Below, piece after piece: positions 1 to 61,787 of a DNA stretch of 61,787 bases. The stretch comes from Haloarcula mannanilytica (GTDB taxonomy: Archaea; Halobacteriota; Halobacteria; Halobacteriales; Haloarculaceae): NCBI RefSeq assembly GCF_005406125.1, contig NZ_BIXZ01000013.1, positions 1-61,787 on the forward strand. Reading direction: 5' to 3'. The position numbers and the translations under genes are program-made. Under the pieces are notes generated by a model, which did not search any database, was not told where the DNA came from, and worked only from the letters and a program-made list of their open reading frames with translations. Position 1 is the stretch's first letter. Every line of letters begins with the position of its first letter.

Positions 1-2
1 TA

Positions 3-37
3 GCTGCCGTTTCTGACCGTCCGGTCAGAACGGCAGC
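3..37. repeat. Inverted repeat at left edge
   Basis: GCTGCCGTT and its complement bracket CTGACC/GGTCAG, giving an almost perfect 15-bp stem with a single bulged T and a very short loop. It could be a terminator of a gene lying to the left or the end of a mobile element. Nothing else is recognisable between here and the promoter of the next gene. Confidence 0.45.
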
Positions 38-280
38 GAGGACAGGTAACACCGTCACGCCAGCGAACCTGTTCCAGCAGGTCCGCTGCGACCGATTCCG
101 ACCCAAACACATCTAGCGGAATCATTCGTGTCGGGCACCGCTGGCGCGGTGCCCTTGTCCTCTTCGACTCCATAGCTACCGCTTAGCAGTATCAACAATC
201 TCCTACGCAAGAGCGTATTTCTATAGGTATGCAATTTTCCGCGCAGTAGATATCGAAACTGTACCCGACCACCGAAGCAT

Positions 281-290
281 CATTATTAAG
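281..290 (+). promoter_or_regulatory. TATA box of the first oxidoreductase gene
   Basis: CATTATTAAG lies 26-35 nt before the ATG at 316, the spacing expected for a leaderless haloarchaeal transcript. The rest of 38-280 shows no gene. Confidence 0.45.
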
Positions 291-315
291 AAAAGAGCCT
301 CGATATCACTTATCA

Positions 316-1401
316 ATGGTTAACAATCAACTGAATATTGGTATTGTAGGGCTTGGATCCCACGGGAAGAACCACGTTACGATGTTACAAGAGATGGGCC
401 ATCAGGTACGTGGTGTCGATGCGAATCCTGAGAACCGCTTTGAATTCGAACAAAAATTCGATGGAGAGACGTACGAAACCCCCTCTGAATTGTACAATAG
501 CGGTATTGATGCAGTAATAATCTCGACACCGAACAAATTTCACGAAGGTGCAACTGTTGATGCCCTGAAAAACGGTCTCGACGTGATGCTTGAAAAGCCG
601 TTAGCTCACGACGTGGCCTCGGCCGAGAGGATTGCCAATACTGCAAAAACGACAGGGAACATCTGTCTCGTTGGGTATCATCACCGTTACCGCAATATCT
701 GTCAGGTGACTCGATCGTATATTGAGCAGGATTATCTCGGTGAGGTCACGCATATCAATGCCAAATACATTCGTCGGCGTGGTGTCCCTGGACGGGGAAC
801 GTGGTTCACCTCTCGAGAAATCGCAGGCGGTGGTGCCTTGATAGATATCGGTGCTCACCTCGTGGATATGTTGCTGTTCCTCGCTGGGCGACCTACCCTG
901 GAGAAGGTTATGGCAGTGGCTCGGTCGGATTTCGGCCAACACGACGACTATTCGTACCTCCACATGTGGGGTGAAGACGACGAGGCCCGGATGTATGATG
1001 TTGAAGACTCTGTAACGGCTTTCTGTTCGTTCGAAAACGGGCTGACGGCCAGTATCGAAGTTGCGTGGGCAGCGAACGATACTGCGACACACTCATATAA
1101 GATCCGTGGAACAGAGGCCGGCGCGTATCTTGATATCACAAATTCGCTTGAGGAGGTCGACCCAGTAGTCGACGTTCGTAACGAGTTGGAACTCTACGAG
1201 GCACGCTCGGGCGGAAGCGACCACTTCGTAAACTCTGAGGTCATTGCACCGCTCAATAACCCGTATCGAGAGGAACTCGAGACGTTCCTCTCGGCGGTTC
1301 GTTCTGGAGAGCGGCCTGCACAGAACAATGTCGAGCAAGCATTACAGGTGCAGCAAGTGATCGACCGACTCTACGATGCGAGCGGTCAGGGAGGAGGGTA
1401 G
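316..1401 (+). CDS. Gfo/Idh/MocA-family oxidoreductase
   Basis: This 361-residue protein is a cytoplasmic NAD(P)-dependent sugar or polyol dehydrogenase of the Gfo/Idh/MocA family. The Rossmann motif GLGSHG is at residues 12-17, the EKP motif with the catalytic Lys at 93-95, and GGGALIDIGAH with the conserved Asp and His at 171-181. It is a close paralogue of the gene at 21644-22726: both share the RRRGVPGRG segment and the AGGGA(L/V)IDIG block. The two lie at opposite ends of the carbohydrate locus, which suggests oxidation of a sugar released from the imported glycan, but the substrate is not readable from sequence. Its stop codon is only 3 nt from the end of an IS6-type transposase remnant, yet the protein looks full length. 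Confidence 0.9.
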   Translation: MVNNQLNIGIVGLGSHGKNHVTMLQEMGHQVRGVDANPENRFEFEQKFDGETYETPSELYNSGIDAVIISTPNKFHEGATVDALKNGLDVMLEKPLAHDVASAERIANTAKTTGNICLVGYHHRYRNICQVTRSYIEQDYLGEVTHINAKYIRRRGVPGRGTWFTSREIAGGGALIDIGAHLVDMLLFLAGRPTLEKVMAVARSDFGQHDDYSYLHMWGEDDEARMYDVEDSVTAFCSFENGLTASIEVAWAANDTATHSYKIRGTEAGAYLDITNSLEEVDPVVDVRNELELYEARSGGSDHFVNSEVIAPLNNPYREELETFLSAVRSGERPAQNNVEQALQVQQVIDRLYDASGQGGG

Positions 1402-2190
1402 TGTTTAGTTTGGAGCATTGTGCCAGCGAGCGAAACTCTGGGGCCAATTTTCAGCTGTCTTCGGTTCGACGTGACTGAAACAGTTTGAAAATGAAGAGGT
1501 ACGGCGTTTTACTTCTCTGAATATATGTTCGACAGCATTTCGATTTCCGTGACGTTCTGTCTGAAATCGGAGCCCGGCTCGTTGCAGTGCCGCTCGGAGG
1601 TGTTTTGCGCCATCGACGAGAAAAAACGGCGGTTTCGACATCATGTTTTTGTTGCAGTTCTTTGAGAAATATCTCGGTAAGAGCGGTTGTAGTGGTCGAA
1701 AACAACCGCAAATGGAGAATTTCGTTTGTCTGTGGATTTGCAGCGGCGTACAGCCAGAACTGCTGGTCGTTGATTCGAATCACCGTTTCGCCAACCGCAA
1801 TCTGATTCGGATTTTTACCGCTGACTGGCTGTAGATCGGCTTTCTGCACCCAATCGTGGACTGCTTTGCGAGACCGCTGGACACCCAAATTATCAAGAAC
1901 AGAGATTGTATTCGAAAGTGACAGTCCAGCCACGTGCATCTGAATACCGAGCTTCATCGCGCGCTCGGGTGTCCGCTCGCGCTTCACAAAACCCAAATCT
2001 ATCCAGTCGCTACTACCGCTGAGGCGGGCAATTTCTGCCATAGACCAGCAAGAAATTCTCCCGCCTCGCTTTTCACGCTTAACTGACTCGATGGAAATTC
2101 TGCTATCCCATGAGAACGTGGAACAAGATATGGGACGCAAGAGACCGATTCGTGTTTCGTGCCAGCGAGCACGTTTAACTGACTGGTCCA
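1402..2190 (-). mobile_element. IS6-type element remnant
   Basis: On the minus strand AGTCAGTTAAGCGTG and the near-copy AGTCAGTTAAACGTG occur about 100 nt apart in front of the transposase. They look like terminal-repeat-type sequence present twice. No inverted copy is visible after the transposase stop, which lies 3 nt from the neighbouring oxidoreductase gene. The right end appears to be missing, so this is a defective copy. Exact ends are uncertain. Confidence 0.45.
1405..2041 (-). pseudogene. IS6-family transposase, frameshifted
   Basis: The N-terminal part begins MAEIARLSGSSDWIDL, continues through an HTH-like region (SRKAVHDWVQ) and the first catalytic Asp (VIRIND), and runs to HDVETAVF. 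There the frame breaks. The rest, LVDGAKHL with the second Asp and VEHIFREVKRR with the Glu, lies one frame away. The break is at a run of six A on the plus strand (1621-1626); five would restore the frame. The DDE triad is therefore split and the enzyme is probably inactive unless slippage occurs or the base is a sequencing error. Start chosen at 2041 because the longer frame upstream has no transposase-like sequence. Confidence 0.8.
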
Positions 2191-2191
2191 A

Positions 2192-2286
2192 GTGCGTAGG
2201 AAGCCGAGGCTTGGGCGTGACAGCCCGGATGCCGCGCCACGCGGCATCCGGGAAAGCCCGAATAGGTGAATCTCTGTTCCACGCAC
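2192..2286 (+). ncRNA. Candidate IS110 bridge RNA
   Basis: The segment directly before the IS110 transposase folds into nested helices. The outer stem is GTGCGT/GGAA (2192-2202) against TTCCACGCAC (2277-2286) with one bulge. The middle stem is GGGC (2213-2216) against GCCC (2256-2259), extended by two weaker pairs. The inner hairpin is a perfect 13-bp stem (2224-2236 with 2240-2252) with a CCA loop. IS110-group elements are known to encode a bridge RNA in the non-coding stretch before the recombinase, with loops that pair to donor and target. Position and structure fit. The pairing loops were not assigned, and transcription is inferred. Confidence 0.6.
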
Positions 2287-2308
2287 TGACGTCCCGGAGT
2301 GAGAATCA

Positions 2309-3328
2309 ATGTATCTTGGAATTGACGTTCACAAGCGAGACGCACAGGTGGCAGTAATCGACGAGGCCGGTGAGATCGTCGAAGAGGTTCGCGTCGCGAA
2401 CGCGAACCTCGACGACCTCGCCCAGCGGTACGCTGGTGCCGAGGCCGTCATCGAAGCGACCACCAATTACTACCACATCCACGATATGCTGTCGGAGCAT
2501 TTGGATGTGACTGTTGCTCACCCTGGCAAACTCTCGCTGATCGCAAACGCAGACAAGAAGACTGATCGCGTCGACGCAAAGGAGTTGGCGCGGATGGGCC
2601 GGTTGAATTCAGTGCCGGAGAGTTACGTCCCGACCGACGAGATTAGGGAAGCCCGCGCACTCGTGCGCGGGCGACAGAAGTTGGTAGAGAATCGTACCGA
2701 CTACGCCAACAAGATCCACGGGTTGTTGTCCGAACACGGAATCACGCAGGAAATCAAGCCGCTGAGTGTGTCGGGGCGAGAGTCCCTTCGGGATCTCTCG
2801 CTCCCGACGCCATGGGACTCGTTGCTAGAGTCATATCTCGAAGTGATCGAGACACTCACTGAAGAGATCGAGACACTCACTGAAGAGATCGAGAGTCTCG
2901 AAGAAACGATTGAAGAGCGCGCTGGGTCTCTTGAGGAGACCCAGCTACTGATGACGATTCCCGGTGTGAGCTACTATTCAGCACTGATGATCTACGGTGA
3001 AGTCGGCGAAATAGAACGGTTTGACCGGGACAAAGAAGTCGTGAGTTACGCTGGATTGAACCCGGTGATCCGCAAGTCAGGCGACTCGCGGATCGAGGGT
3101 GGCATCTCGAAACGTGGCTCACGGCAGTTACGTTGGATCCTCGTCCAGTGTGCACGGACAGCCGTTCATACGTGTAAAGACGCGTATCTGAAACGGTTCT
3201 ACGATCGATTAGCGGGAAAGAAAGGGTCACAGAAAGCAATTGTCGCAACTGCTCGCAAGTTGCTGGTGTCGATCTTCCACATGCTCAACCGAGAGGAGGT
3301 GTATGATCCCCCAGGTGTGAGTGCCTGA
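2309..3328 (+). CDS. IS110-family transposase (DEDD recombinase)
   Basis: This 339-residue protein has the IS110 layout. An N-terminal RuvC-like DEDD domain starts MYLGIDVHKR with Asp6, continues with a Glu in EATTNYY and has the Asp pair in TDRVDAKELA. A coiled region follows, in which ETLTEEIE is duplicated (about residues 180-205). The C-terminal part carries the helix-hairpin-helix IPGVSYYSA and the GGISKRGSRQLR motif with the catalytic Ser. The protein acts with the upstream structured RNA to recombine the element with its target. It is intact, unlike the three other transposases in the window, so this element may still be active. Confidence 0.93.
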   Translation: MYLGIDVHKRDAQVAVIDEAGEIVEEVRVANANLDDLAQRYAGAEAVIEATTNYYHIHDMLSEHLDVTVAHPGKLSLIANADKKTDRVDAKELARMGRLNSVPESYVPTDEIREARALVRGRQKLVENRTDYANKIHGLLSEHGITQEIKPLSVSGRESLRDLSLPTPWDSLLESYLEVIETLTEEIETLTEEIESLEETIEERAGSLEETQLLMTIPGVSYYSALMIYGEVGEIERFDRDKEVVSYAGLNPVIRKSGDSRIEGGISKRGSRQLRWILVQCARTAVHTCKDAYLKRFYDRLAGKKGSQKAIVATARKLLVSIFHMLNREEVYDPPGVSA

Positions 3329-3353
3329 CCGCCGCCGGTCCGGCGGCGGTCAG
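3325..3353 (+). terminator. GC-rich hairpin at the transposase stop
   Basis: CTGACCGCCGCCG pairs perfectly with CGGCGGCGGTCAG around a 3-nt loop. It overlaps the TGA stop codon of the transposase (3326-3328). It may serve as a transcription terminator or as part of the right end of the IS110 element. Confidence 0.5.
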
Positions 3354-3532
3354 TGGCCGAGTTGCAGGCCGCACCAGCTACAGCTACCGCACACGATGTC
3401 TCCAGCCTGCCGTTGATGAAGAATAGTACCAGCTTGCAGTCCACCGATTTTCTTGCTTTCTCGTTCAATCAGCTTGGCGGTCCAAAATACTATGTCGTCA
3501 ACGGTGGTTTGTTCAGGTAGCAGAATTTCCAT
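3350..3532 (-). CDS. Possible small Cys-rich protein
   Basis: A 60-residue reading frame starts MEILLPEQTTVDDIVFW and ends with CGSCSWCGLQLGH, which resembles one half of a zinc-binding site of the kind common in small haloarchaeal proteins. The composition looks protein-like, but no TATA box is evident and the 3' end abuts the IS110 hairpin. It may be a short gene or a fragment truncated by the insertion. Confidence 0.3.
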   Translation of the reverse strand: MEILLPEQTTVDDIVFWTAKLIERESKKIGGLQAGTILHQRQAGDIVCGSCSWCGLQLGH

Positions 3533-3594
3533 AGGTAAACACGACGCGGGGAGGAGATGCAAAAACTAAATAGCCACACACCATGGTAGTGAGT

Positions 3595-4389
3595 ATGACA
3601 AACTCCTCAGGAAAGAGAGAACGTAAAACCATCCAGTCGGTGGAGACCGCTCTTGAAATTCTTGAGGTCATCCGCGAAAAAGAGATCGCGGGTGTTACTG
3701 AAATCGCGGACGAGTTCGGTCGCTCAAAGAGCACGGTACACCACTACCTCGCTACGTTGGAGGAACACGGGTACTTGGAACGATCCGATGGAAAGTACCA
3801 ACTCGGTCTCAGATTTCTGACGCTGGGCGGGAAAGTTCGCGAACAGGAGCAGTTGTATCACCTTGGGAAAAGCGATGTTGACAAGCTTGCACGAGAGACT
3901 GGGGAGAAAGCTCGTCTCATCGTCGAGCGAGATGGGTATGGTATCACCTTGTACCAGTCGTCCGGAAACGCGATCGAAGATACCCCGACGCACGTCGGTA
4001 GCATCGAGGAACTGTACTGTACGGCAGCCGGGAAAGCATTCCTTGCAGAACTCCCTGATGAAGAGGTTTCGACGTATCTCGGCGAGAAAACGATGCACGC
4101 GTACACGCAGAATACGATCACGGACCCCGAGGAACTACGCGATCAGTTAGAGGCGATTCGATCTCGGGGGATTGCCTTCGACGACGAAGAACGATACGAC
4201 GGGATCAGATGTGTCGCTTCATCGATCGTCTCGAGTGACGATACGCTACTCGGGGCGTTGAGTGTCTCTGCACCGGTGGATCGGGTGTCCGATGAGCGAT
4301 TTCGCTCTGAGATACCCGATCTCCTGCAGAACATTGTCGGTGTCGTGGAAATCAATACGACGTATTCCCGGTGGGAAGATATGTTTTGA
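3595..4389 (+). CDS. IclR-family transcriptional regulator
   Basis: The 264-residue protein has an N-terminal winged HTH (VETALEILEVIREKEIAGVTEIADEFGRSKSTVHHYLATLEEHGYL, about residues 14-60) and a C-terminal IclR effector domain with the typical LYCTAAGKAFLA and GIAFDDEERYDGIRCVA blocks. It is the only dedicated regulator inside the carbohydrate block and probably senses a mannan-derived sugar or catabolite. The start at 3595 is preferred over 3583 because a TATA-like AACTAAATAG lies 22-31 nt before it. It is followed by a gap and then the beta-mannosidase on the same strand, which has its own promoter. Confidence 0.9.
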   Translation: MTNSSGKRERKTIQSVETALEILEVIREKEIAGVTEIADEFGRSKSTVHHYLATLEEHGYLERSDGKYQLGLRFLTLGGKVREQEQLYHLGKSDVDKLARETGEKARLIVERDGYGITLYQSSGNAIEDTPTHVGSIEELYCTAAGKAFLAELPDEEVSTYLGEKTMHAYTQNTITDPEELRDQLEAIRSRGIAFDDEERYDGIRCVASSIVSSDDTLLGALSVSAPVDRVSDERFRSEIPDLLQNIVGVVEINTTYSRWEDMF

Positions 4390-4731
4390 TATCAGCTGTA
4401 GCTCTTTGCGCTCAAGCTCGGCGATAGCACTGTAGATAACACGAGTACACACGTTAGTACCGTGGCGGAGATCACACTTTTTCGAGAAGTGGGGTGGCTA
4501 AGCCGAAACTGGGTTTCCTATAATGAAACAGTTTTCCGAAGATCCGCGCTCGTGAATCGCACTCCGCTTCCTTACTGGTCCTGAATGGGGTTCGTTGTGC
4601 GAGACCTCAGCGAATAATGAACAACTGCAGGCACGATTTATAGGGGTTTCCTCATCTCAAACGCACTGTCGACCGTCACTTCCGTGCTGTTCACCGGTAC
4701 TATTATAAAGGACTACATACAGTGCAGAGGT
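4390..4731 (+). promoter_or_regulatory. Intergenic region with beta-mannosidase promoter
   Basis: No gene is visible here. TATTATAAAG at 4701-4710 lies 22-31 nt before the ATG at 4732, the leaderless spacing, and decides that start over an earlier ATG at 4684 that precedes the TATA box. Confidence 0.55.
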
Positions 4732-7182
4732 ATGCAAGTCCAGTCACTGACGGGACAGTGGCGGTTTCGCCGCTCTGAAGAGGAACCTTGGAACACGGGC
4801 ACGGTCCCCGGTGGGATCTACACCGATCTTCTAGAAAACGAAGCGATTCCCGACCCGTACGATGAGGATAACGAACTCGACATCCAGTGGGTTGGGAAAT
4901 CCGATTGGACGTACCGACGGACGTTCGATGTTGATCAGGCGCTGCTATCTCACGACCGGATTCAGCTGCACTGCGATGGGCTCGACACCGTTACGACCGT
5001 GCGCGTGAACGGGGAAGTCGTCGGAGAAACAGAAAATATGCATCGTGTCTACGAATTCGATGTCACCGGAGAACTTCAAGAGGGTGAGAACACGATAGAG
5101 GTACGCTTCGACTCTCCGGTTAAGTACGGGATCAACCGAGCGGATGCCTACGATTACGACGTACCCGCACTCCGATACCCCGTCGACCAGCCCGCACGTA
5201 GCCACATTCGAAAGGCACAGTGCCACTATGGGTGGGACTGGGGGCCGTGTCTCCCGACTGTCGGGATTTATCGAGACATCCGTCTGGTCGGCTTTTCGGG
5301 CCCTCGAATCACTCACACACGGACGAAGCAGGAGCATTTTGATCAGGCTGTTGCTCTCGGCGTCTCGGTGGGTATCGAGTCGACAGCTACGACCGATGGG
5401 ACTCTTTCGGTCTCGATTGCGGGGACAGAAGTAGCGGAGTCCATTGCAATTACCAGCGGAGAAGAAGAGTACGAAGTGACGGCTACGGTCGAAGATCCCG
5501 ACCTCTGGTGGCCGAATGGCTACGGCGACCAACCGCTGTACGACCTCGAGGTTGCGGTAGAGACCGACGAAACCACGCACGTAGAAACAGACCGAATCGG
5601 ATTCCGTGAGATGTCGGTCGTTCGTGAACCACTGAACGAGTCAGACGATGGCGAGGGATTCCGGTTTGAGGTGAACGGGACACCGGTCTACGCGAAGGGT
5701 GCGAATTGGATACCGACGGACGCACTCTATGGCCGCGTGACGGACGAACGATTCGAGGACCTCCTCGGTTCGGCTGTCGACGCGAATATGAACATGATTC
5801 GCGTGTGGGGGGGCGGATATTACGAGTACGAGCGGTTCTATGAGGTCTGTGACGAACTCGGTCTGTTGGTCTGGCAGGATTTCATGTTCGCGTGTGCACT
5901 GTATCCTTCCGACGAACGGTTCTTAGACTCTGTAGAGAACGAAGTGAGGGACCAGATCCGGCGGCTTGGGAATCACCCGTCAATCGCACTTTGGTGTGGG
6001 AACAACGAAGTGGAAGAAGGTGTCAAAAACTGGTTCGCTGAACACGACCATCACGAGGAACTGGCTGACGGGTTTGAACAACTGTTCCTGGACCGGATTG
6101 CGACTGTCGTCGAGGCTGAAGACCCGAGTCGGACATACTGGCCAGGATCGCCCTCGTCGGGTGATGAGGAGCCCGAACCATATCGTACGGATGTTGGAGA
6201 CATCCACTACTGGGACGTCTGGCATAAAGGCGCACCCTTCTCGGAGTACGAAGAGACCGAACCGCGATTCGTTTCGGAGTTCGGGTATCAGTCGTTTCCT
6301 TCCGTAGAACTGCTTCGTTCTGTTATCCCGGCTGACCAACTTAATCCGACCGCGCCTCTCATGGAGCATCACCAGCGGAATGAAGGCGGAAATGCGAGAA
6401 TCCTTAGCCGAATGGCCGACCACTTTCGGGTCCCGTTCGACTTCGAGAACTTCGTCTATCTCAGCCAGGTCCAGCAGGGAATGGCGATGCAAACTGCGAT
6501 CGAACATTGGCGACGGCTTAAGCCCTACTGCATGGGAGCACTGTACTGGCAACTCAACGATCTCTGGCCGTGTGCGTCGTGGTCGTCGATCGAATATGGC
6601 GGCGATTGGAAGGTGTTACAGTACGTTGCTCGGCGTATATTCGCCCCTGCGCTCGTCACGACGACGGAGACGGACGAGGGACTCGAAATCTGGATTGTAA
6701 GCGATGAGACCGAGTCGATAGAGGGAACGTTGAATGTGCGCTGGGAGTCACTTACCGGCGAAGTCATCGAGACTGAGCAGGTATCTGTTTCCATTGACCC
6801 ACAGGAGAGTACGCGAGTCGTGACGGTTGACCCTGAGACCGTGATCGGCGAACGATACGCCGAGGCGTACCTGTGTGCCGATCTCGAGAGCCCTGTTGAA
6901 TCGTATCCCAGTTACGATTTCTTCGAACCATACAAACACCTCGATCTCTGCCAGCCGTCCTTTGATATCACCGTCGATGGCACAACGCTCACGATTAGCG
7001 CAGACTGTATGGCGCTCTTTGTACAGCTCACGCTACCAGGTACGGACGGGAACTTCTCTGACAACTATTTCCACCTCCCTGCCGGGGAGGAGCGGCGGAT
7101 AACCTTCGATTCGAACGAGACCATCACTGGAGATGAACTCAAGCAGGCGCTCTCGATTAGACACCTCCGGGCGACGTACTAA
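4732..7182 (+). CDS. Beta-mannosidase, glycoside hydrolase family 2
   Basis: The 816-residue enzyme has the GH2 beta-mannosidase order: an N-terminal jelly-roll sugar-binding domain, an immunoglobulin-like domain, the catalytic TIM barrel and C-terminal beta domains. Family marks are GANWIPTDALYGR, MNMIRVWGGGYYE, the acid/base Glu in WCGNNEVEEG (about residue 426) and the nucleophile Glu in FVSEFGYQSF (about 516). There is no signal peptide, so it acts in the cytoplasm and releases mannose from the non-reducing end of imported beta-manno-oligosaccharides. The exported mannanase at 18283 and the transporter at 7571-13619 fit this role. Length is as expected for the family. Confidence 0.93.
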   Translation: MQVQSLTGQWRFRRSEEEPWNTGTVPGGIYTDLLENEAIPDPYDEDNELDIQWVGKSDWTYRRTFDVDQALLSHDRIQLHCDGLDTVTTVRVNGEVVGETENMHRVYEFDVTGELQEGENTIEVRFDSPVKYGINRADAYDYDVPALRYPVDQPARSHIRKAQCHYGWDWGPCLPTVGIYRDIRLVGFSGPRITHTRTKQEHFDQAVALGVSVGIESTATTDGTLSVSIAGTEVAESIAITSGEEEYEVTATVEDPDLWWPNGYGDQPLYDLEVAVETDETTHVETDRIGFREMSVVREPLNESDDGEGFRFEVNGTPVYAKGANWIPTDALYGRVTDERFEDLLGSAVDANMNMIRVWGGGYYEYERFYEVCDELGLLVWQDFMFACALYPSDERFLDSVENEVRDQIRRLGNHPSIALWCGNNEVEEGVKNWFAEHDHHEELADGFEQLFLDRIATVVEAEDPSRTYWPGSPSSGDEEPEPYRTDVGDIHYWDVWHKGAPFSEYEETEPRFVSEFGYQSFPSVELLRSVIPADQLNPTAPLMEHHQRNEGGNARILSRMADHFRVPFDFENFVYLSQVQQGMAMQTAIEHWRRLKPYCMGALYWQLNDLWPCASWSSIEYGGDWKVLQYVARRIFAPALVTTTETDEGLEIWIVSDETESIEGTLNVRWESLTGEVIETEQVSVSIDPQESTRVVTVDPETVIGERYAEAYLCADLESPVESYPSYDFFEPYKHLDLCQPSFDITVDGTTLTISADCMALFVQLTLPGTDGNFSDNYFHLPAGEERRITFDSNETITGDELKQALSIRHLRATY

Positions 7183-7570
7183 GTGGTATGTTTGCATGAG
7201 TCGTATAGAAATGTTTAAATAGAACTCTTCCAATGTCAGGACTGACGGGGAATACAACAGCAAGGCTATGCTGTGTCATCGATATCTGCTCGCACTGACG
7301 GCCGCTTTCGATCGGTCTGTCGTGCGACGTTTCGTCAGTCGAAGCTCCCCTTCGTGCCACCGTCAGAAGGGACGTCAGTCACACCAACGTGGTCATGGGA
7401 CTTCCCGTCCGTCCCCGTCCGGACAACTGTCCTCACCACTTGCCTGACCTGTGCTCTCTGTGGGCCGTGTTCAGGGCTCTGTAGTGTTCGCTGAGTGGTC
7501 CTCACCCAATGTCGATAAACAATAATTTCCATAGTTTTATATGTCATCAGCGTAACCGTCTTGATGAGCA
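7183..7570 (+). promoter_or_regulatory. Intergenic region, promoter of the solute-binding protein
   Basis: No gene is visible here. GTTTTATATG at 7534-7543 lies 28-37 nt before the ATG at 7571 and is the likely TATA box. Confidence 0.5.
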
Positions 7571-9397
7571 ATGTCCGAAAATAAAAGCGCGGAATATAGT
7601 GACAAACTTGACCGACGAAAGTTCGTCTCACTCGTGGGGGGAACTGGCGTGGCCGCTCTCGCCGGATGTGGCGGGAGCAGCAGCGGTAGCGACGGAAGCG
7701 ATGGAGCGAATGGCACGTCCGGCTCCGGGGATCAGGTCGCTGACGTTACCCATGTCGGATACACGAACCAGGTGCCAACACAGATCCAGTACAACCCGAG
7801 CAATCCGACCAGCTACGCGCAGATCTCTCAATACCTCCTCTTCGATCGGTTCGCGAATTTCAATTTTTCGCGCGGGGGGTTCGTTCCGTATCTGATTCAG
7901 GACTGGGAACTGCAGAACGACCAGAACCGATTCGTGCTGACACTTCGCGAGGGCGTGACCTGGGAAGACGGCGATAGTGTCACCGCCGCTGACGTCGCGA
8001 CGCAACTACGCCTCTCGATGCTGTCCGGGGGTGCCATCGCTCGGTACACTGACGACATCATCACCGAAGACGAACAGACGGTCGTCCTCAATCTGAGTAC
8101 GCAAGTCAACCCACGAATCATCGAGTTCAACGTCCTGGGTCAGCGGTTCATGACCCAGAAGCAGGAAATTTTCCAGAAGTACGTCGACAAATTCGACGGC
8201 GACGAGGAAGCGGCCGCAAAGCAACTGCGCTCGTTCAAGTATACCGATGTGGTCGCGAGCGGGCCGTTTACGCTCGAAGAACAGGCCAATCAGCAGCTCC
8301 TCTTGAGTCGACGGGATGACCATCCCGATTCAGAGAACATCAATTTCCAGAACTACTCGTTCCGGTATCTCGACGGCAACACGGCAGTCCACCAAGCGAT
8401 CGGTGCGATGAATGTCGACTCCGTCTTTAGCGTCTTCGCACCGCCGAATGTGGTCGAGAGCTTCTCCGACGCAGTGCAGATGGAGACAGTCCCTTCGAAG
8501 TGGGGATACGGCCTCGTCCCGAACCACAACCACGAACACGCGGGTGACCGGGCAGTCAGACAGGCGATCGCACATGTCCTCGATCGAAAAACTATCGTCC
8601 AGAACGTCGGTCACACGCTGAAAAAAGTGCCACCCATTCCTGTCGGAATCCCGTCTGACGATCAGAAGCGGTGGCTTGAGGACGCCTATAGCGACTTTGA
8701 AGATTACGGTCCGGAGTCCATGCAGACTGAGAAAGCGGCACAGATACTCCGAGAGGCGGGCTACTCCAAGCAGAACGGGACATGGGTCGACAGTGACGGT
8801 ACCGCGGTCAAGTTGCCCGTCACTGTTCCCTCCGGGTGGAGCGACTGGATTACGGCGACCCAGACGATCGTCGATCAGTTCAACGAGTTCGGATTCGACG
8901 CCTCCGTGGACTCACGGAACTTCAGTTCGCTACTCGGAACCGCGTGGCCCAACAGTGATTTCGTCCTCTCTGCAGGAGGGTGGCTCCCGGGTGGCGGCCG
9001 TGCCGCGTTCCCGTACTTCTCGCTTCAACACCAGTTGATCGAGAACTTCCGTGGATTCACTTACAACTATGGCCCGGCCGCGTCGTCGCGCGGTGGGACC
9101 CAGTCTGACGTAACCGTTCCCTCTCGTACCGGTTCTGGTTCGATGACGACGAATCCAAACGAGCGGCTCACCACGCTCTCCGAGACAGTCGACGAACAGA
9201 AGACTCGGGATATCATCGTCGAGCAGGCGTGGGTCACGAACGTCGACCTGCCGATGATCCCGGTTATGGAGAAACAGGAGCAGACGTTCTTGACGACGGA
9301 CCAGTGGGACGTCCCGGAGCAGAACGCGGTGGTCTCGCAGGTCCGGTGGGCCTGCACGTGGCTTCCCCGACAGGGTGAGCTGAAGTACTCCGGTTGA
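7571..9397 (+). CDS. Oligosaccharide/peptide ABC transporter, binding lipoprotein
   Basis: The 608-residue solute-binding protein belongs to family 5 (Opp/Dpp type). It carries a Tat signal with Arg15-Arg16 (DRRKFVSLVGG) and a lipobox LAGC with Cys33, followed by a Ser/Gly/Asp linker, so it is anchored outside the membrane. The mature part has family-5 features such as VLTLREGVTWEDGDSVTAADV and the helix around RAVRQAIAHVLDR. Opp-type transporters in hyperthermophiles import beta-manno- and cello-oligosaccharides. The flanking mannan enzymes suggest the same here rather than peptide uptake; this is inference. A separate promoter drives the permease and ATPase genes downstream. Confidence 0.88.
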   Translation: MSENKSAEYSDKLDRRKFVSLVGGTGVAALAGCGGSSSGSDGSDGANGTSGSGDQVADVTHVGYTNQVPTQIQYNPSNPTSYAQISQYLLFDRFANFNFSRGGFVPYLIQDWELQNDQNRFVLTLREGVTWEDGDSVTAADVATQLRLSMLSGGAIARYTDDIITEDEQTVVLNLSTQVNPRIIEFNVLGQRFMTQKQEIFQKYVDKFDGDEEAAAKQLRSFKYTDVVASGPFTLEEQANQQLLLSRRDDHPDSENINFQNYSFRYLDGNTAVHQAIGAMNVDSVFSVFAPPNVVESFSDAVQMETVPSKWGYGLVPNHNHEHAGDRAVRQAIAHVLDRKTIVQNVGHTLKKVPPIPVGIPSDDQKRWLEDAYSDFEDYGPESMQTEKAAQILREAGYSKQNGTWVDSDGTAVKLPVTVPSGWSDWITATQTIVDQFNEFGFDASVDSRNFSSLLGTAWPNSDFVLSAGGWLPGGGRAAFPYFSLQHQLIENFRGFTYNYGPAASSRGGTQSDVTVPSRTGSGSMTTNPNERLTTLSETVDEQKTRDIIVEQAWVTNVDLPMIPVMEKQEQTFLTTDQWDVPEQNAVVSQVRWACTWLPRQGELKYSG

Positions 9398-9429
9398 ACT
9401 CGCGTCGCGATCTACTCAGCGGGTTACAC

Positions 9430-9470
9430 GGTTACAGAACCAAAACAATTATTTAATAGGTTATAGAACC
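9430..9470 (+). promoter_or_regulatory. Paired palindromes around the transporter promoter
   Basis: GGTTACAGAACC (9430-9441) and GGTTATAGAACC (9459-9470) are two near-identical palindromic 12-mers 29 nt apart. Between them is the TATA-like ATTATTTAATAGG, about 20-30 nt before the ATG at 9478. Same-face spacing and overlap with the core promoter suggest a repressor or activator operator, possibly for the IclR protein encoded at 3595. Confidence 0.5.
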
Positions 9471-9477
9471 CAACGCT

Positions 9478-10476
9478 ATGAACAGTTACTTCGTCAAACG
9501 GACGGGTCGAGCCATCCTCACCATCTGGTTGGTGATGACGCTCACGTTCGGGATGATCCGGCTCATCCCGGGCGGCCCGATTGAGATGCTTCGGGCTCGG
9601 TTGATACGACAGGGTGTTGACCCGTCCCGTATCGACGCGATCGTACAGACATACAAACAAGATCCCACTCCAGTGTACGTCGAGTACTACGAATACGTCA
9701 CGTCGCTGCTGTCCGGGAACATGGGACAGTCGTTCTACTATCAGGAGCCGGTGTCGGCGCTCATCGTCGACGCACTTCCGTGGACCGTGTTCGTCATGGT
9801 CACGGCTACGATCCTCCTGTTCGTGATCGCGATCCTTCTTGGTGCTTTGATGGCCTATCACGAAGGCACGGCATTCGACACTGCTGCCAGTAGTGCGTCG
9901 ATCCTGCTCTCGTCGATTCCGTTCTACGTCCTCGCCATCGGGTTCGTCGTCGTTCTGTCCTATCAGTTCGGTCTGTTCCCGGCTCGGTACCGGATGAGTC
10001 CCGGCGTGGAACCCGGATTCACAGTACAGTTCCTCTCGAACGCGATCTACCACGCTGCACTCCCCATCGCGTCAGTCGTGCTGACCCAAGCAGGGTTGCA
10101 AGCGCTCGCCATGCGTGGGAACAGTATCCAGGTACTCGGTGAAGATTTCGTCCGTGTTGCCCGTCTTCGAGGGCTCTCGGACCGGCGGATCGCCGTACGC
10201 TACGTCGGTCGGAACGCGATCCTTCCGATGTACACCGGGTTCCTGACGCTCATCGGATTCAATATCGGGGGCTCGGTTATCCTCGAACAAGTGTTCACGT
10301 ATCCCGGTATCGGATACTACATGTATCAAGCGCTAATCAACCGAGACTACGCGCTGATGATGGGCGTCTTTCTCATCATCACGACGACGCTGGTCGTCTC
10401 GGTGTATATCGCGGACCTGACTTACGGGCTAATCGACCCGCGCGTTCAATCGGGTGGTCAAAGTGAAGCATACTGA
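9478..10476 (+). CDS. ABC transporter permease, DppB type
   Basis: This 332-residue inner-membrane permease has six predicted membrane segments, starting with RAILTIWLVMTLTFGMIRL near the N-terminus. The BPD_transp_1 coupling region includes GEDFVRVARLRGLSDRRIAVRYVGRNA (about residues 220-247), followed by the motif with VILEQVFTYPGIGYYMYQAL typical of DppB. It is the first gene of a four-gene operon with overlapping reading frames and works with the lipoprotein encoded at 7571. Confidence 0.9.
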   Translation: MNSYFVKRTGRAILTIWLVMTLTFGMIRLIPGGPIEMLRARLIRQGVDPSRIDAIVQTYKQDPTPVYVEYYEYVTSLLSGNMGQSFYYQEPVSALIVDALPWTVFVMVTATILLFVIAILLGALMAYHEGTAFDTAASSASILLSSIPFYVLAIGFVVVLSYQFGLFPARYRMSPGVEPGFTVQFLSNAIYHAALPIASVVLTQAGLQALAMRGNSIQVLGEDFVRVARLRGLSDRRIAVRYVGRNAILPMYTGFLTLIGFNIGGSVILEQVFTYPGIGYYMYQALINRDYALMMGVFLIITTTLVVSVYIADLTYGLIDPRVQSGGQSEAY

Positions 10477-11497
10477 ATCAGATTCGACGACGAGCAACGA
10501 GTTCGAATTCGGAACGACGAGCTCCGACGTTGAGGTGACGACCAGCGAACGGCTCCGCGACATCTACGAGGAGTTTGTCTACAAGCCCGGACTCGTCGCG
10601 TGGGACGACCGCCGAACCCGAATCGGGTCGATCATTCTGTTCGCGTACGTCCTGATCGGGACCGTGGGTGTCTGGCTCTACGAGGCTCCGGCCACGAACC
10701 AGGACCCGCGGAGCCTCCAGCCCTTCGAACAGTTCTTCGTCGCACCCCTCGGAACCACCGGATCGGGCGAGGACGTGCTCGCGATGGCCATCCACGCCAC
10801 GCCGGCAATGCTTATTATGGTCCTCGCCGGCGGCGTGTTCGCGACCGGATTTGCGGTCCTCATCGGCACCGTCGCCGGCTACAAGGGCGGTGCTACTGAT
10901 CGTCTCTTGACCACGTTCTCTGACATCGCCATGTCAATCCCCGGACTGCCGCTCATCATGGTCGTCGCCATTATTCTCTCGCCAGAGAACCCTGCGGTCA
11001 TCGGAGTGATAATAACGATCAACTACTGGGCGGGGCTCGCTCGCTCCATCAGGTCTCAGGTCCTGGCGATCCGGGAGCACTCGTACGTCGAAGCCTCCCG
11101 CACGATGGGGACCGGAACGACGCGTATCATCGTGAAAGATATCATCCCGAACATCATGCCGTACGTGCTGGTCAACTTCGCCAACGCCGCTCGATACGTC
11201 ATCTTCGCCGCGGTCGGGCTGTACTACCTCGGAGTGTTACCCACTTCCGTCTCCAACTGGGGAATTCAACTCAACAACGCCTACAAGCAGGCCGGTGCAC
11301 TCAGCGGTGGCGGAACGTTCTACCAACTGCTCGTTCCGATGGCGTTCATCATGTTCATCGCTCTGGCGTTCATCTTGCTGGCACAGGGAATGGATCGGGT
11401 GTTTAATCCGCGCGTCCGGACTCGGATGGCGGGAGAGTCGAAGTCCGAATCTGACGACGATACCGACACAGCCGCGCCAACGGAGGTGATGAACTGA
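10454..11497 (+). CDS. ABC transporter permease, DppC type
   Basis: The 347-residue partner permease has an acidic cytoplasmic N-terminus followed by membrane segments, including SIILFAYVLIGTVGVWLY (about residue 56) and a permease core. The EAA-type loop reads REHSYVEASRTMGTGTTRIIVKDIIPNIMPY. The start overlaps the end of the DppB-type gene by 23 nt, indicating translational coupling. The acidic C-terminal tail (ESDDDTDTAAPTE) is typical of haloarchaea. Confidence 0.88.
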   Translation: MVKVKHTESDSTTSNEFEFGTTSSDVEVTTSERLRDIYEEFVYKPGLVAWDDRRTRIGSIILFAYVLIGTVGVWLYEAPATNQDPRSLQPFEQFFVAPLGTTGSGEDVLAMAIHATPAMLIMVLAGGVFATGFAVLIGTVAGYKGGATDRLLTTFSDIAMSIPGLPLIMVVAIILSPENPAVIGVIITINYWAGLARSIRSQVLAIREHSYVEASRTMGTGTTRIIVKDIIPNIMPYVLVNFANAARYVIFAAVGLYYLGVLPTSVSNWGIQLNNAYKQAGALSGGGTFYQLLVPMAFIMFIALAFILLAQGMDRVFNPRVRTRMAGESKSESDDDTDTAAPTEVMN

Positions 11498-12573
11498 TGA
11501 CGCAGTCACACGACCAGCACACGGAGCACATCGCAGTTGACGATCCGATTATCGAAGTCAGGGACGCGTCGGTCACGTACGACGAGGGGACCTCGTACGT
11601 CCTTGACGGCGTCTCGCTCGACCTCGGTCGCGGAGAGATACTCGGCGTGGTCGGAGAGAGCGGATCTGGGAAATCGATGCTGGCTTCGGCATTGCTCGAT
11701 GCCGTCCCGGATCCGGGCCTCCTCAGTGGAACGATCGAGTACCATCCCGACAGCGGAGCCGCCACTGACATCCTCGAACTCGACACCGAGGACCTCCGCG
11801 CGCTACGGTGGGAGGAGATATCGATGGTCTTCCAGGGTGCGATGAGTTCGTTCAATCCGACGATGAGTCTCCGGAAGCACTTCGTCGAGACGCTGGAAGC
11901 ACACGACGAAGACGTGGAGGCGGGGATGGACCGAGCTCACGAACTGCTCGAGGATCTCTATCTCGAACCCGACCGGGTGCTCTCGTCGTATCCCCACGAA
12001 CTCAGTGGCGGAATGCAACAACGGGCGCTGATTGCGCTGAGCCTGGTGTTGGAACCCGAAGTCCTCGTGATGGACGAGCCGACGGCGGCACTGGACCTTC
12101 TGATGCAGCGGTCCATCCTGCTTCTCCTCGACGACCTCAAGGAGAAGTACGACCTCACGATGCTGTTCATCACGCACGACCTCCCACTCGTCGCTGCACT
12201 CGCTGATCGGATGGCGATCATGTACGCCTTCCGCCTCATAGAGATCGGACAGACTGAGGAAATCATCAATCACGCTGCTCACCCGTACACGCGTGCATTG
12301 CTTAACTCGACACCCAACCTTGATGCACCACTCGAAGAGATGCGCCCGATCGAGGGACAGAGTCCAGCACCGATCAATATGCCAGACGGCTGTGCGTACC
12401 ATCCCCGGTGTCCGCTGGCGGAAGACCAGTGCCGTACCGAAGTGCCAGATTTCCACATCGTTGCGGGAGACCACGGTTCGGCGTGTTTCAACTGGCGCGA
12501 ATCCTACGACGAGATTGAACTCGTGCATCTTGACGATGGCGAACGGGCGATCCCAGAAGGTGATCGACAATGA
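11497..12573 (+). CDS. ABC transporter ATP-binding protein, DppD type
   Basis: The 358-residue ATPase has Walker A GESGSGKS, the signature LSGGMQQRALIAL, Walker B LVMDEPTAALD and the switch His in FITHDLP. The C-terminal Opp/Dpp extension contains CAYHPRCPLAEDQC, a Cys-rich motif common in this subfamily. It pairs with the next ATPase as a heterodimer on the cytoplasmic face. Start ATG shares its A with the TGA stop of the preceding permease. Confidence 0.92.
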   Translation: MTQSHDQHTEHIAVDDPIIEVRDASVTYDEGTSYVLDGVSLDLGRGEILGVVGESGSGKSMLASALLDAVPDPGLLSGTIEYHPDSGAATDILELDTEDLRALRWEEISMVFQGAMSSFNPTMSLRKHFVETLEAHDEDVEAGMDRAHELLEDLYLEPDRVLSSYPHELSGGMQQRALIALSLVLEPEVLVMDEPTAALDLLMQRSILLLLDDLKEKYDLTMLFITHDLPLVAALADRMAIMYAFRLIEIGQTEEIINHAAHPYTRALLNSTPNLDAPLEEMRPIEGQSPAPINMPDGCAYHPRCPLAEDQCRTEVPDFHIVAGDHGSACFNWRESYDEIELVHLDDGERAIPEGDRQ

Positions 12574-13619
12574 GTGAGCCCGTCATCTCGCTGGAAAACG
12601 TGGAGGTGCACTTCGAGAACGAGCGGCTCTTGGACTTCGGGAACGACCCCGAAACGGTCCGAGCAGTCGACGGCGTCTCCGTGGACGTAGAGGAGAACGA
12701 CGTCCTGTCACTGGTCGGTGAGAGTGGCTGTGGGAAGACAACGCTCGGGAAGACCGCCATTGGTCTCCAGCGTCCGACACACGGTTCGGTCAAGTACCGC
12801 GGGCACGACATCTGGGAGATTCGAGAAGGGAACAGCGACGCAGATCTCGAGTGGTCGGATATCCGAACGTCGCTCCAGATCATCCACCAGGACCCCGGCA
12901 GTGCGCTCAACCCGAACCGACGATTACTGTCGATCCTCTCGGAACCGCTCCGACAGGTGAATCCCGATCTCAGCAAGAGCGAGAAGCGAAGCCGTATCTA
13001 CTCGCTGCTCGAACGCGTGGGGATGAATCCCGCTGCGGACTTCGCAGACCGATATCCACACCAGCTATCGGGCGGCGAGAAACAGCGGGTCGCGCTCTGT
13101 CGGGCGCTTCTGATGAACCCGGACGTGATCCTCGCTGACGAAGCCATCAGCGCGCTGGACGTGTCTCTTCGAGTCGAGATGATGGACATGATGCTTGACT
13201 TGCAAGCGGAGTTCGACACCTCGTTCGTGTTCATCTCTCACGACCTTTCGAACGCCAGGTACTTCTCCTCACACGGTAACGGGAAAATCGGCGTGATGTA
13301 TCTCGGTCAGCTCGCCGAGATAGGGCCCGCAGAGCAGGTCATCAACGAGCCCCAACATCCGTATACCGAGGTTCTTCGATGGGCCACACCGGACCTCTCG
13401 CTTGACGATCACGGCGAGATGCCGATGCGGAAAATAGACATCCCGGACCCGATCAACCCGCCGAGCGGCTGCCGGTTCCACACCCGCTGCCCGAAAGCAC
13501 GCGAAGCCTGTACCCGGGCCAATCCGACGGCCTACGAACACGGCGAACAGCGGGTCGCCTGCTTCCGTGAGGACGACACCCACGAGTACTGGGACAGTCC
13601 GGAATTGACCGACGACTGA
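12570..13619 (+). CDS. ABC transporter ATP-binding protein, DppF type
   Basis: The 349-residue ATPase has Walker A GESGCGKTTLGK, signature LSGGEKQRVAL and switch His FISHDLS. Walker B reads VILADEAISALD, with Ala in place of the usual Pro after the Glu. The C-terminal extension has CRFHTRCPKAREAC. It overlaps the preceding gene by 4 nt and ends the transporter operon. Confidence 0.92.
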   Translation: MSEPVISLENVEVHFENERLLDFGNDPETVRAVDGVSVDVEENDVLSLVGESGCGKTTLGKTAIGLQRPTHGSVKYRGHDIWEIREGNSDADLEWSDIRTSLQIIHQDPGSALNPNRRLLSILSEPLRQVNPDLSKSEKRSRIYSLLERVGMNPAADFADRYPHQLSGGEKQRVALCRALLMNPDVILADEAISALDVSLRVEMMDMMLDLQAEFDTSFVFISHDLSNARYFSSHGNGKIGVMYLGQLAEIGPAEQVINEPQHPYTEVLRWATPDLSLDDHGEMPMRKIDIPDPINPPSGCRFHTRCPKAREACTRANPTAYEHGEQRVACFREDDTHEYWDSPELTDD

Positions 13620-13647
13620 GCCGACTTCCGTTCCGGCCTACGAGAAC

Positions 13648-13657
13648 GTTTATTATC
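13648..13657 (+). promoter_or_regulatory. TATA box of small membrane protein
   Basis: GTTTATTATC lies 22-31 nt before the ATG at 13679, consistent with a leaderless transcript. Confidence 0.5.
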
Positions 13658-13678
13658 ACACTTCGTGTGCTATAACGC

Positions 13679-13921
13679 ATGGTCAATATCGAGAAATTCT
13701 GGTCAGTGATATGCGACTACGAGGGGCTCTTGCGGCTCGTGCTCACGTTCCTCGTCTTCATGCTGCTGCTGACATTCCTGACACTCCTCTTTGGCACACC
13801 GGGCACCGGATCGTTCGTTATCGCCGTCGTCAATCTCGTCTTGATTCTTCTTTTCGGCAGCGTCGTCGGGGTGCTCTACGTCGGGTGTATCCGTCGCGAA
13901 ACGCGCGGCAGGAAAGAGTAG
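13679..13921 (+). CDS. Small two-helix membrane protein
   Basis: The 80-residue protein has two long hydrophobic segments (LRLVLTFLVFMLLLTFLTLLF about 18-38 and FVIAVVNLVLILLFGSVVGVLYVG about 46-69) and a basic C-terminus RRETRGRKE. No family is recognised. It has its own TATA box and ends 2 nt before the convergent HEAT-repeat gene. Function unknown. Confidence 0.65.
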   Translation: MVNIEKFWSVICDYEGLLRLVLTFLVFMLLLTFLTLLFGTPGTGSFVIAVVNLVLILLFGSVVGVLYVGCIRRETRGRKE

Positions 13922-13922
13922 A

Positions 13923-14837
13923 CTACTCGGACTGCTCGCGGAGCCAGTCTTCGGTCTCAGCGGCGAGGGTTCGGAGTTCCGGTGGTGCGTCTTCGTCCGT
14001 CGCGACAGTTCGGACGGCAGGTATAGCTTCGCTGTCCCCCACGTATCCGAGCGCACGCAGTAGTTGTGCACGGATCGCGTCGTCGTGTTCCCATGTCAAG
14101 AGTTGGTCGCTGAGAGCGGTGGCCGCGTCGCTGACGCCAGCGACGTCTGCCCGTGTGAGGGACGCGATGCAGTTCGCTACTGCCCCAACGACGGCAGCGT
14201 CGTCGTCGTTCAGTAGCGAGAGTAGTGGGTCGACGTGCTCGGCGACCGATTCGGGCTCGATAGCAGTAACCTCCTCCAGGACCATCGCCGCAACTGTTCG
14301 CGCGACGAATTGCCGACGCTCCTCGTCTTGCGAGATACTCTGGTGCAGTTCGAACACCTCGGGATCTTCGAGTGGGGCCGCGTCGAAGCCGGCCGTCGGG
14401 TCCGAGACGTCCCGTTCGACCACATCGAGCAGCTGGTCGGCGTGACCGACGAACAGTGTGGGGTCCTCGACAGCGAGCGCTCGAACCGGTATCGCGGCGA
14501 CCGACCTGACGAGCGGGACGTCATCGGACAACAACTCGAGAAGGGGCGCAATGGCCGGTGTCACCGAGTCCGCGGACTCGGCAGCGATGGATGCGAGCGC
14601 AGACGAGAGTTCACGGTTTACGACAACGCGCTCGTCGCCGAGCACGGAGGCGATTGTCGGAACCAACGGTTCGACGAAGGACGGATCCTTCGCGGCTAAC
14701 GTGGCCGTGAGCTTCGCCGCATGGGTCCGGCGACGGTTCTTGGTCGCACTGAGCGCCTCACCGAGGGCGTCACGGTCGACCGCTTCAGGGCGAACCATCT
14801 CGGGATCGAGTGAGGCAAGCGCCGTACTCTCGGTCAT
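13923..14837 (-). CDS. HEAT-repeat protein
   Basis: The 304-residue acidic protein consists of repeated helical pairs of the HEAT type, for example DPSFVEPLVPTIASVLGDE, VTPAIAPLLELLSDD and VAEHVDPLLSLLNDD, ending in LLRALGYVGDSEAIPAVRTVATDEDAPPELR. Such proteins usually act as scaffolds for protein-protein contacts. The start is placed at 14837 (MTESTALASLDPE), since the 14 residues before it do not look conserved or haloarchaeal. No link to the sugar genes is evident. Confidence 0.8.
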   Translation of the reverse strand: MTESTALASLDPEMVRPEAVDRDALGEALSATKNRRRTHAAKLTATLAAKDPSFVEPLVPTIASVLGDERVVVNRELSSALASIAAESADSVTPAIAPLLELLSDDVPLVRSVAAIPVRALAVEDPTLFVGHADQLLDVVERDVSDPTAGFDAAPLEDPEVFELHQSISQDEERRQFVARTVAAMVLEEVTAIEPESVAEHVDPLLSLLNDDDAAVVGAVANCIASLTRADVAGVSDAATALSDQLLTWEHDDAIRAQLLRALGYVGDSEAIPAVRTVATDEDAPPELRTLAAETEDWLREQSE

Positions 14838-14983
14838 ATGTTGTACACGGTTTTCAAGCCCGATATACGTACCGGTCACCTCCGTAGCGAGGACGGTGTA
14901 CCGATAGTAGCCACTGGCCCTGCGGGAACGGTCGGGTATCGAGGGAAGAATACCTTGATATGTGTAGAATCGAACTAGCTGGT

Positions 14984-15349
14984 ATGGCTACGGAGTCAGT
15001 GAGGATCGCTGTCGACGGTGAGACGGTTTCGCTCGTCGACGACGGCTCTCGTATCGATGTCGGTACCCTGACCGACTTGCACAGAGCTCTCGGTGGGGAG
15101 ACGTATACGATCACCTACACCGACGAGGCCGCTGCTACGGCGTGGTCTCAGGCAGATTCGGGCGGGAAATATCAGTTCGAGGTGGCAGACGTGATTGATG
15201 GGTTCCCGCTCACGGAGCCCTTCGCCGAGCCAGTGGTAGACGCGTCGATGGAGGGCGACAACGAGGACGTTCCGGAGCGAACGGCAGCGCTCGCTCGCGT
15301 ACTGCGTGAAATCTGGGATGCGAAGGGGAACGCGAAAGAGCTGCGATAG
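14984..15349 (+). CDS. Hypothetical haloarchaeal protein
   Basis: The 121-residue soluble acidic protein starts MATESVRIAVDGETVSLVDD. It has no recognised domain. The divergent arrangement with the HEAT-repeat gene leaves about 145 nt for two promoters. Only 36 nt separate its stop from the universal stress protein gene, so the two may be cotranscribed. Function unknown. Confidence 0.6.
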   Translation: MATESVRIAVDGETVSLVDDGSRIDVGTLTDLHRALGGETYTITYTDEAAATAWSQADSGGKYQFEVADVIDGFPLTEPFAEPVVDASMEGDNEDVPERTAALARVLREIWDAKGNAKELR

Positions 15350-15385
15350 TCGCTTTCCTGACATTTCGAGAGTGCCAATACACTT

Positions 15386-15871
15386 ATGTGGCGACCCGAC
15401 GACAAGCACGATGTGAATCGCGGATTAGTGAGCCTGAGAGAGACTAGTACGCATCGAGCACTGCTCGAAGAAGCAGTGAGTTACGCTGACGGAACTGGTG
15501 CCGACCTCGTCTTACTCTGGCATCTCGACGAGGAGGAATACGACGCCGATGTCGAGCAACTGGAATCTATCGGACGCGTCGAAAATGTCGATTACGACCA
15601 CTCGTCGGTCGTCGAAGGGGCAGCAGCGGACGCGAAATCGTTCGCAGAACCGCTGATAGCTGAGACCGGCATTGACGTTCATATCGCAGTCTCCGTCGAC
15701 AATGCGGAAACTCGGGGAGAGCGGATTCTCGACACAGCGAACGAGCAGGGCTGTGACCACGTCTTCGTCGTCGGTGCATCACGCTCGCCGACTGGGAAAG
15801 CGATATTTGGCGATATCGCCCAGAAGGTCGCACTCCGGTTCGATGGGTTCACGACGATGGTGACTACGTGA
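15386..15871 (+). CDS. Universal stress protein (UspA family)
   Basis: The 161-residue protein is a single UspA domain with an alpha/beta fold. It ends in the ATP-binding type motif GASRSPTGKAIFGDIAQKVAL, close to the family pattern G-2X-G-9X-G(S/T) but with substitutions. Haloarchaeal genomes carry many such genes. It ends 12 nt from the convergent sugar isomerase gene. Confidence 0.82.
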   Translation: MWRPDDKHDVNRGLVSLRETSTHRALLEEAVSYADGTGADLVLLWHLDEEEYDADVEQLESIGRVENVDYDHSSVVEGAAADAKSFAEPLIAETGIDVHIAVSVDNAETRGERILDTANEQGCDHVFVVGASRSPTGKAIFGDIAQKVALRFDGFTTMVTT

Positions 15872-15883
15872 ACCGAACCGCGG

Positions 15884-16615
15884 TCAGTAGTAGTTCGCAA
15901 CGACCGACGCGGCGTGCGTGAGCGTGTCGTAGCTGTTTGGCTCGCCCTCTGCCTCGTAGATGAGCCACTCGAGGTCGAGGTCGTGGACGGCCGCTGCGAG
16001 TTTATCGAGATCTAAATCTCCTTCACCGACGGTTACGGTCTCACCAGCGCTCTCATCGAAGTCTTTGAGGTGGACGATTTCGATTCGGTCGCCGAAGGTT
16101 TCCAGTATCCGAAGCGGGTCGTAGCCTGCTGCACCGGCCCATCCGACGTCTACCTGGAATCGAACGGTTTCGGTCAGGTCACGCAGCGTCTCGACAGCCG
16201 GGCCGTCGTCGAGGCCGGTAAACTCTTGATCGTGATTGTGGTAGTGCAGAGTGATCCCGTGGTTTGAGAGTCTCTCGGCGGCATCGTCAAGCCGCTGGGC
16301 GACCTCCGCGACGCGGTCGCGACTCTCGAAGTGTTCCGGATCGAGCCACGGTACAGCGACGTGTTCACACCCCAGTCGCCGATACGTGGTGGCCATCCCC
16401 TCTGGGTCGACTTCAATTTCGTCCAGCCCGACGTGTGCACCCGCCGACTGGAGCCCCGTTCGCTCGAGTGCCCTTCGGGCTTGATCGACGGTGCCACCGT
16501 TGATCCCGGCGAATTCGACGCCCTCAAACGGTGTCTCACTGACTCGTTCGAGAACGGTCGGTAGTGTATCGTCGATAGCGTTGAGACTGTACAGCTGGAA
16601 GCCAAGTTTCGTCAT
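15884..16615 (-). CDS. Sugar phosphate isomerase/epimerase-like TIM barrel
   Basis: The 243-residue protein belongs to the xylose isomerase-like TIM-barrel family. It begins MTKLGFQLYSLNAID and has metal-site type residues in HYHNHDQEF, QVDVGWAG, IVHLKDF and IYEAEGE. The substrate is unknown. It lies 47 nt downstream of a Gfo/Idh/MocA gene on the same strand, a pairing common in inositol and rare-sugar pathways. CTTATAAC (16640-16647) lies 25-32 nt before the start and gives it its own promoter. Confidence 0.82.
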   Translation of the reverse strand: MTKLGFQLYSLNAIDDTLPTVLERVSETPFEGVEFAGINGGTVDQARRALERTGLQSAGAHVGLDEIEVDPEGMATTYRRLGCEHVAVPWLDPEHFESRDRVAEVAQRLDDAAERLSNHGITLHYHNHDQEFTGLDDGPAVETLRDLTETVRFQVDVGWAGAAGYDPLRILETFGDRIEIVHLKDFDESAGETVTVGEGDLDLDKLAAAVHDLDLEWLIYEAEGEPNSYDTLTHAASVVANYY

Positions 16616-16662
16616 GCGACTCTGTGTGGACCGGCTCGTCTTATAACAGTTTGGACTCACTC

Positions 16663-17751
16663 TCACTCCGAGGGTGTCAAGCTGCCCGTCTCGACCATTC
16701 CTTCGAGTGGGTTGTCCGTGACGGTGAGCGGGAGTTCCACACGGCCTCGTTTTCGGACGGACTCGTAGCCCGCGAACAGTATCTCGGCAGTGTTCAGGCC
16801 GATTCGAGCGCTAATGCGTGGTTCCGTTTCCGTTTCGACCCCGTCGAGGAGCGCTTCGACTGCACGGTCGTGGAAGTGTGACCCGTAGCGATCCTCACTT
16901 TCCGTGCCCGTCCCGTGCATCGTCTCGCCGTCGACATCGACCTGTCGCGAGTCGGGACCCCGGTTCACGGACAGCATCGGACCGTCTGCTTCGTCGATAC
17001 GTATCGTCCCGGCGGTTCCGTTGAGGGTTAGCGCGGCGTCCACGAAGTCGCTTCCCTCGCCGGTCGAGGCGACGCCGTAGACGCCGTTTTCGTAGCGCCA
17101 CTGCGCCCACATCTGGTTCTCTTGATGGCTCCCGAACCGAACGTCCTTCTCGCGGTAATCAAGGCCCGCGAGTACCCACTCGGCGGCGATATCGTCGTTG
17201 AACATTCCGGCGAGGTCGACCGTATGCGCGCCGGTGTCATAGAAATCTCCCCAGCCGATTTCGACCCGCCGAAGCTCGCCGATCTCGCCGTCGTCGAGCA
17301 ACTCCTTCGCCCTGGTGAATGGTCGAGCGAACCGGCGTTGTCGGTTGAACGTCAGCTGTACGCCATGCCGCCAACATACCTGTGCCATCCGCTGTGCGCT
17401 AGCCCACGTATGGGCCATCGGCTTCTCGCAGTGGATGGCCTCGACGCCGCCGCGTGCACAGCCGACGACGACTTCCTCGTGGACCTGTGGAGGCACGGCG
17501 ACGCTTACCACGTCCGGAGCCACTTCCTCGAGCAGCTCGGCGTAGTCCTCGAATACGCGGTCCTGTGGAAGGTCGAAGGCGTTAGCAAAGGCCGCACCGT
17601 TTTCCGGGACGATATCTGCACACGCGACCAGTTCGCATCGCTCGTCAGCGAGAAACGCTTCGGCGTGACGATACCCCATCGCGAAGCCTTCGACTGATGG
17701 GTTCGACGGGTCAGGGCCTGTACCGACGACTGCAACGTTGTAAGCCGTCAT
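16663..17751 (-). CDS. Gfo/Idh/MocA-family oxidoreductase
   Basis: The 362-residue NAD(P)-dependent dehydrogenase has the Rossmann start NVAVVGTGPDPSNPSVEGFAMG with an unusually long glycine-loop insert, HCEKPMAHTW with the catalytic Lys, and the GAHTVDLAGMF His motif. It is not a close relative of the other two family members in the window. TTTTAAA at 17777-17783 lies 26-32 nt before the ATG at 17751, which favours that start over 17766. It is probably part of a sugar-oxidation branch with the isomerase gene just downstream. Confidence 0.88.
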   Translation of the reverse strand: MTAYNVAVVGTGPDPSNPSVEGFAMGYRHAEAFLADERCELVACADIVPENGAAFANAFDLPQDRVFEDYAELLEEVAPDVVSVAVPPQVHEEVVVGCARGGVEAIHCEKPMAHTWASAQRMAQVCWRHGVQLTFNRQRRFARPFTRAKELLDDGEIGELRRVEIGWGDFYDTGAHTVDLAGMFNDDIAAEWVLAGLDYREKDVRFGSHQENQMWAQWRYENGVYGVASTGEGSDFVDAALTLNGTAGTIRIDEADGPMLSVNRGPDSRQVDVDGETMHGTGTESEDRYGSHFHDRAVEALLDGVETETEPRISARIGLNTAEILFAGYESVRKRGRVELPLTVTDNPLEGMVETGSLTPSE

Positions 17752-17879
17752 CACTTCGTCAATCATCGTCCATCCATTTTAAACATCTCCTTTTCGTTGG
17801 GGGCGGTGTCGTTTCGTCGCTGGCGGTGTACCCGCCAATCCCATCCAATTACGGGTACGTCTTTCGGGACTTGCTGAAA

Positions 17880-18121
17880 GAGGACTTCTTCATCCGCTGG
17901 GGCGGACCGGATAGTACGCCCCCCGAAACAGGCAGCGGCAAAAGAGTACGACCTCACTATCGCTACCGAGTATGCCGACGGCGTCTCCATCGAAACACCA
18001 CGTACCGTAACCGTAGACGAATCTGCCGATTCTATCACTATAGTAACAATTGAAACGATTTACATACCGATCGCACTGCTGTCGTGCGATCGGGTGTGCA
18101 CTGACGTTCAATGGCTACTAT
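17880..18121 (+). pseudogene. Possible gene fragment in the intergenic region
   Basis: Between the oxidoreductase and the mannanase (17752-18282) one open frame ends in KEYDLTIATEYADG, continues through PRTVTVDESADSITIV and stops at 18119-18121. This stretch has a protein-like, acidic composition without a start codon in a sensible position. It could be the C-terminal remnant of a lost gene. No family is recognised and the remainder of the gap shows nothing. Confidence 0.25.
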
Positions 18122-18282
18122 AGCCCCGACTGACGGTCTCAGATAGCACTAGACTGTGTACGACTACGTGGGGCCTAGCGGATCGTGAAGTTCCACCCTG
18201 ACTGTCTCCACGAGCAAAATATCGATCATTCATGGTGTGGATTTATTATCACACCACCATACCGATCAGGTGCGGGATACCT

Positions 18283-19608
18283 ATGGTAACACGGAGAAGC
18301 CTACTCAAATCGACAGCAGTGAGTACAGTTTTCGGACTCGGCGGTCTTGCCAGTACGTCGCCTGTCGCCGCGACGGGTGCTTCGTTCGGCGACGGCGTGA
18401 ACCTCCAGCCCACGTACTTTTGCGACGGCGATCAGGACTTGGGCTGGGACCTGATGAACGATCACTCCGAGATCTCGACAGTCCGAATCGAGATCGAACC
18501 CCCGTCGTGGGGAGAGACGAGCGCGACGCTCTCGGACGCCAGGCGGTGGATCGACGAGGCCAATGCCAACGGCTATCAGGTAATCGCCACCTGTCACCAC
18601 TACCCTAACAACGGGTCCGGTGACCCACAGGCGCTATACGACGCCGCGAACTGGTGGGCAGACAACTACAGCTATCTCTCGGCGAACTCCTCATTCGTCG
18701 TCAACCTCCACAACGAGTGGGGCAGTCACGATACGACGGCGAGCGAGTACGCCAACGCGTATAACGACGCGCTGAGCACCGTTCGCAGTAACACGAGTTA
18801 CACAGGACCAATAGTCTGTGATCTCTCGGGATACGGCCAGGAAACGGATATCGCGGCCGATGCGTCGTCGTCGATCGCCGACGACAATATCGTCTTCTCA
18901 GCGCACATCTATCCCAGCGCCTACAACTCTGTCGACGGCGACTGGCTGGACGTACAGGACCTCGAGTACCTGGACGACAACAGTGAGTATCCGTGTATGA
19001 TCGGCGAGTTCGGTAGCAAGCGGGACGGACAGGCCGATTGGTCCGCGCTCGTCGATCACGCCAAGTCGCTGGGATGGCCCGTCCTCGGCTGGGCATGGAA
19101 CGGAGACGGGTCGTCTGAACCGATGAACATGACCTCGCCGTACTGGGGAGACCAGTGTAGTGCGACCTCCTACTCAAAGACGGCCTACTTCGAGACGATA
19201 TACAGTAAACTCGGCTCAGATGAGGGTGATGGCGGCGACACGGAGACGAAGTACCTGAACGCGGAGTACCACTCTCATGACGGTGTATCCACAGGCACGA
19301 CACGCTCGGGATACTGGGGCGACGCGTATGTCACTGGATTCGACAGCGCTGGCGACTCAGTGACGATGGACTTCAATGCCGCGGCCAGCGGTGACCGGAC
19401 AGTCACGATCCGGTACGCCTCCGAGTACGATACGAAAGAAGCGAATCTCTACATCAACGGGAGCTCGAAGGGGCAGGTCACACTCCCGCAATCGTCCACC
19501 TTCACGAAGACCAGCGTCGGGACGTATGCCTTCGACGAGGGAAGCAATACGATCACCATCGAAAAGGGATGGGGTTACTACGATATCGACGCTGTCGTGA
19601 TCGAATAA
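18283..19608 (+). CDS. Exported GH5 endo-beta-mannanase with CBM35-like domain
   Basis: The 441-residue protein has a Tat signal (Arg4-Arg5 in TRRSLLKSTAV, cleavage expected near SPVAATG). A GH5-type catalytic domain of about 290 residues follows, with the acid/base Glu in VVNLHNEWG (about residue 145) and the nucleophile Glu in MIGEFGS (about 242). After an acidic Gly linker (GSDEGDGGDTET) comes a C-terminal beta-sandwich like CBM35 (YLNAEYHSH to GWGYYDIDAVVIE). Such enzymes cleave internal beta-1,4-mannan bonds outside the cell. The start at 18283 gives a proper Tat signal; the 17 residues before it do not. GH5 also includes endoglucanases, so mannan specificity rests on the neighbours. Confidence 0.87.
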   Translation: MVTRRSLLKSTAVSTVFGLGGLASTSPVAATGASFGDGVNLQPTYFCDGDQDLGWDLMNDHSEISTVRIEIEPPSWGETSATLSDARRWIDEANANGYQVIATCHHYPNNGSGDPQALYDAANWWADNYSYLSANSSFVVNLHNEWGSHDTTASEYANAYNDALSTVRSNTSYTGPIVCDLSGYGQETDIAADASSSIADDNIVFSAHIYPSAYNSVDGDWLDVQDLEYLDDNSEYPCMIGEFGSKRDGQADWSALVDHAKSLGWPVLGWAWNGDGSSEPMNMTSPYWGDQCSATSYSKTAYFETIYSKLGSDEGDGGDTETKYLNAEYHSHDGVSTGTTRSGYWGDAYVTGFDSAGDSVTMDFNAAASGDRTVTIRYASEYDTKEANLYINGSSKGQVTLPQSSTFTKTSVGTYAFDEGSNTITIEKGWGYYDIDAVVIE

Positions 19609-19815
19609 GCGTCGGTAGCCCTCAGTCGTAGACGGTCGCCAGGCGATTCAATCCACGGCCCCGATTCACTGCCCTGTATGGTTCCCTCACGTTCGCCCCC
19701 GGTTGGTCCGCGGTGATTTGCCACGTATCATCTGCGGATGAGCGGAACGGCGTGACACCAACTCGTTCCAGTTCGCAATGCAGAACACAGCTCTCGCCTC
19801 CACCGATGGGGGAAA

Positions 19816-19825
19816 TATTATATAC
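19816..19825 (+). promoter_or_regulatory. TATA box of the epimerase gene
   Basis: TATTATATAC lies 29-38 nt before the ATG at 19854 and 20-29 nt before an alternative ATG at 19845. Confidence 0.45.
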
Positions 19826-19853
19826 TATCGTTGGCTTTGTAGCGATGTATCTC

Positions 19854-21143
19854 ATGAGCAAGTCAGCCACCTCGTTAGCAGAGTCGTATCTCCCGAAACT
19901 ACGGGAGGTCCTGAGTGACACCATCCTCGAGTTCTGGTATCCTCGTTGTCTCGACGAGGACCACGGCGGGTACGTCCTCGGATACGACGAGGACGGCGAG
20001 TTCAATGGACAAGACCACAAGATGATCGTCAGTCAGTCTCGAATGGTCTGGCTCTCGGCTCGGCTCGACCGTGAAGGGTACGGCGATGGGGAATACCGCG
20101 AGGCGGCGGACCTGGGGTACGAGTTCCTGCGCGACGAGATGTGGGACGACGAACACGGTGGATTCTACTGGGAGGTCGAGCGTGACGGAACGACGTCCAA
20201 GCCGAACAAACACATGTACGGCCAGTCGTTCGGGCTCTACGCACTCTCTGAGTACTATCGTGCTACGGGCGTCGAGGGGGCCCGCGATCTCGCGGTCGAA
20301 CTGTTCGACCTACTGGAAACCGAGGCAAAGGATCACACACGCGGCGGTTACACCGAGTATTTCGAAGCGGACTGGACGCCGATAACGGAGGGGCAGACCT
20401 ATTTAGCGAACATCGAACCGGACTGGTCGCCAAAGGAGTCCGGCGACGACGTGTTGGATCCCTCGCTGAAACTAATGAACACCCATCTCCACCTCCTGGA
20501 GGCGTTCACCACCTTCCACGAAGCGATCGGGACAGAGCGAAGCGGTACCCGCTTGCAGGAACTGCTTCACATCCTGACCTGCACGGTCGTACGACACGGC
20601 CTGACGGCTTGCAGCGACAAGTACGAACCCGACTGGACACCGAAACTCGACGACGAGGACTTCCGCATCGCCTCGTACGGTCACGATCTGGAGAACATCT
20701 GGCTGACGATGGAAGCAGCCGAAGCGTTAGACCTGTCGCAGTCGTTGTTCACAGACCTCTACAGGGACCTGTTCGAGTACTCGCTCGAATACGGATACGA
20801 CTCCGAGCACGGTGGGTTCTATTTCTACGGACCGTTCGGTGAGCCGGCAACGAACCGAATCAAGGCGTGGTGGGTTCAAGCCGAGTGTGTCACCAGTGCG
20901 CTGAAGATGTACGCCCACACAGGCGACGAGACGTATCGTGAGGTATTCGAGGAAACGGTTTCGTTCATCGTGGACCACCAGATCGACTGGGACGTCGGCG
21001 AGTGGCACTCCGGCATTGCGGACGATTTGGAGCCTCTCGGTCGAAAAGGTGCGGAGTACAAGGCCGCCTATCACAACGGTCGTGCGATGCTGGAGTGCAT
21101 CGCCGAACTCGAGGAACTGTCGCTTCCACCGTCGGAGACGTAG
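19854..21143 (+). CDS. AGE-family sugar 2-epimerase/isomerase
   Basis: The 429-residue protein belongs to the N-acylglucosamine/cellobiose 2-epimerase family, an alpha/alpha-barrel fold. Marks are HGGYVLGYDEDG, NKHMYGQSFGLYALSEYY with the catalytic-type His, SYGHDLENIWL, and the C-terminal EYKAAYHNGRAMLE. Cytoplasmic family members convert the reducing-end glucose of beta-1,4 disaccharides to mannose and back, or isomerise mannose to fructose. In this locus it could process mannobiose or channel free mannose. No GH130 mannosylglucose phosphorylase is present in the window, which makes the mannose isomerase role equally likely. ATG at 19845 is an alternative start. Confidence 0.88.
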   Translation: MSKSATSLAESYLPKLREVLSDTILEFWYPRCLDEDHGGYVLGYDEDGEFNGQDHKMIVSQSRMVWLSARLDREGYGDGEYREAADLGYEFLRDEMWDDEHGGFYWEVERDGTTSKPNKHMYGQSFGLYALSEYYRATGVEGARDLAVELFDLLETEAKDHTRGGYTEYFEADWTPITEGQTYLANIEPDWSPKESGDDVLDPSLKLMNTHLHLLEAFTTFHEAIGTERSGTRLQELLHILTCTVVRHGLTACSDKYEPDWTPKLDDEDFRIASYGHDLENIWLTMEAAEALDLSQSLFTDLYRDLFEYSLEYGYDSEHGGFYFYGPFGEPATNRIKAWWVQAECVTSALKMYAHTGDETYREVFEETVSFIVDHQIDWDVGEWHSGIADDLEPLGRKGAEYKAAYHNGRAMLECIAELEELSLPPSET

Positions 21144-21643
21144 CTCACGCGGTCGGGAGCTGAGTGCTTCACTGCTGGCGTTCCGCTCCCTACTGGCGTA
21201 ATTCGGCTGAAGACACCTGCCCCCGTCAGTAGTGAGCCCACACGACAGCACGTGCACCGGAAACGGCGTGGCAAAGACGTTCGGGGGCGTGTTCGGTACA
21301 GCATTCTTGCTCGGCAACCGCGACGAGGCTGTCGCGGTCTCCGCTCCGACTGACGCGTCGATTGGATTCGTTCCACATGCGCATAGATCGACGGAAGGGG
21401 GTCAGCGGTGCGTTTCCGATGATCAAACATTTCCGGTCCTGACGTGTGGGAAACACCTGTTCCCAGACACGGCAAACGAGTCGTACTACTGACAGCGTGA
21501 CGCAGTGACTGCGCGACGATCCATACCAGTACGGTGCGGTCCCGGGAACCGACTGACTGAACCGGCTTCGATAACATCTGTACGTGTGTTATGGATCCCG
21601 ATCGGGTATTTGATACTGTGAAACGCTTGCGTGGGTTCTTTTA
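21144..21643. other. 500-base gap without a clear gene
   Basis: Frames exist on both strands, but their Arg/Ser-rich or irregular composition is not that of a haloarchaeal protein. No RNA gene, inverted repeat or IS end was recognised. It may contain the eroded end of a lost gene. Confidence 0.4.
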
Positions 21644-22726
21644 TCAAAGTGGTTCTGTCAGGTCATTCTGTTCGTAGATACGGTGGACGAGGCGCTGTGT
21701 ATCGAGTGCCTGCGTGATCGTATTGACTGTTGGAGCGACACCCGTCGCGACGGCGTCGGCGAACATCGCCATCTGATCGCGGTACGGATCGTTCCGATTG
21801 GTCGTAACCGTCGTATCGAGGAAGTGGTCGGCGCCGCCCGTCTCCGCTCGATAAAAATCGAGCATCTGAACGACATCCGCCTCGCTCTCAACGATATCTG
21901 TAATGTCGAGGTGCGCTCCCATCTCAGTCCCGTGGATATAGTAGGCGTGTTCGGGTTCGACGTTCGTAGCCCACGCTATTTCTATCGCTGCTGTACACCC
22001 GTTCTCGAACTCGATAAATCCCGATGCTGCGTCTTCGACGTTGAACATTTTCGCGTCGTCGTCTTCGCCCCACATATCGAGATATGCGTATGATTCGCGA
22101 TGGCCGAAATCAGAGCGCGTCGACGAGGTGACAGTCGAGACAGTCGGTGAGTCAAGAAAATAACACAGGAGATCGAAGACGTGGATCCCGATATCGATTA
22201 CCGCGCCACCGCCAGCAATCTCTTTCGAGGTGAACCACGAGCCGCGTCCCGGGACGCCGCGTCGGCGGGTGTAGGTCGCCTGGACGTGATTGATGTCTCC
22301 GAAATGCCCTTCGTCGATATACCACTTGAGAATGTTACAGACATTCAGGAATCGGCTTTGGAATCCGACCATGCAGATCCTTCCGGTCTCCTTCGCTGTC
22401 TCTGCGATTCGTGAGGCACTTTCCATCGTATGTGCCAGTGGTTTTTCGATGAATACGTCGAGTCCCCGCTCCATCGCATCTACCGCGATAGGCTCGTGGA
22501 ACTTGTTTGGTGTCGCGATGACGACTGCATCGATGTCCTGTTCGTACAGGGAACTGGGGGTATCGTACAGTCCCCCTTCGAAATCAGAGACTACGTCTTG
22601 GTCCCTGTCGAGATCCGTGTCTGAACCGTACATTCGGTGGCCGAAGTCATCGAGAATGTCGGCTCGGTACTGTCCGTACGTCCCGAGCCCGATTACTCCG
22701 ATATCGAGTCGCTCGTCTGTTCGCAT
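21644..22726 (-). CDS. Gfo/Idh/MocA-family oxidoreductase
   Basis: The 360-residue dehydrogenase has the Rossmann motif GVIGLGTYGQ, the EKPLAHTMESASRIAETAK block with the catalytic Lys and AGGGAVIDIGIHVFD. It is a close paralogue of the gene at 316-1401, on the opposite strand and at the other border of the carbohydrate block. The start is set at 22726 (MRTDERLDIG); the open frame continues upstream to 22939 but reads through poor sequence and into the IS5 end. Probable role: oxidation of a monosaccharide or derivative. Substrate unknown. Confidence 0.9.
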   Translation of the reverse strand: MRTDERLDIGVIGLGTYGQYRADILDDFGHRMYGSDTDLDRDQDVVSDFEGGLYDTPSSLYEQDIDAVVIATPNKFHEPIAVDAMERGLDVFIEKPLAHTMESASRIAETAKETGRICMVGFQSRFLNVCNILKWYIDEGHFGDINHVQATYTRRRGVPGRGSWFTSKEIAGGGAVIDIGIHVFDLLCYFLDSPTVSTVTSSTRSDFGHRESYAYLDMWGEDDDAKMFNVEDAASGFIEFENGCTAAIEIAWATNVEPEHAYYIHGTEMGAHLDITDIVESEADVVQMLDFYRAETGGADHFLDTTVTTNRNDPYRDQMAMFADAVATGVAPTVNTITQALDTQRLVHRIYEQNDLTEPL

Positions 22727-22869
22727 ACCTGTGCCTCTACGAGGACCGACATACCGTTTGCGTTCGAACTCTCTCTGGATCACTCCAGTTTCATCTACTA
22801 CACAGTGTCTTGTCCCCGGTCTGAATGTCTCAGGGAGAGCTGTCGGTAGCAATACTGGACACGTTCTAC

Positions 22870-23805
22870 GGCTGTGTTGAATCGCCATAAGGCGGTAGAA
22901 TTCACTGTTTGACGAAGCGTTTGATGTTGTAGACGACACACATCAGGGCGATTTCTCGGAACTCACGAAACCAGGACCGCGCTCGCACGGCGAAGCCGAG
23001 CGAGCGCTTCACAGCCGAGTTCACGGTCTCGGTCATCGAACGCTGATTGTAGCGTTCTTGGTCGATTCGCGCGTTGTGCGCGTGGTCGTAGGGTGCGAAG
23101 ATGCGGTGTTTGATCAGCGGGCGAATCCCGAGGTTCCGAAGGGATTCGCGCAGTGCTTGCTTGTCATACCCCTTATCGGCGGCGAGAGACCGCAGATCGC
23201 CCGCATTCCGGCGGGCGATCTGCTCGGCGAGGTCTGCGTCGCTTCCTTCTCGGTTCGTCGAGCAGTGAACGTCAAGGACGGCTTGCGAGTCTGTATCGAC
23301 GAGTTTCGCGACTTTTAGCTTCTGCACGCGGTAGCTTGTTCGCTGGCAGTAGTGGCGGCTCGCAGCTGAGCGTTCGTAGAATGTGGCGTCGATGGCTCCG
23401 TGTTTTGAGGGATCGTGCAACTGCGCCGACTGGCGCAGTAGCACTCGGCAGACGCCATACTGATTCGGTCGAATGCTTTACACAAGGTGGATGGCGAGGG
23501 GAGATCGGCCGCGCTGAGGCCGATCTCCCCGGTTATTTGGGGCATCTCCTTCAGCAGGTCAATCGTCATCCGGTAGGACGTGTCGAGGTAAATCCGGAGA
23601 CAATGCAGGGAAACGAGCGCGTAGTCGGCGAATCCGCCGCCTTCCGGGGCGGCGGATTCGTCTCCATCGCCAGTAACTCTTTGAGCAACCGGCACAACTT
23701 CCCCAGTGAAGCGGGAGATTTGCGTCATAGACACTCGCAGCCTCCCGCTTCAACTCCTTTGATTTAGCGACCTATCCCGACGCCGTCTAGTGATTCAACA
23801 CAGCC
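22870..23805 (-). mobile_element. IS5-family insertion sequence
   Basis: Perfect 14-bp terminal inverted repeats bound the element: GGCTGTGTTGAATC (22870-22883) and GATTCAACACAGCC (23792-23805), giving 936 bp. The transposase on the minus strand is frameshifted. No target duplication is visible in the flanks. On the right side it interrupts a receiver-domain gene. A diverged relative lies at the right end of the window (from about 61660). Confidence 0.85.
22902..23734 (-). pseudogene. IS5-family transposase, frameshifted
   Basis: The N-terminal half runs from MTQISRFTGEVVPV to AFDRISMA and then leaves frame. The C-terminal half resumes as VLLRQSAQLHDPSKHGAIDATFYER and ends YNIKRFVKQ. The catalytic residues are in the second half: Asp in AIDAT, Asp in AADKGYD, Glu in TETVNSAVKR. 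Restoring one G near 23452-23454 would rejoin the halves as ISMAVCRVLLRQ. The copy is probably inactive unless this is a sequencing error. Confidence 0.85.
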
Positions 23806-24028
23806 CCCTGAGCAGATCAAGTCCAGTCGTTTCCCCAAGCGTGTACGCAGTGATAATACAGTCCTTGGAGTCCGTTTGGAAAACCTCGAGCGCCTCTGAT
23901 TTGGTCTCAACCCGTTGGACAGTCGCATCAGTCCGGGTATTGAGCGTTGTTTTGAATTGCGTGAGCCACTCGCTCGTCCCGACAAGCAAGACACAGGAGG
24001 AATCAAGGACCGTCGGAGAAGACACCAT
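23806..24028 (-). pseudogene. Response-regulator receiver fragment cut by IS5
   Basis: About 74 residues of a receiver-like domain remain: CVLLVGTSEWLTQFKTTLN (first strand), then VETKSEALEVFQTDSKDCIITAYTLGETTGLDLLRGL. In a typical receiver the phosphoacceptor Asp would lie near CIITAY, where this copy has Thr-Ala, so it may be a pseudo-receiver. The frame enters the IS5 inverted repeat and stops there. The missing C-terminal part is not found beyond the other IS end. Confidence 0.6.
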
Positions 24029-24107
24029 TATTCGCTACCCCAGAACCAGCGGGAATACAGACCGACGCGGGTTTGAGCTGAACGTTGCTGTAGTACTATA
24101 GTATTGA

Positions 24108-24599
24108 TTAGAAATAGTTGCTCACTTTTGGGATTGAGAGTTGGTTGAGAGCTGTATCAATCGCTGTCGTCAGCTCGTCGAGTGAGTCAAAGAAGCGGTT
24201 ACTAAGAGACGCTTGAAGCTGTCTCCAGCATTCCTCTACAGGATTCAACTCCGGCGAATACGGCGGTAACGTCACGAAGTCGAGGTCGTCACGGGCCGCC
24301 AGGTCCGTGACGGCCGACGCCTGGAAATATGATGCTCCATCGAGGACGACGATCAAGTCATTTTCGAATTCTTCGCATAATGCTAAAATGAAATGTTTCG
24401 CGTGGTCAGCGGTGACGTACTCGGTGAATCGGGAGAAAAAGCGATCACCGTCCTCGGTGATCGCGCCCAGCAGACACGTCCAGTCGCGTTGGCCAGAGAG
24501 TTCGACAGCCGGCCGCGTGCCGCGCGGAAACCACGCGGCACGCGGCTCGACTTGTACGGATGTCTTGGTTTGATCGATACAGACTACGGTGGCGTCCAT
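24108..24599 (-). CDS. IS630 transposase, catalytic DDE part (OrfB)
   Basis: The 163-residue frame begins MDATVVCIDQ with the first catalytic Asp, has the second in LIVVLDGASYF and the Glu in YSPELNPVEECW. It is complete to the C-terminus. It overlaps OrfA by 16 nt in the -1 frame, so a fused enzyme needs frameshifting at the A7 run. Independent translation from its own ATG would lack DNA binding. Confidence 0.8.
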   Translation of the reverse strand: MDATVVCIDQTKTSVQVEPRAAWFPRGTRPAVELSGQRDWTCLLGAITEDGDRFFSRFTEYVTADHAKHFILALCEEFENDLIVVLDGASYFQASAVTDLAARDDLDFVTLPPYSPELNPVEECWRQLQASLSNRFFDSLDELTTAIDTALNQLSIPKVSNYF

Positions 24600-25108
24600 C
24601 TCCCGCCGCTTTTTTTGAGGTCGTCGTAAAACTTCTCTTGGTCGTCTTCGTCAGCTTCGGCGGCTGAACGGCGTGGTTTTTGATAGCTCAATCCCGCTTC
24701 TTTGAGCAACCGCCGACAGCTTGGGATTGAGTACTCCACGTCGAAGGCGTCCGCGAGATACTGCTGGGCGAGCGCCGGCGTCCACGCCGGCGCGTCGATC
24801 CCGACCTCGCTGGGTGGTTTGTGAACGGTTTCTTCAAATATCTCTTGCTGTGTTTCTGAGAGTTTTCGTTTTCTCCCAGTTCGTTTATCATCAGATACGG
24901 CCTGCTCAAGCGACTCGTCGGTGTCGAGTCGCTTGAGCCAGCTGTAGATCGTCCGCCGCTGAACGTCGTACCACTCAGCTAACTCGGTTTGCGAAACACC
25001 GTTTTTGTACGCGATTGCCGCTAAGAGCCGTTGTGTCGGCTTCTTACCGTCCACGTTGTCGAGGGTGGCTTGCAGTTCTTCGACGGAGATCTCGTCGAGA
25101 TGATTCAT
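24584..25108 (-). CDS. IS630 transposase, N-terminal HTH part (OrfA)
   Basis: The 174-residue frame carries two helix-turn-helix segments, including VSQTELAEWYDVQRRTIYSWLKRL, and a winged domain around PAWTPALAQQYLADAFDVEYS. It ends EKFYDDLKKSGGRWTPP, where the frame leaves the transposase sequence at a run of seven A (24610-24616 on the plus strand as T). A -1 shift there would continue as KRREMDATVVCIDQ, giving a full transposase. The run may allow programmed or transcriptional slippage, or one A may be lost. Confidence 0.8.
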   Translation of the reverse strand: MNHLDEISVEELQATLDNVDGKKPTQRLLAAIAYKNGVSQTELAEWYDVQRRTIYSWLKRLDTDESLEQAVSDDKRTGRKRKLSETQQEIFEETVHKPPSEVGIDAPAWTPALAQQYLADAFDVEYSIPSCRRLLKEAGLSYQKPRRSAAEADEDDQEKFYDDLKKSGGRWTPP

Positions 25109-25150
25109 TATCTACTGCAAGATTCTCTGAGTGAAAAATTCTAACGGTTA

Positions 25151-26050
25151 CTATAGATTATCGAGTGCATTCGCTTGCTCGTAGTCGATTTCATCGGTTT
25201 CGTCTCTGAATGACCGCAGCGGGACAATATGGTGTACGTGGAGGTCGCGTCCGTACTGGTTTCGGTGGCTTTCCCGGGTGTGGTCACAGTTCGGTCGTTG
25301 GCACTCGAACCCATCTCGTTGTACCGCTCGTTCACGCTGCTGACTCCATTTTGGCCCATACCACAAGCGGTCCCGCTCTTTGCCACCGACCCATCGCGGA
25401 TGGTCAGAGCCACAATACGGGGTATGTGGCTCGTAGCCTGCCGTCGTGATTGCTGCATCCCACCCACCGAACTCCCGAAGATAGCCCTTGATCGAGTATT
25501 GGCCGTGTTCGTCTAAATCAGCAATGGCTGGGACGTGACCGAGCTCCTCTGTGAGTCGATGAATCTCTGCAAGAAGATCCTCTCGTGGGATTTCTTCGTT
25601 GTGTGGTTCGAACCCGGCACTCCGTAGAGCATCGTTCCAGCTGCCAAACCGCTTGCTGGCAGTTTTCCGCGAGTACTTCCCGTGGTTGTTCATCTCGTCA
25701 ACCGTTGGTGGATGCCCGAGTTGGTCGGCGAGCGCCTGGATTGCTTCGATAATCCGGTCTTCCGGGACGTTTGTGGGGCGTTTGACCTCGAGATCAGCTG
25801 CCTGCAGGGCGTCATTCCACGTTCCGAAGTGGCTGAGATAGGTACTTCGCGAGTACTCTCCCTCCGTGTCCATCTCACTCATTTCCGGCGGGCGCTCTTT
25901 CTCGGTGGCAAGTCGTTGGAGTTCGGTTATCAAGTCCTCTTCTTGGCGATCATCGCGGTGATACCACGAGATGTGTCCGGCTTTCTTGCTGCCTGTTTCG
26001 AAGTCTTCCCCACAGAATTCACAAACGTACTCATGCGGATCGTTGCACAT
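25151..26050 (-). pseudogene. HNH endonuclease, C-terminus removed by IS630
   Basis: The remaining 299 residues contain an N-terminal C2H2-like zinc finger (CEFCGEDFETGSKKAGHISWYH), three repeats of the homing-endonuclease-associated type (for example LGHPPTVDEMNNHGKYSRKTASKRFGSWNDALRSAG, split by Pro-rich turns) and the start of an HNH domain (CQRPNCDH, HVHHIVPLRSF). It ends ANALDNL, exactly where family members continue into the second Cys pair. The stop codon is made by the TA of the inserted IS630. The start at 26050 is where the zinc finger begins. It was probably a mobile or defence-type nuclease. Confidence 0.75.
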
Positions 26051-26276
26051 AGTTAATTCAAGGGCGCGATGCTGTTGCGCCCGCACCCCTCTGGGGCTTG
26101 ATAAACCCGATCGGGTCGCGCATTCCTTCCCGCGGTTTCCCGGATAAATGTTGGATCGGTGCGTGAGGTCGTGGCTGCGCGCGCAGCGACGGTAGGAGCG
26201 AGCACGGAGCGGAGGGTGGGGAGGTGGGGCCTGGGCCGGTCCGGCACACAGCAAAAAAGGAGGCTGCTCCGACTGG

Positions 26277-27176
26277 CTATGCTTCCCACCAGCGGCCGCG
26301 CTCCGGGAAGTGGATGGTGCTCCACCCTGTCACGGCCAGTGAGACGCGTCCTTCGTACCAATTTTTCGCCGCTCCGTGGATACGCACCTGTTCGCCTTCT
26401 TCGATCCAGGGGGCATTCGATTTCTCCCAGATCGTCACCTTGGTTTGCCCGCTCTCGTCCGCGATGAGGCCAACTTGAGCGATGGCTGGCGAGTTACTAT
26501 CCCAAAGCACCTCGATTTGACCTTCAACACTCACATCTTTGCGATCGACGTCCTCGAGGGCGTCGATGGGTACGGTGCCCCCCGGAGCTGTCTGCAACTC
26601 CTCGAACACCCGCACGACCGCACTCGTCATATCCGTGCCCTCGACGACCGCTTCGGCCAGCCGTCGACTGATCGCCGCACGCGACCAACCATCCAACCGC
26701 GTCGTGAGTCGGTCTGCCTCCGTGTTTACCGTCGCCAGTTCATTCTGGGAGAGCTCCGCTCGGGGATCATCCCGTTCGGGGTCAGCCATCGGATCCACGC
26801 TCGCGGCACGTTTCTGGAACTTCTGCCGGCGCTTCGTGCTCCTTTGCGCGGCGACCTCTCGAGTGCGCTGCTCCCGACCGTCCTGCGTTCCCAGCTCGGC
26901 CTGGGCACTGATGCGCTCCAGTTCGGCTTCCCGCGCCCGAATGCGCTCTTCCTGTTCGAGGGTGACACCGTGAATCCGGTCCTCGCTCGTGTCCGCGATC
27001 CCGTCCGGGTGGTTCGCATCCATCTTCGCCTGCGTCTCCTGCTTGACCGTCGCCTCGAACTCCGGCGTCTCGTCGACGACCGGGAAGCCGTCTTCATCGA
27101 CCGCCTGACCGCCCGCGTTCTCGAATGCCTGTTCATCCACTGTAACGACCTTTCCGCTTGCGTTGTTACTAGACAT
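26277..27176 (-). CDS. RPA-like single-stranded DNA-binding protein
   Basis: The 299-residue protein has a disordered acidic N-terminus, a coiled Glu/Arg-rich stretch (about 70-125), a conserved helical block around DDPRAELSQNELATVNTEADRLTTR and a C-terminal OB fold of the replication protein A kind (VSVEGQIEVLWDSNSPAIAQVGLIADESGQTKVTIW, with EEGEQVRIHGA, described in parts). Such proteins bind ssDNA during replication, repair or transfer. The same helical block recurs in the protein at 49596-50729. The gene is 5' to the conjugation operon but on the opposite strand. A hairpin at 27216-27239 lies in its upstream region. Confidence 0.78.
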   Translation of the reverse strand: MSSNNASGKVVTVDEQAFENAGGQAVDEDGFPVVDETPEFEATVKQETQAKMDANHPDGIADTSEDRIHGVTLEQEERIRAREAELERISAQAELGTQDGREQRTREVAAQRSTKRRQKFQKRAASVDPMADPERDDPRAELSQNELATVNTEADRLTTRLDGWSRAAISRRLAEAVVEGTDMTSAVVRVFEELQTAPGGTVPIDALEDVDRKDVSVEGQIEVLWDSNSPAIAQVGLIADESGQTKVTIWEKSNAPWIEEGEQVRIHGAAKNWYEGRVSLAVTGWSTIHFPERGRWWEA

Positions 27177-27215
27177 TGGAATCTCACCAGATTCCGAAGG
27201 CGCTCACGCGCCGAC

Positions 27216-27239
27216 ACCGCGATGCCCTTACATCGCGGT
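27216..27239. repeat. Hairpin upstream of RPA-like gene
   Basis: ACCGCGATG and CATCGCGGT form a perfect 9-bp stem around a 6-nt loop, 40-63 nt before the start codon. It could be an operator or an RNA hairpin in the leader. Confidence 0.45.
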
Positions 27240-27808
27240 TTTCCGACGACAACGACCGACAGAACCATCTGCGCGCCCGAGGCGGACGACCATCCAGCAC
27301 CGCGCGCCGACCCGCCCGGAGCGAGCGGCCAGCGGGATATGCCCGCTCGTGTCCGGCCCGATGGGCGGGTTCGTGTCCAGGGCGACTGTCGCCGAGAACG
27401 CGCGCCGCCATGAGGCGCGCGACAGCGCAGGCGGCACCAAGCGCTGGAACGCGAAAGCCCGCAAGGGGCGCAACCGACGGGGATACCCGCTGGCGCCGAG
27501 GGCACATGCATTTTAGCCCGGCAGTCCGCCCGCTACTGCAGGCAGACCGCCCGGAATGGTCGGTCGCGAGCGACGCGGAGGGCGGCAGCGGCGAGCGGGG
27601 CGGGCCGTCACGTACGCACCTGTCCAGCTGACAACATCGCTCGGTGGGCCATCTACACTCCTGGCGGACTCAGAAAGGGCGAGGCCGTCTCGGCCGTCCC
27701 CCGACCCCGCAAGCACCGCAGGGACGAGGCGCGCAGCGGCGGTCGCGGGACGTCGAGCGGCCGAGGGCTTTCGAGATGTCGTGGACGGTCGTCGAAGCTC
27801 AGTACCCG
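27240..27808. other. GC-rich non-coding stretch
   Basis: Frames on both strands are Arg/Ala/Pro-rich and unlike haloarchaeal proteins. It contains one copy of a 24-nt repeat (27709-27732). No gene can be supported. Confidence 0.5.
27709..27732 (+). repeat. 24-nt direct repeat, copy 1
   Basis: GCAAGCACCGCAG followed by two variable bases and ACGAGGCGC. The same element, 22 of 24 bases identical, occurs at 29152-29175 in the same orientation. The two copies bracket the PIN/HTH gene pair. Confidence 0.6.
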
Positions 27809-28318
27809 TTAGTGACCGGTCGAACGCAGCTCCTCGATGAATCGGAAGCCGTTCACGAACGTCACCGAGTCACCGTACCCCTCGCTCGCGAGCACGGTTT
27901 CAGCGCCTTCGCCGGCCGCGATATCCGTTGTATAGATGTACACCTCCATCACCGCCCCCGCGCTGAGCTCATGAGCAGCAAGGGCCGCAAGTGCGGCGTC
28001 CGCCCGTTCGACCTCGTCCGCGGGCCGGTCATCGGCGTTCGCGATGTACCGCTGGACGCCGTCCATCACACGCGAAACGATGGGCTCGGAGAACTCGAGC
28101 GGCGCCGCCACCGTCGCCCATCCCTCGTCGATCGCGGCGTCGACTGGCACGTCCTCGACGTCGGGGTCGTCGACGGTCAGCTCCTCGTACACCCGTTCGG
28201 GCAGGACGAAGGTGATGTTGTTTCGGCGAGCGAACCGCCGAACGGCCTGATAGCGGCTGTTCGAGGGCTGCCCCATCGCGACGAACAGGCCGATGTCGGC
28301 GATGTGGAGCGCGCTCAC
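27809..28318 (-). CDS. PIN-domain-like protein, probable toxin partner
   Basis: The 169-residue acidic protein resembles PIN-type nucleases. It starts SALHIADIGLFVAMG with an early Asp (residue 8), has Glu in PERVYEEL and Asp residues in the ERADAALAALAAHE helix. PIN proteins cleave RNA as VapC-type toxins. It starts with GTG and overlaps the stop of the HTH gene by 4 nt (GTGA), a toxin-antitoxin style operon. Residues in the fourth acidic position could not be assigned, so toxin activity is inferred. Confidence 0.65.
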   Translation of the reverse strand: MSALHIADIGLFVAMGQPSNSRYQAVRRFARRNNITFVLPERVYEELTVDDPDVEDVPVDAAIDEGWATVAAPLEFSEPIVSRVMDGVQRYIANADDRPADEVERADAALAALAAHELSAGAVMEVYIYTTDIAAGEGAETVLASEGYGDSVTFVNGFRFIEELRSTGH

Positions 28319-28914
28319 GCGTCGTCAGCTGCGTCGCCGCCGTCCATGTCCAACTCGTCGAGCGACGCCCCTGCCGCCTCGATGTCGTAGTGCTCGTGGA
28401 CGACGGGCCGGAGCGCCTGGAGGATCATCTCCGCGGCCAGCGGGGAGATATCGAGGTCGTCGGCCATCAGCCGGTGGGTCACTTCGCCGCGTTCGCGGGC
28501 GACGGCGTAGGTGAGCGCGGTCGCGAGGCCGGCGACGCCGTGGCGGTCGATGTAGGTATCGATGTCGGCGTCCGTCTCACGGCGGCCGACGGCGTCGATG
28601 AGCGCCGGCGTGATCGTGTACTCGCGGTTGCCGGCGGCCGTCGTCACGGTCAGGTCGATCTCCCGGGTGGCGTACCGCCGGGGCTGCTCGTCGTCGCTGA
28701 CCGCAACGACGCCGGCATCGACAAGCCGGTTGACGTAGTTGTAGGCCGTTCCCTGTGCGAGGTCGAGATCGTCCATTACGTCCTGGACGGTGGCCTCATC
28801 CTCCCGAGCGAGGTAGGCGTACAGCTGGGCCAGCTGTGGTTCCTCCAGCAAGTCCGCGACTGAGAGAAAGTCGCGAATGACGTCGCCGTCGGCGCGATTT
28901 GAGGTGCGTGACAC
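28315..28914 (-). CDS. HTH regulator, probable antitoxin of PIN protein
   Basis: The protein has a winged HTH of the TrmB/MarR style (VQDVMDDLDLAQGTAYNYVNRLVDAGVVAVSDDEQPRRYATREI) followed by a helical domain (RRETDADIDTYIDRHGVAGLATALTYAVARERGEVTHRLMADDLDISPLAAEMILQAL, described in parts) and an acidic tail. A GTG at 28914 gives about 199 residues and is preferred over an ATG at 29007, because a TATA-like and palindromic element lies between them. It is translationally coupled to the PIN gene and probably represses the pair. Confidence 0.72.
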   Translation of the reverse strand: MSRTSNRADGDVIRDFLSVADLLEEPQLAQLYAYLAREDEATVQDVMDDLDLAQGTAYNYVNRLVDAGVVAVSDDEQPRRYATREIDLTVTTAAGNREYTITPALIDAVGRRETDADIDTYIDRHGVAGLATALTYAVARERGEVTHRLMADDLDISPLAAEMILQALRPVVHEHYDIEAAGASLDELDMDGGDAADDA

Positions 28915-28933
28915 GAGTCGTTCTTGATTACAG

Positions 28934-28952
28934 TTTACAGTGAAACAGTAAA
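28934..28952 (-). promoter_or_regulatory. Palindromic operator-like site
   Basis: TTTAC-N9-GTAAA (19 bp) lies 20-38 nt before the GTG start of the HTH gene, over the expected TATA position. This is the place for autorepression by the HTH protein. Confidence 0.45.
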
Positions 28953-29007
28953 GAGTGTTTGGGATCGCTTTGCTGGCGTCGTGACGAGATGTTCCTTGAG
29001 GTTGCAC

Positions 29008-29025
29008 GCCTAGAGTGTTCTAGGC
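29008..29025. terminator. Perfect 7-bp hairpin
   Basis: GCCTAGA and TCTAGGC flank GTGT. It could be a terminator or a small recognition site. No gene end lies directly next to it. Confidence 0.3.
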
Positions 29026-29151
29026 CCCACCGCGGCTACATCACACACAGAACTGTAGCGGCCCCCGAGATGACCGACTCCGATATGGGATCACGTGAGT
29101 CGGGCAGAACCGACGCTCCCGTAAAAGTCGGCGTGGCGCGTCGGCGACGGC

Positions 29152-29175
29152 GCAAGCACCGCAGTCACGAGGCGC
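29152..29175 (+). repeat. 24-nt direct repeat, copy 2
   Basis: Same-orientation partner of 27709-27732 with two differences. The surrounding 29026-29224 shows no gene. Confidence 0.6.
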
Positions 29176-29224
29176 ATACTCGTCACAGGCGAAATGTCCT
29201 CGTCGGAATCCGGTACTGCCTGGA

Positions 29225-29518
29225 TCACTGAGATGTTGTGTCTGCTGGAACCACTCTGTCGATGAAGGTAGTAAGAAGGTCATCTGCCTCCCGTTCAATC
29301 CCGTCTGCAGGCGGCTCCCAAAGTTCGACAGTAAACGCCGTTGCCTCTGTCGCATGTCCGTCAGTAGCAATAACAACGAGAACAGCACTTTGATAGATGA
29401 CGATCGTCTTGTAAGCATCAACATCGAGATATTCAATTCCGGTTTCGTCAAGGGAAGCACGGAGGTCAGCCGGTTTATTCAATGTATGGTACTGGACCGG
29501 CTCGTCCTCACTCGTCAT
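29225..29518 (-). CDS. Hypothetical protein
   Basis: The 97-residue acidic protein begins MTSEDEPVQYHTLNKP and contains a beta-rich middle (YKTIVIYQSAVLVVIATDG). The start at 29518 is preferred because the extension to 29596 is rich in Tyr, Cys and Arg and looks non-coding. No family recognised. It is the last gene before the conjugation operon, on the opposite strand. Confidence 0.5.
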   Translation of the reverse strand: MTSEDEPVQYHTLNKPADLRASLDETGIEYLDVDAYKTIVIYQSAVLVVIATDGHATEATAFTVELWEPPADGIEREADDLLTTFIDRVVPADTTSQ

Positions 29519-29854
29519 ATCAGTAATTCCTAGCCGCGGTACAAGTACTTCCGGTTCGATCCGTCGACAATAGCACGTATCTGAGTACGGGCTCACGCGA
29601 AATCTTCCAAGGACCGCTGTTCATTACGAATTCCACAATTACCGTATGTGGACGTATCACATCTTTCTTGACCACTGCAACGTCTGGGATAGAATTTCCC
29701 GACAATCATCTCATAAGTTTTTTCTTCACTGAGTTATCAGAATAATCTGAAGAGTTAGATCAAGGTATAATATAGATAAATAATAGAATTTCAAGGTAAT
29801 AGAAGTCTGACTGCGCTCGATCAGCCAGTACAAACACTCCAATTAGACACATCC
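29519..29854 (+). promoter_or_regulatory. AT-rich promoter region of the conjugation operon
   Basis: The segment 29700-29800 is much more AT-rich than its surroundings and contains TATAATATAG and TAAATAATAG-like stretches. No gene is visible. It separates the divergent hypothetical gene from the nine-gene operon and must hold its promoter, but the exact TATA box cannot be chosen. Confidence 0.4.
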
Positions 29855-30310
29855 ATGAGCAACATAACACACGGACAGAACGCATCGAATTCACGAACGA
29901 CGCTACGTACTCACGCAAAACGGCGACTTGCCAAGGTATGGTGTACTCCCGCTGTAAGACGGAGTGCCCAACTGTTGCTTGTCGTAGTGGTGTTCTCTGG
30001 CACTGCAATGGGCCAGACTGACGTGGGGGACATCTACTGTGACACTGCTGTCGAAGACGGCGTTGATGTCGTCTTTGGGGCACTGGCCGGTCTCGGACTC
30101 CCGGCGACAATGGTGTTCGTCGGCCGTAGCGGTCTGTCGTACATGCGTGCGTCGGGGAACCCGAATCAGCAAAACGAGGCCCGGCGGGACCTCATCCTCT
30201 CGCTCGTTGGCCTCGGCGTCGTTGTGCTGGCAATCGTGGCTCCAGAACTCATCACGAAGTTCGGGGACAACGTTGGCTTTGGCTTCTCGGACTGCGTGAC
30301 GCCATTCTAA
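29855..30310 (+). CDS. Pilin-like small membrane protein (VirB2/TrbC-like)
   Basis: The 151-residue protein has a basic N-terminus, a hydrophobic signal-like segment (LLLVVVVFSGTAMGQ, about 42-56) and two further membrane helices (about 72-92 and 112-131) separated by a short basic loop (GRSGLSYMRASGNPNQQNEARR). This layout matches VirB2/TrbC-type pilin precursors of type IV secretion systems and their archaeal analogues. Sequence identity to a family is not evident, so the call rests on topology and on being first in an operon with VirB4- and VirD4-like ATPases. Confidence 0.55.
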   Translation: MSNITHGQNASNSRTTLRTHAKRRLAKVWCTPAVRRSAQLLLVVVVFSGTAMGQTDVGDIYCDTAVEDGVDVVFGALAGLGLPATMVFVGRSGLSYMRASGNPNQQNEARRDLILSLVGLGVVVLAIVAPELITKFGDNVGFGFSDCVTPF

Positions 30311-30317
30311 GCACACG

Positions 30318-32384
30318 ATGCCAACCCTCCGCTCACTGCTGCTGGTCGCAGCCCTCTGCTCGCTGTTCTCGACAGCCGCAGCTGCGGGGCCTACGTCTGC
30401 CACTCTCAGTGGTCCGGCCCAGATTGAGCGGGGGACGGCACATTCTCTCACCCACGGGAGTCACGGTGGTGTGGGGGTATTCCAACAAAACGCCACTGCA
30501 CGGAATAGCTCCAGCGGGGAGAGACCACAAGCGAACGACATTGACAACAACGAGTCCAGTGTCCAAGATCCACCAGATAACGGGACGGAAGCCAACGAAA
30601 CCAGCGATAAAGAGTCCGTTGACCCGGAGTCAGCGACGAACCAGACAGAATTGAACAGATCCGTCGACGTAGGGTCGAGACGACAGAATCTCAGCGCAAA
30701 AGTCTCGTGCTACGAGAACGCCTCGAATCCACCAGCGAACGCGTCTGTCGGGGACAACGCAACGGCAGGGGTCGTGCCACCGAACAGGTCGTACAACCAC
30801 AATCACACCTACTTCCGTGCGCTGTGGTCTGGCGACCAGGACCACCCAGACCAGACACGGGCCGACCGATCAGATGCCGAGAACGGCACGCTAGCCGTCC
30901 TGCCCTCATGCACGGGAGACATGCCTTCTCGTGCGCCCTCGAATCTGACGCTGTGGAACCGGCCTGAACACGATTCGTTCCGGACTGGGATCGAGAATTC
31001 CTCGCGACCAGTCAACGTTACCAACACTCGCTCTGGACTCTGGATTCGTGACGCCTACGTCGCGTTTTTCAGCATCGAACCGTCGACGGTTGTCCATCGA
31101 CCATCAGGAACAAAGCGGCTCGTCCGTCCGAACGGGACCGTCCGTGCAATCCATGACTACCGGTTAGTCCTCTCGGAGGTCTTCGAGGACGACTTCCGGG
31201 TCCTGAACACGTCGACAAAAACGACGCTGTACGCCAACGGAACCGAAATGGACAACAGCACCGCTGCTCAGCCCACGCTGGACTACACGAACATCACCGG
31301 GACCACTGAGCTCCGACTGGTCACGACAATCTCAACGAATCTCACGGAGATCGACGATGACGACATCGACGAGTACGGGCTCACAGTCACGGACTCACGC
31401 ACGGTCCACGTCGAAAACCTGTCCGAACGGGAGGTGGTCGTCGAACCTGGCGTCGTCCCGAATGGCAGAGGGACCAAGACCGACGACTATCGGATTGGGA
31501 CCGAAATTCCTGGCAGTTGGCAGCGCGTACGCTTTGATGCCGGATACGAGGTTCAGAGTCAGTGGCGGTTCTACACTCGCTCACCGCCCGGCTGGGAAAA
31601 CTGGTCAGAGAACACGGCGACGCCAGTGCGACCGCTGGAGACCCACGCTGTCCGGGTTACGGAAGGGCCAGAAGTCACGGTCAACCGCGTGCAAAACGAG
31701 AGTTCGGACGGTTGGCAGTTCGTGCCGTCGCTCGAAGCAACGTATCCGATGAACGCGACGGGGAACACGACCGCCAACGGGACCAACAGGGCTACGCTCC
31801 CACCAGAGATTCGGATTAATCGCTCGGAGTCGTTCACGAGAGCGGATCGGTTCACGATTCGGAGCGCGGAACCGCTCCGAACGGAGACCTTCATGATTCA
31901 CGGACTGGTCCGTGGGAACAGCATCGAGCAGCCAACGGACTCGACGAACCCGACGCCAATTCGGGAGGTCAACATCACCTCCGAGGTCGTCAACTCGACC
32001 GACAACTCGACGGACCTGCTGGTTCGGGTCAAACCAAAATCTGGGTTCCCGATTGCAGCGGGGAACGTCACGGTTGCGACCGGACAGGATAGGGTCGAAC
32101 GATCGTTCTCTGGTACGGACGAGATTGCAGTGACCGTTGACCAGGGCGAGGTTTCCTCAGCGATAGTCACGTACAGCCCGAATCAGATCTGGTGGGAGCA
32201 AGGGCGTGCTGTCCCAGTCCGGGACACCCAACAGCGGGTCGCATATGAACTCAATCTCCCAGACCTTGCAGAGTTCATCGACCTTGCTGTGGTGACGCTC
32301 CTGACACTGTTGCCGGCTGTGCTGGCGCTGTATGGCTACGACGTGTGGACGAGAGGCAAATTCATCGGTTGGTATAATCCATGA
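30318..32384 (+). CDS. Large surface protein with C-terminal membrane anchor
   Basis: The 688-residue protein has an N-terminal signal peptide (LRSLLLVAALCSLFSTAAAAG), a long Thr/Asn/Ser/Glu-rich outer region with many N-glycosylation sequons, and one C-terminal membrane helix (LAVVTLLTLLPAVLALYGYDVW) followed by a short basic tail. It is probably exposed on the cell surface, perhaps as the contact or channel component of the transfer apparatus. No known domain is recognised. It overlaps the next gene by 4 nt. Confidence 0.65.
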   Translation: MPTLRSLLLVAALCSLFSTAAAAGPTSATLSGPAQIERGTAHSLTHGSHGGVGVFQQNATARNSSSGERPQANDIDNNESSVQDPPDNGTEANETSDKESVDPESATNQTELNRSVDVGSRRQNLSAKVSCYENASNPPANASVGDNATAGVVPPNRSYNHNHTYFRALWSGDQDHPDQTRADRSDAENGTLAVLPSCTGDMPSRAPSNLTLWNRPEHDSFRTGIENSSRPVNVTNTRSGLWIRDAYVAFFSIEPSTVVHRPSGTKRLVRPNGTVRAIHDYRLVLSEVFEDDFRVLNTSTKTTLYANGTEMDNSTAAQPTLDYTNITGTTELRLVTTISTNLTEIDDDDIDEYGLTVTDSRTVHVENLSEREVVVEPGVVPNGRGTKTDDYRIGTEIPGSWQRVRFDAGYEVQSQWRFYTRSPPGWENWSENTATPVRPLETHAVRVTEGPEVTVNRVQNESSDGWQFVPSLEATYPMNATGNTTANGTNRATLPPEIRINRSESFTRADRFTIRSAEPLRTETFMIHGLVRGNSIEQPTDSTNPTPIREVNITSEVVNSTDNSTDLLVRVKPKSGFPIAAGNVTVATGQDRVERSFSGTDEIAVTVDQGEVSSAIVTYSPNQIWWEQGRAVPVRDTQQRVAYELNLPDLAEFIDLAVVTLLTLLPAVLALYGYDVWTRGKFIGWYNP

Positions 32385-33214
32385 CACACAAGACTATACC
32401 ACGAAATAGCAGTATCGACCGTAGAACAGTGCTTGGACTCTTGAGCGGGAGTCTTGCTGCCCTTGCAGGATGCAGTGGGCTGGCTGCTGACAGCGGTGAA
32501 GGCGGCGGGAACGCCGGCCCGCCCGAAGAGCAGTCCGAATACATCGAAGAGACATCGATTGGGGTTGTGGAGAACGGCCGCCAATTGGCTCTGGAGGTAG
32601 CTGTGACTGATGAGATCAACCCTTCATCGGTCAGTATCATCACAGAGTCCGGTCGGGAGTTCTCCAGTGACTATTTCAGTCCTGGCGAGACCAGGACACG
32701 CCTCTCGCTAACAGAGGGAGAAGACTCACATGAGCCATTGCCACGGGGACAGCACAAGCTCTATCTCCGTGGGGATGATGTCGAAACTGAACTCCCACTC
32801 GAACTGGGCACTTCGTTCAAACTTGACGAAGTCGTCCCTGGGACCGAGCATGAAGAGATTCGTGACGATAGTTTAGGAGTGATTGTTCGGAATGTGGGAC
32901 AACGAACTGGCGCAGCAGTTCGGACGATTGTCAATGGAGAAAACAAAGACAGTGATCCGTTTGCTCCGGTAAAGCCCGGCGAAACCGGTGTTGTCGAATT
33001 CACATTCCTACTTAATGATCGAGTGGCTAATTGCGTAACAGTTGAAGAAACAACCGAGAGAGCTGAGGAATTAAGAGTTGAATTCCTTTGGAGTGACCCG
33101 GTTATACTCACCCAAACGATCAGCTACGATAACTCAAAGGGGTGTAAAAAATCTCTAGTTGGCGAGCCAGAAGAAATCACTGCAACCTCAGCAGAAACGG
33201 AGATGGAGACGTAG
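32381..33214 (+). CDS. Tat-exported lipoprotein of the conjugation operon
   Basis: The 277-residue protein has a Tat signal with Arg14-Arg15 (DRRTVLGLLSG) and lipobox LAGC (Cys31), then an acidic Gly linker and a beta-rich outer domain. It is anchored outside the membrane. No family is recognised. Its position between the surface protein and the VirB6-like gene suggests a structural part of the envelope-spanning complex, perhaps analogous to the VirB7-type lipoproteins of bacteria; that analogy is inference. Confidence 0.65.
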   Translation: MTHKTIPRNSSIDRRTVLGLLSGSLAALAGCSGLAADSGEGGGNAGPPEEQSEYIEETSIGVVENGRQLALEVAVTDEINPSSVSIITESGREFSSDYFSPGETRTRLSLTEGEDSHEPLPRGQHKLYLRGDDVETELPLELGTSFKLDEVVPGTEHEEIRDDSLGVIVRNVGQRTGAAVRTIVNGENKDSDPFAPVKPGETGVVEFTFLLNDRVANCVTVEETTERAEELRVEFLWSDPVILTQTISYDNSKGCKKSLVGEPEEITATSAETEMET

Positions 33215-33216
33215 TA

Positions 33217-34890
33217 ATGCAAGCGGGAATTGGTGAACAAGTCGTTCAGGAACTTGTCGAGAGGGTGATTGAGGAACTCTCGTCGGCAATCTCGTCCGGT
33301 ATCAGTAGCTTCCTTAATGAACTCAGATCGGACATAACTGAGTATTTGGAGGGGTTTTTCGAGTGGCTTATTGATCCGATGGTAGGAACACCCTCTCCTG
33401 AAGGGCCCAGCTCGTCAGCCCCTGTGGACATCGCGTTTGAATCTGCAACTAACGCCCCGTGGGACTCGCTGATCTCGAATATATACTTCGACTCAATCGT
33501 TGGGTTAGCGATCGGTATTCAGTTTTCTGTCTTGGCAATGATTGGACTTAGATATGGGTCGATGAATCCAGTTGTCCGGAAGAAACTCCTACGTCGGCTT
33601 GGGGTTGCATTTCTTTCGCTGTTCTTCTGGCTTCCAGTAGCTTCACTGGGGACCCAGTTTTTCGATGCTATTGGTCGTCAGATCTATGCTTCGGGACACA
33701 CCGAGGCAGAGGCTGCTGCCCTGATTAGCTCAGTTGAGGAGATCGCTTCGCTCAGTCTGGGGATATTCGCTGTCCTCATCGTGGTAGGGCTGTACGTCTA
33801 CCTCAAGGCGGCGTTCATCTTCATCGCCCGGTGGATTTTGGTCTTCCTGCTCACGCTGTCGATGCCGCTAGTCGCGACGTTCTGGGCAGTGGAAGTCTGG
33901 CCACTCAATCGCTTTTCGGGACTGGCGAAACAGGTCGCCGGTGCGTATCCCGGCGTCCTTGCTGCGGGCATCCCGCCTGCGATCTTGATCCGCATGAGCT
34001 TCGAAGCGACAAACTGGGGACTGGCTTCTGACCTGTCGCTGTTCATCAGCCTCGTCACGCTGTACCTGGCGGCAAAGTCCCAGAAAGTCCTCATCCAGCG
34101 GAGTAGCCGCGTTGCAATTCAGGTGAGCGAGCAGGTCCTTGCCGGCGGCAAAAAGCCGGTAAAGATCGGAGCGGCGGCTACTGGTGCAGCGGCCACAGCC
34201 GGCGCTGGAGTGGTCGGTGGCCCCGGCGCAGCAATGGCGACGGGTGGCACGATTCGAGCTGCCTCAAGCGCCGCGAAAGGACGGATTGGTGGCGCTGCCA
34301 CGGGTGCCCAGATGGTCCATCGCCAGATGGCAGCCAACCCCGCTGGCATGAAACACAGTTCCAGTAACAGTGGCACCATCGGATCCGGTCCCGGTAGCGG
34401 TGGGAACAGTACCAACGGCTCTGGTGGCGGCTCAGGCGGTTCAGGCGGGTCCGCTTCGCCTCCTACCGGCGGCAGTGGGTCCGGCGGCTCCGGCGGGTCT
34501 GGTGGCTCTGGCAGCTCCTCGTCACCCTCCAACAGTAGTGGCGGTGGGTCCAGCGGAGCTCCTGCTGGAAGTGCGCTTAACAGCAAGTTCACAAATTCCA
34601 GCAACGGAAGTTCGCCTTCTAGCACCTCCAGTGGGGCCGACAACGAGTCGATGAGTGAGCGCCAAACCAAGCGCAACACTGGCGATACCAGAGTGTATGA
34701 CTCCGATGTCGATCCGCCGTTCTCCGACGAAGACTTCTCAGAAAACGGGAGTTTGGAGGCCGAAACAGAGGACTCTGAGACGTTTGACTCGCTTGCAGAC
34801 GTGTTTGCGAGTGACGCTGACAAACTCGGACCGGACGTGTATCGAGATGGAATGCCGGGAACAGACACAGACGACGCGGAGGACGACTAA
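33217..34890 (+). CDS. VirB6/TrbL-like polytopic membrane protein
   Basis: The 557-residue protein has an amphipathic N-terminus, then about six membrane helices between residues 90 and 290 (for example VGLAIGIQFSVLAMIGL, LGVAFLSLFFWLPVASLG, IFAVLIVVGLYVYLKAAFIFIARWILVFLL in pieces). A long low-complexity tail follows, rich in Gly, Ser, Ala and Asn (about 310-460), and an acidic end. Polytopic channel components of type IV secretion (VirB6, TrbL, TraG-N) have this plan. It starts 2 nt after the lipoprotein gene and its stop overlaps the VirB4 start. Confidence 0.65.
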   Translation: MQAGIGEQVVQELVERVIEELSSAISSGISSFLNELRSDITEYLEGFFEWLIDPMVGTPSPEGPSSSAPVDIAFESATNAPWDSLISNIYFDSIVGLAIGIQFSVLAMIGLRYGSMNPVVRKKLLRRLGVAFLSLFFWLPVASLGTQFFDAIGRQIYASGHTEAEAAALISSVEEIASLSLGIFAVLIVVGLYVYLKAAFIFIARWILVFLLTLSMPLVATFWAVEVWPLNRFSGLAKQVAGAYPGVLAAGIPPAILIRMSFEATNWGLASDLSLFISLVTLYLAAKSQKVLIQRSSRVAIQVSEQVLAGGKKPVKIGAAATGAAATAGAGVVGGPGAAMATGGTIRAASSAAKGRIGGAATGAQMVHRQMAANPAGMKHSSSNSGTIGSGPGSGGNSTNGSGGGSGGSGGSASPPTGGSGSGGSGGSGGSGSSSSPSNSSGGGSSGAPAGSALNSKFTNSSNGSSPSSTSSGADNESMSERQTKRNTGDTRVYDSDVDPPFSDEDFSENGSLEAETEDSETFDSLADVFASDADKLGPDVYRDGMPGTDTDDAEDD

Positions 34891-37800
34891 TGGCTGACAA
34901 TCAAGACGACTACAACACGAACATCATTCACGAATCTCTCGGAGATACGACCAACTTCTGGGGGGACTACACGCTTGGGGAACTCATCTTGTTCCTCATT
35001 CCGCCGTTTGGCTTCCTCATCGCCATGGGGATGCCGTTCGTTCCAGCGGCGCTGTTCTTCCCAACGCTGGCTCTGACGGCGCTCGCTGAAGTGATCCTCT
35101 ACATTCTCCACAAAGTCCGACCGGACCATTATCGGCTCACGGAGTGGCTACGAGTCAAGCTATTCTGGCTCGTGAAAAAGCGGCGCTACACCCACGGTGC
35201 GGGCAATCAGGATGCTCGGCAGGTCACGCGACTTGAGCGGATCATGCCCCACGGCATCGAGCGCGTTGACGGGGCGTACGTTGGGGCAGTCGAAGTCGAA
35301 CCTGCCAATATGGCGTTGCAAGACGACGAGAAGTGGCGCAAGGCGGTCAAGTCGCTCACGCGGCTGTCGGAGTCGCTGACTGGACGCGCGAAGCTCCACG
35401 TCACGACGGCCGAAGTCGATAATGAGTCCCACATCCAGTCCCACATTGACCGCCTCGAAGATCCCGACGCGAAGAGTCACCCAATCTTCCGTGGAGTCCT
35501 GTTGGAGTGGGTCAACCGCTACACTGACGATGAGGACGACATTGACGCGGAAACCGAACTCCAGCGCAAGTACTACATCGTCGTCTGGGTGACCGACGAC
35601 GACATCCACGACCTCCAGATGACCGATGACTCCATCGCGGACTATCTGGCTGGGATACCCGCTCTTGGACGGTTGTTTGGTCGGTTCGATAGCGATACGC
35701 TGACTGACGCCGAGCGAGAGGAGTTCAAGGCCAAGAAACTCCACGACCGGCTTGGGACCGTCGACAGGGCAGTCAGCAATATGTACCGGTGTCGCAGCCG
35801 GTCGGTCAGCCCACACGAAGTGGCAAACCTGACTGAAGACTACTGGGCCTGTGAAACGCGGTCGGAACGCGACTATGCGGAAGCAGCGTCGCTCTCACCA
35901 GTGACGTACTCCGCCCGAGAACTCATCAAGCACGGCAAAGGGGCTGCCTCCCACGACGCTGCAGAGGGCATAGAGACTGACGACGTTGGAGGATCTGATT
36001 ATGAGGCCGATGAGACCGATTTCGTCTCCCAGTTGCACAGGCCGGGCGAGAACCATCGATCGCTGGTCGCGCCGACAGATATCGATTGGGAAGCCGACCA
36101 CGCGCTCATTGATCAGGAGACGTTCACGCGGTGCTTTTGGATCGAGACGTATCCAGAGCATCCGACCAGCGGGATGCTAGAACAACTGCTGCTGGATACG
36201 GACCTTGCCGTTGATGTCTCAATATACATTGACCCCTACGACCCTGACGCAGCCGTGTCAGTGATGAAAGAGTGGATCTCGTCGCTGAAGATGCTGCAGT
36301 CGGACATGGGAGAGCTTGAAGCGGAGGACATCGAACAGGAGGTCAACCAAGCGAAGTATATCCGGCAGATGGTCCGCCGGAACCACACGTCGTTGTTCCG
36401 CGTTGGCGTGTTCATCCGCCTGACCGCAGAGACCGAAGAAGACCTCCGGAAACAGACCAACCGGCTCGAAACGTTGTTGCGGGACTCGCCGTCGAACTGC
36501 GGCGTCAAGCGAACGACCCGCCGGCAGGAAGCCGGACTGGTGACTGTCTCGCCGATCGGGGCCAACGAACTCGGCCAGAACCGACTGTCCTCGATGACCG
36601 GGGAGGCGCTGGGCTCGCTGTTCCCGTTCTCGTCGAACTACCTCCGGATGGACCATGGCATCGAATACGGGCTGCACGGGCACAACGAATCTTCGCTGTT
36701 GATTGACCCATGGGCACTCGAAACCGGCCACTCAGAGCTGGTGACCGGGATGCCCGGCGGCGGAAAGACACACGGAACACAGGCTCGGGCGATGCGGATG
36801 CTGAAAAAGCGGTCGGACGTCAAGCAGATCTACATCGACCCGGTCGGGGACATGCACGGCAGCGCGCAGATGCTGGATGCAAAGACGATCACAATCAGCG
36901 GTGAGACGCCCCTGAATCCGTGTGAGATGCACCCGACGCCGGAGCATGTACTTGAACAGTCCCCGGATATGCAACCAGTCTCAGCGAAGAAAGACGAAGT
37001 GTACGGCGTCATCGAAAACTTCCTCCAATCGCGGGATGTTGATCTGGAGATGCACAGCGGGCTCATTACGTTCCTCATCGACACGATATTTGCTGAGTCC
37101 GATATCGACCCAGCCGACCCGTCAACGCATACGCCGGCGAACTCGCCCGACCTGAGTGACTTCCTCGAAGTGGTCGACCGCCTCCAGGAAGATCCGGGAA
37201 TGTTCCCCGGTGCGACGACGGAGTCCTCCCAAGAGAAAATCCAGCAGTACGCGAACGAACTCTCGATTGCGTTGCATCCGTTCCGACCGGGGAGTACGTT
37301 CGGCAATCTCTCAAAAGAGTCGGACCTGCGGCTGATCGACGACAGCAGCAAAGCCGTCTATCTGGACCTCCAGCAGGTCGAAGGCTCGGGTAGTGGCCTC
37401 GGCAAGCAGTCGTTCATCATGCAGTTGCTGCTGTCGACGCTGTACCAGCAGGCGAAAAATATGGAGCAGAAGGTCGAAATCATCATCGACGAAGCCCACT
37501 ACCTGTTCAACGACGACGCGAACTTGGAGTCGCTGAATCAGATCGCCCGCCACCAGCGCCACGCCGGACTACGTCTGGTTATGCTGTCCCAGACGCTGTC
37601 GGAGTTCGAGGACAAGGGTGCAGCCGAAGAAATCGCGGGGATGTGTCCGATCAAGGTCCATCACCGTGAGCCAGAAATGGGCGATGAGACTGCGAAAAGT
37701 GCTGGACTGACCAGCGAACAACAGTCCTACATCCAGCACGCCGAAGCCGGGAAGGAGTCACTGGGCGACGGACAGGGCTACTCGCAAGCGCTGGTCCGCG

Positions 37801-38147
37801 TCGACGAGCATGGCGACTACCCGCTGACGATCAAAACCTCCTGGGAGGAAAAACAGATCATTGACCTCGACGCCGACGCAGAGGACGCGTTTGACGATGT
37901 TGTCGCTGAGGGTGACCCGACTGTTACTGAATTCGAAGAGTTTGTCCACTCGAGAGCAGTCCAACAGGAGCTCACCAATCACGGACTGTCGCCTGAGAAG
38001 GCTGAACGCGTGCTGGACGGACTGAGCGAAGACGAGTTGGTGGACGCTGTGTCTGTGGCACTTGAGCAGGCACAGCCGGAGGCAGCCGCTGTTAACGGTA
38101 GTGCTGAGGAACAGACCAATCCAACACCAGTTGACTACATGGACTGA
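34890..38147 (+). CDS. VirB4/TraC-like conjugation ATPase
   Basis: The 1085-residue protein starts with a short soluble segment and two membrane helices (ELILFLIPPFGFLIAMGMPFV, AALFFPTLALTALAEVILYIL, about 28-72), reminiscent of a VirB3/PrgI-type domain fused to VirB4. A VirB4 N-domain follows, then the RecA-like motor with Walker A GMPGGGKT (about 622) and Walker B VEIIIDEAH (about 861-869). Conserved QTLSEFED lies after it. VirB4 ATPases power substrate transfer and pilus assembly in every known type IV secretion system. The protein is full length and intact, and is the strongest marker for the system. Confidence 0.88.
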   Translation: MADNQDDYNTNIIHESLGDTTNFWGDYTLGELILFLIPPFGFLIAMGMPFVPAALFFPTLALTALAEVILYILHKVRPDHYRLTEWLRVKLFWLVKKRRYTHGAGNQDARQVTRLERIMPHGIERVDGAYVGAVEVEPANMALQDDEKWRKAVKSLTRLSESLTGRAKLHVTTAEVDNESHIQSHIDRLEDPDAKSHPIFRGVLLEWVNRYTDDEDDIDAETELQRKYYIVVWVTDDDIHDLQMTDDSIADYLAGIPALGRLFGRFDSDTLTDAEREEFKAKKLHDRLGTVDRAVSNMYRCRSRSVSPHEVANLTEDYWACETRSERDYAEAASLSPVTYSARELIKHGKGAASHDAAEGIETDDVGGSDYEADETDFVSQLHRPGENHRSLVAPTDIDWEADHALIDQETFTRCFWIETYPEHPTSGMLEQLLLDTDLAVDVSIYIDPYDPDAAVSVMKEWISSLKMLQSDMGELEAEDIEQEVNQAKYIRQMVRRNHTSLFRVGVFIRLTAETEEDLRKQTNRLETLLRDSPSNCGVKRTTRRQEAGLVTVSPIGANELGQNRLSSMTGEALGSLFPFSSNYLRMDHGIEYGLHGHNESSLLIDPWALETGHSELVTGMPGGGKTHGTQARAMRMLKKRSDVKQIYIDPVGDMHGSAQMLDAKTITISGETPLNPCEMHPTPEHVLEQSPDMQPVSAKKDEVYGVIENFLQSRDVDLEMHSGLITFLIDTIFAESDIDPADPSTHTPANSPDLSDFLEVVDRLQEDPGMFPGATTESSQEKIQQYANELSIALHPFRPGSTFGNLSKESDLRLIDDSSKAVYLDLQQVEGSGSGLGKQSFIMQLLLSTLYQQAKNMEQKVEIIIDEAHYLFNDDANLESLNQIARHQRHAGLRLVMLSQTLSEFEDKGAAEEIAGMCPIKVHHREPEMGDETAKSAGLTSEQQSYIQHAEAGKESLGDGQGYSQALVRVDEHGDYPLTIKTSWEEKQIIDLDADAEDAFDDVVAEGDPTVTEFEEFVHSRAVQQELTNHGLSPEKAERVLDGLSEDELVDAVSVALEQAQPEAAAVNGSAEEQTNPTPVDYMD

Positions 38148-38152
38148 TTCAC

Positions 38153-38527
38153 ATGAGCGAAAGTATCACGCTGTCGATGAGTGCAGAGAAAAAGAAACAG
38201 ATCGTAACGCAGGCTGAGAAGAATGACGAAACGATCACCCAGTTCTTGCTCAAGGCAGCAGAGCAGCGTATTTCGCGTGAATTGCAGGAACAACGTGCTA
38301 CCGAACTGGGGATTGAACAAGAACTGCAAGACCTTGCCGATAGTGTCACAGACGAAGTGAGCGCTGCAACGGATGTCGATACGGATCAAGAACTGTGCCA
38401 TATCGTCGCATTGTGGGAGTTGATTTCGAGTGAATATGATCCCGAGAAGCGTGCTGCTGCAATGGAGGAAGCCCCAGAGAAACTGCAAGAGCAAGTAGCA
38501 AAGATCGGTGGAGGTGACAGCAAATGA
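38153..38527 (+). CDS. Small acidic helical accessory protein
   Basis: The 124-residue protein begins SESITLSMSAEKKKQIVTQAEKNDETITQFLLKAAEQRI, a beta-strand followed by two helices that looks like a ribbon-helix-helix DNA-binding domain. The rest is helical and acidic. It overlaps the next accessory gene by 4 nt. Its place just before the relaxase-like gene fits a MobC-type protein that binds the transfer origin. Confidence 0.55.
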   Translation: MSESITLSMSAEKKKQIVTQAEKNDETITQFLLKAAEQRISRELQEQRATELGIEQELQDLADSVTDEVSAATDVDTDQELCHIVALWELISSEYDPEKRAAAMEEAPEKLQEQVAKIGGGDSK

Positions 38528-39003
38528 CGGATAGAGACGCTGTCATTCAGATATACACGACTAGCGAAAACAAGGAATGGATCAAAGAGCGGGCTGAGAT
38601 AGAGGGTAAGACAGTCTCAGATATCGGCCACGATCTTGTTGAAGAGTATATTGACAGCGAAACTGGTGAAGCCCAGTTTGAACGGTACAGGACCGACACT
38701 CAACTTGAACTCCTCCTGGAGAATGTCCGAAGCGATATTATGGAAAATCTGGACGAGTTCAAATCCGAGTCGCTAGAGGAAATAAAAACTATCCAGAAAG
38801 TCCGGACAGCATACACCATCGCAATCTGGAAACTGCTACATGAGGACCACGATGACGCACATCTCAGATTAGCGATGAAATTTGCGACTGAGCGCATTGG
38901 ACAAGAGCCAGCTACAGAGACACAAAACGAGAGTGAAACAGACTCAGGAGCACAGGGGCGTGAGTCTTCCGAGACCACCAATCCGGGAGGTGACAGTGCA
39001 TGA
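38524..39003 (+). CDS. Second helical accessory protein, RHH-like
   Basis: The 159-residue protein starts DRDAVIQIYTTSENKEWIKERAEIEGKTVSDIGHDLVEEYI, again a strand plus two helices of the ribbon-helix-helix kind, followed by a helical middle and an acidic Ser/Glu-rich tail. It shares the same overall plan as its neighbour and may form a paired DNA-binding complex with it. It overlaps the relaxase-like gene by 4 nt (ATGA). Confidence 0.55.
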   Translation: MTDRDAVIQIYTTSENKEWIKERAEIEGKTVSDIGHDLVEEYIDSETGEAQFERYRTDTQLELLLENVRSDIMENLDEFKSESLEEIKTIQKVRTAYTIAIWKLLHEDHDDAHLRLAMKFATERIGQEPATETQNESETDSGAQGRESSETTNPGGDSA

Positions 39004-39755
39004 TACTCCAAACGGATTATCAGTGGAATGGAGCAGGAAACCTCGTTGACTACATGCGACGCGACCGAGCACAGGACGCTGGGGCGACAGTTGACCTACG
39101 GAACCCAGCCGGACGAGACCTATCTGATTCGGAAGTGGATCGGTTTGTCAACAAAAGCCAAGAGTTCGGATTCCAGCGGCACATGATCGTGTCTCCAGAT
39201 CCCACTGGACACTATTCACCAGAAGAGGTGGATACTAACACTCGGGAAATTATGAACCGCGAGTTCGCCCGGCAGCCGACAACGGACTACGTGTACACTG
39301 TCCACCAGAATACGGAGTTTCCTCACGCGCATATTGCTGCCACTGCGGAGCCTGCAGAGTTAGAACTCAACCGGGATGAGATTCAACAACTACGTGAGCG
39401 GGCGGCGACGACGTTTGAAGAGCCTGCTCGGACAAAAGATCCGACAGCAACTGCTCACGACGCTCCGGAGAATCCCGGGCGGATAGTGGATCGAGAAGCG
39501 AGGGAACAATACCATGAGGCAGAACTGTCGCTGAAGCCTGATGCTGAAAAAGCGCTCAAGCGGGCCACTGAGAAGAATGAACAGAAGGAAGTCGGACAGT
39601 CCGTGGCTGACAAAGAGCGCGACGAGACCCGAACAGAGTCACTCTCAGAGCGCCGTGAGGAAACGCACGAAGGAGAGGCAGAAGCTGAACGTCAACAGGG
39701 ACAAGAACGAGAGCGAGACGAACGCAGAATGATGGGTGGAGACGGTGAGTTCTAG
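39000..39755 (+). CDS. Relaxase-like protein (MobA/VirD2 style HUH motif)
   Basis: The 251-residue protein has the elements of a conjugative relaxase. Tyr residues lie near the N-terminus (Tyr7, Tyr18). A segment RHMIVSPDPTGHYSPEEV (about 60-77) resembles the HxVxSP-type strand of VirD2/MobA relaxases. YTVHQNTEFPHAHIAATAE carries three His (102, 109, 111) in the HUH-type metal-site spacing. The C-terminal half is a charged Glu/Arg-rich helix. Relaxases nick the transfer origin and stay bound to the 5' end. It lies between two DNA-binding accessory genes and the coupling ATPase, as in bacterial mob operons. It is short for a relaxase. Confidence 0.65.
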   Translation: MILQTDYQWNGAGNLVDYMRRDRAQDAGATVDLRNPAGRDLSDSEVDRFVNKSQEFGFQRHMIVSPDPTGHYSPEEVDTNTREIMNREFARQPTTDYVYTVHQNTEFPHAHIAATAEPAELELNRDEIQQLRERAATTFEEPARTKDPTATAHDAPENPGRIVDREAREQYHEAELSLKPDAEKALKRATEKNEQKEVGQSVADKERDETRTESLSERREETHEGEAEAERQQGQERERDERRMMGGDGEF

Positions 39756-41949
39756 CTCCTCTGCGCCACCAGGACAGCAGTCCGGGGAGGTCCCGAACAG
39801 TCTGAAGTACGACAATGTTGTTGGGTTCTTCTGGGCCGGATTCCTGCTGTTGTTCCCGCCGATGATTGTTGACGGTGATAAAGTGCTGCCAAAGCGGTTC
39901 TGGGCGTGGCGCTACATCTACCTTGGATTCGGACTCGTCAGTGCAGTCTTCTTCCATGAGGCGCTTGCTGGGACGCCGAGTGTCGCACTGCTGTTCCCGT
40001 TTGCTCACGTACTGGCTGCGATCTCTGTCGGGTCGCTGTTCGTCGATTTCACCGTTCCCGGTTTGTCGCTACCGATGGTCTCGTATTCGATTGCAGCTAT
40101 CCTGTACGCGATCTCAATCGGCATTGTATTCTCTGGGGAATTGCTGCGGCGGACCTCTCCGGAAATGCTCGCGATGAATCAATGGGAGCACGATGAAGGG
40201 GAGTCCGTCGTCCCACTGGAAGACATCGCTCACGAACATGAAGAGGCCGAGATGCCGTTCACACTCGATCAAGATGTCTCAACGGCTGTTGTGGGTGAGA
40301 CTGGAAGCGGGAAGACGTCGATGATGAAGCTACTAGCCTACCAGTTCCCCTACTACAGCGACACAGCTGTCATCGCCCACGATACCGGTGAGGACTTCAA
40401 AGAGTTCTACGAGGATCTTGGATTCGACGTTCAGTGTATCCGCCACGATGACAGTGACGTGGTCTGGAATCTGTTCAAGGATGCTGACTCAGAATCAGAC
40501 TTCCGTGAGGTTGCCGGCGCGATCTTCGGGGAAGCCGATGGCCATGACCCGTTCCATCGACCGGCGAAGCAAACCTTCGCAGAGATGCTGCTGTACCTCC
40601 ATCTCAGCGCAAAAAAGAACAACCGTCGTCATGCTCTCTGTCATGCTGATATTGTCTCGCTGCTCAACGGCGGTCACATTGCCCTCAAGAAGGCACTTGA
40701 TGAGTTCGACCGGTTAGAATCGGGCCACATTGACCCTGACAAGGGCAAAGGCGCACAAAACGTCTACCAAACGATCAAGGAGAACGTCGACCCGGTCTTC
40801 ACTGGCGACTTCGGGGAGTACGGGGAGTTCTCATTGCAAGAGTATATTGAGAATCCGGACGGCCGGGTCCTCATCATTGATTCGAACCCAACGGAACTGG
40901 AAACGCTCGGACCGATGTATCAACTGCTGGCAGACTGGTCAATCCGGTACGCGATGAACGCTTCTAATCCAACGGTCCACATCCTTGACGAGATTGACGC
41001 GCTGCCAGCACTCAGTCAGGTGACGAATCTCACAGCCCGAGGGCGGAAGCATACAGCTCGCGCACTGGTTGGCGTGCAAACAATCGGCCAGCTCAAGGAC
41101 ACGTACAGTACAATCTCTGGGATTGTGGGCAACTGCCCGCAAGGAGTTTACTTCGGTCCCGGTGACAGTGAGTCGACGGACTTCATCCTCGACGAACTCG
41201 GCGAGAGTCGCCAGTATGATCGCTCCGAGATGGTCTCGATGAGTCACCAGGGACGCGGCGAGAATCCACGGACGCAGGCTCGGGACACCTACCGTCAAAA
41301 AGACAAAACACCAATCACCTCTGGTCTGCTCCGAGACTTTCAGCCCGGTGAGTGCGTTGCCGTCTCTCGAACGACGTGGGTCCACGGGCAGTCCTACGAA
41401 CTAGAGGACGTTCGTGATAGCCTCCCGGCACAAGGAGCGGAGTCGCCCGAGAGTTCGGAACCAGAGCCCACGAAGGACGACACCGACATAGAGAATGACA
41501 GCTGGTTCTCGTTTACTCGGGCACGACTTGATGAGGCACTCCGTGGGTCAGGTGGTGAGACCAAAGCCGATGAGTCCAAAAATAATCGTCCGGATCGTGG
41601 CCCCGAAGTGGAGCCGATTGTCGACGCTGCAGATGGGTTGGACGACGACGATTCGAGTGACCCACTCGACCAGGCAACAGCAAACACTGCTGTCACGTCT
41701 CCGGACACAGACTTCCCAGACCTGTCAGAGTTTGCAACTGAATCCAGTGGTCAGGATCAGGACCAGCAGTTGCCCGATGACGACGGGGACCACTCTCCTG
41801 ATCTGGGTTCAGATCCCGGCAGTGAGGAGACAGAATCTGCTGAGACGGAAGAGAGTGGATCGGCTTCTGAATTGGATACTGACAAGAGTGAAGAGCAAGA
41901 CGAAACGGAGTCAGAAGAGAAGGGGTACGATCCGGGCCAGTTCATGTGA
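39736..41949 (+). CDS. VirD4/TraD-like coupling ATPase
   Basis: The 737-residue protein has four membrane helices in its first 140 residues, then a RecA-like motor with Walker A GETGSGKTSMMK (about 186) and Walker B TVHILDEIDALP (about 413), followed by TARGRKHTARALVGVQTIGQL, typical of the TraD/VirD4 family. The acidic tail of about 170 residues is a haloarchaeal trait. Coupling proteins link the relaxase-DNA complex to the secretion channel. The start is GTG at 39736, overlapping the relaxase-like gene by 20 nt; a second GTG at 39745 is an alternative. Confidence 0.85.
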   Translation: METVSSSSSAPPGQQSGEVPNSLKYDNVVGFFWAGFLLLFPPMIVDGDKVLPKRFWAWRYIYLGFGLVSAVFFHEALAGTPSVALLFPFAHVLAAISVGSLFVDFTVPGLSLPMVSYSIAAILYAISIGIVFSGELLRRTSPEMLAMNQWEHDEGESVVPLEDIAHEHEEAEMPFTLDQDVSTAVVGETGSGKTSMMKLLAYQFPYYSDTAVIAHDTGEDFKEFYEDLGFDVQCIRHDDSDVVWNLFKDADSESDFREVAGAIFGEADGHDPFHRPAKQTFAEMLLYLHLSAKKNNRRHALCHADIVSLLNGGHIALKKALDEFDRLESGHIDPDKGKGAQNVYQTIKENVDPVFTGDFGEYGEFSLQEYIENPDGRVLIIDSNPTELETLGPMYQLLADWSIRYAMNASNPTVHILDEIDALPALSQVTNLTARGRKHTARALVGVQTIGQLKDTYSTISGIVGNCPQGVYFGPGDSESTDFILDELGESRQYDRSEMVSMSHQGRGENPRTQARDTYRQKDKTPITSGLLRDFQPGECVAVSRTTWVHGQSYELEDVRDSLPAQGAESPESSEPEPTKDDTDIENDSWFSFTRARLDEALRGSGGETKADESKNNRPDRGPEVEPIVDAADGLDDDDSSDPLDQATANTAVTSPDTDFPDLSEFATESSGQDQDQQLPDDDGDHSPDLGSDPGSEETESAETEESGSASELDTDKSEEQDETESEEKGYDPGQFM

Positions 41950-42729
41950 CTCATCTTCACTAGGGGCCACGACAAAGTATAGGCGTTAGAATAGTTCTGC
42001 AATTTCTCTTTTTGCTATCCCTTCACTGCTTCTCAGTAAAACAACTCTCATCACACAGAACCAGGGTTCTAATATAGGATTCTGGTAAAGTAACTCAAGC
42101 TAACTGATTCTAGCGAAAACCGCATGAGGGCGTCGGCTCTCTGGCTATCTGAATCTACCAGTCTAATAACTAATTCACAGACAACCGCAACACGTAACGG
42201 GTCTGATTCACAAAATAATCGGTTCTTTATCTTGCCATGCTTTGCAGGGCGGTCTGAGAGCGATTGTTGCGAGATATGTATAAGCAGTCTAACACTGGAG
42301 GTACGGCGACTAGTCTGCCACCAAACGGTAGTGACGACTGGCAGACAAACCCCATGAGAGAACCTGTTGGGACACAGACAGAAGTAACTTCCAATGCGGG
42401 ATCCACATCGTGACGTGAACACAGTCGGGCAGCCCCACGAGAGGTCGTCTGATTTCATTGAGCCACGTAAGTGACCGGCGCGTCGACGCCGGGGCCACAC
42501 CGATCATGGGTTCATCCAAACTCAGCCAGAGCTGGCAGACCCACGCTTGGGACAGACCCATGTCGACGCCGTACCGAACTCGACTCGTCGATCTACAACT
42601 GCGGGACACACCACTATGTCCGGAGCTTTGTATCCGAATTCCAACAGGTGAGGCAGACGTTCCTTTCGTGCTTCAACGCTTTCGCAATTTAGAGTCCGTG
42701 GCCGGCCGAGAACCGTCCGATTCTCGGTG
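41950..42729. other. Gap after the conjugation operon
   Basis: AT-rich at first (41980-42300), then GC-rich. One short frame ending at 42692 (YNCGTHHYVRSFVSEF) faintly resembles the small haloarchaeal zinc-finger family with a CGxHV start, but it lacks the later Cys pair. No gene is supported. A transfer origin could lie here or before the relaxase-like gene. Confidence 0.35.
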
Positions 42730-42804
42730 GGGATCGCGCCCGCTACCGCAGACACGATGGACCGAAGTGAGGCGCGCGTCCGCGCCGAGCGCAGCGTCCC
42801 GTCG
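42730..42804 (+). repeat. 75-nt hairpin element, copy A
   Basis: This copy matches 49248-49322 in the same orientation at 69 of 75 positions. It contains the stem GGCGCG-CGTC-CGCGCC, flanked by GGACCGAAG before and GCAGCGTCC after, which can pair GGAC with GTCC. Three of the six differences fall in and next to the loop while the stem is kept. No protein frame explains the conservation. Confidence 0.7.
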
Positions 42805-42985
42805 TCCGAGTGAGCACTACGAACGAGGGTTCAACAGATGACCAGCGGGAGCCTGTTCGTTCGTGTGTCCGAGCCACGGTAACCAGATGCTCGCTCTCGC
42901 ACTTCTCTCTTGACGTTGTCGCACTCGCTCCGCTTGACCGGATCTCAGTCGACCATGTGCTCCGAACCATGTGGTACGGGCAAAA

Positions 42986-42994
42986 TCATTATTA
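42986..42994 (+). promoter_or_regulatory. TATA box of the RelE module
   Basis: TCATTATTA lies 24-32 nt before the ATG at 43018. Confidence 0.45.
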
Positions 42995-43017
42995 CTCCCG
43001 GTCGACTTCTAGGAAGC

Positions 43018-43383
43018 ATGAGTAACCGTGCTCGGAACAACGCCGGGGAGTACACGGACAAACTGACCGAACAGGACGTACTGAAAGCGCTTGATTACGA
43101 GATTACAGCGGAAGAGCCGATGCTGACGGTTGGCGAGATTCACGACGCGCTTGCCGCACACTTCGACATTGAGGTCAGCAGCGAGACGGTGCGCCGCCGG
43201 CTCGGCGAGATGAAGGAGCAAGACCTGGTCGCGAGCAAGACGTTCGGGGCAGCCGCGAAGGGCTGGACCGCGCTCGCCGGGCCGCAACTTGCCGACGACG
43301 TGCTCGCCGACATTGAGGCGACCGAGGGCGAGCTGGAGCGTGGCGAGACCATCTCGCATGACGAACTCTTCGGGGACGAGTAG
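43018..43383 (+). CDS. Winged-HTH antitoxin of RelE-type module
   Basis: The 121-residue protein begins MSNRARNNAGEYTDKLTEQDVLKALDYE and contains a winged HTH (LTVGEIHDALAAHFDIEVSSETVRRRLGEMKEQDLV). It ends with an acidic tail (ETISHDELFGDE). It is the first gene of a two-gene module, 9 nt before the toxin gene. It probably binds the toxin and represses the shared promoter. The start at 43018 follows from the TATA box. Confidence 0.75.
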   Translation: MSNRARNNAGEYTDKLTEQDVLKALDYEITAEEPMLTVGEIHDALAAHFDIEVSSETVRRRLGEMKEQDLVASKTFGAAAKGWTALAGPQLADDVLADIEATEGELERGETISHDELFGDE

Positions 43384-43392
43384 ACACGTCGT

Positions 43393-43674
43393 ATGGTCGG
43401 TTTCGAGTATTCGTCGCGTGCCGTGGAGTGGTTGGAGACAGCAGACAAGACAGCGCGAGAGCAAGTCCGGTCGAAAATCGAGGGCATCAGATCGCGTTCA
43501 CGCGAGCCCTTCTACGAACCTGATCACTTTCTCGAACCATACACCAACAGCCCGTACTACAAAATCAAAGCCGGGCAGTACAGGCTCGTGGTCGACTGGC
43601 GCAAACGGGACGATGGCGAAGATGTGTTTTTCGTTCGAACAATTGGCCACCGCGACGGCTTCTACAGCCCCTAA
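43393..43674 (+). CDS. RelE/ParE-family toxin
   Basis: The 93-residue protein is a RelE-type toxin: N-terminal helices (RAVEWLETADKTAREQVRSKIEGIR), the strand YYKIKAGQYRLVVDW and the C-terminal DVFFVRTIGHRDGFY. RelE toxins cleave mRNA on the ribosome. It is intact and coupled to the HTH gene upstream. Such a module stabilises the carrying element. Confidence 0.82.
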   Translation: MVGFEYSSRAVEWLETADKTAREQVRSKIEGIRSRSREPFYEPDHFLEPYTNSPYYKIKAGQYRLVVDWRKRDDGEDVFFVRTIGHRDGFYSP

Positions 43675-43683
43675 TCGGTCAAG

Positions 43684-43704
43684 CCTCGGGGCTTGCCCCC
43701 GAGG
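43684..43704 (+). terminator. Hairpin after the RelE gene
   Basis: CCTCGGGG and CCCCGAGG form a perfect 8-bp stem around a 5-nt loop, 10 nt after the toxin stop codon. It is most simply a terminator. Confidence 0.5.
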
Positions 43705-43864
43705 TACTTCACCTACATAACCTCCCCATTCTGCCGACAACAGTTAGAGCATTACTGACAACGCTATCAGCTTGTAGGGTGAGCGACCACCAGATCGACA
43801 CCCACTCCAGAACCCTAAAGTGTCCGCTCGCTGGTGTCACGTCAGCACCTTGCGGGTCTGTACG

Positions 43865-44644
43865 CTAGTCACTGCCTGTCAAATACTGCAAATCAACGAG
43901 GGACAGGTTGTGGATGCCAGTTAGTGTCCGGATTTCAGGAATTCGTTGAGAGAGTTCTGAGGGAGTATGACTGTCCGAGCCCAGTACAAATTGAATGCCG
44001 TACTCAGTGAACAGTTCGAACATTCCTGGATCGGGATGTACGCGGCCGAGGGAACGATGGACGCGGCCAGCGTTCACCTCCGGGACTGTCCGAGATTCGG
44101 CGAGCGCTTGTGCAACACGCTCGTAATCTGCCCGTATTGTGTGTCGCCGGAGAGCCGGAATTCGTTCTGGAAGATCGAGATGCCCAACCACCTCGAAGAG
44201 CTCGGATTCGATAAGGGCGACAAGGGCGTCATAGTAGCGTTCGACAGCGGTACGGCACTGTGACGCGTCCGCGTCTTTAAATTGTTTCCCACTGGTGTAG
44301 TTGTACTGACCAGCGAAGTGCACACTCCCGATTGTGTACGCGAACCTCGCCGCATCGAGGAACGCTGCTATCTCTGACTCATCTTCCTCAACGTAGCTCA
44401 TCTCTGCCGCGTCGTAGAGCCTGAGTTCGGTGGATTCCCTTTCGGTGTCGATGTCTTCGCGACGTTGCTGGTACGTCTCGACGAGGTCGTACGTTGCTCG
44501 ACGACCGAATTCGTCATCGGTCACGATACAGTGGTCGGTCACCCCCAGTGCGGACAATCCTGCATTCTCGGCCGCTGCAATCATCGCATTGAGGTCTGAT
44601 CCATCTGAGTACGTCGTATGCGTGTGGATATCTATCTCCATCAC
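43865..44644 (-). CDS. PHP-domain phosphoesterase
   Basis: The 259-residue protein has the PHP metal motifs: IDIHTHTTYSDGSD at the N-terminus, GVTDHC, the Glu in DAAEMSYVEEDE, the His in IGSVHFAG, GHLDLPER and the C-terminal GSDSHTPSEL. PHP enzymes hydrolyse phosphoesters such as histidinol phosphate or nucleotides. It overlaps the ComB-like gene by 4 nt and is the last gene of the ECF transporter cluster. The substrate is not known and is likely tied to the imported compound. Confidence 0.82.
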   Translation of the reverse strand: MMEIDIHTHTTYSDGSDLNAMIAAAENAGLSALGVTDHCIVTDDEFGRRATYDLVETYQQRREDIDTERESTELRLYDAAEMSYVEEDESEIAAFLDAARFAYTIGSVHFAGQYNYTSGKQFKDADASQCRTAVERYYDALVALIESELFEVVGHLDLPERIPALRRHTIRADYERVAQALAESRTVPEVNAGRVHRSLGRVHPDPGMFELFTEYGIQFVLGSDSHTPSELSQRIPEIRTLTGIHNLSLVDLQYLTGSD

Positions 44645-45387
44645 GCGGTGTCCGTTGTGCTGACGTCGTAGAGCCGCTGGCCTTCCAACTTCGGCACGAT
44701 ATCCCGGCTGTCGAAGTTGAGCGTGTACTCGTAGAGATCCCGCCGCTTGATTGGGGGTTTCTGCTCGTACTTTGGCCCCTTCCCGAACTGGACAACTTCT
44801 CGGTAGACCTCGCGTTGTTCAGGCGTCAACGGCTTCCCATGGAGATGTCGAGCGATGTACAGCGCGCCGACGAGGTCCTCCGGTGACGGCTTGCCTTTCG
44901 ACCCTGCAGCGACGAAATACGTCTCCCGGTCATCATCTGCAAGATGGTTCGCGACCGCCTTCCCGTTCGTCAACCCGCCGACATAGATATCAATGTCCTC
45001 ACCACCAGCGAGGCGAAGGTCCGTGACCGCGTTCCCTCCATTTGTCGATGTCATCGCCGTCGGCCGGCCATCCACATCAACGTCTTGGACAAAACTCGGT
45101 GAGTTGAAGAAATCATAGCCCTCCTCACCGCGGTAGTTTGGACCAGAACTCCCGCCGATTTTTGCATCAGGATTCTCCGACTTGAATTCCGGTTCGTTTC
45201 CGCGCTCCTCAGTAATGTAGATGTACGCTGCGCCGTTTGCAAACAGCTCCGGTACCGTCGTCGAAAACTGGGCGATATCAACAACGACGTAGTTTCCGGG
45301 ATCAGGGTCCTTCGGGATTTGTGCGCGCCCCGGAATCATCGTCTTTAGAAGCTTTGATTCGAGCGGGTCGTCAGTGACTTGGCTCAT
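44641..45387 (-). CDS. ComB-family 2-phosphosulfolactate phosphatase-like protein
   Basis: The 248-residue protein resembles ComB: YVVVDIAQFSTTVPELFANGAAYIYI in the first third and TAMTSTNGGNAVTDLRLAGG in the middle, followed by YFVAAGSKGKPSPEDLVGALYIARHL. ComB removes phosphate from 2-phosphosulfolactate in coenzyme M synthesis. Haloarchaea do not make methane, so a different or related substrate is likely. The gene is translationally coupled to the PHP gene and 108 nt downstream of the ECF membrane component. Confidence 0.78.
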   Translation of the reverse strand: MSQVTDDPLESKLLKTMIPGRAQIPKDPDPGNYVVVDIAQFSTTVPELFANGAAYIYITEERGNEPEFKSENPDAKIGGSSGPNYRGEEGYDFFNSPSFVQDVDVDGRPTAMTSTNGGNAVTDLRLAGGEDIDIYVGGLTNGKAVANHLADDDRETYFVAAGSKGKPSPEDLVGALYIARHLHGKPLTPEQREVYREVVQFGKGPKYEQKPPIKRRDLYEYTLNFDSRDIVPKLEGQRLYDVSTTDTA

Positions 45388-45495
45388 ATTTTAGGCTCAA
45401 ACTGTCGTCCCAAAAAGACCACTAAGAGGGCTATACCCGGGACATGTGTGCTATATACCGTTCAATAGATGAGGCGAGTCGTACTCGCTGAGTGA

Positions 45496-46308
45496 TTATA
45501 TGAAGACTGCAAGGACGGCAACGAGAGTGAGCGACCCAGCGAAGAAGCCGACATCGAGGGGGCGAATCTTCATGTCTGCCAATCGAAGGTCCGTACTCGC
45601 ATCGTCTTGCAGAGAATGCGAGAACCCGCGGGCTTCCATGGCTTCGACGGTGACCCGACTGCGCTTGGCGACGTTGAATATCATCGGGTAGAACGCTCGC
45701 ATCGAGAGTTTCAGCAAGTAGGTGTAATGCCGCCACCGGAACCAGCCGGGGTTACTGGGGGCAGTGCTGCGCAGTCGGAAAGAGTTCACGAGATCGTGGT
45801 ATTCCTCAAACAGCACTGGGAGCATCCGGTATCCGTATGTGATAAGGAACGTGAACTGGCGTGGGATTCCCAGACTCTGGAGGCCTTGGGAGAGGGTCTT
45901 CGGCCCCATGCTTGAGAACACGGCGAGACTCGACACGGAGATAATCGTCAGCTTCAACGTGAACGGAATAAGTGCGCGCACTGCCGCAACTGGGTCACCC
46001 GTGAAGACAGTGACAACAGCGTACGACCCGAGTGTCGTCGCAACAGTAAACGTCATCAAGCCCACCAAAAACAGACTGACACGGGACAACATCGCGAGTG
46101 CCGATACGAACACGAGCAATCCGAGCAGGACCGTCACATCGTAGAACAACCACGGCACGAAGAGAAAGACAACATACCAGAGAAGCAAAACTCTGGGATC
46201 CAACTTGTGCAGGAATGACCCCTCGTTCTCGTAGGCCGTCCGCAGCAGATCTGATTTAATGGCCTCAACAGACGTGGCTTCGCGGAGGTCGTCGAGTGCC
46301 GCCATCAT
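45496..46308 (-). CDS. ECF transporter T component (EcfT/CbiQ family)
   Basis: The 270-residue membrane protein has about five helices, including LLLWYVVFLFVPWLFYDVTVLLGLLVFVSALAML and SLFLVGLMTFTVATTLGSYAVV in pieces. The coupling motif reads VEAMEARGFSHSL, close to the Ala-Arg-Gly signature of EcfT. It joins the substrate-binding component to the ATPases. It overlaps the ATPase gene by 4 nt. Confidence 0.85.
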   Translation of the reverse strand: MMAALDDLREATSVEAIKSDLLRTAYENEGSFLHKLDPRVLLLWYVVFLFVPWLFYDVTVLLGLLVFVSALAMLSRVSLFLVGLMTFTVATTLGSYAVVTVFTGDPVAAVRALIPFTLKLTIISVSSLAVFSSMGPKTLSQGLQSLGIPRQFTFLITYGYRMLPVLFEEYHDLVNSFRLRSTAPSNPGWFRWRHYTYLLKLSMRAFYPMIFNVAKRSRVTVEAMEARGFSHSLQDDASTDLRLADMKIRPLDVGFFAGSLTLVAVLAVFI

Positions 46309-48032
46309 TCGCCCCCCTCTGTTGTTGCAGACGCGTCATCGTTGAGGGAGTCGGCAAATGCCTCGACTGTGAGAGGCGCTTGCTTGAGCCCGAGTTCGGT
46401 CCCAAGTCGGACCGTCTGAGGCGGGCGGAGGTTCGCTCGGTCCAACACGTCAAGGTTCGCGAACACTTCATTCGGGTGGCCATCAGCAATGATGCCGCCG
46501 CTGTCCAGTACAACGACGCGAGTCGCCCACGACGCTGCGAGCTCTAAATCGTGGGTTGCAATCACAACCGTTTCGACGCGCTCGCCAGCTCGGTCGATGG
46601 TGCGGCCAACCTCTTCACGGCTCGCCAAATCGAGGCTCCCCGTGGGCTCGTCAAGCAGAACGATTGACGGGTTCGTCGCCAGCCCGATTGCCAGTGATGC
46701 CCGGCGTTGCTGGCCAACGCTCAACAATCGGCCATCACGGTCCTCCAGCGCTTCCAAGTCGAGGAAGTCGATGACGCCATCAACACGCTGCTCGACGTCT
46801 GTATAGTCCCTGTCCTTGAGATAGTGTGCGACATCGGCCCGCACGCTGTCATCGATGAACATCTCCTCGGGGTTTTGCTTGACGTAGACGACTTCATCGG
46901 CCAACTCCTCTGGGAGAACCCGTTCAGTATCCGTGCCATCAACGGTCACTGTACCGCTGTCTGGCGTCTCTAACCCAGTCAGTAACTGCATCAGAGTGGA
47001 CTTTCCTGCGCCGTTGCTGCCGACAAGTACCACTCGTTCGTCTGGATAGACCTCGAGTGAGAGATCATCAAGGACGTGTTTGGTCCCACTCCGGAGCGTA
47101 TCGTACGAATGTGAGACATCCTCGACGGAGATGACCGGCGTTCCCTCCGAGGCCGGCTCAGAGTCTCCGTTCAGTCGCCCTCCATCGGTGATGGCATATT
47201 CGGCAAACCGAGTAGCGGCGTCCGAGATTGTCACTGGCAGTTGCTCACCGTTGTCGAGGACCCGTTCAGCGATGCGTGTTACCTGCGGCGGGTGGACACT
47301 CTGTGCTCTGAGGTCCGTTATCTGGTTGAGCGCGTCTTTGACGGGGCGTTTCCAACTGACAACCCCGTCTTCGACGAGAACCACGCTATCGCAGTACTCG
47401 GCAATGAACTCCGTTTGATGCTCGATAGTGATGATCGTCTTGCCGTGGGTCTGGTTGAGAGTGGCGAGTTGCTCGTACGTCTCTCGTGCATTAATCGGGT
47501 CAAGTTGTGCAGCTGGTTCATCAACGACGAGGATATCGGGATCAAGCGACAATGCAGCTGCAAGCGCGACGAGATGTTTCTGTCCCCCGGAAAGCTCCCA
47601 GACGAACCGGTCCTCCAATCCGTCCAAGTCGAGTAGATCGAGTGTCCGGTGGACGCGTTCACGGTAGTCTTCGTGTCCGTAATTCATCGGTGCGAACGCG
47701 ACCTCCTCGAACACGGTCGGACTGACGAGTTGATTGTCGAACTCCTGAAACACGTATCCGACGTGCTGTGAAAGTTCCGCAACGGAACTTTCAGCCACAT
47801 CGTGGCCCGCGACCGAAACACCGCCCTGCATGTCGCCCTCGTAGAAGTGAGGAATGATACCGTTGAACGACTTGCACAACGTTGTCTTTCCGGACCCGTT
47901 CCCGCCGACGACAGCGACGAACTCACCGGGCTCGATGGTGAGATTCGCGCCGTCTAGGACGTACTCGTCCGTCCCGGGATACTGGAACTGCAGTTCGTCA
48001 ACGGCAATATGAGAGTTGTGTATCGCGGTCAT
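46305..48032 (-). CDS. Fused ECF transporter ATPase (EcfA-EcfA')
   Basis: The 575-residue protein contains two complete ABC cassettes. The first has Walker A GGNGSGKTTLCK (about 42), signature LSGGQKHLVALAAAL and VDEPAAQLD. The second has Walker A GSNGAGKSTLMQ (about 338), signature LSVGQQRRASLAIGL and LDEPTGSLD. In many ECF systems the two ATPases are separate; here they are one chain. It energises vitamin or metal-type uptake together with the T and S components. Confidence 0.9.
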   Translation of the reverse strand: MTAIHNSHIAVDELQFQYPGTDEYVLDGANLTIEPGEFVAVVGGNGSGKTTLCKSFNGIIPHFYEGDMQGGVSVAGHDVAESSVAELSQHVGYVFQEFDNQLVSPTVFEEVAFAPMNYGHEDYRERVHRTLDLLDLDGLEDRFVWELSGGQKHLVALAAALSLDPDILVVDEPAAQLDPINARETYEQLATLNQTHGKTIITIEHQTEFIAEYCDSVVLVEDGVVSWKRPVKDALNQITDLRAQSVHPPQVTRIAERVLDNGEQLPVTISDAATRFAEYAITDGGRLNGDSEPASEGTPVISVEDVSHSYDTLRSGTKHVLDDLSLEVYPDERVVLVGSNGAGKSTLMQLLTGLETPDSGTVTVDGTDTERVLPEELADEVVYVKQNPEEMFIDDSVRADVAHYLKDRDYTDVEQRVDGVIDFLDLEALEDRDGRLLSVGQQRRASLAIGLATNPSIVLLDEPTGSLDLASREEVGRTIDRAGERVETVVIATHDLELAASWATRVVVLDSGGIIADGHPNEVFANLDVLDRANLRPPQTVRLGTELGLKQAPLTVEAFADSLNDDASATTEGGE

Positions 48033-48889
48033 CGGTCAGGCTTGTGAGTCGCACGATACCAGACGACCGCTACGACGACTGCAGAGGCGACAATCGGGAC
48101 TGCGATGTAGCTCTGGCCGTACATCACCAGGAATTCAGGCTCCCAGACGACATTGAGTGCCCCACCGACTTCGCTGGTTGCTTCAGCTACGAATGCGAGT
48201 GGAAACGCGACGAGCACCCCCAGCAGTGCCTTTCCGGAAAAGCCACGTCGCATTGGTGCGCCACGCTCACCTTCGAACGGCTCCATGCCGAGCAGCGGCT
48301 CGACTTTCCCGTGGAGTTTCGGGTAAAGGTATAACGCAGGAATCACGCCAAAGATGACCCCCGTGATCAGCATCTGTGTGATGAAGTCGACGCCCTCCAG
48401 AACAATGATACTCTCTGGAAGTCCCGGTACAGCTTCCAACTCTTCGACGCCGACGTAGACTTTCCCGATGTCGATGAAGGTGGCGAAAAACTCCTCAAGC
48501 GCTTCAGCGATGAACACGACGATTGCCAATTGCGTGGTGTTCTCGGGATCTTGGAGCAGTTTCGCGGCGAAGTAATAACAGACTGGAATTAGGAGTAGGC
48601 CCTCCATCGCTCCCAGTCCGTCGAATTCACCGAGAAGGATTTCACCAAAGACAATCTCTCCAACGGGGACAGCGAGTGCGGCCCAGTATGTTCTGAACAG
48701 CAAGACGAGGACGATTGGGATGAAGATGAATCCGCCAACGCCTAGTTCGAGCGGCCCCACAGTGAACTCGGGGAGGATTTCAGTAAACGCGTTTTGCAAC
48801 CCGGTGAGTGACATGACGAGAATGAACACCATCATATCCTGTCTGTCGAACGAGAATCGACCCTCTGTACCAGTTAGAAGCGTACTCAT
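48029..48889 (-). CDS. Putative ECF transporter substrate-binding (S) component
   Basis: The 286-residue protein has about six to seven membrane helices, among them MMVFILVMSLTGLQNAF, GGFIFIPIVLVLLFRTYWAALAV and SYIAVPIVASAVVVAVVWY. It is first in the operon and overlaps the ATPase gene by 4 nt. Its position, size and topology suit an S component, which binds the substrate. It does not match a known vitamin-specific S family as far as I can tell. The substrate is unknown. Confidence 0.65.
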   Translation of the reverse strand: MSTLLTGTEGRFSFDRQDMMVFILVMSLTGLQNAFTEILPEFTVGPLELGVGGFIFIPIVLVLLFRTYWAALAVPVGEIVFGEILLGEFDGLGAMEGLLLIPVCYYFAAKLLQDPENTTQLAIVVFIAEALEEFFATFIDIGKVYVGVEELEAVPGLPESIIVLEGVDFITQMLITGVIFGVIPALYLYPKLHGKVEPLLGMEPFEGERGAPMRRGFSGKALLGVLVAFPLAFVAEATSEVGGALNVVWEPEFLVMYGQSYIAVPIVASAVVVAVVWYRATHKPDR

Positions 48890-48910
48890 GTTCCATTGGA
48901 ACAGATACCG

Positions 48911-48920
48911 ATTTTATACT
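48911..48920 (-). promoter_or_regulatory. TATA box of the ECF operon
   Basis: AGTATAAAAT on the minus strand lies 22-31 nt before the ATG at 48889. The following 48921-49247 is AT-rich and shows no gene. Confidence 0.5.
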
Positions 48921-49247
48921 TGAACTATTATAATAGGGGAACTAACGGATATTGCCCACAAACCACCGACTGTATTGCTATATATCGATATACCAATAGC
49001 CCTAATCAGGGGGAACCCATTGTTCGTATGAGTAGAGCTTCTGAGATTGCTAGTCGAGTGGTCCTGACCGACTCGCGTCCTACATCTTACACACAAGTGT
49101 TGATAAGATTCGGATAGATCGGATATGAGAACTGTTCTATGAGACACTCTTCTTGATTCTATTTGATGCACCTAAATTCCAGTTGGGGCCACACGGTGGC
49201 GGCGGACCGGCGAAAGAGAGGCTCGTTTCCACTGCCTGGTGGCAGTC

Positions 49248-49322
49248 CGGGATCGCGCCCGCTACTGCAGGCACGATGGACCGAAGCGAGGCGCGCGAGT
49301 GCGCCGAGCGCAGCGTCCCGTC
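49248..49322 (+). repeat. 75-nt hairpin element, copy B
   Basis: Direct copy of 42730-42804. The central stem is GGCGC-GCGAGT-GCGCC, preserving pairing despite changed bases compared with copy A. The rest of 49323-49595 is GC-rich and shows no gene. Confidence 0.7.
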
Positions 49323-49595
49323 GGCGTCGCGCGCTGTCGTGACACACCATCCGTACGCCTGTTCCGCCCCGGCCAGCTGGCCCACGCCGACGCACACACC
49401 AGTACACAAGTGTTCTCATAGCCCCACCATGACTGACCCACAGTGTTGGCTGTCAGCGTGCCAGTCCGTGCGCGTGGTCGCTCGGCGGCGGCCCGGCTTG
49501 CCGGTGGCCGCCGGCGAGCCGCGTGCGCGAGCACCGTCGTCGCGTCGACCGAGCGATAGGCCCCGCCCGGTGGGGGACGCCCTCGCAGTCGGGCG

Positions 49596-50729
49596 TTAGT
49601 TCGCCTCGGCGTGGGCTATACCGCGATGGGTTGCAACCCCATGCTCGGACTTGAACAGGTCTGAACACTCGGGACAGCGGGCCTTCCCGAGCGTCACGGC
49701 GACCGCTTGGTCACTGTCTCGGTTGTTGGCCCACTGGTGAGCATCAGACTCCGCGTCCCACGGGGCGACCGTCGGGCTCTCGCCTGACGAGCCAAACGCA
49801 CAGCCGGCGTGTCCAGTGGGTGCGGGACCGTCGCCGCGTTCGATGATGCACATCAGCGTGTCGCTCGTGACGGCCACGGTCTTGAGACCGTTATACTCGT
49901 CTGGCTTACCCCCGGAGATTCGCACCCGGTCGCCTTCGTGGAGCGTGCGGACCATCTCGCCGCCGTGCATCGACTTGCCCCAAACCGTGACCTTCGCGCT
50001 CGTCCCCTTGTCATCCTCGATGTAGAGGACTTGGTACTGATTGCGGGCGTCTGGCTCGTCGATGATGTGCGTGACTTCGCCTTCAACGGTACACTCGTAG
50101 CCGTAGGGCGAGACATCCGCGATAGGCGTGGGTGCGTCCATTGCAGCCCGGGCATCTAGCTGAGTGGAAAACGCGGCGCTACACAGGTTGTTACCGTCGT
50201 CAAGATACTCTGCGAGGAGACGACTGGCGGCGGCGCGGGTCATGATCGTCTGCTCGCTGATGGTGTCGGCCTGCTGGTTGACTTTCGCTAGCGTCTCCGC
50301 GTCCATCTCGGCCCGTGGGTCGTCGTGGTCGAAGATCTCCGGGCGCTGGCTCATCGCGTCCGCAAGCTGGCGGTTGCCCGCTTCGCGGTCCACACCGTTG
50401 GCATGGTGGCGGGCTAGTTCGGCGTGTCGGGCTTGCTCGGCTTCGCGTGCGTGGCGTTCCTCTTGCTGTTGAAGGGTTTCGCCAAAGCGTCGGTTGGGGC
50501 CGACCTCGGTTGAGCGGGTCCAGTCGTAGCTGTGATAATCCTCTTGGTGGGCGTAGTAGTTGCCGCGGCTGTCGCTGCCCTTGTTCAGCCGGTAATCGAG
50601 TTCATCGCCGTTTTCGGTCTCTGCGACAGCCTCTAGAAGTTGCTCAGGGCCACCCTCGACGTGGGCTGAAAGCGACACTGTCTGGTTGCTTGCCGATGCA
50701 TTCTTACCGCTGGAATTGGTAGCGTACAT
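49596..50729 (-). CDS. RPA-like ssDNA-binding protein with zinc finger
   Basis: The 377-residue protein has a disordered N-terminus, a charged coiled region (about 90-125), the helical block DDPRAEMDAETLAKVNQQAD shared with the protein at 26277-27176, then an OB fold (YGYECTVEGEVTHIIDEP, DKGTSAKVTVWGKS, EGDRVRISGGK). At the C-terminus a C2H2-type finger reads CPECSDLFKSEHGVATHRG. It probably binds single-stranded DNA for replication or transfer of the mobile element. The two relatives flank the conjugation and cargo segments. Confidence 0.78.
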   Translation of the reverse strand: MYATNSSGKNASASNQTVSLSAHVEGGPEQLLEAVAETENGDELDYRLNKGSDSRGNYYAHQEDYHSYDWTRSTEVGPNRRFGETLQQQEERHAREAEQARHAELARHHANGVDREAGNRQLADAMSQRPEIFDHDDPRAEMDAETLAKVNQQADTISEQTIMTRAAASRLLAEYLDDGNNLCSAAFSTQLDARAAMDAPTPIADVSPYGYECTVEGEVTHIIDEPDARNQYQVLYIEDDKGTSAKVTVWGKSMHGGEMVRTLHEGDRVRISGGKPDEYNGLKTVAVTSDTLMCIIERGDGPAPTGHAGCAFGSSGESPTVAPWDAESDAHQWANNRDSDQAVAVTLGKARCPECSDLFKSEHGVATHRGIAHAEAN

Positions 50730-51224
50730 TGTCTTTCTGCTGGATACGGAAAGACACTTGTCGGGTGTACTAGCACCCGATTTCTGCGGCGTGAAACTGC
50801 CCTGCCAGCGCCGCGTGTGTCGTGCCTTCCGTACCTAATGACATGTCTGGATGGTACTTAAAGATATCGGACTAATTAGATTTCTTCAAGTGGAGTATTT
50901 GGATGTCTTGATAGTTTCTAAGCGGCGTTTTGTGTTTCACATTTCGAAGGAGATTAGTATATAAATAGCTGATGGATGGTGACATCCCGGCGGGCGGCCT
51001 CATCGTGTGCGATTGCGGTGAGCCAGCATCCCGCGCGGCCAAGCGAGTGCCGGATGGGTGAAAGCCCGGCAGCGCAACGCAGTGAGCAGCCCGGACCACA
51101 GGGAGCAACGCGACCGTCCTCGTTCCGGCGAGGGAGCGCCGGCCGCGAGGGTTCCTCAAACGGATCGTGCGCGAGTCACGTGTGCGTCGACTGTGCTGTA
51201 GCAGTCGGGTGGGACTGAAAGGGG
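50730..51224. other. Gap upstream of the RPA-like gene
   Basis: AT-rich at 50880-50970, then GC-rich with GGAG/GCGAGG-type motifs. No gene can be supported. Confidence 0.4.
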
Positions 51225-51311
51225 CACGCCGCTGGCGCTTGCTGTGGTCGGTTCAGCGGCCCCTATCCGAACGGAGTGAGGATATGTCGCTGAGCGACCG
51301 CCAGCGGCGTG
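51225..51311 (+). ncRNA. Candidate structured RNA
   Basis: An 87-nt element folds into a long stacked hairpin. The basal stem CACGCCGCTGGCG (51225-51237) pairs perfectly with 51299-51311. Above it GGTCG pairs with CGACC, TCAGCG (51253-51258) with CGCTGA (51288-51293), and at the tip TATCC with GGATA around an 11-nt purine-rich loop. Four nested helices in a non-coding region are unlikely by chance. The strand of transcription and the function are unknown. Confidence 0.5.
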
Positions 51312-51341
51312 GGGCTTTCAAGATGTGCTGGTCCGACACCG

Positions 51342-51665
51342 TCACCGTTCTTGTGGTTTCGGTCGCGATAGTAGCCCCACCATCTCCTCTACCCCTACGA
51401 TGGTGAGCACTGGTTCGAACAGCACTGCCACGAATCTCTCAACACGTAGTATCACAACCTCCGGTCCTTCTGGTACAGTATCCTCCAACTCTACCAGATG
51501 TACTTCTGTTTCCGCCCTCAGTTTCAGTGGTCCCCCAATCCCGTCGTCACAAGTAAGGAGGTATTCGATATCCTTTCTTGTCCGTCCGTTCACCACTCCA
51601 CGAACCGGCTCGACCAGAAACGAGAGTGCTGCCCAGCGGCGGCTGCACGGCGGCCAGTGACACAC
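51342..51665 (-). CDS. Doubtful acidic reading frame
   Basis: Within this frame the stretch from VEPVRGVVNGRTRKDIEYLL to the C-terminal SRPKPQER has an acidic, Val-rich composition like haloarchaeal proteins, while the opposite strand reads Ser/Thr-rich as expected for an antisense shadow. The N-terminal 17 residues (MCHWPPCSRRW) look non-coding and a later GTG may be the start. No family or promoter was recognised. It may be a gene remnant. Confidence 0.3.
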   Translation of the reverse strand: MCHWPPCSRRWAALSFLVEPVRGVVNGRTRKDIEYLLTCDDGIGGPLKLRAETEVHLVELEDTVPEGPEVVILRVERFVAVLFEPVLTIVGVEEMVGLLSRPKPQER

Positions 51666-51997
51666 TAGTCAGCCACCTGTCCCCTGCCCGGCCGGTCAGT
51701 CCCACGCTGTCACACACCCGCCTCTCGCCGTCTTCGTTAGCCTGCCAGCCCCACGTTGCTATCCACCAGTCGTCCGCCTGTTTCTCCCGTCCGTCTGCCC
51801 CACGCTGAGAGGGACCGACTGCCTGCGACAGTGCAGTCGTATCTCTCTGGTCTCTAGCCGCGCGTGACGTGGACGTGCCCGTCGTCTCTCCCTGTAATAG
51901 CGGACTGGCGGGCCTAGGCGGCTCACTGATGGCCCTCTGCACACGTTATACCAGGCTCAGCTTGGGGATCGGGACCCTAACTCCCAACATTGGAGAA
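51666..51997. other. Gap without a supported gene
   Basis: Overlapping frames on both strands are Ser/Arg/Pro-rich. Nothing is recognised. Confidence 0.35.
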
Positions 51998-52007
51998 GAT
52001 ATATAAG
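51998..52007 (+). promoter_or_regulatory. TATA box of the histone-fold gene
   Basis: GATATATAAG lies 25-34 nt before the ATG at 52032. Confidence 0.55.
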
Positions 52008-52031
52008 TCAACTTGAGTTCAGTACGATTGC

Positions 52032-52199
52032 ATGGCAGACCTAGTTGTCAAAGCCGCCGTCAAAGAGGAACTGAGCGAAATGAACGTTGCCGCCGACTTT
52101 TACGACGCACTCGACGAAGAAGTCGAAGAGCTGCTCCAAGATGCAGCCCGACGTGCAGACGCTAACGACCGAAAGACGGTCCAGTCGCGAGACCTGTAA
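52032..52199 (+). CDS. Half-size histone-fold protein (DUF1931-like)
   Basis: The 55-residue protein starts MADLVVKAAVKEELSEMNVA and ends RADANDRKTVQSRDL. The spacing of AAVKE, the central acidic helix LDEEVEELLQDAARRA and the C-terminal TVQSRDL corresponds to an archaeal histone fold of the short DUF1931 type. Such proteins are small DNA-binding or chromatin-like factors. It has a good TATA box and is complete. An accessory-region copy could help package or silence element DNA, which is inference. Confidence 0.75.
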   Translation: MADLVVKAAVKEELSEMNVAADFYDALDEEVEELLQDAARRADANDRKTVQSRDL

Positions 52200-52412
52200 C
52201 AGAGGACCCCTACTTTTTACCAGATAGTCGCTGCGAATACGGGTTCAGTATTCACAGACGCAGCTGAAACGACTGCCGCAGTAGGCAGACCTATCGATAG
52301 TTGTTGTAGGCATTGACATGCACACCAAAACCGGATTCACTACAACGAGAGAGTCATACAACAGTTCTCATACCCGGTCTTTCCCCCTTCTGTTCGCCCA
52401 ATACAGGAATGC

Positions 52413-52649
52413 TTATCTCGCAATTTCTATGGTGTGGTCGTTGTAAACCACGACTTCATATCCACAGTAATAGAACGAGATCGAGTGGGGTTCGTCTGCA
52501 GAATTGATATCTAAATTACCAATAGCATTGAGAGTATCGATATCGACACAGTGGTTGATTGTACCGAGTTTCGACATCGGACAGTCTTCTAACTCTGCAA
52601 TAACACGTTTTACAGCAGTCTTAACCGTTTCTGACTCCCTTACTTCCAT
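52413..52649 (-). CDS. HalOD1 domain protein
   Basis: The 78-residue protein is a single halobacterial output domain 1: ESETVKTAVKRVIAELEDCPMSKL at the start, a CVDIDTLNAI segment in the middle and the C-terminal strands ISFYYCGYEVVVYNDHTIEI. HalOD1 occurs in signalling proteins and as single-domain genes; its molecular role is unclear. TATA-like sequence lies at 52665-52680. Confidence 0.75.
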   Translation of the reverse strand: MEVRESETVKTAVKRVIAELEDCPMSKLGTINHCVDIDTLNAIGNLDINSADEPHSISFYYCGYEVVVYNDHTIEIAR

Positions 52650-52697
52650 GTGATATTTTCCTTGATATATATATAATAAAAGCTCATCTCGGGGTGA

Positions 52698-52985
52698 TTA
52701 ATTGTCATCGGAAAATCGCTTATCATTTTTCAATTGTCTTGATTCTTGAATGGTGAGATAACCATCCTCCCCAACAGTGACAATAGAATCACTATATTGG
52801 AATGTAAAATGTCCAGTACGCTCGGTTACGGCGTTGTTAGTTCGGTTAAACAGCTTGTCCAGAGCTTCAGGATTAACAGTGTTATATAGTGGTGGAAGCG
52901 ACCTTGGAGGACAGTCTTCAACCTCACTTACAGCCTCCACAACCGCTTCACTCACAGATTCAGAGGACTCTATCTCCCGAGTCAT
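52698..52985 (-). CDS. HalOD1 domain protein
   Basis: The 95-residue protein has the same domain as its neighbour: SVSEAVVEAVSEVEDCPPRSLPPLY, then VNPEALDKLF and the strands GHFTFQYSDSIVTVGEDGYLTI. It is 48 nt upstream of the other HalOD1 gene on the same strand, probably an old tandem duplication. Confidence 0.75.
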   Translation of the reverse strand: MTREIESSESVSEAVVEAVSEVEDCPPRSLPPLYNTVNPEALDKLFNRTNNAVTERTGHFTFQYSDSIVTVGEDGYLTIQESRQLKNDKRFSDDN

Positions 52986-53223
52986 TATTCTAACCTAATA
53001 TTTCAATATATCTAATATATGTGATTTTGTGTGTTCATTATTTGAGTGAATTTTGTGCCATGGACACATGTATCGAGTGCTATTTCATTCCTCTTTCTAA
53101 TGGACAAAACACCTTGTGAAGAGCTGTATGACACTCTCTCGGACTAGGGTACTGAACCGCCTACCCAGTGCGATTCCAGTTCCACCCCAACGCCTATTCG
53201 ATGATACCTGGTATACCAACTAT

Positions 53224-53394
53224 ATGAGCGAGGAATCGGCCCAGATTTACAATCGAGCACGCCAAAACGGGGGTTCCTCAGCCGAAGCATGGGAGGACCT
53301 GCAATCTCTCTCCGAGGATATCGACTGGGACGTTGAGCGGATGCTATCTGAGTCGTCGACAGTTACTGATGCGGACCGTGAATTGCCACAGTAA
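53224..53394 (+). CDS. Small acidic hypothetical protein
   Basis: A 56-residue frame begins MSEESAQIYNRARQNGGSS and is acidic and helical (SEDIDWDVERMLSESS). An ATG at 53116 would give a Thr/Pro-rich extension that looks non-coding. No family recognised. Confidence 0.4.
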   Translation: MSEESAQIYNRARQNGGSSAEAWEDLQSLSEDIDWDVERMLSESSTVTDADRELPQ

Positions 53395-53415
53395 GTTCTG
53401 AATGGATGGGGTAGT

Positions 53416-53772
53416 TTACTCTGTTTCTGCTTTCTCCGAGGCATCCAGATAGGAGATCGTGGCCGCCGTGACCTGCGCAGTGAACTCGTCGGTGACTGAG
53501 CCCTGCCGTCCCACGACGTGGAGGTCGTCTTTCAGGGTAGCGATCGTCCAAGGAAGGACGAAACTCTGCTGGCCCGGCTCTCCGCGGATCCACGCTTCGC
53601 TCGGCACAGCGAAACTACCCGCGTGGTGGGACTGAGTCGAGAACGCGACGGCGATCGACTCCTCGTCAGGATACGGCATCCGTTCACCGGAGACAACCAA
53701 CCACGGACGAGGGTTTCCGGCATCCGTCTTGAACGGATCAGGTGCCCAGACGACAGTTCCGCGGTCAGCCAT
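53416..53772 (-). CDS. MazF/PemK-family toxin
   Basis: The 118-residue protein has the MazF/PemK beta-barrel pattern: GTVVWAPDPFKTDAGNPRPWLVVSGERM at the N-terminus (the RPW-LVVS motif), then IAVAFSTQSH and SFVLPWTIATLKDDL. These toxins are endoribonucleases. It lies 6 nt downstream of an HTH gene that is its probable antitoxin. A decayed homologue lies at 55292. Confidence 0.8.
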   Translation of the reverse strand: MADRGTVVWAPDPFKTDAGNPRPWLVVSGERMPYPDEESIAVAFSTQSHHAGSFAVPSEAWIRGEPGQQSFVLPWTIATLKDDLHVVGRQGSVTDEFTAQVTAATISYLDASEKAETE

Positions 53773-53778
53773 CCGGAT

Positions 53779-54177
53779 TCACGACTCCTCATCGTGCTGC
53801 ACTGTGTCCGACTCGATGGGGTCGACGGCTGTCTCCATCCAGGCTTCGACGTCGTCGTCGGAGAACCCACCGTCGAGTTCGTCGGCCGTGGCACCACCGT
53901 GAAGTCCAGCCGATCCGACCGCGTGTTCGGCATCAGCAATCGTCCAGAACCGATCACGGTGTTCGACGAGGCCGTGTTGCTCAAGGCGCTTCAACGTCGG
54001 GCCAACGCTCCCCTCTGGGACGTTGACCGCGTCGACGATCTCTCGCTGGCGGAACGCCTGGTCAGCGTGCTCGAGAAGAAAGCGATAGACCGTCCCCTGG
54101 GTGGTGTCTGGCGCGAGGTCGGGGAGTGACGGTCCGTCCTCGTCGATCGAGCGAAACTCGTCTTTCGAGATGGGCAT
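53779..54177 (-). CDS. HTH antitoxin of the MazF module
   Basis: The 132-residue protein has a winged HTH (GTVYRFLLEHADQAFRQREIVDAVNVPEGSVGPTLKRLEQHGLVEHRDRFWTI, in pieces) and an acidic C-terminal tail (DDDVEAWMETAVDPIESD) likely to wrap the toxin. It is related in plan to the protein at 54981-55292, which precedes the second, broken toxin copy. Confidence 0.75.
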   Translation of the reverse strand: MPISKDEFRSIDEDGPSLPDLAPDTTQGTVYRFLLEHADQAFRQREIVDAVNVPEGSVGPTLKRLEQHGLVEHRDRFWTIADAEHAVGSAGLHGGATADELDGGFSDDDVEAWMETAVDPIESDTVQHDEES

Positions 54178-54467
54178 CGTAAGTATTGGTTTGTATTAGA
54201 AGCTATTAGGTCTTATCGGCAGGGCTTTCGACACGGATTGGTGGATAGTGTTGCTTGAGGGTTTCTCGGGTTTGATGTCCTTCTCGTGCGGTTCCACGAT
54301 TCGTATGTACCCTCGACAGGCCGGGGCATGGCTCACTCTTTACGAAAGCGAAGTCCGTTCCGACGAGAGTAACCCAAGCATCGTTTCGCCTCGTCGAGTC
54401 TGTTTTTTGATCGGTATCTATGGAAATGGACGTTCGGCTCATCTGAATTTTCCAGTGAATTTCTCGG

Positions 54468-54587
54468 TTATGAGTGTTTGTCCTCTCCCCACGGAATCGG
54501 GTTGTAAGCCTGCCCGTCAATGTTGTAGCGGTTCTGGCCGCAACCCGTTGCTTCGTAGGGCCGACGGCAGTCATGGCAGGGCATCAT
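54468..54587 (-). CDS. Tiny Cys-rich protein
   Basis: A 39-residue frame reads MMPCHDCRRPYEATGCGQ and ends AYNPIPWGEDKHS. The CxxC pair and a later Cys suggest metal binding. GGGGTGA a few bases before the ATG resembles a ribosome binding site. Such tiny zinc proteins are common in haloarchaea. It lies 20 nt downstream of another tiny gene on the same strand. Confidence 0.5.
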   Translation of the reverse strand: MMPCHDCRRPYEATGCGQNRYNIDGQAYNPIPWGEDKHS

Positions 54588-54607
54588 CGCTCACCCCGTT
54601 GGCGGCC

Positions 54608-54721
54608 TTAAAACACCTCGCCACTGGCCTGTGCCAGTCGATGCTGGGTACGAATCGTCGGTTCGTCCTCGGGTTCGCTGTCTGCAGACTGTTCGTCGAC
54701 GGACTGCTGTTCGATGCTCAT
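54608..54721 (-). CDS. Tiny acidic protein
   Basis: A 37-residue frame reads MSIEQQSVDEQSADSEPEDE and ends RLAQASGEVF. The strong acidity and intact frame suggest a real gene, possibly in an operon with the Cys-rich gene downstream. No family recognised. Confidence 0.4.
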   Translation of the reverse strand: MSIEQQSVDEQSADSEPEDEPTIRTQHRLAQASGEVF

Positions 54722-54980
54722 ATTCAGGAACGCCTCTCATCCGCCAGAGGGACACAAAATTGGGGGAGCGGACCGTCTCAGACTGAACTACACACTACTG
54801 AATTTGGCCCTCCAATGGGGAGACTAGTCGGTCGGACACACCACGGTTTCCGCTGTTATCCGGCGAACCTGCTATGGCTTCGTAGACAAGTCGTCACTCA
54901 TTATTTCAGGTGTATCTTTGAGATGTAGCCACTCAGTACGTCTTCTTAATCAGTATGGGCTTTTATTGGCAAACCAAGCT

Positions 54981-55292
54981 ATGATGACACCTGCAATACC
55001 CGCAAAGAAGGACATCCTCTCGTTCCTCACAGCCCACTCAGAGCAAGCCTACACGCCCAAGGAAATTCACGAGGCGACGGATGTTGCCCGTGGGAGCGTC
55101 GATGTCGTTCTGTCACGGCTCGAAGATCGGGACCTGGTGCGGCATCGCGGTGAGTACTGGGCCATCAACGACGCTGGGGACATCGAGAAGACCCTCAGTG
55201 CGATGGCCACGGCTCGTGCAGCGACTGACCGTCTTGGTTCCGAAGATCCTGACTGGGGGTCTGGTATCGACGACTCTGCGGCCCAGGAGTGA
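54981..55292 (+). CDS. HTH antitoxin of a second MazF/PemK module
   Basis: The protein of about 103 residues begins MMTPAIPAKKDILSFL and has a winged HTH (KEIHEATDVARGSVDVVLSRLEDRDLVRHRGEYWAI). It resembles the antitoxin at 53779-54177 in plan. Two ATG codons (54981, 54984) are possible starts. Its stop overlaps the start of the toxin remnant (GTGATG). Confidence 0.65.
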   Translation: MMTPAIPAKKDILSFLTAHSEQAYTPKEIHEATDVARGSVDVVLSRLEDRDLVRHRGEYWAINDAGDIEKTLSAMATARAATDRLGSEDPDWGSGIDDSAAQE

Positions 55293-55483
55293 TGACCTAC
55301 GAACAGGGTGACGTTTGGTGGTGGCCTGCGCCACATAAATCTGGACCGTCGTACCGACCGTGGGTCATTGTCAGTGACAGCTCCCATCCGTTCGCACACA
55401 CAGAATGTATCACGACGTGGTATCGCCTATCGACCAGTACAGTTCGTCTTCAGAAACCAGATACTCGCGGCCGTCGTCGGTGA
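55292..55483 (+). pseudogene. MazF/PemK toxin, C-terminally degraded
   Basis: The first 40 residues match the toxin family (MTYEQGDVWWWPAPHKSG, then YRPWVIVSDSSHPFAHTECI, parallel to RPWLVVSGERM of the intact copy). After TECITTW the sequence turns to STVRLQKPDTRGRRR and stops, about half the normal length. The gene abuts the convergent HicA gene, so the 3' half was probably lost when that module joined. Confidence 0.65.
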
Positions 55484-55493
55484 CTCGGTTCGC

Positions 55494-55751
55494 CTATGAA
55501 TTACGGTCGATCCACTCACAAAAGGCCTCGAAGTCGTTCGCACCGGCGTCGTCTGCAATATCCCGAAGCGTACCGATACTCAACGAATTGTGGGCCGGCA
55601 CGGCGACGACACGCGCATCCGTTTCGTTGTGGTCTTCGGGCGGGTCCCAGCGGAGAATCAGATGGTCTCCCGTCGTTCGGACGTGGTGGAAGTTTCCTGT
55701 GTTTACCAGAACCTTGTACACCTCCTCGCCGGAGAAATCGCGCGTGACCAT
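55494..55751 (-). CDS. HicA-family toxin
   Basis: The 85-residue protein fits HicA: TRDFSGEEVYKVLVNTGNFHHVRTTGDHLILRW with the catalytic-type His in GDH, then VVAVPAHNSLSIGTLRDIADDAG. HicA toxins are mRNA interferases with a dsRBD-like fold. It lies 5 nt downstream of its HicB-type antitoxin gene. In frame after its stop codon, a short acidic stretch (TDDGREYLVSEDELYWSIG) remains open, perhaps a relic of another gene. Confidence 0.82.
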   Translation of the reverse strand: MVTRDFSGEEVYKVLVNTGNFHHVRTTGDHLILRWDPPEDHNETDARVVAVPAHNSLSIGTLRDIADDAGANDFEAFCEWIDRNS

Positions 55752-55756
55752 CTGAG

Positions 55757-56032
55757 CTACTGGAGCACGTCCGGGAGGTCGCCATCCTGTGAGCGCGCTT
55801 TGTCTGGGTCGACGCCGAGGTCGCGGAGTTCTGCATCTGTGGGTTCGTGGCCGCCGTCACCGGTGACTGCGTCGACGACATCCATCAGATTCTCCAGCGC
55901 GATACCCGGTGTCTCACCTTCAGCGGAGATTTCGACCTGGAGGTGGCGGGCCGTCCACTTGCCATCCGGGTTCTCTACCAGTCGGATTTCCGGCCGGTCA
56001 CCGTCGTTATCGTCAGCTTCAGCGCGGGACAT
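55757..56032 (-). CDS. HicB-family antitoxin
   Basis: The 91-residue acidic protein has the HicB core RLVENPDGKWTARHLQVEISAEGETPGIALENLMDVVDAVTG, in pieces, which is the partial RNase H-like fold of the family. It lacks an added HTH domain. It precedes HicA in the same operon and neutralises it. Confidence 0.78.
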   Translation of the reverse strand: MSRAEADDNDGDRPEIRLVENPDGKWTARHLQVEISAEGETPGIALENLMDVVDAVTGDGGHEPTDAELRDLGVDPDKARSQDGDLPDVLQ

Positions 56033-56117
56033 ACGTCATAGTAGCCACTCCCGTGAAAAAACCCTTCGGGCGTCAGCTCTCCAACCCCAGATGCCCGCGG
56101 CCGGCTCGGGGAGAGAA

Positions 56118-57116
56118 TTATCCACCAGCTGAAGATTCGTGGAATGACCGACCGGATCGAAATTCAGTCAATTCAGCGATCCGGTCTTCGAGTTCTTCAA
56201 TTTCCTCGCGAAGTTCGTCAGCCTCCTCGCCGTTAGTCGCCTCAAGCTGGTCTTTCAGCCCTTGCAGGCGGGTTTCCTTTTCCTGTTCGTCTACGTCGGC
56301 CTTGCGAACGTACTCACTCGTGTCGATGTCGTAGACATCGGATTCGGACAGTTCGGTCACATCGAGTGCTTCGTCAACTTTGCTGGAATCGACTGTCGTC
56401 AACCGCTCACGGTCGATACCGGCGGATTCGAACGCGTTCAACACCAACTCATCGTCTTTGAGCGACCGGTTCCGACGTGTGGTCCGCTGGACGGACCCAA
56501 ACTGCCCAGAGACTGGCTGGTCGTGATGAAGGCGGTCAAGCAAGACGCTCCGAACATCTTTCCGGAGGTCGTTGGCGTTGCGCTGGACGTCCGACAGAAG
56601 CGTGTAGATGTTCACGAGTGCGGGCGTGTCGACAGTGTCGAGCGTCGTCAGATCATGGCGTTCGAGTGCGTCAATCAGCAAGAGCGCGTCTGCATACACG
56701 TCCAGGTCCGGCTCTTCACGCTCGGTCTCGTCGGGTTCCTCACTACCGCTTTGAGCTTCTACCAGTGGCGATCCCGTGGACTGGTCGCTTTCGGTCAGTG
56801 TGCCCGCTCGGTCGTCTATCTCGAAGCGTGGATGGAGAGACAGGACAGTCGCGTACGGTTCGGCATCTGGTGGCAGGTGGTCGACATCGAATTCGCCACG
56901 GGCCTCGCTCACGCGCTCGTACAGCGTCTCAAATTGGGCTTGCTGGAGTGGGATCGTCTCGTCATCATCGCGGTACTGAATCAGCACGCGGTGTTCCTGG
57001 ACATCCTCGATGCCGAAGGCTTTGCGCGAAAGCGGGGTAACGAGGGTTGTATCCGGTTGGAGTGCGTCAACGTTGTCGAGGAGGTTGTTCCAGGTCGGGC
57101 CGAAGGTCATTGGCAA
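56118..57116 (-). CDS. Hypothetical acidic coiled-coil protein
   Basis: The 332-residue protein begins MPMTFGPTWNNLLDNVDALQ, has a beta-rich N-terminal part, an acidic linker (about 130-145), a helical middle with LVNIYTLLSDVQRNANDLRKDV and a C-terminal coiled coil (EQEKETRLQGLKDQLEATNGEEADELREEIEELEDRIAEL). No family recognised. A second Met at position 3 could be the start. Confidence 0.65.
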   Translation of the reverse strand: MPMTFGPTWNNLLDNVDALQPDTTLVTPLSRKAFGIEDVQEHRVLIQYRDDDETIPLQQAQFETLYERVSEARGEFDVDHLPPDAEPYATVLSLHPRFEIDDRAGTLTESDQSTGSPLVEAQSGSEEPDETEREEPDLDVYADALLLIDALERHDLTTLDTVDTPALVNIYTLLSDVQRNANDLRKDVRSVLLDRLHHDQPVSGQFGSVQRTTRRNRSLKDDELVLNAFESAGIDRERLTTVDSSKVDEALDVTELSESDVYDIDTSEYVRKADVDEQEKETRLQGLKDQLEATNGEEADELREEIEELEDRIAELTEFRSGRSFHESSAGG

Positions 57117-58051
57117 TAGTATGTTGTGATCGGTGAAAACGATATGGCAGAGCAGTTGCAGATGTCAACCACTGTCGAGACGTGAGTGTATTGCATTATC
57201 TGTTCAGCACCGCAAAAATATCCGAGTTGGATGATACTGGACTGGGTATTTGATTCCGCTATGCGATCATTATCGGTAGGTCAATCATTTCCCCGGCTAG
57301 GAACCAGAGGAAATTATGGACAAGGTTCCAAACCATCCGAATTCTTATTATCTCTATAATTATATCAAATGTTTTGTTGGTTCATACAGTAGTTGAGAAT
57401 TACTATCCTCTTTGTGTTAGTCGATTATTCGGTCTATTTCTGGTTTACTTTATAATTACGGGAGGTGGACAGATCGATAGACTTGGCACTATTTAGTGAA
57501 TGAGTTTGAGAAGTGATGAGGCCTTTTCGAGAAGTATCATGCAACTACTATCGATTTGTGATATTGGTCGTTGAATATAGTTTCTTCACCGGTGAAGGCA
57601 AGTGAAACAGCTGCCACGTAGACCTTTGACTGTGGTGGTGTCAGATCCCAGATCGACTCGAGCTTGGAATCGAGTGCGTCAGCGGTTCGATTTCTGCGCT
57701 GAGAAACACAGAGACAGCGGAAAAATCCCTCGAAACCACGATTCACGTCGGGTTCATTCCTCTATAATCTTAACGCAATCACCTACCACGAGACTACGCC
57801 ACGCTTGCAACCGTAGATAGACGTATTGAAGCCGAGTATATCCAACCTGAGGAAGACGTGCCACCGACGACCTACCTTGCCAACGAGTGGAAAAACGCGA
57901 GACTATACTGCATTACCGTTACAGCAACTACTACCTTCCATACCGCTGTTGTGAAAGAGACGGAGATACATTATCGTGGTCAGAACAGACGTCCACCAAC
58001 GAGCCCCGCCGTACGGCGGGCATAGGTGACCTAAAACTCCGGAGACAAACA
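57117..58051. other. Sparse AT-rich region
   Basis: No gene can be supported. A perfect 16-bp palindrome CCCGCCGTACGGCGGG at 58005-58020 is the only structure noted; it could be a terminator or part of an old IS end. Confidence 0.4.
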
Positions 58052-58221
58052 ATGACAGACACCACGACCCTCACTATCCTCGGGGCGATGGGACGACGGT
58101 AGTACTGCCATTTCTCTCGTCAACGCTCCCTGTATCGCTGTGGGCCGCACCAAGTTCGGGCACGCCAGTAGCAGCGTTTGGACCATTTCTTTGTGCTCAA
58201 GAACGTTATGACTGTATCGTA
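58052..58221 (+). pseudogene. Possible frameshifted membrane-protein fragment
   Basis: The frame MTDTTTLTILGAMG stops soon, but one extra G near 58092 would continue it as TTVVLPFLSSTLPVSLWAAPSSGTPVAAF, a hydrophobic, protein-like stretch. It runs into the convergent lipoprotein gene. It may be a broken gene remnant. Confidence 0.25.
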
Positions 58222-59031
58222 CTACAGAGAGACACTCCGTATATAATCCAAGGCCTGTTGTTCTCGCTCCGGTGGTGAAATGTCGAGGTCGATACTAATT
58301 CCTAGTTGAATAGCATCCGACATCTCGACCTGTCTGGATTGGCGGAACGGCCCATTAGGATAGACACCCCCTGCCGCCAGTATCGATCCACCTTCTTTCC
58401 AATTAGCCACAATACCTTTGATTGGAAGTGCTCCACCTCCGAATTTGAGTGTTGTTCGGTCACTGTGTGGGATATCTACTCCCTCAATCACCACTGGTTC
58501 GATTTGATAGTCTCCGATCACCACTTGCAAGTCTCCTGGAATGTTAGTGGCAGACTGTGTTCCCTCCTCTGTAACGTTTTGAACGCCAAAGTCTTCCATT
58601 GCCGTTTTGAGGCGACTCAGCATTCTTTCATCAACATCTGCTACGAGACCACTAGCGAAGGATAGCCGATTTGGGAAGATATCTATTCGGCCACAGAACC
58701 CGGCAGCGAATGGACGGTCTACCTCTCCAAAAGTTGACTCCTTGATTCGGTCCCGAAGTACTGTGTCTTCATGACGCTTGATGTGGCCGACGGCTTGGTA
58801 ATTGAGGAACGCTTTTTCACCCTCTACGATGAGGCGTGGCTCAGAGTCAGGCGTTTGGAGGCTCCATCGATTCCCGGCCTGCACTGACGGTGCCGGAACG
58901 TCTTTTTCAGAGGGCTTTCCCACCTTCGTATCAGTCGTACTCCCACATCCAGCAATTGCCGCCGTACCTATCGTACCAGCTGTTGCCAGAATCCTGCGCC
59001 GTGTCAGTTCCGATCCGATCCTTTTACCCAT
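58222..59031 (-). CDS. Tat lipoprotein, DUF6517-like
   Basis: The 269-residue protein has a Tat signal (Arg11-Arg12-Arg13 in LTRRRILATAGT) and a lipobox IAGC with Cys29. The mature domain begins after an acidic linker with SVQAGNRWSLQTPDSEPRLIVEGEKAFLNYQAVGHI, in pieces, which resembles the haloarchaeal DUF6517 family of surface lipoproteins. The function is unknown. The start at 59031 gives the Tat signal its normal length; a TATA-like GATATTTAA lies upstream. Confidence 0.72.
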   Translation of the reverse strand: MGKRIGSELTRRRILATAGTIGTAAIAGCGSTTDTKVGKPSEKDVPAPSVQAGNRWSLQTPDSEPRLIVEGEKAFLNYQAVGHIKRHEDTVLRDRIKESTFGEVDRPFAAGFCGRIDIFPNRLSFASGLVADVDERMLSRLKTAMEDFGVQNVTEEGTQSATNIPGDLQVVIGDYQIEPVVIEGVDIPHSDRTTLKFGGGALPIKGIVANWKEGGSILAAGGVYPNGPFRQSRQVEMSDAIQLGISIDLDISPPEREQQALDYIRSVSL

Positions 59032-59229
59032 AGCTTTGCATGAATATACCGGGTTAAATATCTTCAGTATAGGACAAGGACGTATCACGCCGAGGAGGTA
59101 ACTATCAGAAGCGGTCTGCTGAATTAGAGAATAAGTCTAGAGCTCTTATTTTTCAGTCGGTATTTGCTACGGATCAAGCGTCAGAACAGACCGATGGTGA
59201 TAGCAGTAGATTCGCACACGGAAATCGTA

Positions 59230-59529
59230 TCACAGACTGAGGAACTCGGGAGCAAAGGCGATAGCAGTGAGAAGACTGAGCAGTACAATGACCGTGGCAA
59301 GACGTAGTACACCAGCGGCCTGTCGTTGGTGGTTCGGAAGTGATTCGGCAATTCCGGATAACCCAAATCCGGCACCCAGGAACAGTACGAAATTGCCCGG
59401 CGCGGAGTTAGTTATAATGGCATAATATCCGTACTGGCCGATGAGGAGGAGAGCCCCAGCGAGGTAGATGAGTGCCAAAATCCCACCGGTAGGCTCTTTG
59501 AACACGGTGTCTTGGATTATGGAGGGCAT
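59230..59529 (-). CDS. Small three-helix membrane protein
   Basis: The 99-residue protein has three hydrophobic segments (GGILALIYLAGALLLIGQYGYYAII, FVLFLGAGFGLSGIAES and LRLATVIVLLSLLTAIAFAP). No family recognised. It stands alone between the lipoprotein gene and a short acidic gene. Confidence 0.6.
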   Translation of the reverse strand: MPSIIQDTVFKEPTGGILALIYLAGALLLIGQYGYYAIITNSAPGNFVLFLGAGFGLSGIAESLPNHQRQAAGVLRLATVIVLLSLLTAIAFAPEFLSL

Positions 59530-59771
59530 CGAATGTGTTGTTTCCAGCCAGTAGTAAATAGACGTTGAATTAGTAGATGTGAGCGGATCCGCTGCTGGCG
59601 CGTCTGGCCCAATTCAGTCCCGATACCACCCCGAATACTGATTTCGACGAGAGAAGCTACGATAAAGCGATTTACTCGGGATTCAACCGCGTTAATTCGG
59701 CGAAAATCGGCCCCAAACCGGCCTCACGGCTTATCCCCCTTATCACCACCCACCCGCTACATTGAGGTGCA

Positions 59772-60041
59772 ATGTTCGAAGCAGATCCACTCACGATGGT
59801 CCAGTTCGCAAACGACACGGCGCAGATGGCGATGCAGGCAGGCCCGCCGACAGACCTTCCCGCGCAGGTCCCGGACTTCGTCGGGAACATCTTGGCTGAG
59901 GTCAGCTCCGCGGCCGGCGGTGAGTCCGGTGGCCTCGGTGAGACAATCAGCGGCATGACCCCGGGTGGCAGTGAGGCCGAGGCCGCAGAGAACGCGAGTT
60001 CGGCCGCGAACGGGGCCGCGGACAATGCTCCTGGCCGATAA
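59772..60041 (+). CDS. Small hypothetical Ala/Gly-rich protein
   Basis: The 89-residue acidic protein begins MFEADPLTMVQFANDTAQMA and has a helical half (about 1-50) and an Ala/Gly/Glu-rich low-complexity tail. The composition is haloarchaeal. No domain or partner is recognised. Confidence 0.55.
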   Translation: MFEADPLTMVQFANDTAQMAMQAGPPTDLPAQVPDFVGNILAEVSSAAGGESGGLGETISGMTPGGSEAEAAENASSAANGAADNAPGR

Positions 60042-60343
60042 GCGCGTAGTGGGTCCAGAAGTTTGAGGTGATCGAACAATAGCGGAATGATTCCCCGGAA
60101 TTAAATGCATCTCTTGACGTTCCTGAGCAGGGGTACCCACCGTTTCAGCGTATGATTTCTTGACGAGGGATCGCTAGATAAGATGCTCTACGGACTCGCC
60201 GTCCCGAGCTAATTTGGGTTGATCCGGTGACGAATCTGGAGACGGTCAGAGAACGACTTCGGTGAGACTGGTTGCTGCATCGCTTGGAGTTTCGAGCGGA
60301 ATTAGCCGCTTGTCGACCACACTATCTAATCATCAGGCCAGGA

Positions 60344-60660
60344 ATGGACCTGCAGTCCATCGAAACACGTCGCAACCTGCTGGACCGTGTTCAGTTGCTC
60401 AAGGATGTACTCAACCCGGTACTGGTACCTGTCCTGCGTCCGCTGGAGTTCTTCGACAACATCGTTGACGGAACACATCCATTCCGACACAGTTCAACGG
60501 CGACGTATCAACGCTGAAGACTACACGGCGGTTCTGGTACAACTCCAACTATCGGGCGATGACACGACTGATGGAAGAGATAGAGCAGATCGCCGATGAG
60601 CAGAGATCCGCCAGCGGGCGTGTCGTCTGGGAGAAGGACTGTCGACGACGTCAGCGGTAG
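60344..60660 (+). pseudogene. Possible decayed gene near the CRISPR array
   Basis: One frame gives MDLQSIETRRNLLDRVQLLK and runs to FFDNIVDGTHPF; another continues as TQFNGDVSTLKTTRRFWYNS and on to ASGRVVWEKDCRRRQR before a stop. Together they read like one helical protein broken by a frameshift near 60480. No family, including Cas families, was recognised. The rest of 60042-60837 shows nothing. Confidence 0.25.
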
Positions 60661-60837
60661 GAGATGCAGCGAGAACTCGGTGACGAACTGAACTTTTCAT
60701 GTTCGCGTCATAGAAACCCGTAACGACGCTATATTTGTCTCTAAACGTACTGAGTTGGAAGTCTGTTGTCTCTCACTCACCAGAGAACACAAAATGGTTC
60801 TGGAAGATGTCACCGCTGGCCTGTGGCTGTCGATGCT

Positions 60838-61657
60838 GAGGACCAGAGTCTGGTTGTTCGTCTGAAACTCGACCCCGACTCGGTCCGATGCAAACGCGAG
60901 GTGCTTCAACCCCACAAGGGTTCGTCTGAAACTTGCTTGTGTCCGGAGTGCTGGCTGGCGTGAGTATCAGCTTCAACCCCACAAGGGTTCGTCTGAAACT
61001 GCGGGACTGCATGGGAGCGCAAATCATGAGCGGTGGCTTCAACCCCACAAGGGTTCGTCTGAAACCCACTGCTTCGACCCTTTCGCTCGTTTAGGCATTT
61101 TGCTTCAACCCCACAAGGGTTCGTCTGAAACCGGTTTTCGACCGTCGGCGAGATACCCTTTTCGAGCATGCTTCAACCCCACAAGGGTTCGTCTGAAACT
61201 TTTGAAATCGAGGTTGGCGACAGGGAGACACAATTGGCTTCAACCCCACAAGGGTTCGTCTGAAACTCGACCTTCGACGGCGAAATGTCCGTGCCGTCGA
61301 CGCTTCAACCCCACAAGGGTTCGTCTGAAACTCGGTCTCACGGACGGCGGTGGGTCGGACGAAGACGGCTTCAACCCCACAAGGGTTCGTCTGAAACACG
61401 GAGGGCGTGACGTTGACATCGGTAGTTCCGCCGCTTCAACCCCACAAGGGTTCGTCTGAAACAAGATGATACGGGCGAGTGTGGACACGCTCCGGGAGGC
61501 TTCAACCCCACAAGGGTTCGTCTGAAACATACGGTCACAACGGTTCCCGAAAATGCCGCATGGGCTTCAACCCCACAAGGGTTCGTCTGAAACGTAGAAC
61601 CCACTTACACTTATAGATTGTGTCTTAGCTTCAACCCCACAAGGGTTCGTCTGAAAC
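60838..61657 (-). CRISPR. CRISPR array, 12 intact repeats plus one degenerate
   Basis: Twelve identical 30-nt repeats start at 60903, 60970, 61036, 61102, 61170, 61237, 61302, 61368, 61433, 61499, 61564 and 61628. On the plus strand each begins GCTTCAACCCCACAAGGG and ends CGTCTGAAAC. Eleven spacers are 34-38 nt. A degenerate repeat at 60838-60867 keeps only TTCGTCTGAAAC and is followed by a further 35-nt spacer. The complement, GTTTCAGACGAACCC onward, is the haloarchaeal type I-B repeat, so the array is probably read on the minus strand with the degenerate repeat at the leader-distal end. The leader should lie to the right of 61657, where an IS5-type element begins instead. No cas genes are in the window. 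Confidence 0.97.
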
Positions 61658-61659
61658 GT

Positions 61660-61787
61660 GGGCTCCATTGAATCACCATACGGCGTTGGAATCAGGCGGT
61701 CACGTACTGTTTGATGTTGTAGACCGTACACATCAGGACGATTTCACGGAACTCACGGTACCATTCACGCGCTCGGACGGCGGAGCC
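61660..61787 (-). mobile_element. IS5-family element, cut by the window end
   Basis: GGGCTCCATTGAATC-ACCATA-GGCG right after the last CRISPR repeat aligns with the left end of the IS5 at 22870 (GGCTGTGTTGAATC-GCCATA-GGCG). This is a diverged relative with its end 2-3 nt past the repeat. Confidence 0.7.
61692..61787 (-). CDS. IS5-family transposase, C-terminal part
   Basis: The last 31 residues are visible: GSAVRAREWYREFREI and LMCTVYNIKQYVTA, parallel to the end of the transposase at 22902 (WFREFREIALMCVVYNIKRF). The rest of the gene lies beyond the window. Confidence 0.85.
   Translation of the reverse strand, partial: GSAVRAREWYREFREIVLMCTVYNIKQYVTA

Follow-up and report, generated by a model that had tools for sequence, protein, structure and literature searches.

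Background

The closest described archaeal transfer systems are pT33-3, the pNOB8-type plasmids and the thaumarchaeal ICEs. These share a VirB4/VirD4 pair with the operon analyzed here, but unlike it, they have no reported relaxase (PMC12857230, PMC6563490). More generally, archaeal genomes have been described as having no apparent relaxase homologues (PMC9905601), archaeal relaxases have been stated to be unknown (PMC11389934), and no relaxase was found in archaeal conjugative plasmids (PMC12857230). Papers from 2019, 2023, 2024 and 2025 build models on this absence (PMC6563490, PMC9905601, PMC11389934, PMC12857230). The mating described so far in Haloferax takes place via cell bridges (PMC7749143).

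The type of operon described below has been glimpsed before and is not categorically new. Guglielmini et al. (2011) named pNG500 as the one archaeal conjugative plasmid in which both a relaxase and a T4SS were found; the plasmid was named in a survey and not dissected (PMC3158045). A 2019 paper on tRNA noted a relaxase/TraD pair in Haloarcula californiae that is related to ours (PMC6333295). In our literature search, which left subscription journals and preprints outside its scope, we found no paper describing the operon, the cassette exchange, the distribution of the channel or the structured element. What is new is that the same channel, in a sister VirB4 clade, pairs with a different VirD4-like ATPase and never with a relaxase.

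A nine-gene operon with a relaxase

The window, by which we mean the whole stretch of DNA analyzed, is contig C13 (61,787 b) of a 4.2-Mb Haloarcula genome in 33 contigs, and it is a fragment of a larger replicon. Positions 29855-41949 carry nine intact ORFs on one strand with almost no gaps between them (Table 1). The successive spacings are 7, -4, 2, -1, 5, -4, -4 and -20 nt; the last overlap shrinks if VirD4 starts at the GTG at 39745, as in pNG500, which is probably its true start. A first-pass annotation of this DNA had proposed nine co-oriented, tightly packed genes, and this description agrees with spacings of -20 to +7 nt. Every one of its protein assignments survived testing.

Table 1. 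Features of the operon and of the DNA downstream.
Feature	Coordinates	Strand	Length (aa)	Basis
VirB2-like pilin	29855..30310	+	151	PF18895 and NF045849 matches, both below cut-off
Surface glycoprotein candidate	30318..32384	+	688	homologues in haloarchaeal MPF loci
Tat-exported lipoprotein	32381..33214	+	277	RR motif and lipobox
VirB6/TrbL-type polytopic membrane protein	33217..34890	+	557	family profile
VirB4 ATPase	34890..38147	+	1085	NF045971, NF045975, tree
RHH1, relaxosome accessory candidate	38153..38527	+	124	NF041264 MobA-accessory 0.0014 (weak)
RHH2, relaxosome accessory candidate	38524..39003	+	159	PF21983 NikA-like 0.014
Relaxase	39000..39755	+	251	PF03432, motif alignment, AF2/Foldseek
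VirD4 coupling protein, TrwB/TraD type	39736..41949	+	737	PF10412, TraD_Ftype, TrwB
Conserved non-coding stretch	41950..42724	.		downstream of VirD4; alignment of 11 plasmids
Structured non-coding element, copy 1	42725..42873	+		covariation; model 108.8 bits
Structured non-coding element, copy 2 (short form)	49244..49341	+		model 97.8 bits
OB-fold (RPA/SOSS-B-like) protein gene	49596..50729	-		73% identical to pNG500's; adjoins copy 2

The eighth protein, first annotated as relaxase-like, matches the Pfam Relaxase family above its cut-off (PF03432, 5.3e-6). It carries Tyr18 in motif I, the sequence RHMIVSP at residues 60-66, and H102, H109 and H111 in an HUH-type motif III. In an alignment of 14 diverse members Tyr18, H102 and H109 are invariant and H111 is nearly so, with HUQ replacing HUH in some members. 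Tyr18 lies before the HUH triad, an order that distinguishes relaxases from Rep proteins. When its profile was compared with the PDB, a “Relaxase” chain ranked first (E 0.27) with motifs I and III both aligned. The AF2 model has a b-a-a-b-a-b-b-a core over residues 1-136 (moderate confidence, pLDDT about 78; poor beyond), and the best Foldseek match of this core was MobA of R1162 (2ns6, probability 0.99, E 8.7e-3). MobA was the sole confident match, the others listed having probabilities of at most 0.33.

These data suggest a compact relaxase with a MOBP-like order of motifs. Any assignment to an exact MOB class would be provisional, the match to NF041450 (MobP1) being only 0.0043. It shares with MOBP/MOBQ relaxases and their NikA/MobC accessory proteins the Tyr-first HUH core, an upstream RHH-type protein and the PF03432 match; in contrast to these systems, the relaxases of the present family are very short (170-260 aa) and lack a helicase or primase domain.

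RHH1 and RHH2 are homologous, since each finds the other by profile. The proposal of two RHH-like accessory proteins is supported, although the window's own proteins match RHH families weakly (Table 1); the identification appears better founded in RHH2 orthologues, at loci L058 (NikA-like, 4.7e-5) and L067 (RHH_1, 0.007). Viral contigs yielded no relatives in searches with the relaxase, the relaxase alignment or N400, a protein of related loci described below.

The putative mating channel

The signal site of the pilin-like first protein follows ...AMGQ, leaving a mature protein of ~98 aa with two TM helices. Its own matches to PF18895 (T4SS_pilin, 4.5e-5) and NF045849 (the Mbov_0395 pilin family, 2.6e-6) are sub-threshold, while a Natrinema orthologue exceeds the PF18895 cut-off (9e-10). 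Cys62 and Cys147, one near either end of the mature protein, are both invariant in 36 distinct pilins. Two-helix pilins have both ends facing outside. With an invariant cysteine near each end and both ends outside, a disulphide joining this pair is a fair guess.

The surface protein has a signal sequence, a single C-terminal TM helix and a short cytoplasmic tail. It is indeed rich in N-glycosylation sequons: there are 34, as compared to 9.0 on average in shuffled sequences (maximum 18 in 2000 shuffles). All the haloarchaeal MPF loci that we examined have a homologue, provided that the DNA extends that far; the AF2 model (mean pLDDT 39) was too poor for a fold search. The third protein carries RRTVLGLLSGSLAALAGC, in which a Tat motif (RR) and a lipobox can be read as originally annotated, and its homologues occupy the same place in related loci. 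VirB6, which has a Ser/Gly-rich tail, was assigned through its own family: a profile built from it finds a Natrinema VirB6 (9e-113), a relaxase-less member of the family that itself exceeds the PF19590 TrbL_3 cut-off (6e-13). Profile-profile comparison with a second haloarchaeal VirB6 set gave 99% (4e-18).

VirB4 has a Walker A motif (GMPGGGKT, 620) and a Walker B motif (IIIDE, 864). Its best NCBIfam match is NF045971 (CD1110, 1.3e-39), followed by NF045975 (1.3e-26), with residues 24-913 covered; the match to CedB is only 0.17. Two hydrophobic helices at its N-terminus lie in the VirB3/PrgI position, but hhalign of these helices with two PrgI proteins gave a probability of 0.1%, which lends no support to homology with PrgI.

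The operon has a VirB6, a CD1110-type VirB4 and a pilin of the Mbov_0395/T4SS_pilin type in common with the monoderm CD1110/Mbov-type T4SS (MPF_FATA-like). In contrast to that type, its nine proteins include no CHAP or peptidoglycan hydrolase, the helices in the VirB3 position are part of VirB4, and it has a surface glycoprotein and a Tat lipoprotein instead. This agrees with the view that the envelope parts are unlike bacterial ones. None of the nine proteins matched the VirB1, VirB7-B10 or VirB11 families. The nine genes are a minimal monoderm-like set, and only in this sense does the description of them as a full set hold; the inclusion of a relaxase in that set stands.

Conservation and probable exchange of the relaxase cassette

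We mapped profiles of the nine proteins over about 75 fetched loci. The order pilin-glycoprotein-lipoprotein-VirB6-VirB4-RHH1-RHH2-relaxase-VirD4 is kept, as far as the fetched DNA extends, in 24 non-redundant Haloarcula loci, and such recurrence is not chance. Variants are limited to an additional RHH gene in two loci (L052 and L053) and an IS1595 insertion in a third (L045). The Haloarcula marismortui plasmid pNG500 carries all nine, arranged as above. For pNG500 and two related plasmids, pNYT1 and the 125.8-kb plasmid of H. hispanica N601, VirB4 is about 90% identical to the window's and the relaxase 74-79% identical over its first 205 residues. The window plasmid differs from pNG500 in carrying sugar/peptide-uptake and ECF-transporter genes as cargo.

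A different arrangement was found in 22 loci of a sister VirB4 clade (Natrinema and others), where VirB4 is about 45-48% identical and the first five genes, pilin to VirB6 and VirB4, are the same. Such modules, on plasmids of Natrinema, Halorussus and Halorubrum, have no RHH gene, and the relaxase occurs in 0/22 of the loci. VirB4 is followed instead by a different VirD4-like ATPase, ND4 (~1020 aa, with a Pox_D5-like C-terminus), preceded in 21/22 loci by a ~400-aa protein, N400. We considered N400 as a hidden relaxase and rejected this, as it had no PDB or Pfam match and hit only an unknown phrog. Two relatives carry a ~1460-aa coupling ATPase, nearly the length of N400 and ND4 together, so N400 may be the split N-terminal half of a coupling ATPase.

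The RHH-relaxase-VirD4 block can also stand apart from the channel genes, as it does in Halalkalicoccus and Halomarina, among others, and on a second contig, C15, of the genome that includes the window (locus L050). The three are linked at nearly every relaxase locus, MPF-less ones included, and in locus L066 relaxase and VirD4 are fused: a single ORF of 690 aa has the Pfam domains of both. Because the block stands alone elsewhere and the sister channel uses a relaxase-less ATPase, RHH-relaxase-VirD4 looks like an exchangeable cassette behind an archaeal mating channel. The pilin-to-VirB4 channel genes are widespread in haloarchaea: VirB4 homologues are present in 217/391 genomes of the class and the relaxase in 32/391. 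The Pfam relaxase model has matches in 7/393 genomes of the phylum.

Phylogeny of the ATPases

VirD4 has a Walker A motif (GETGSGKT, 187) and matches PF10412 (4.3e-32), TraD_Ftype (1.3e-17) and, in the PDB, TrwB (1.4e-6). An earlier VirD4 tree without outgroup left three VirD4 groups unordered and was redone with VirB4 and HerA, so that a single ATPase tree took in VirB4, HerA-type and bacterial sequences. In this tree the archaeal VirB4s all fall together (100/98), with bacterial CD1110 VirB4 as their neighbour. Among VirD4-type proteins, ND4 stands apart from the bacterial and relaxase-cassette VirD4s (98/92), and the cassette VirD4 clusters with bacterial TrwB/TraD (95/89). Monophyly of the archaeal VirD4s was rejected (p=0.012), as was, in a post hoc test, a VirB4+HerA clade excluding bacterial VirB4 (p=0.031). 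Given the long branches, the tree is support for the VirD4 placement and not proof of it.

A HerA origin of VirB4 or VirD4 was rejected by the tree and the topology tests. Two doubts had been attached to the first-pass annotation, namely that these proteins might fall into HerA-type clades and that the gene order might be confined to this DNA; family profiles and the tree place both proteins among conjugation ATPases, and the order recurs. By database proximity the nearest bacterial relatives are in Bacillota for VirB4 and in Pseudomonadota for VirD4. Because the two differ in tree placement and in nearest bacteria, the operon is best read as a mosaic.

A structured element downstream

In an alignment of 11 plasmids, the ~780 bp 3' of VirD4 are conserved in blocks and are followed by a ~150-bp element. 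The conserved stretch contains a pair of direct repeats resembling AAATCGCAAGACGGC, as well as an inverted repeat, GCCAGnGCTGGC, and is a candidate cis-acting transfer region; no nic site was recognized in it.

The two copies of the element in the window are 92% identical over 75 bp. Its hairpins covary: 17 pairs show double changes, with 55 doubly changed cells as compared to 18 in shuffles, and pairing is 83% as opposed to at most 41% when the structure is slid. Counts of G-U versus A-C did not separate which strand folds. At a threshold of >=66 bits, a model trained on members of the relaxase-plus-channel group itself finds the element in 17/17 sampled Haloarcula genomes of that group and in 1/374 others. 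In PLSDB it is present on 11/12 Haloarcula plasmids of this type and on one Halorientalis plasmid. This covarying element is a marker of the plasmid family.

A plasmid usually has two or three copies of the element, and its distal copy adjoins the OB-fold gene at the 3' end. The element also lies beside an OB-fold gene on the Halorientalis plasmid, which has no relaxase match. For these reasons it may be part of a module for replication or of the leading region, and not oriT itself.

Proposed function of the operon

We interpret the operon as encoding a relaxase-dependent type IV secretion system by which a Haloarcula plasmid transfers itself, with a probability of roughly 0.83. Comparison of related loci establishes which genes make up the set, that they are conserved, which residues are catalytic and that the cassette is exchangeable; nicking, single-stranded DNA transfer and mating are predicted from these, and no transfer experiment was found in the literature searched. 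RHH1 and RHH2 would bind at the transfer origin and bring in the relaxase, which would nick a single strand using Tyr18 and a metal site formed by H102, H109 and H111, and remain linked to the 5' end. VirD4 would then accept the relaxase-DNA complex and pass it into the channel, built from VirB6 and VirB4, with the two-helix pilin, probably stapled by a terminal disulphide, making the conduit. As putative substitutes for bacterial envelope parts, the surface glycoprotein and the Tat lipoprotein could carry the channel across the S-layer or anchor it there.

One other possibility is that the channel moves double-stranded DNA or acts without a relaxase, a mode put forward for elements of Sulfolobus and thaumarchaea, and that the HUH protein is a passenger rolling-circle initiator. 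Double-stranded transfer has been suggested for relaxase-less elements (PMC6563490), and the excess of VirB4-bearing over relaxase-bearing genomes indicates that the channel works without a relaxase elsewhere. However, this is unlikely here: a tyrosine N-terminal of the HUH motif is the relaxase order, the best fold match was MobA and no Rep, the gene is closely linked to RHH and VirD4 genes and can be fused to the latter, and the cassette VirD4 is of the type that partners bacterial relaxases. Less probable still is a conjugation-derived machine that imports DNA or secretes proteins, resembling Ced or Ted or delivering effectors. Homologues of the pilin, VirB6 and VirB4 also serve in Ced and Ted (PMC9905601), and the layout of pilin and VirB6 is similar, but homologous loci sit on complete circular plasmids, relaxase and VirD4 are in the same operon, and VirB4 is much closer to CD1110 (1e-39) than to CedB. 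Slightest of all is the chance that this copy is a decayed remnant; although the contig bears insertion sequences and a cargo insertion separates its two structured elements, all nine ORFs are full length with intact catalytic motifs, and VirB4 is about 90% identical to that of plasmids in several other species.

It is an even bet that an acquired, bacterial-type RHH-relaxase-VirD4 cassette displaced a relaxase-less coupling ATPase behind the haloarchaeal channel and so gave rise to true relaxase-driven single-stranded conjugation in Archaea, and that the structured element, adjacent to the gene for an ssDNA-binding protein, has a role in the leading or otherwise transferred region.

A relaxase with complete catalytic residues thus sits in a conserved channel operon on plasmids of several Haloarcula species, among them the genetically tractable H. 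hispanica, which makes relaxase-driven archaeal conjugation directly testable. Since the channel exists with and without the cassette, single-stranded transfer in archaea and the relaxase-less role can be asked about directly. A further question is whether coupling proteins and relaxases swap between domains. Finally, MOB-suite typing in PLSDB assigns pNG500 to MPF_T and calls it non-mobilizable, and the same call is made for 21 of the 22 plasmids bearing this relaxase; archaeal plasmid mobility is therefore undercounted.

Separation and fusion of modules

The window's own genome carries two further loci: L050, an RHH-relaxase-VirD4 cassette without the channel genes, on contig C15, and L140, a channel locus without a relaxase and with a split VirB4 gene, on contig C10. 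Because both share a genome with the operon of the window, one strain holds all three module states. At a comparison locus, L066, relaxase and VirD4 are fused in a single ORF, and HUQ replaces HUH, the metal-binding motif III, in the relaxase.

A structured non-coding element near the operon

A non-coding element of several hairpins, which covary, is present twice in the window. It occurs almost only on Haloarcula plasmids with relaxase and channel, at 2-3 copies per plasmid, and an OB-fold protein gene adjoins one copy. The element may be an RNA, folded ssDNA, or a partition or transfer site. The cargo genes sit as an insertion between its two copies.

Features of the window and comparison loci
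Feature	Position (strand)	Content
Sugar/oligopeptide utilisation island	1-23000	GFO/IDH dehydrogenases, GH2 mannosidase-like, dipeptide ABC transporter, sugar isomerase, epimerase, CBM35 protein
HNH protein	25151-26254 (-)	three HNH_repeat units, homing-endonuclease-associated
Second OB-fold (SOSS-B-like) gene homologue	26277-27176 (-)	shorter; upstream of operon; profile match 5e-68
Structured element, copy 1	42725-42873	
Cargo	43865-48889 (-)	PHP, ComB-like phosphatase, ECF-type transporter
Structured element, copy 2	49244-49341	
CRISPR array, contig's right end	60903-61657 (-)	12 repeats, Rfam CRISPR-DR24
L050 cassette	C15, 3588-6347	
L066 fusion	13850-15919
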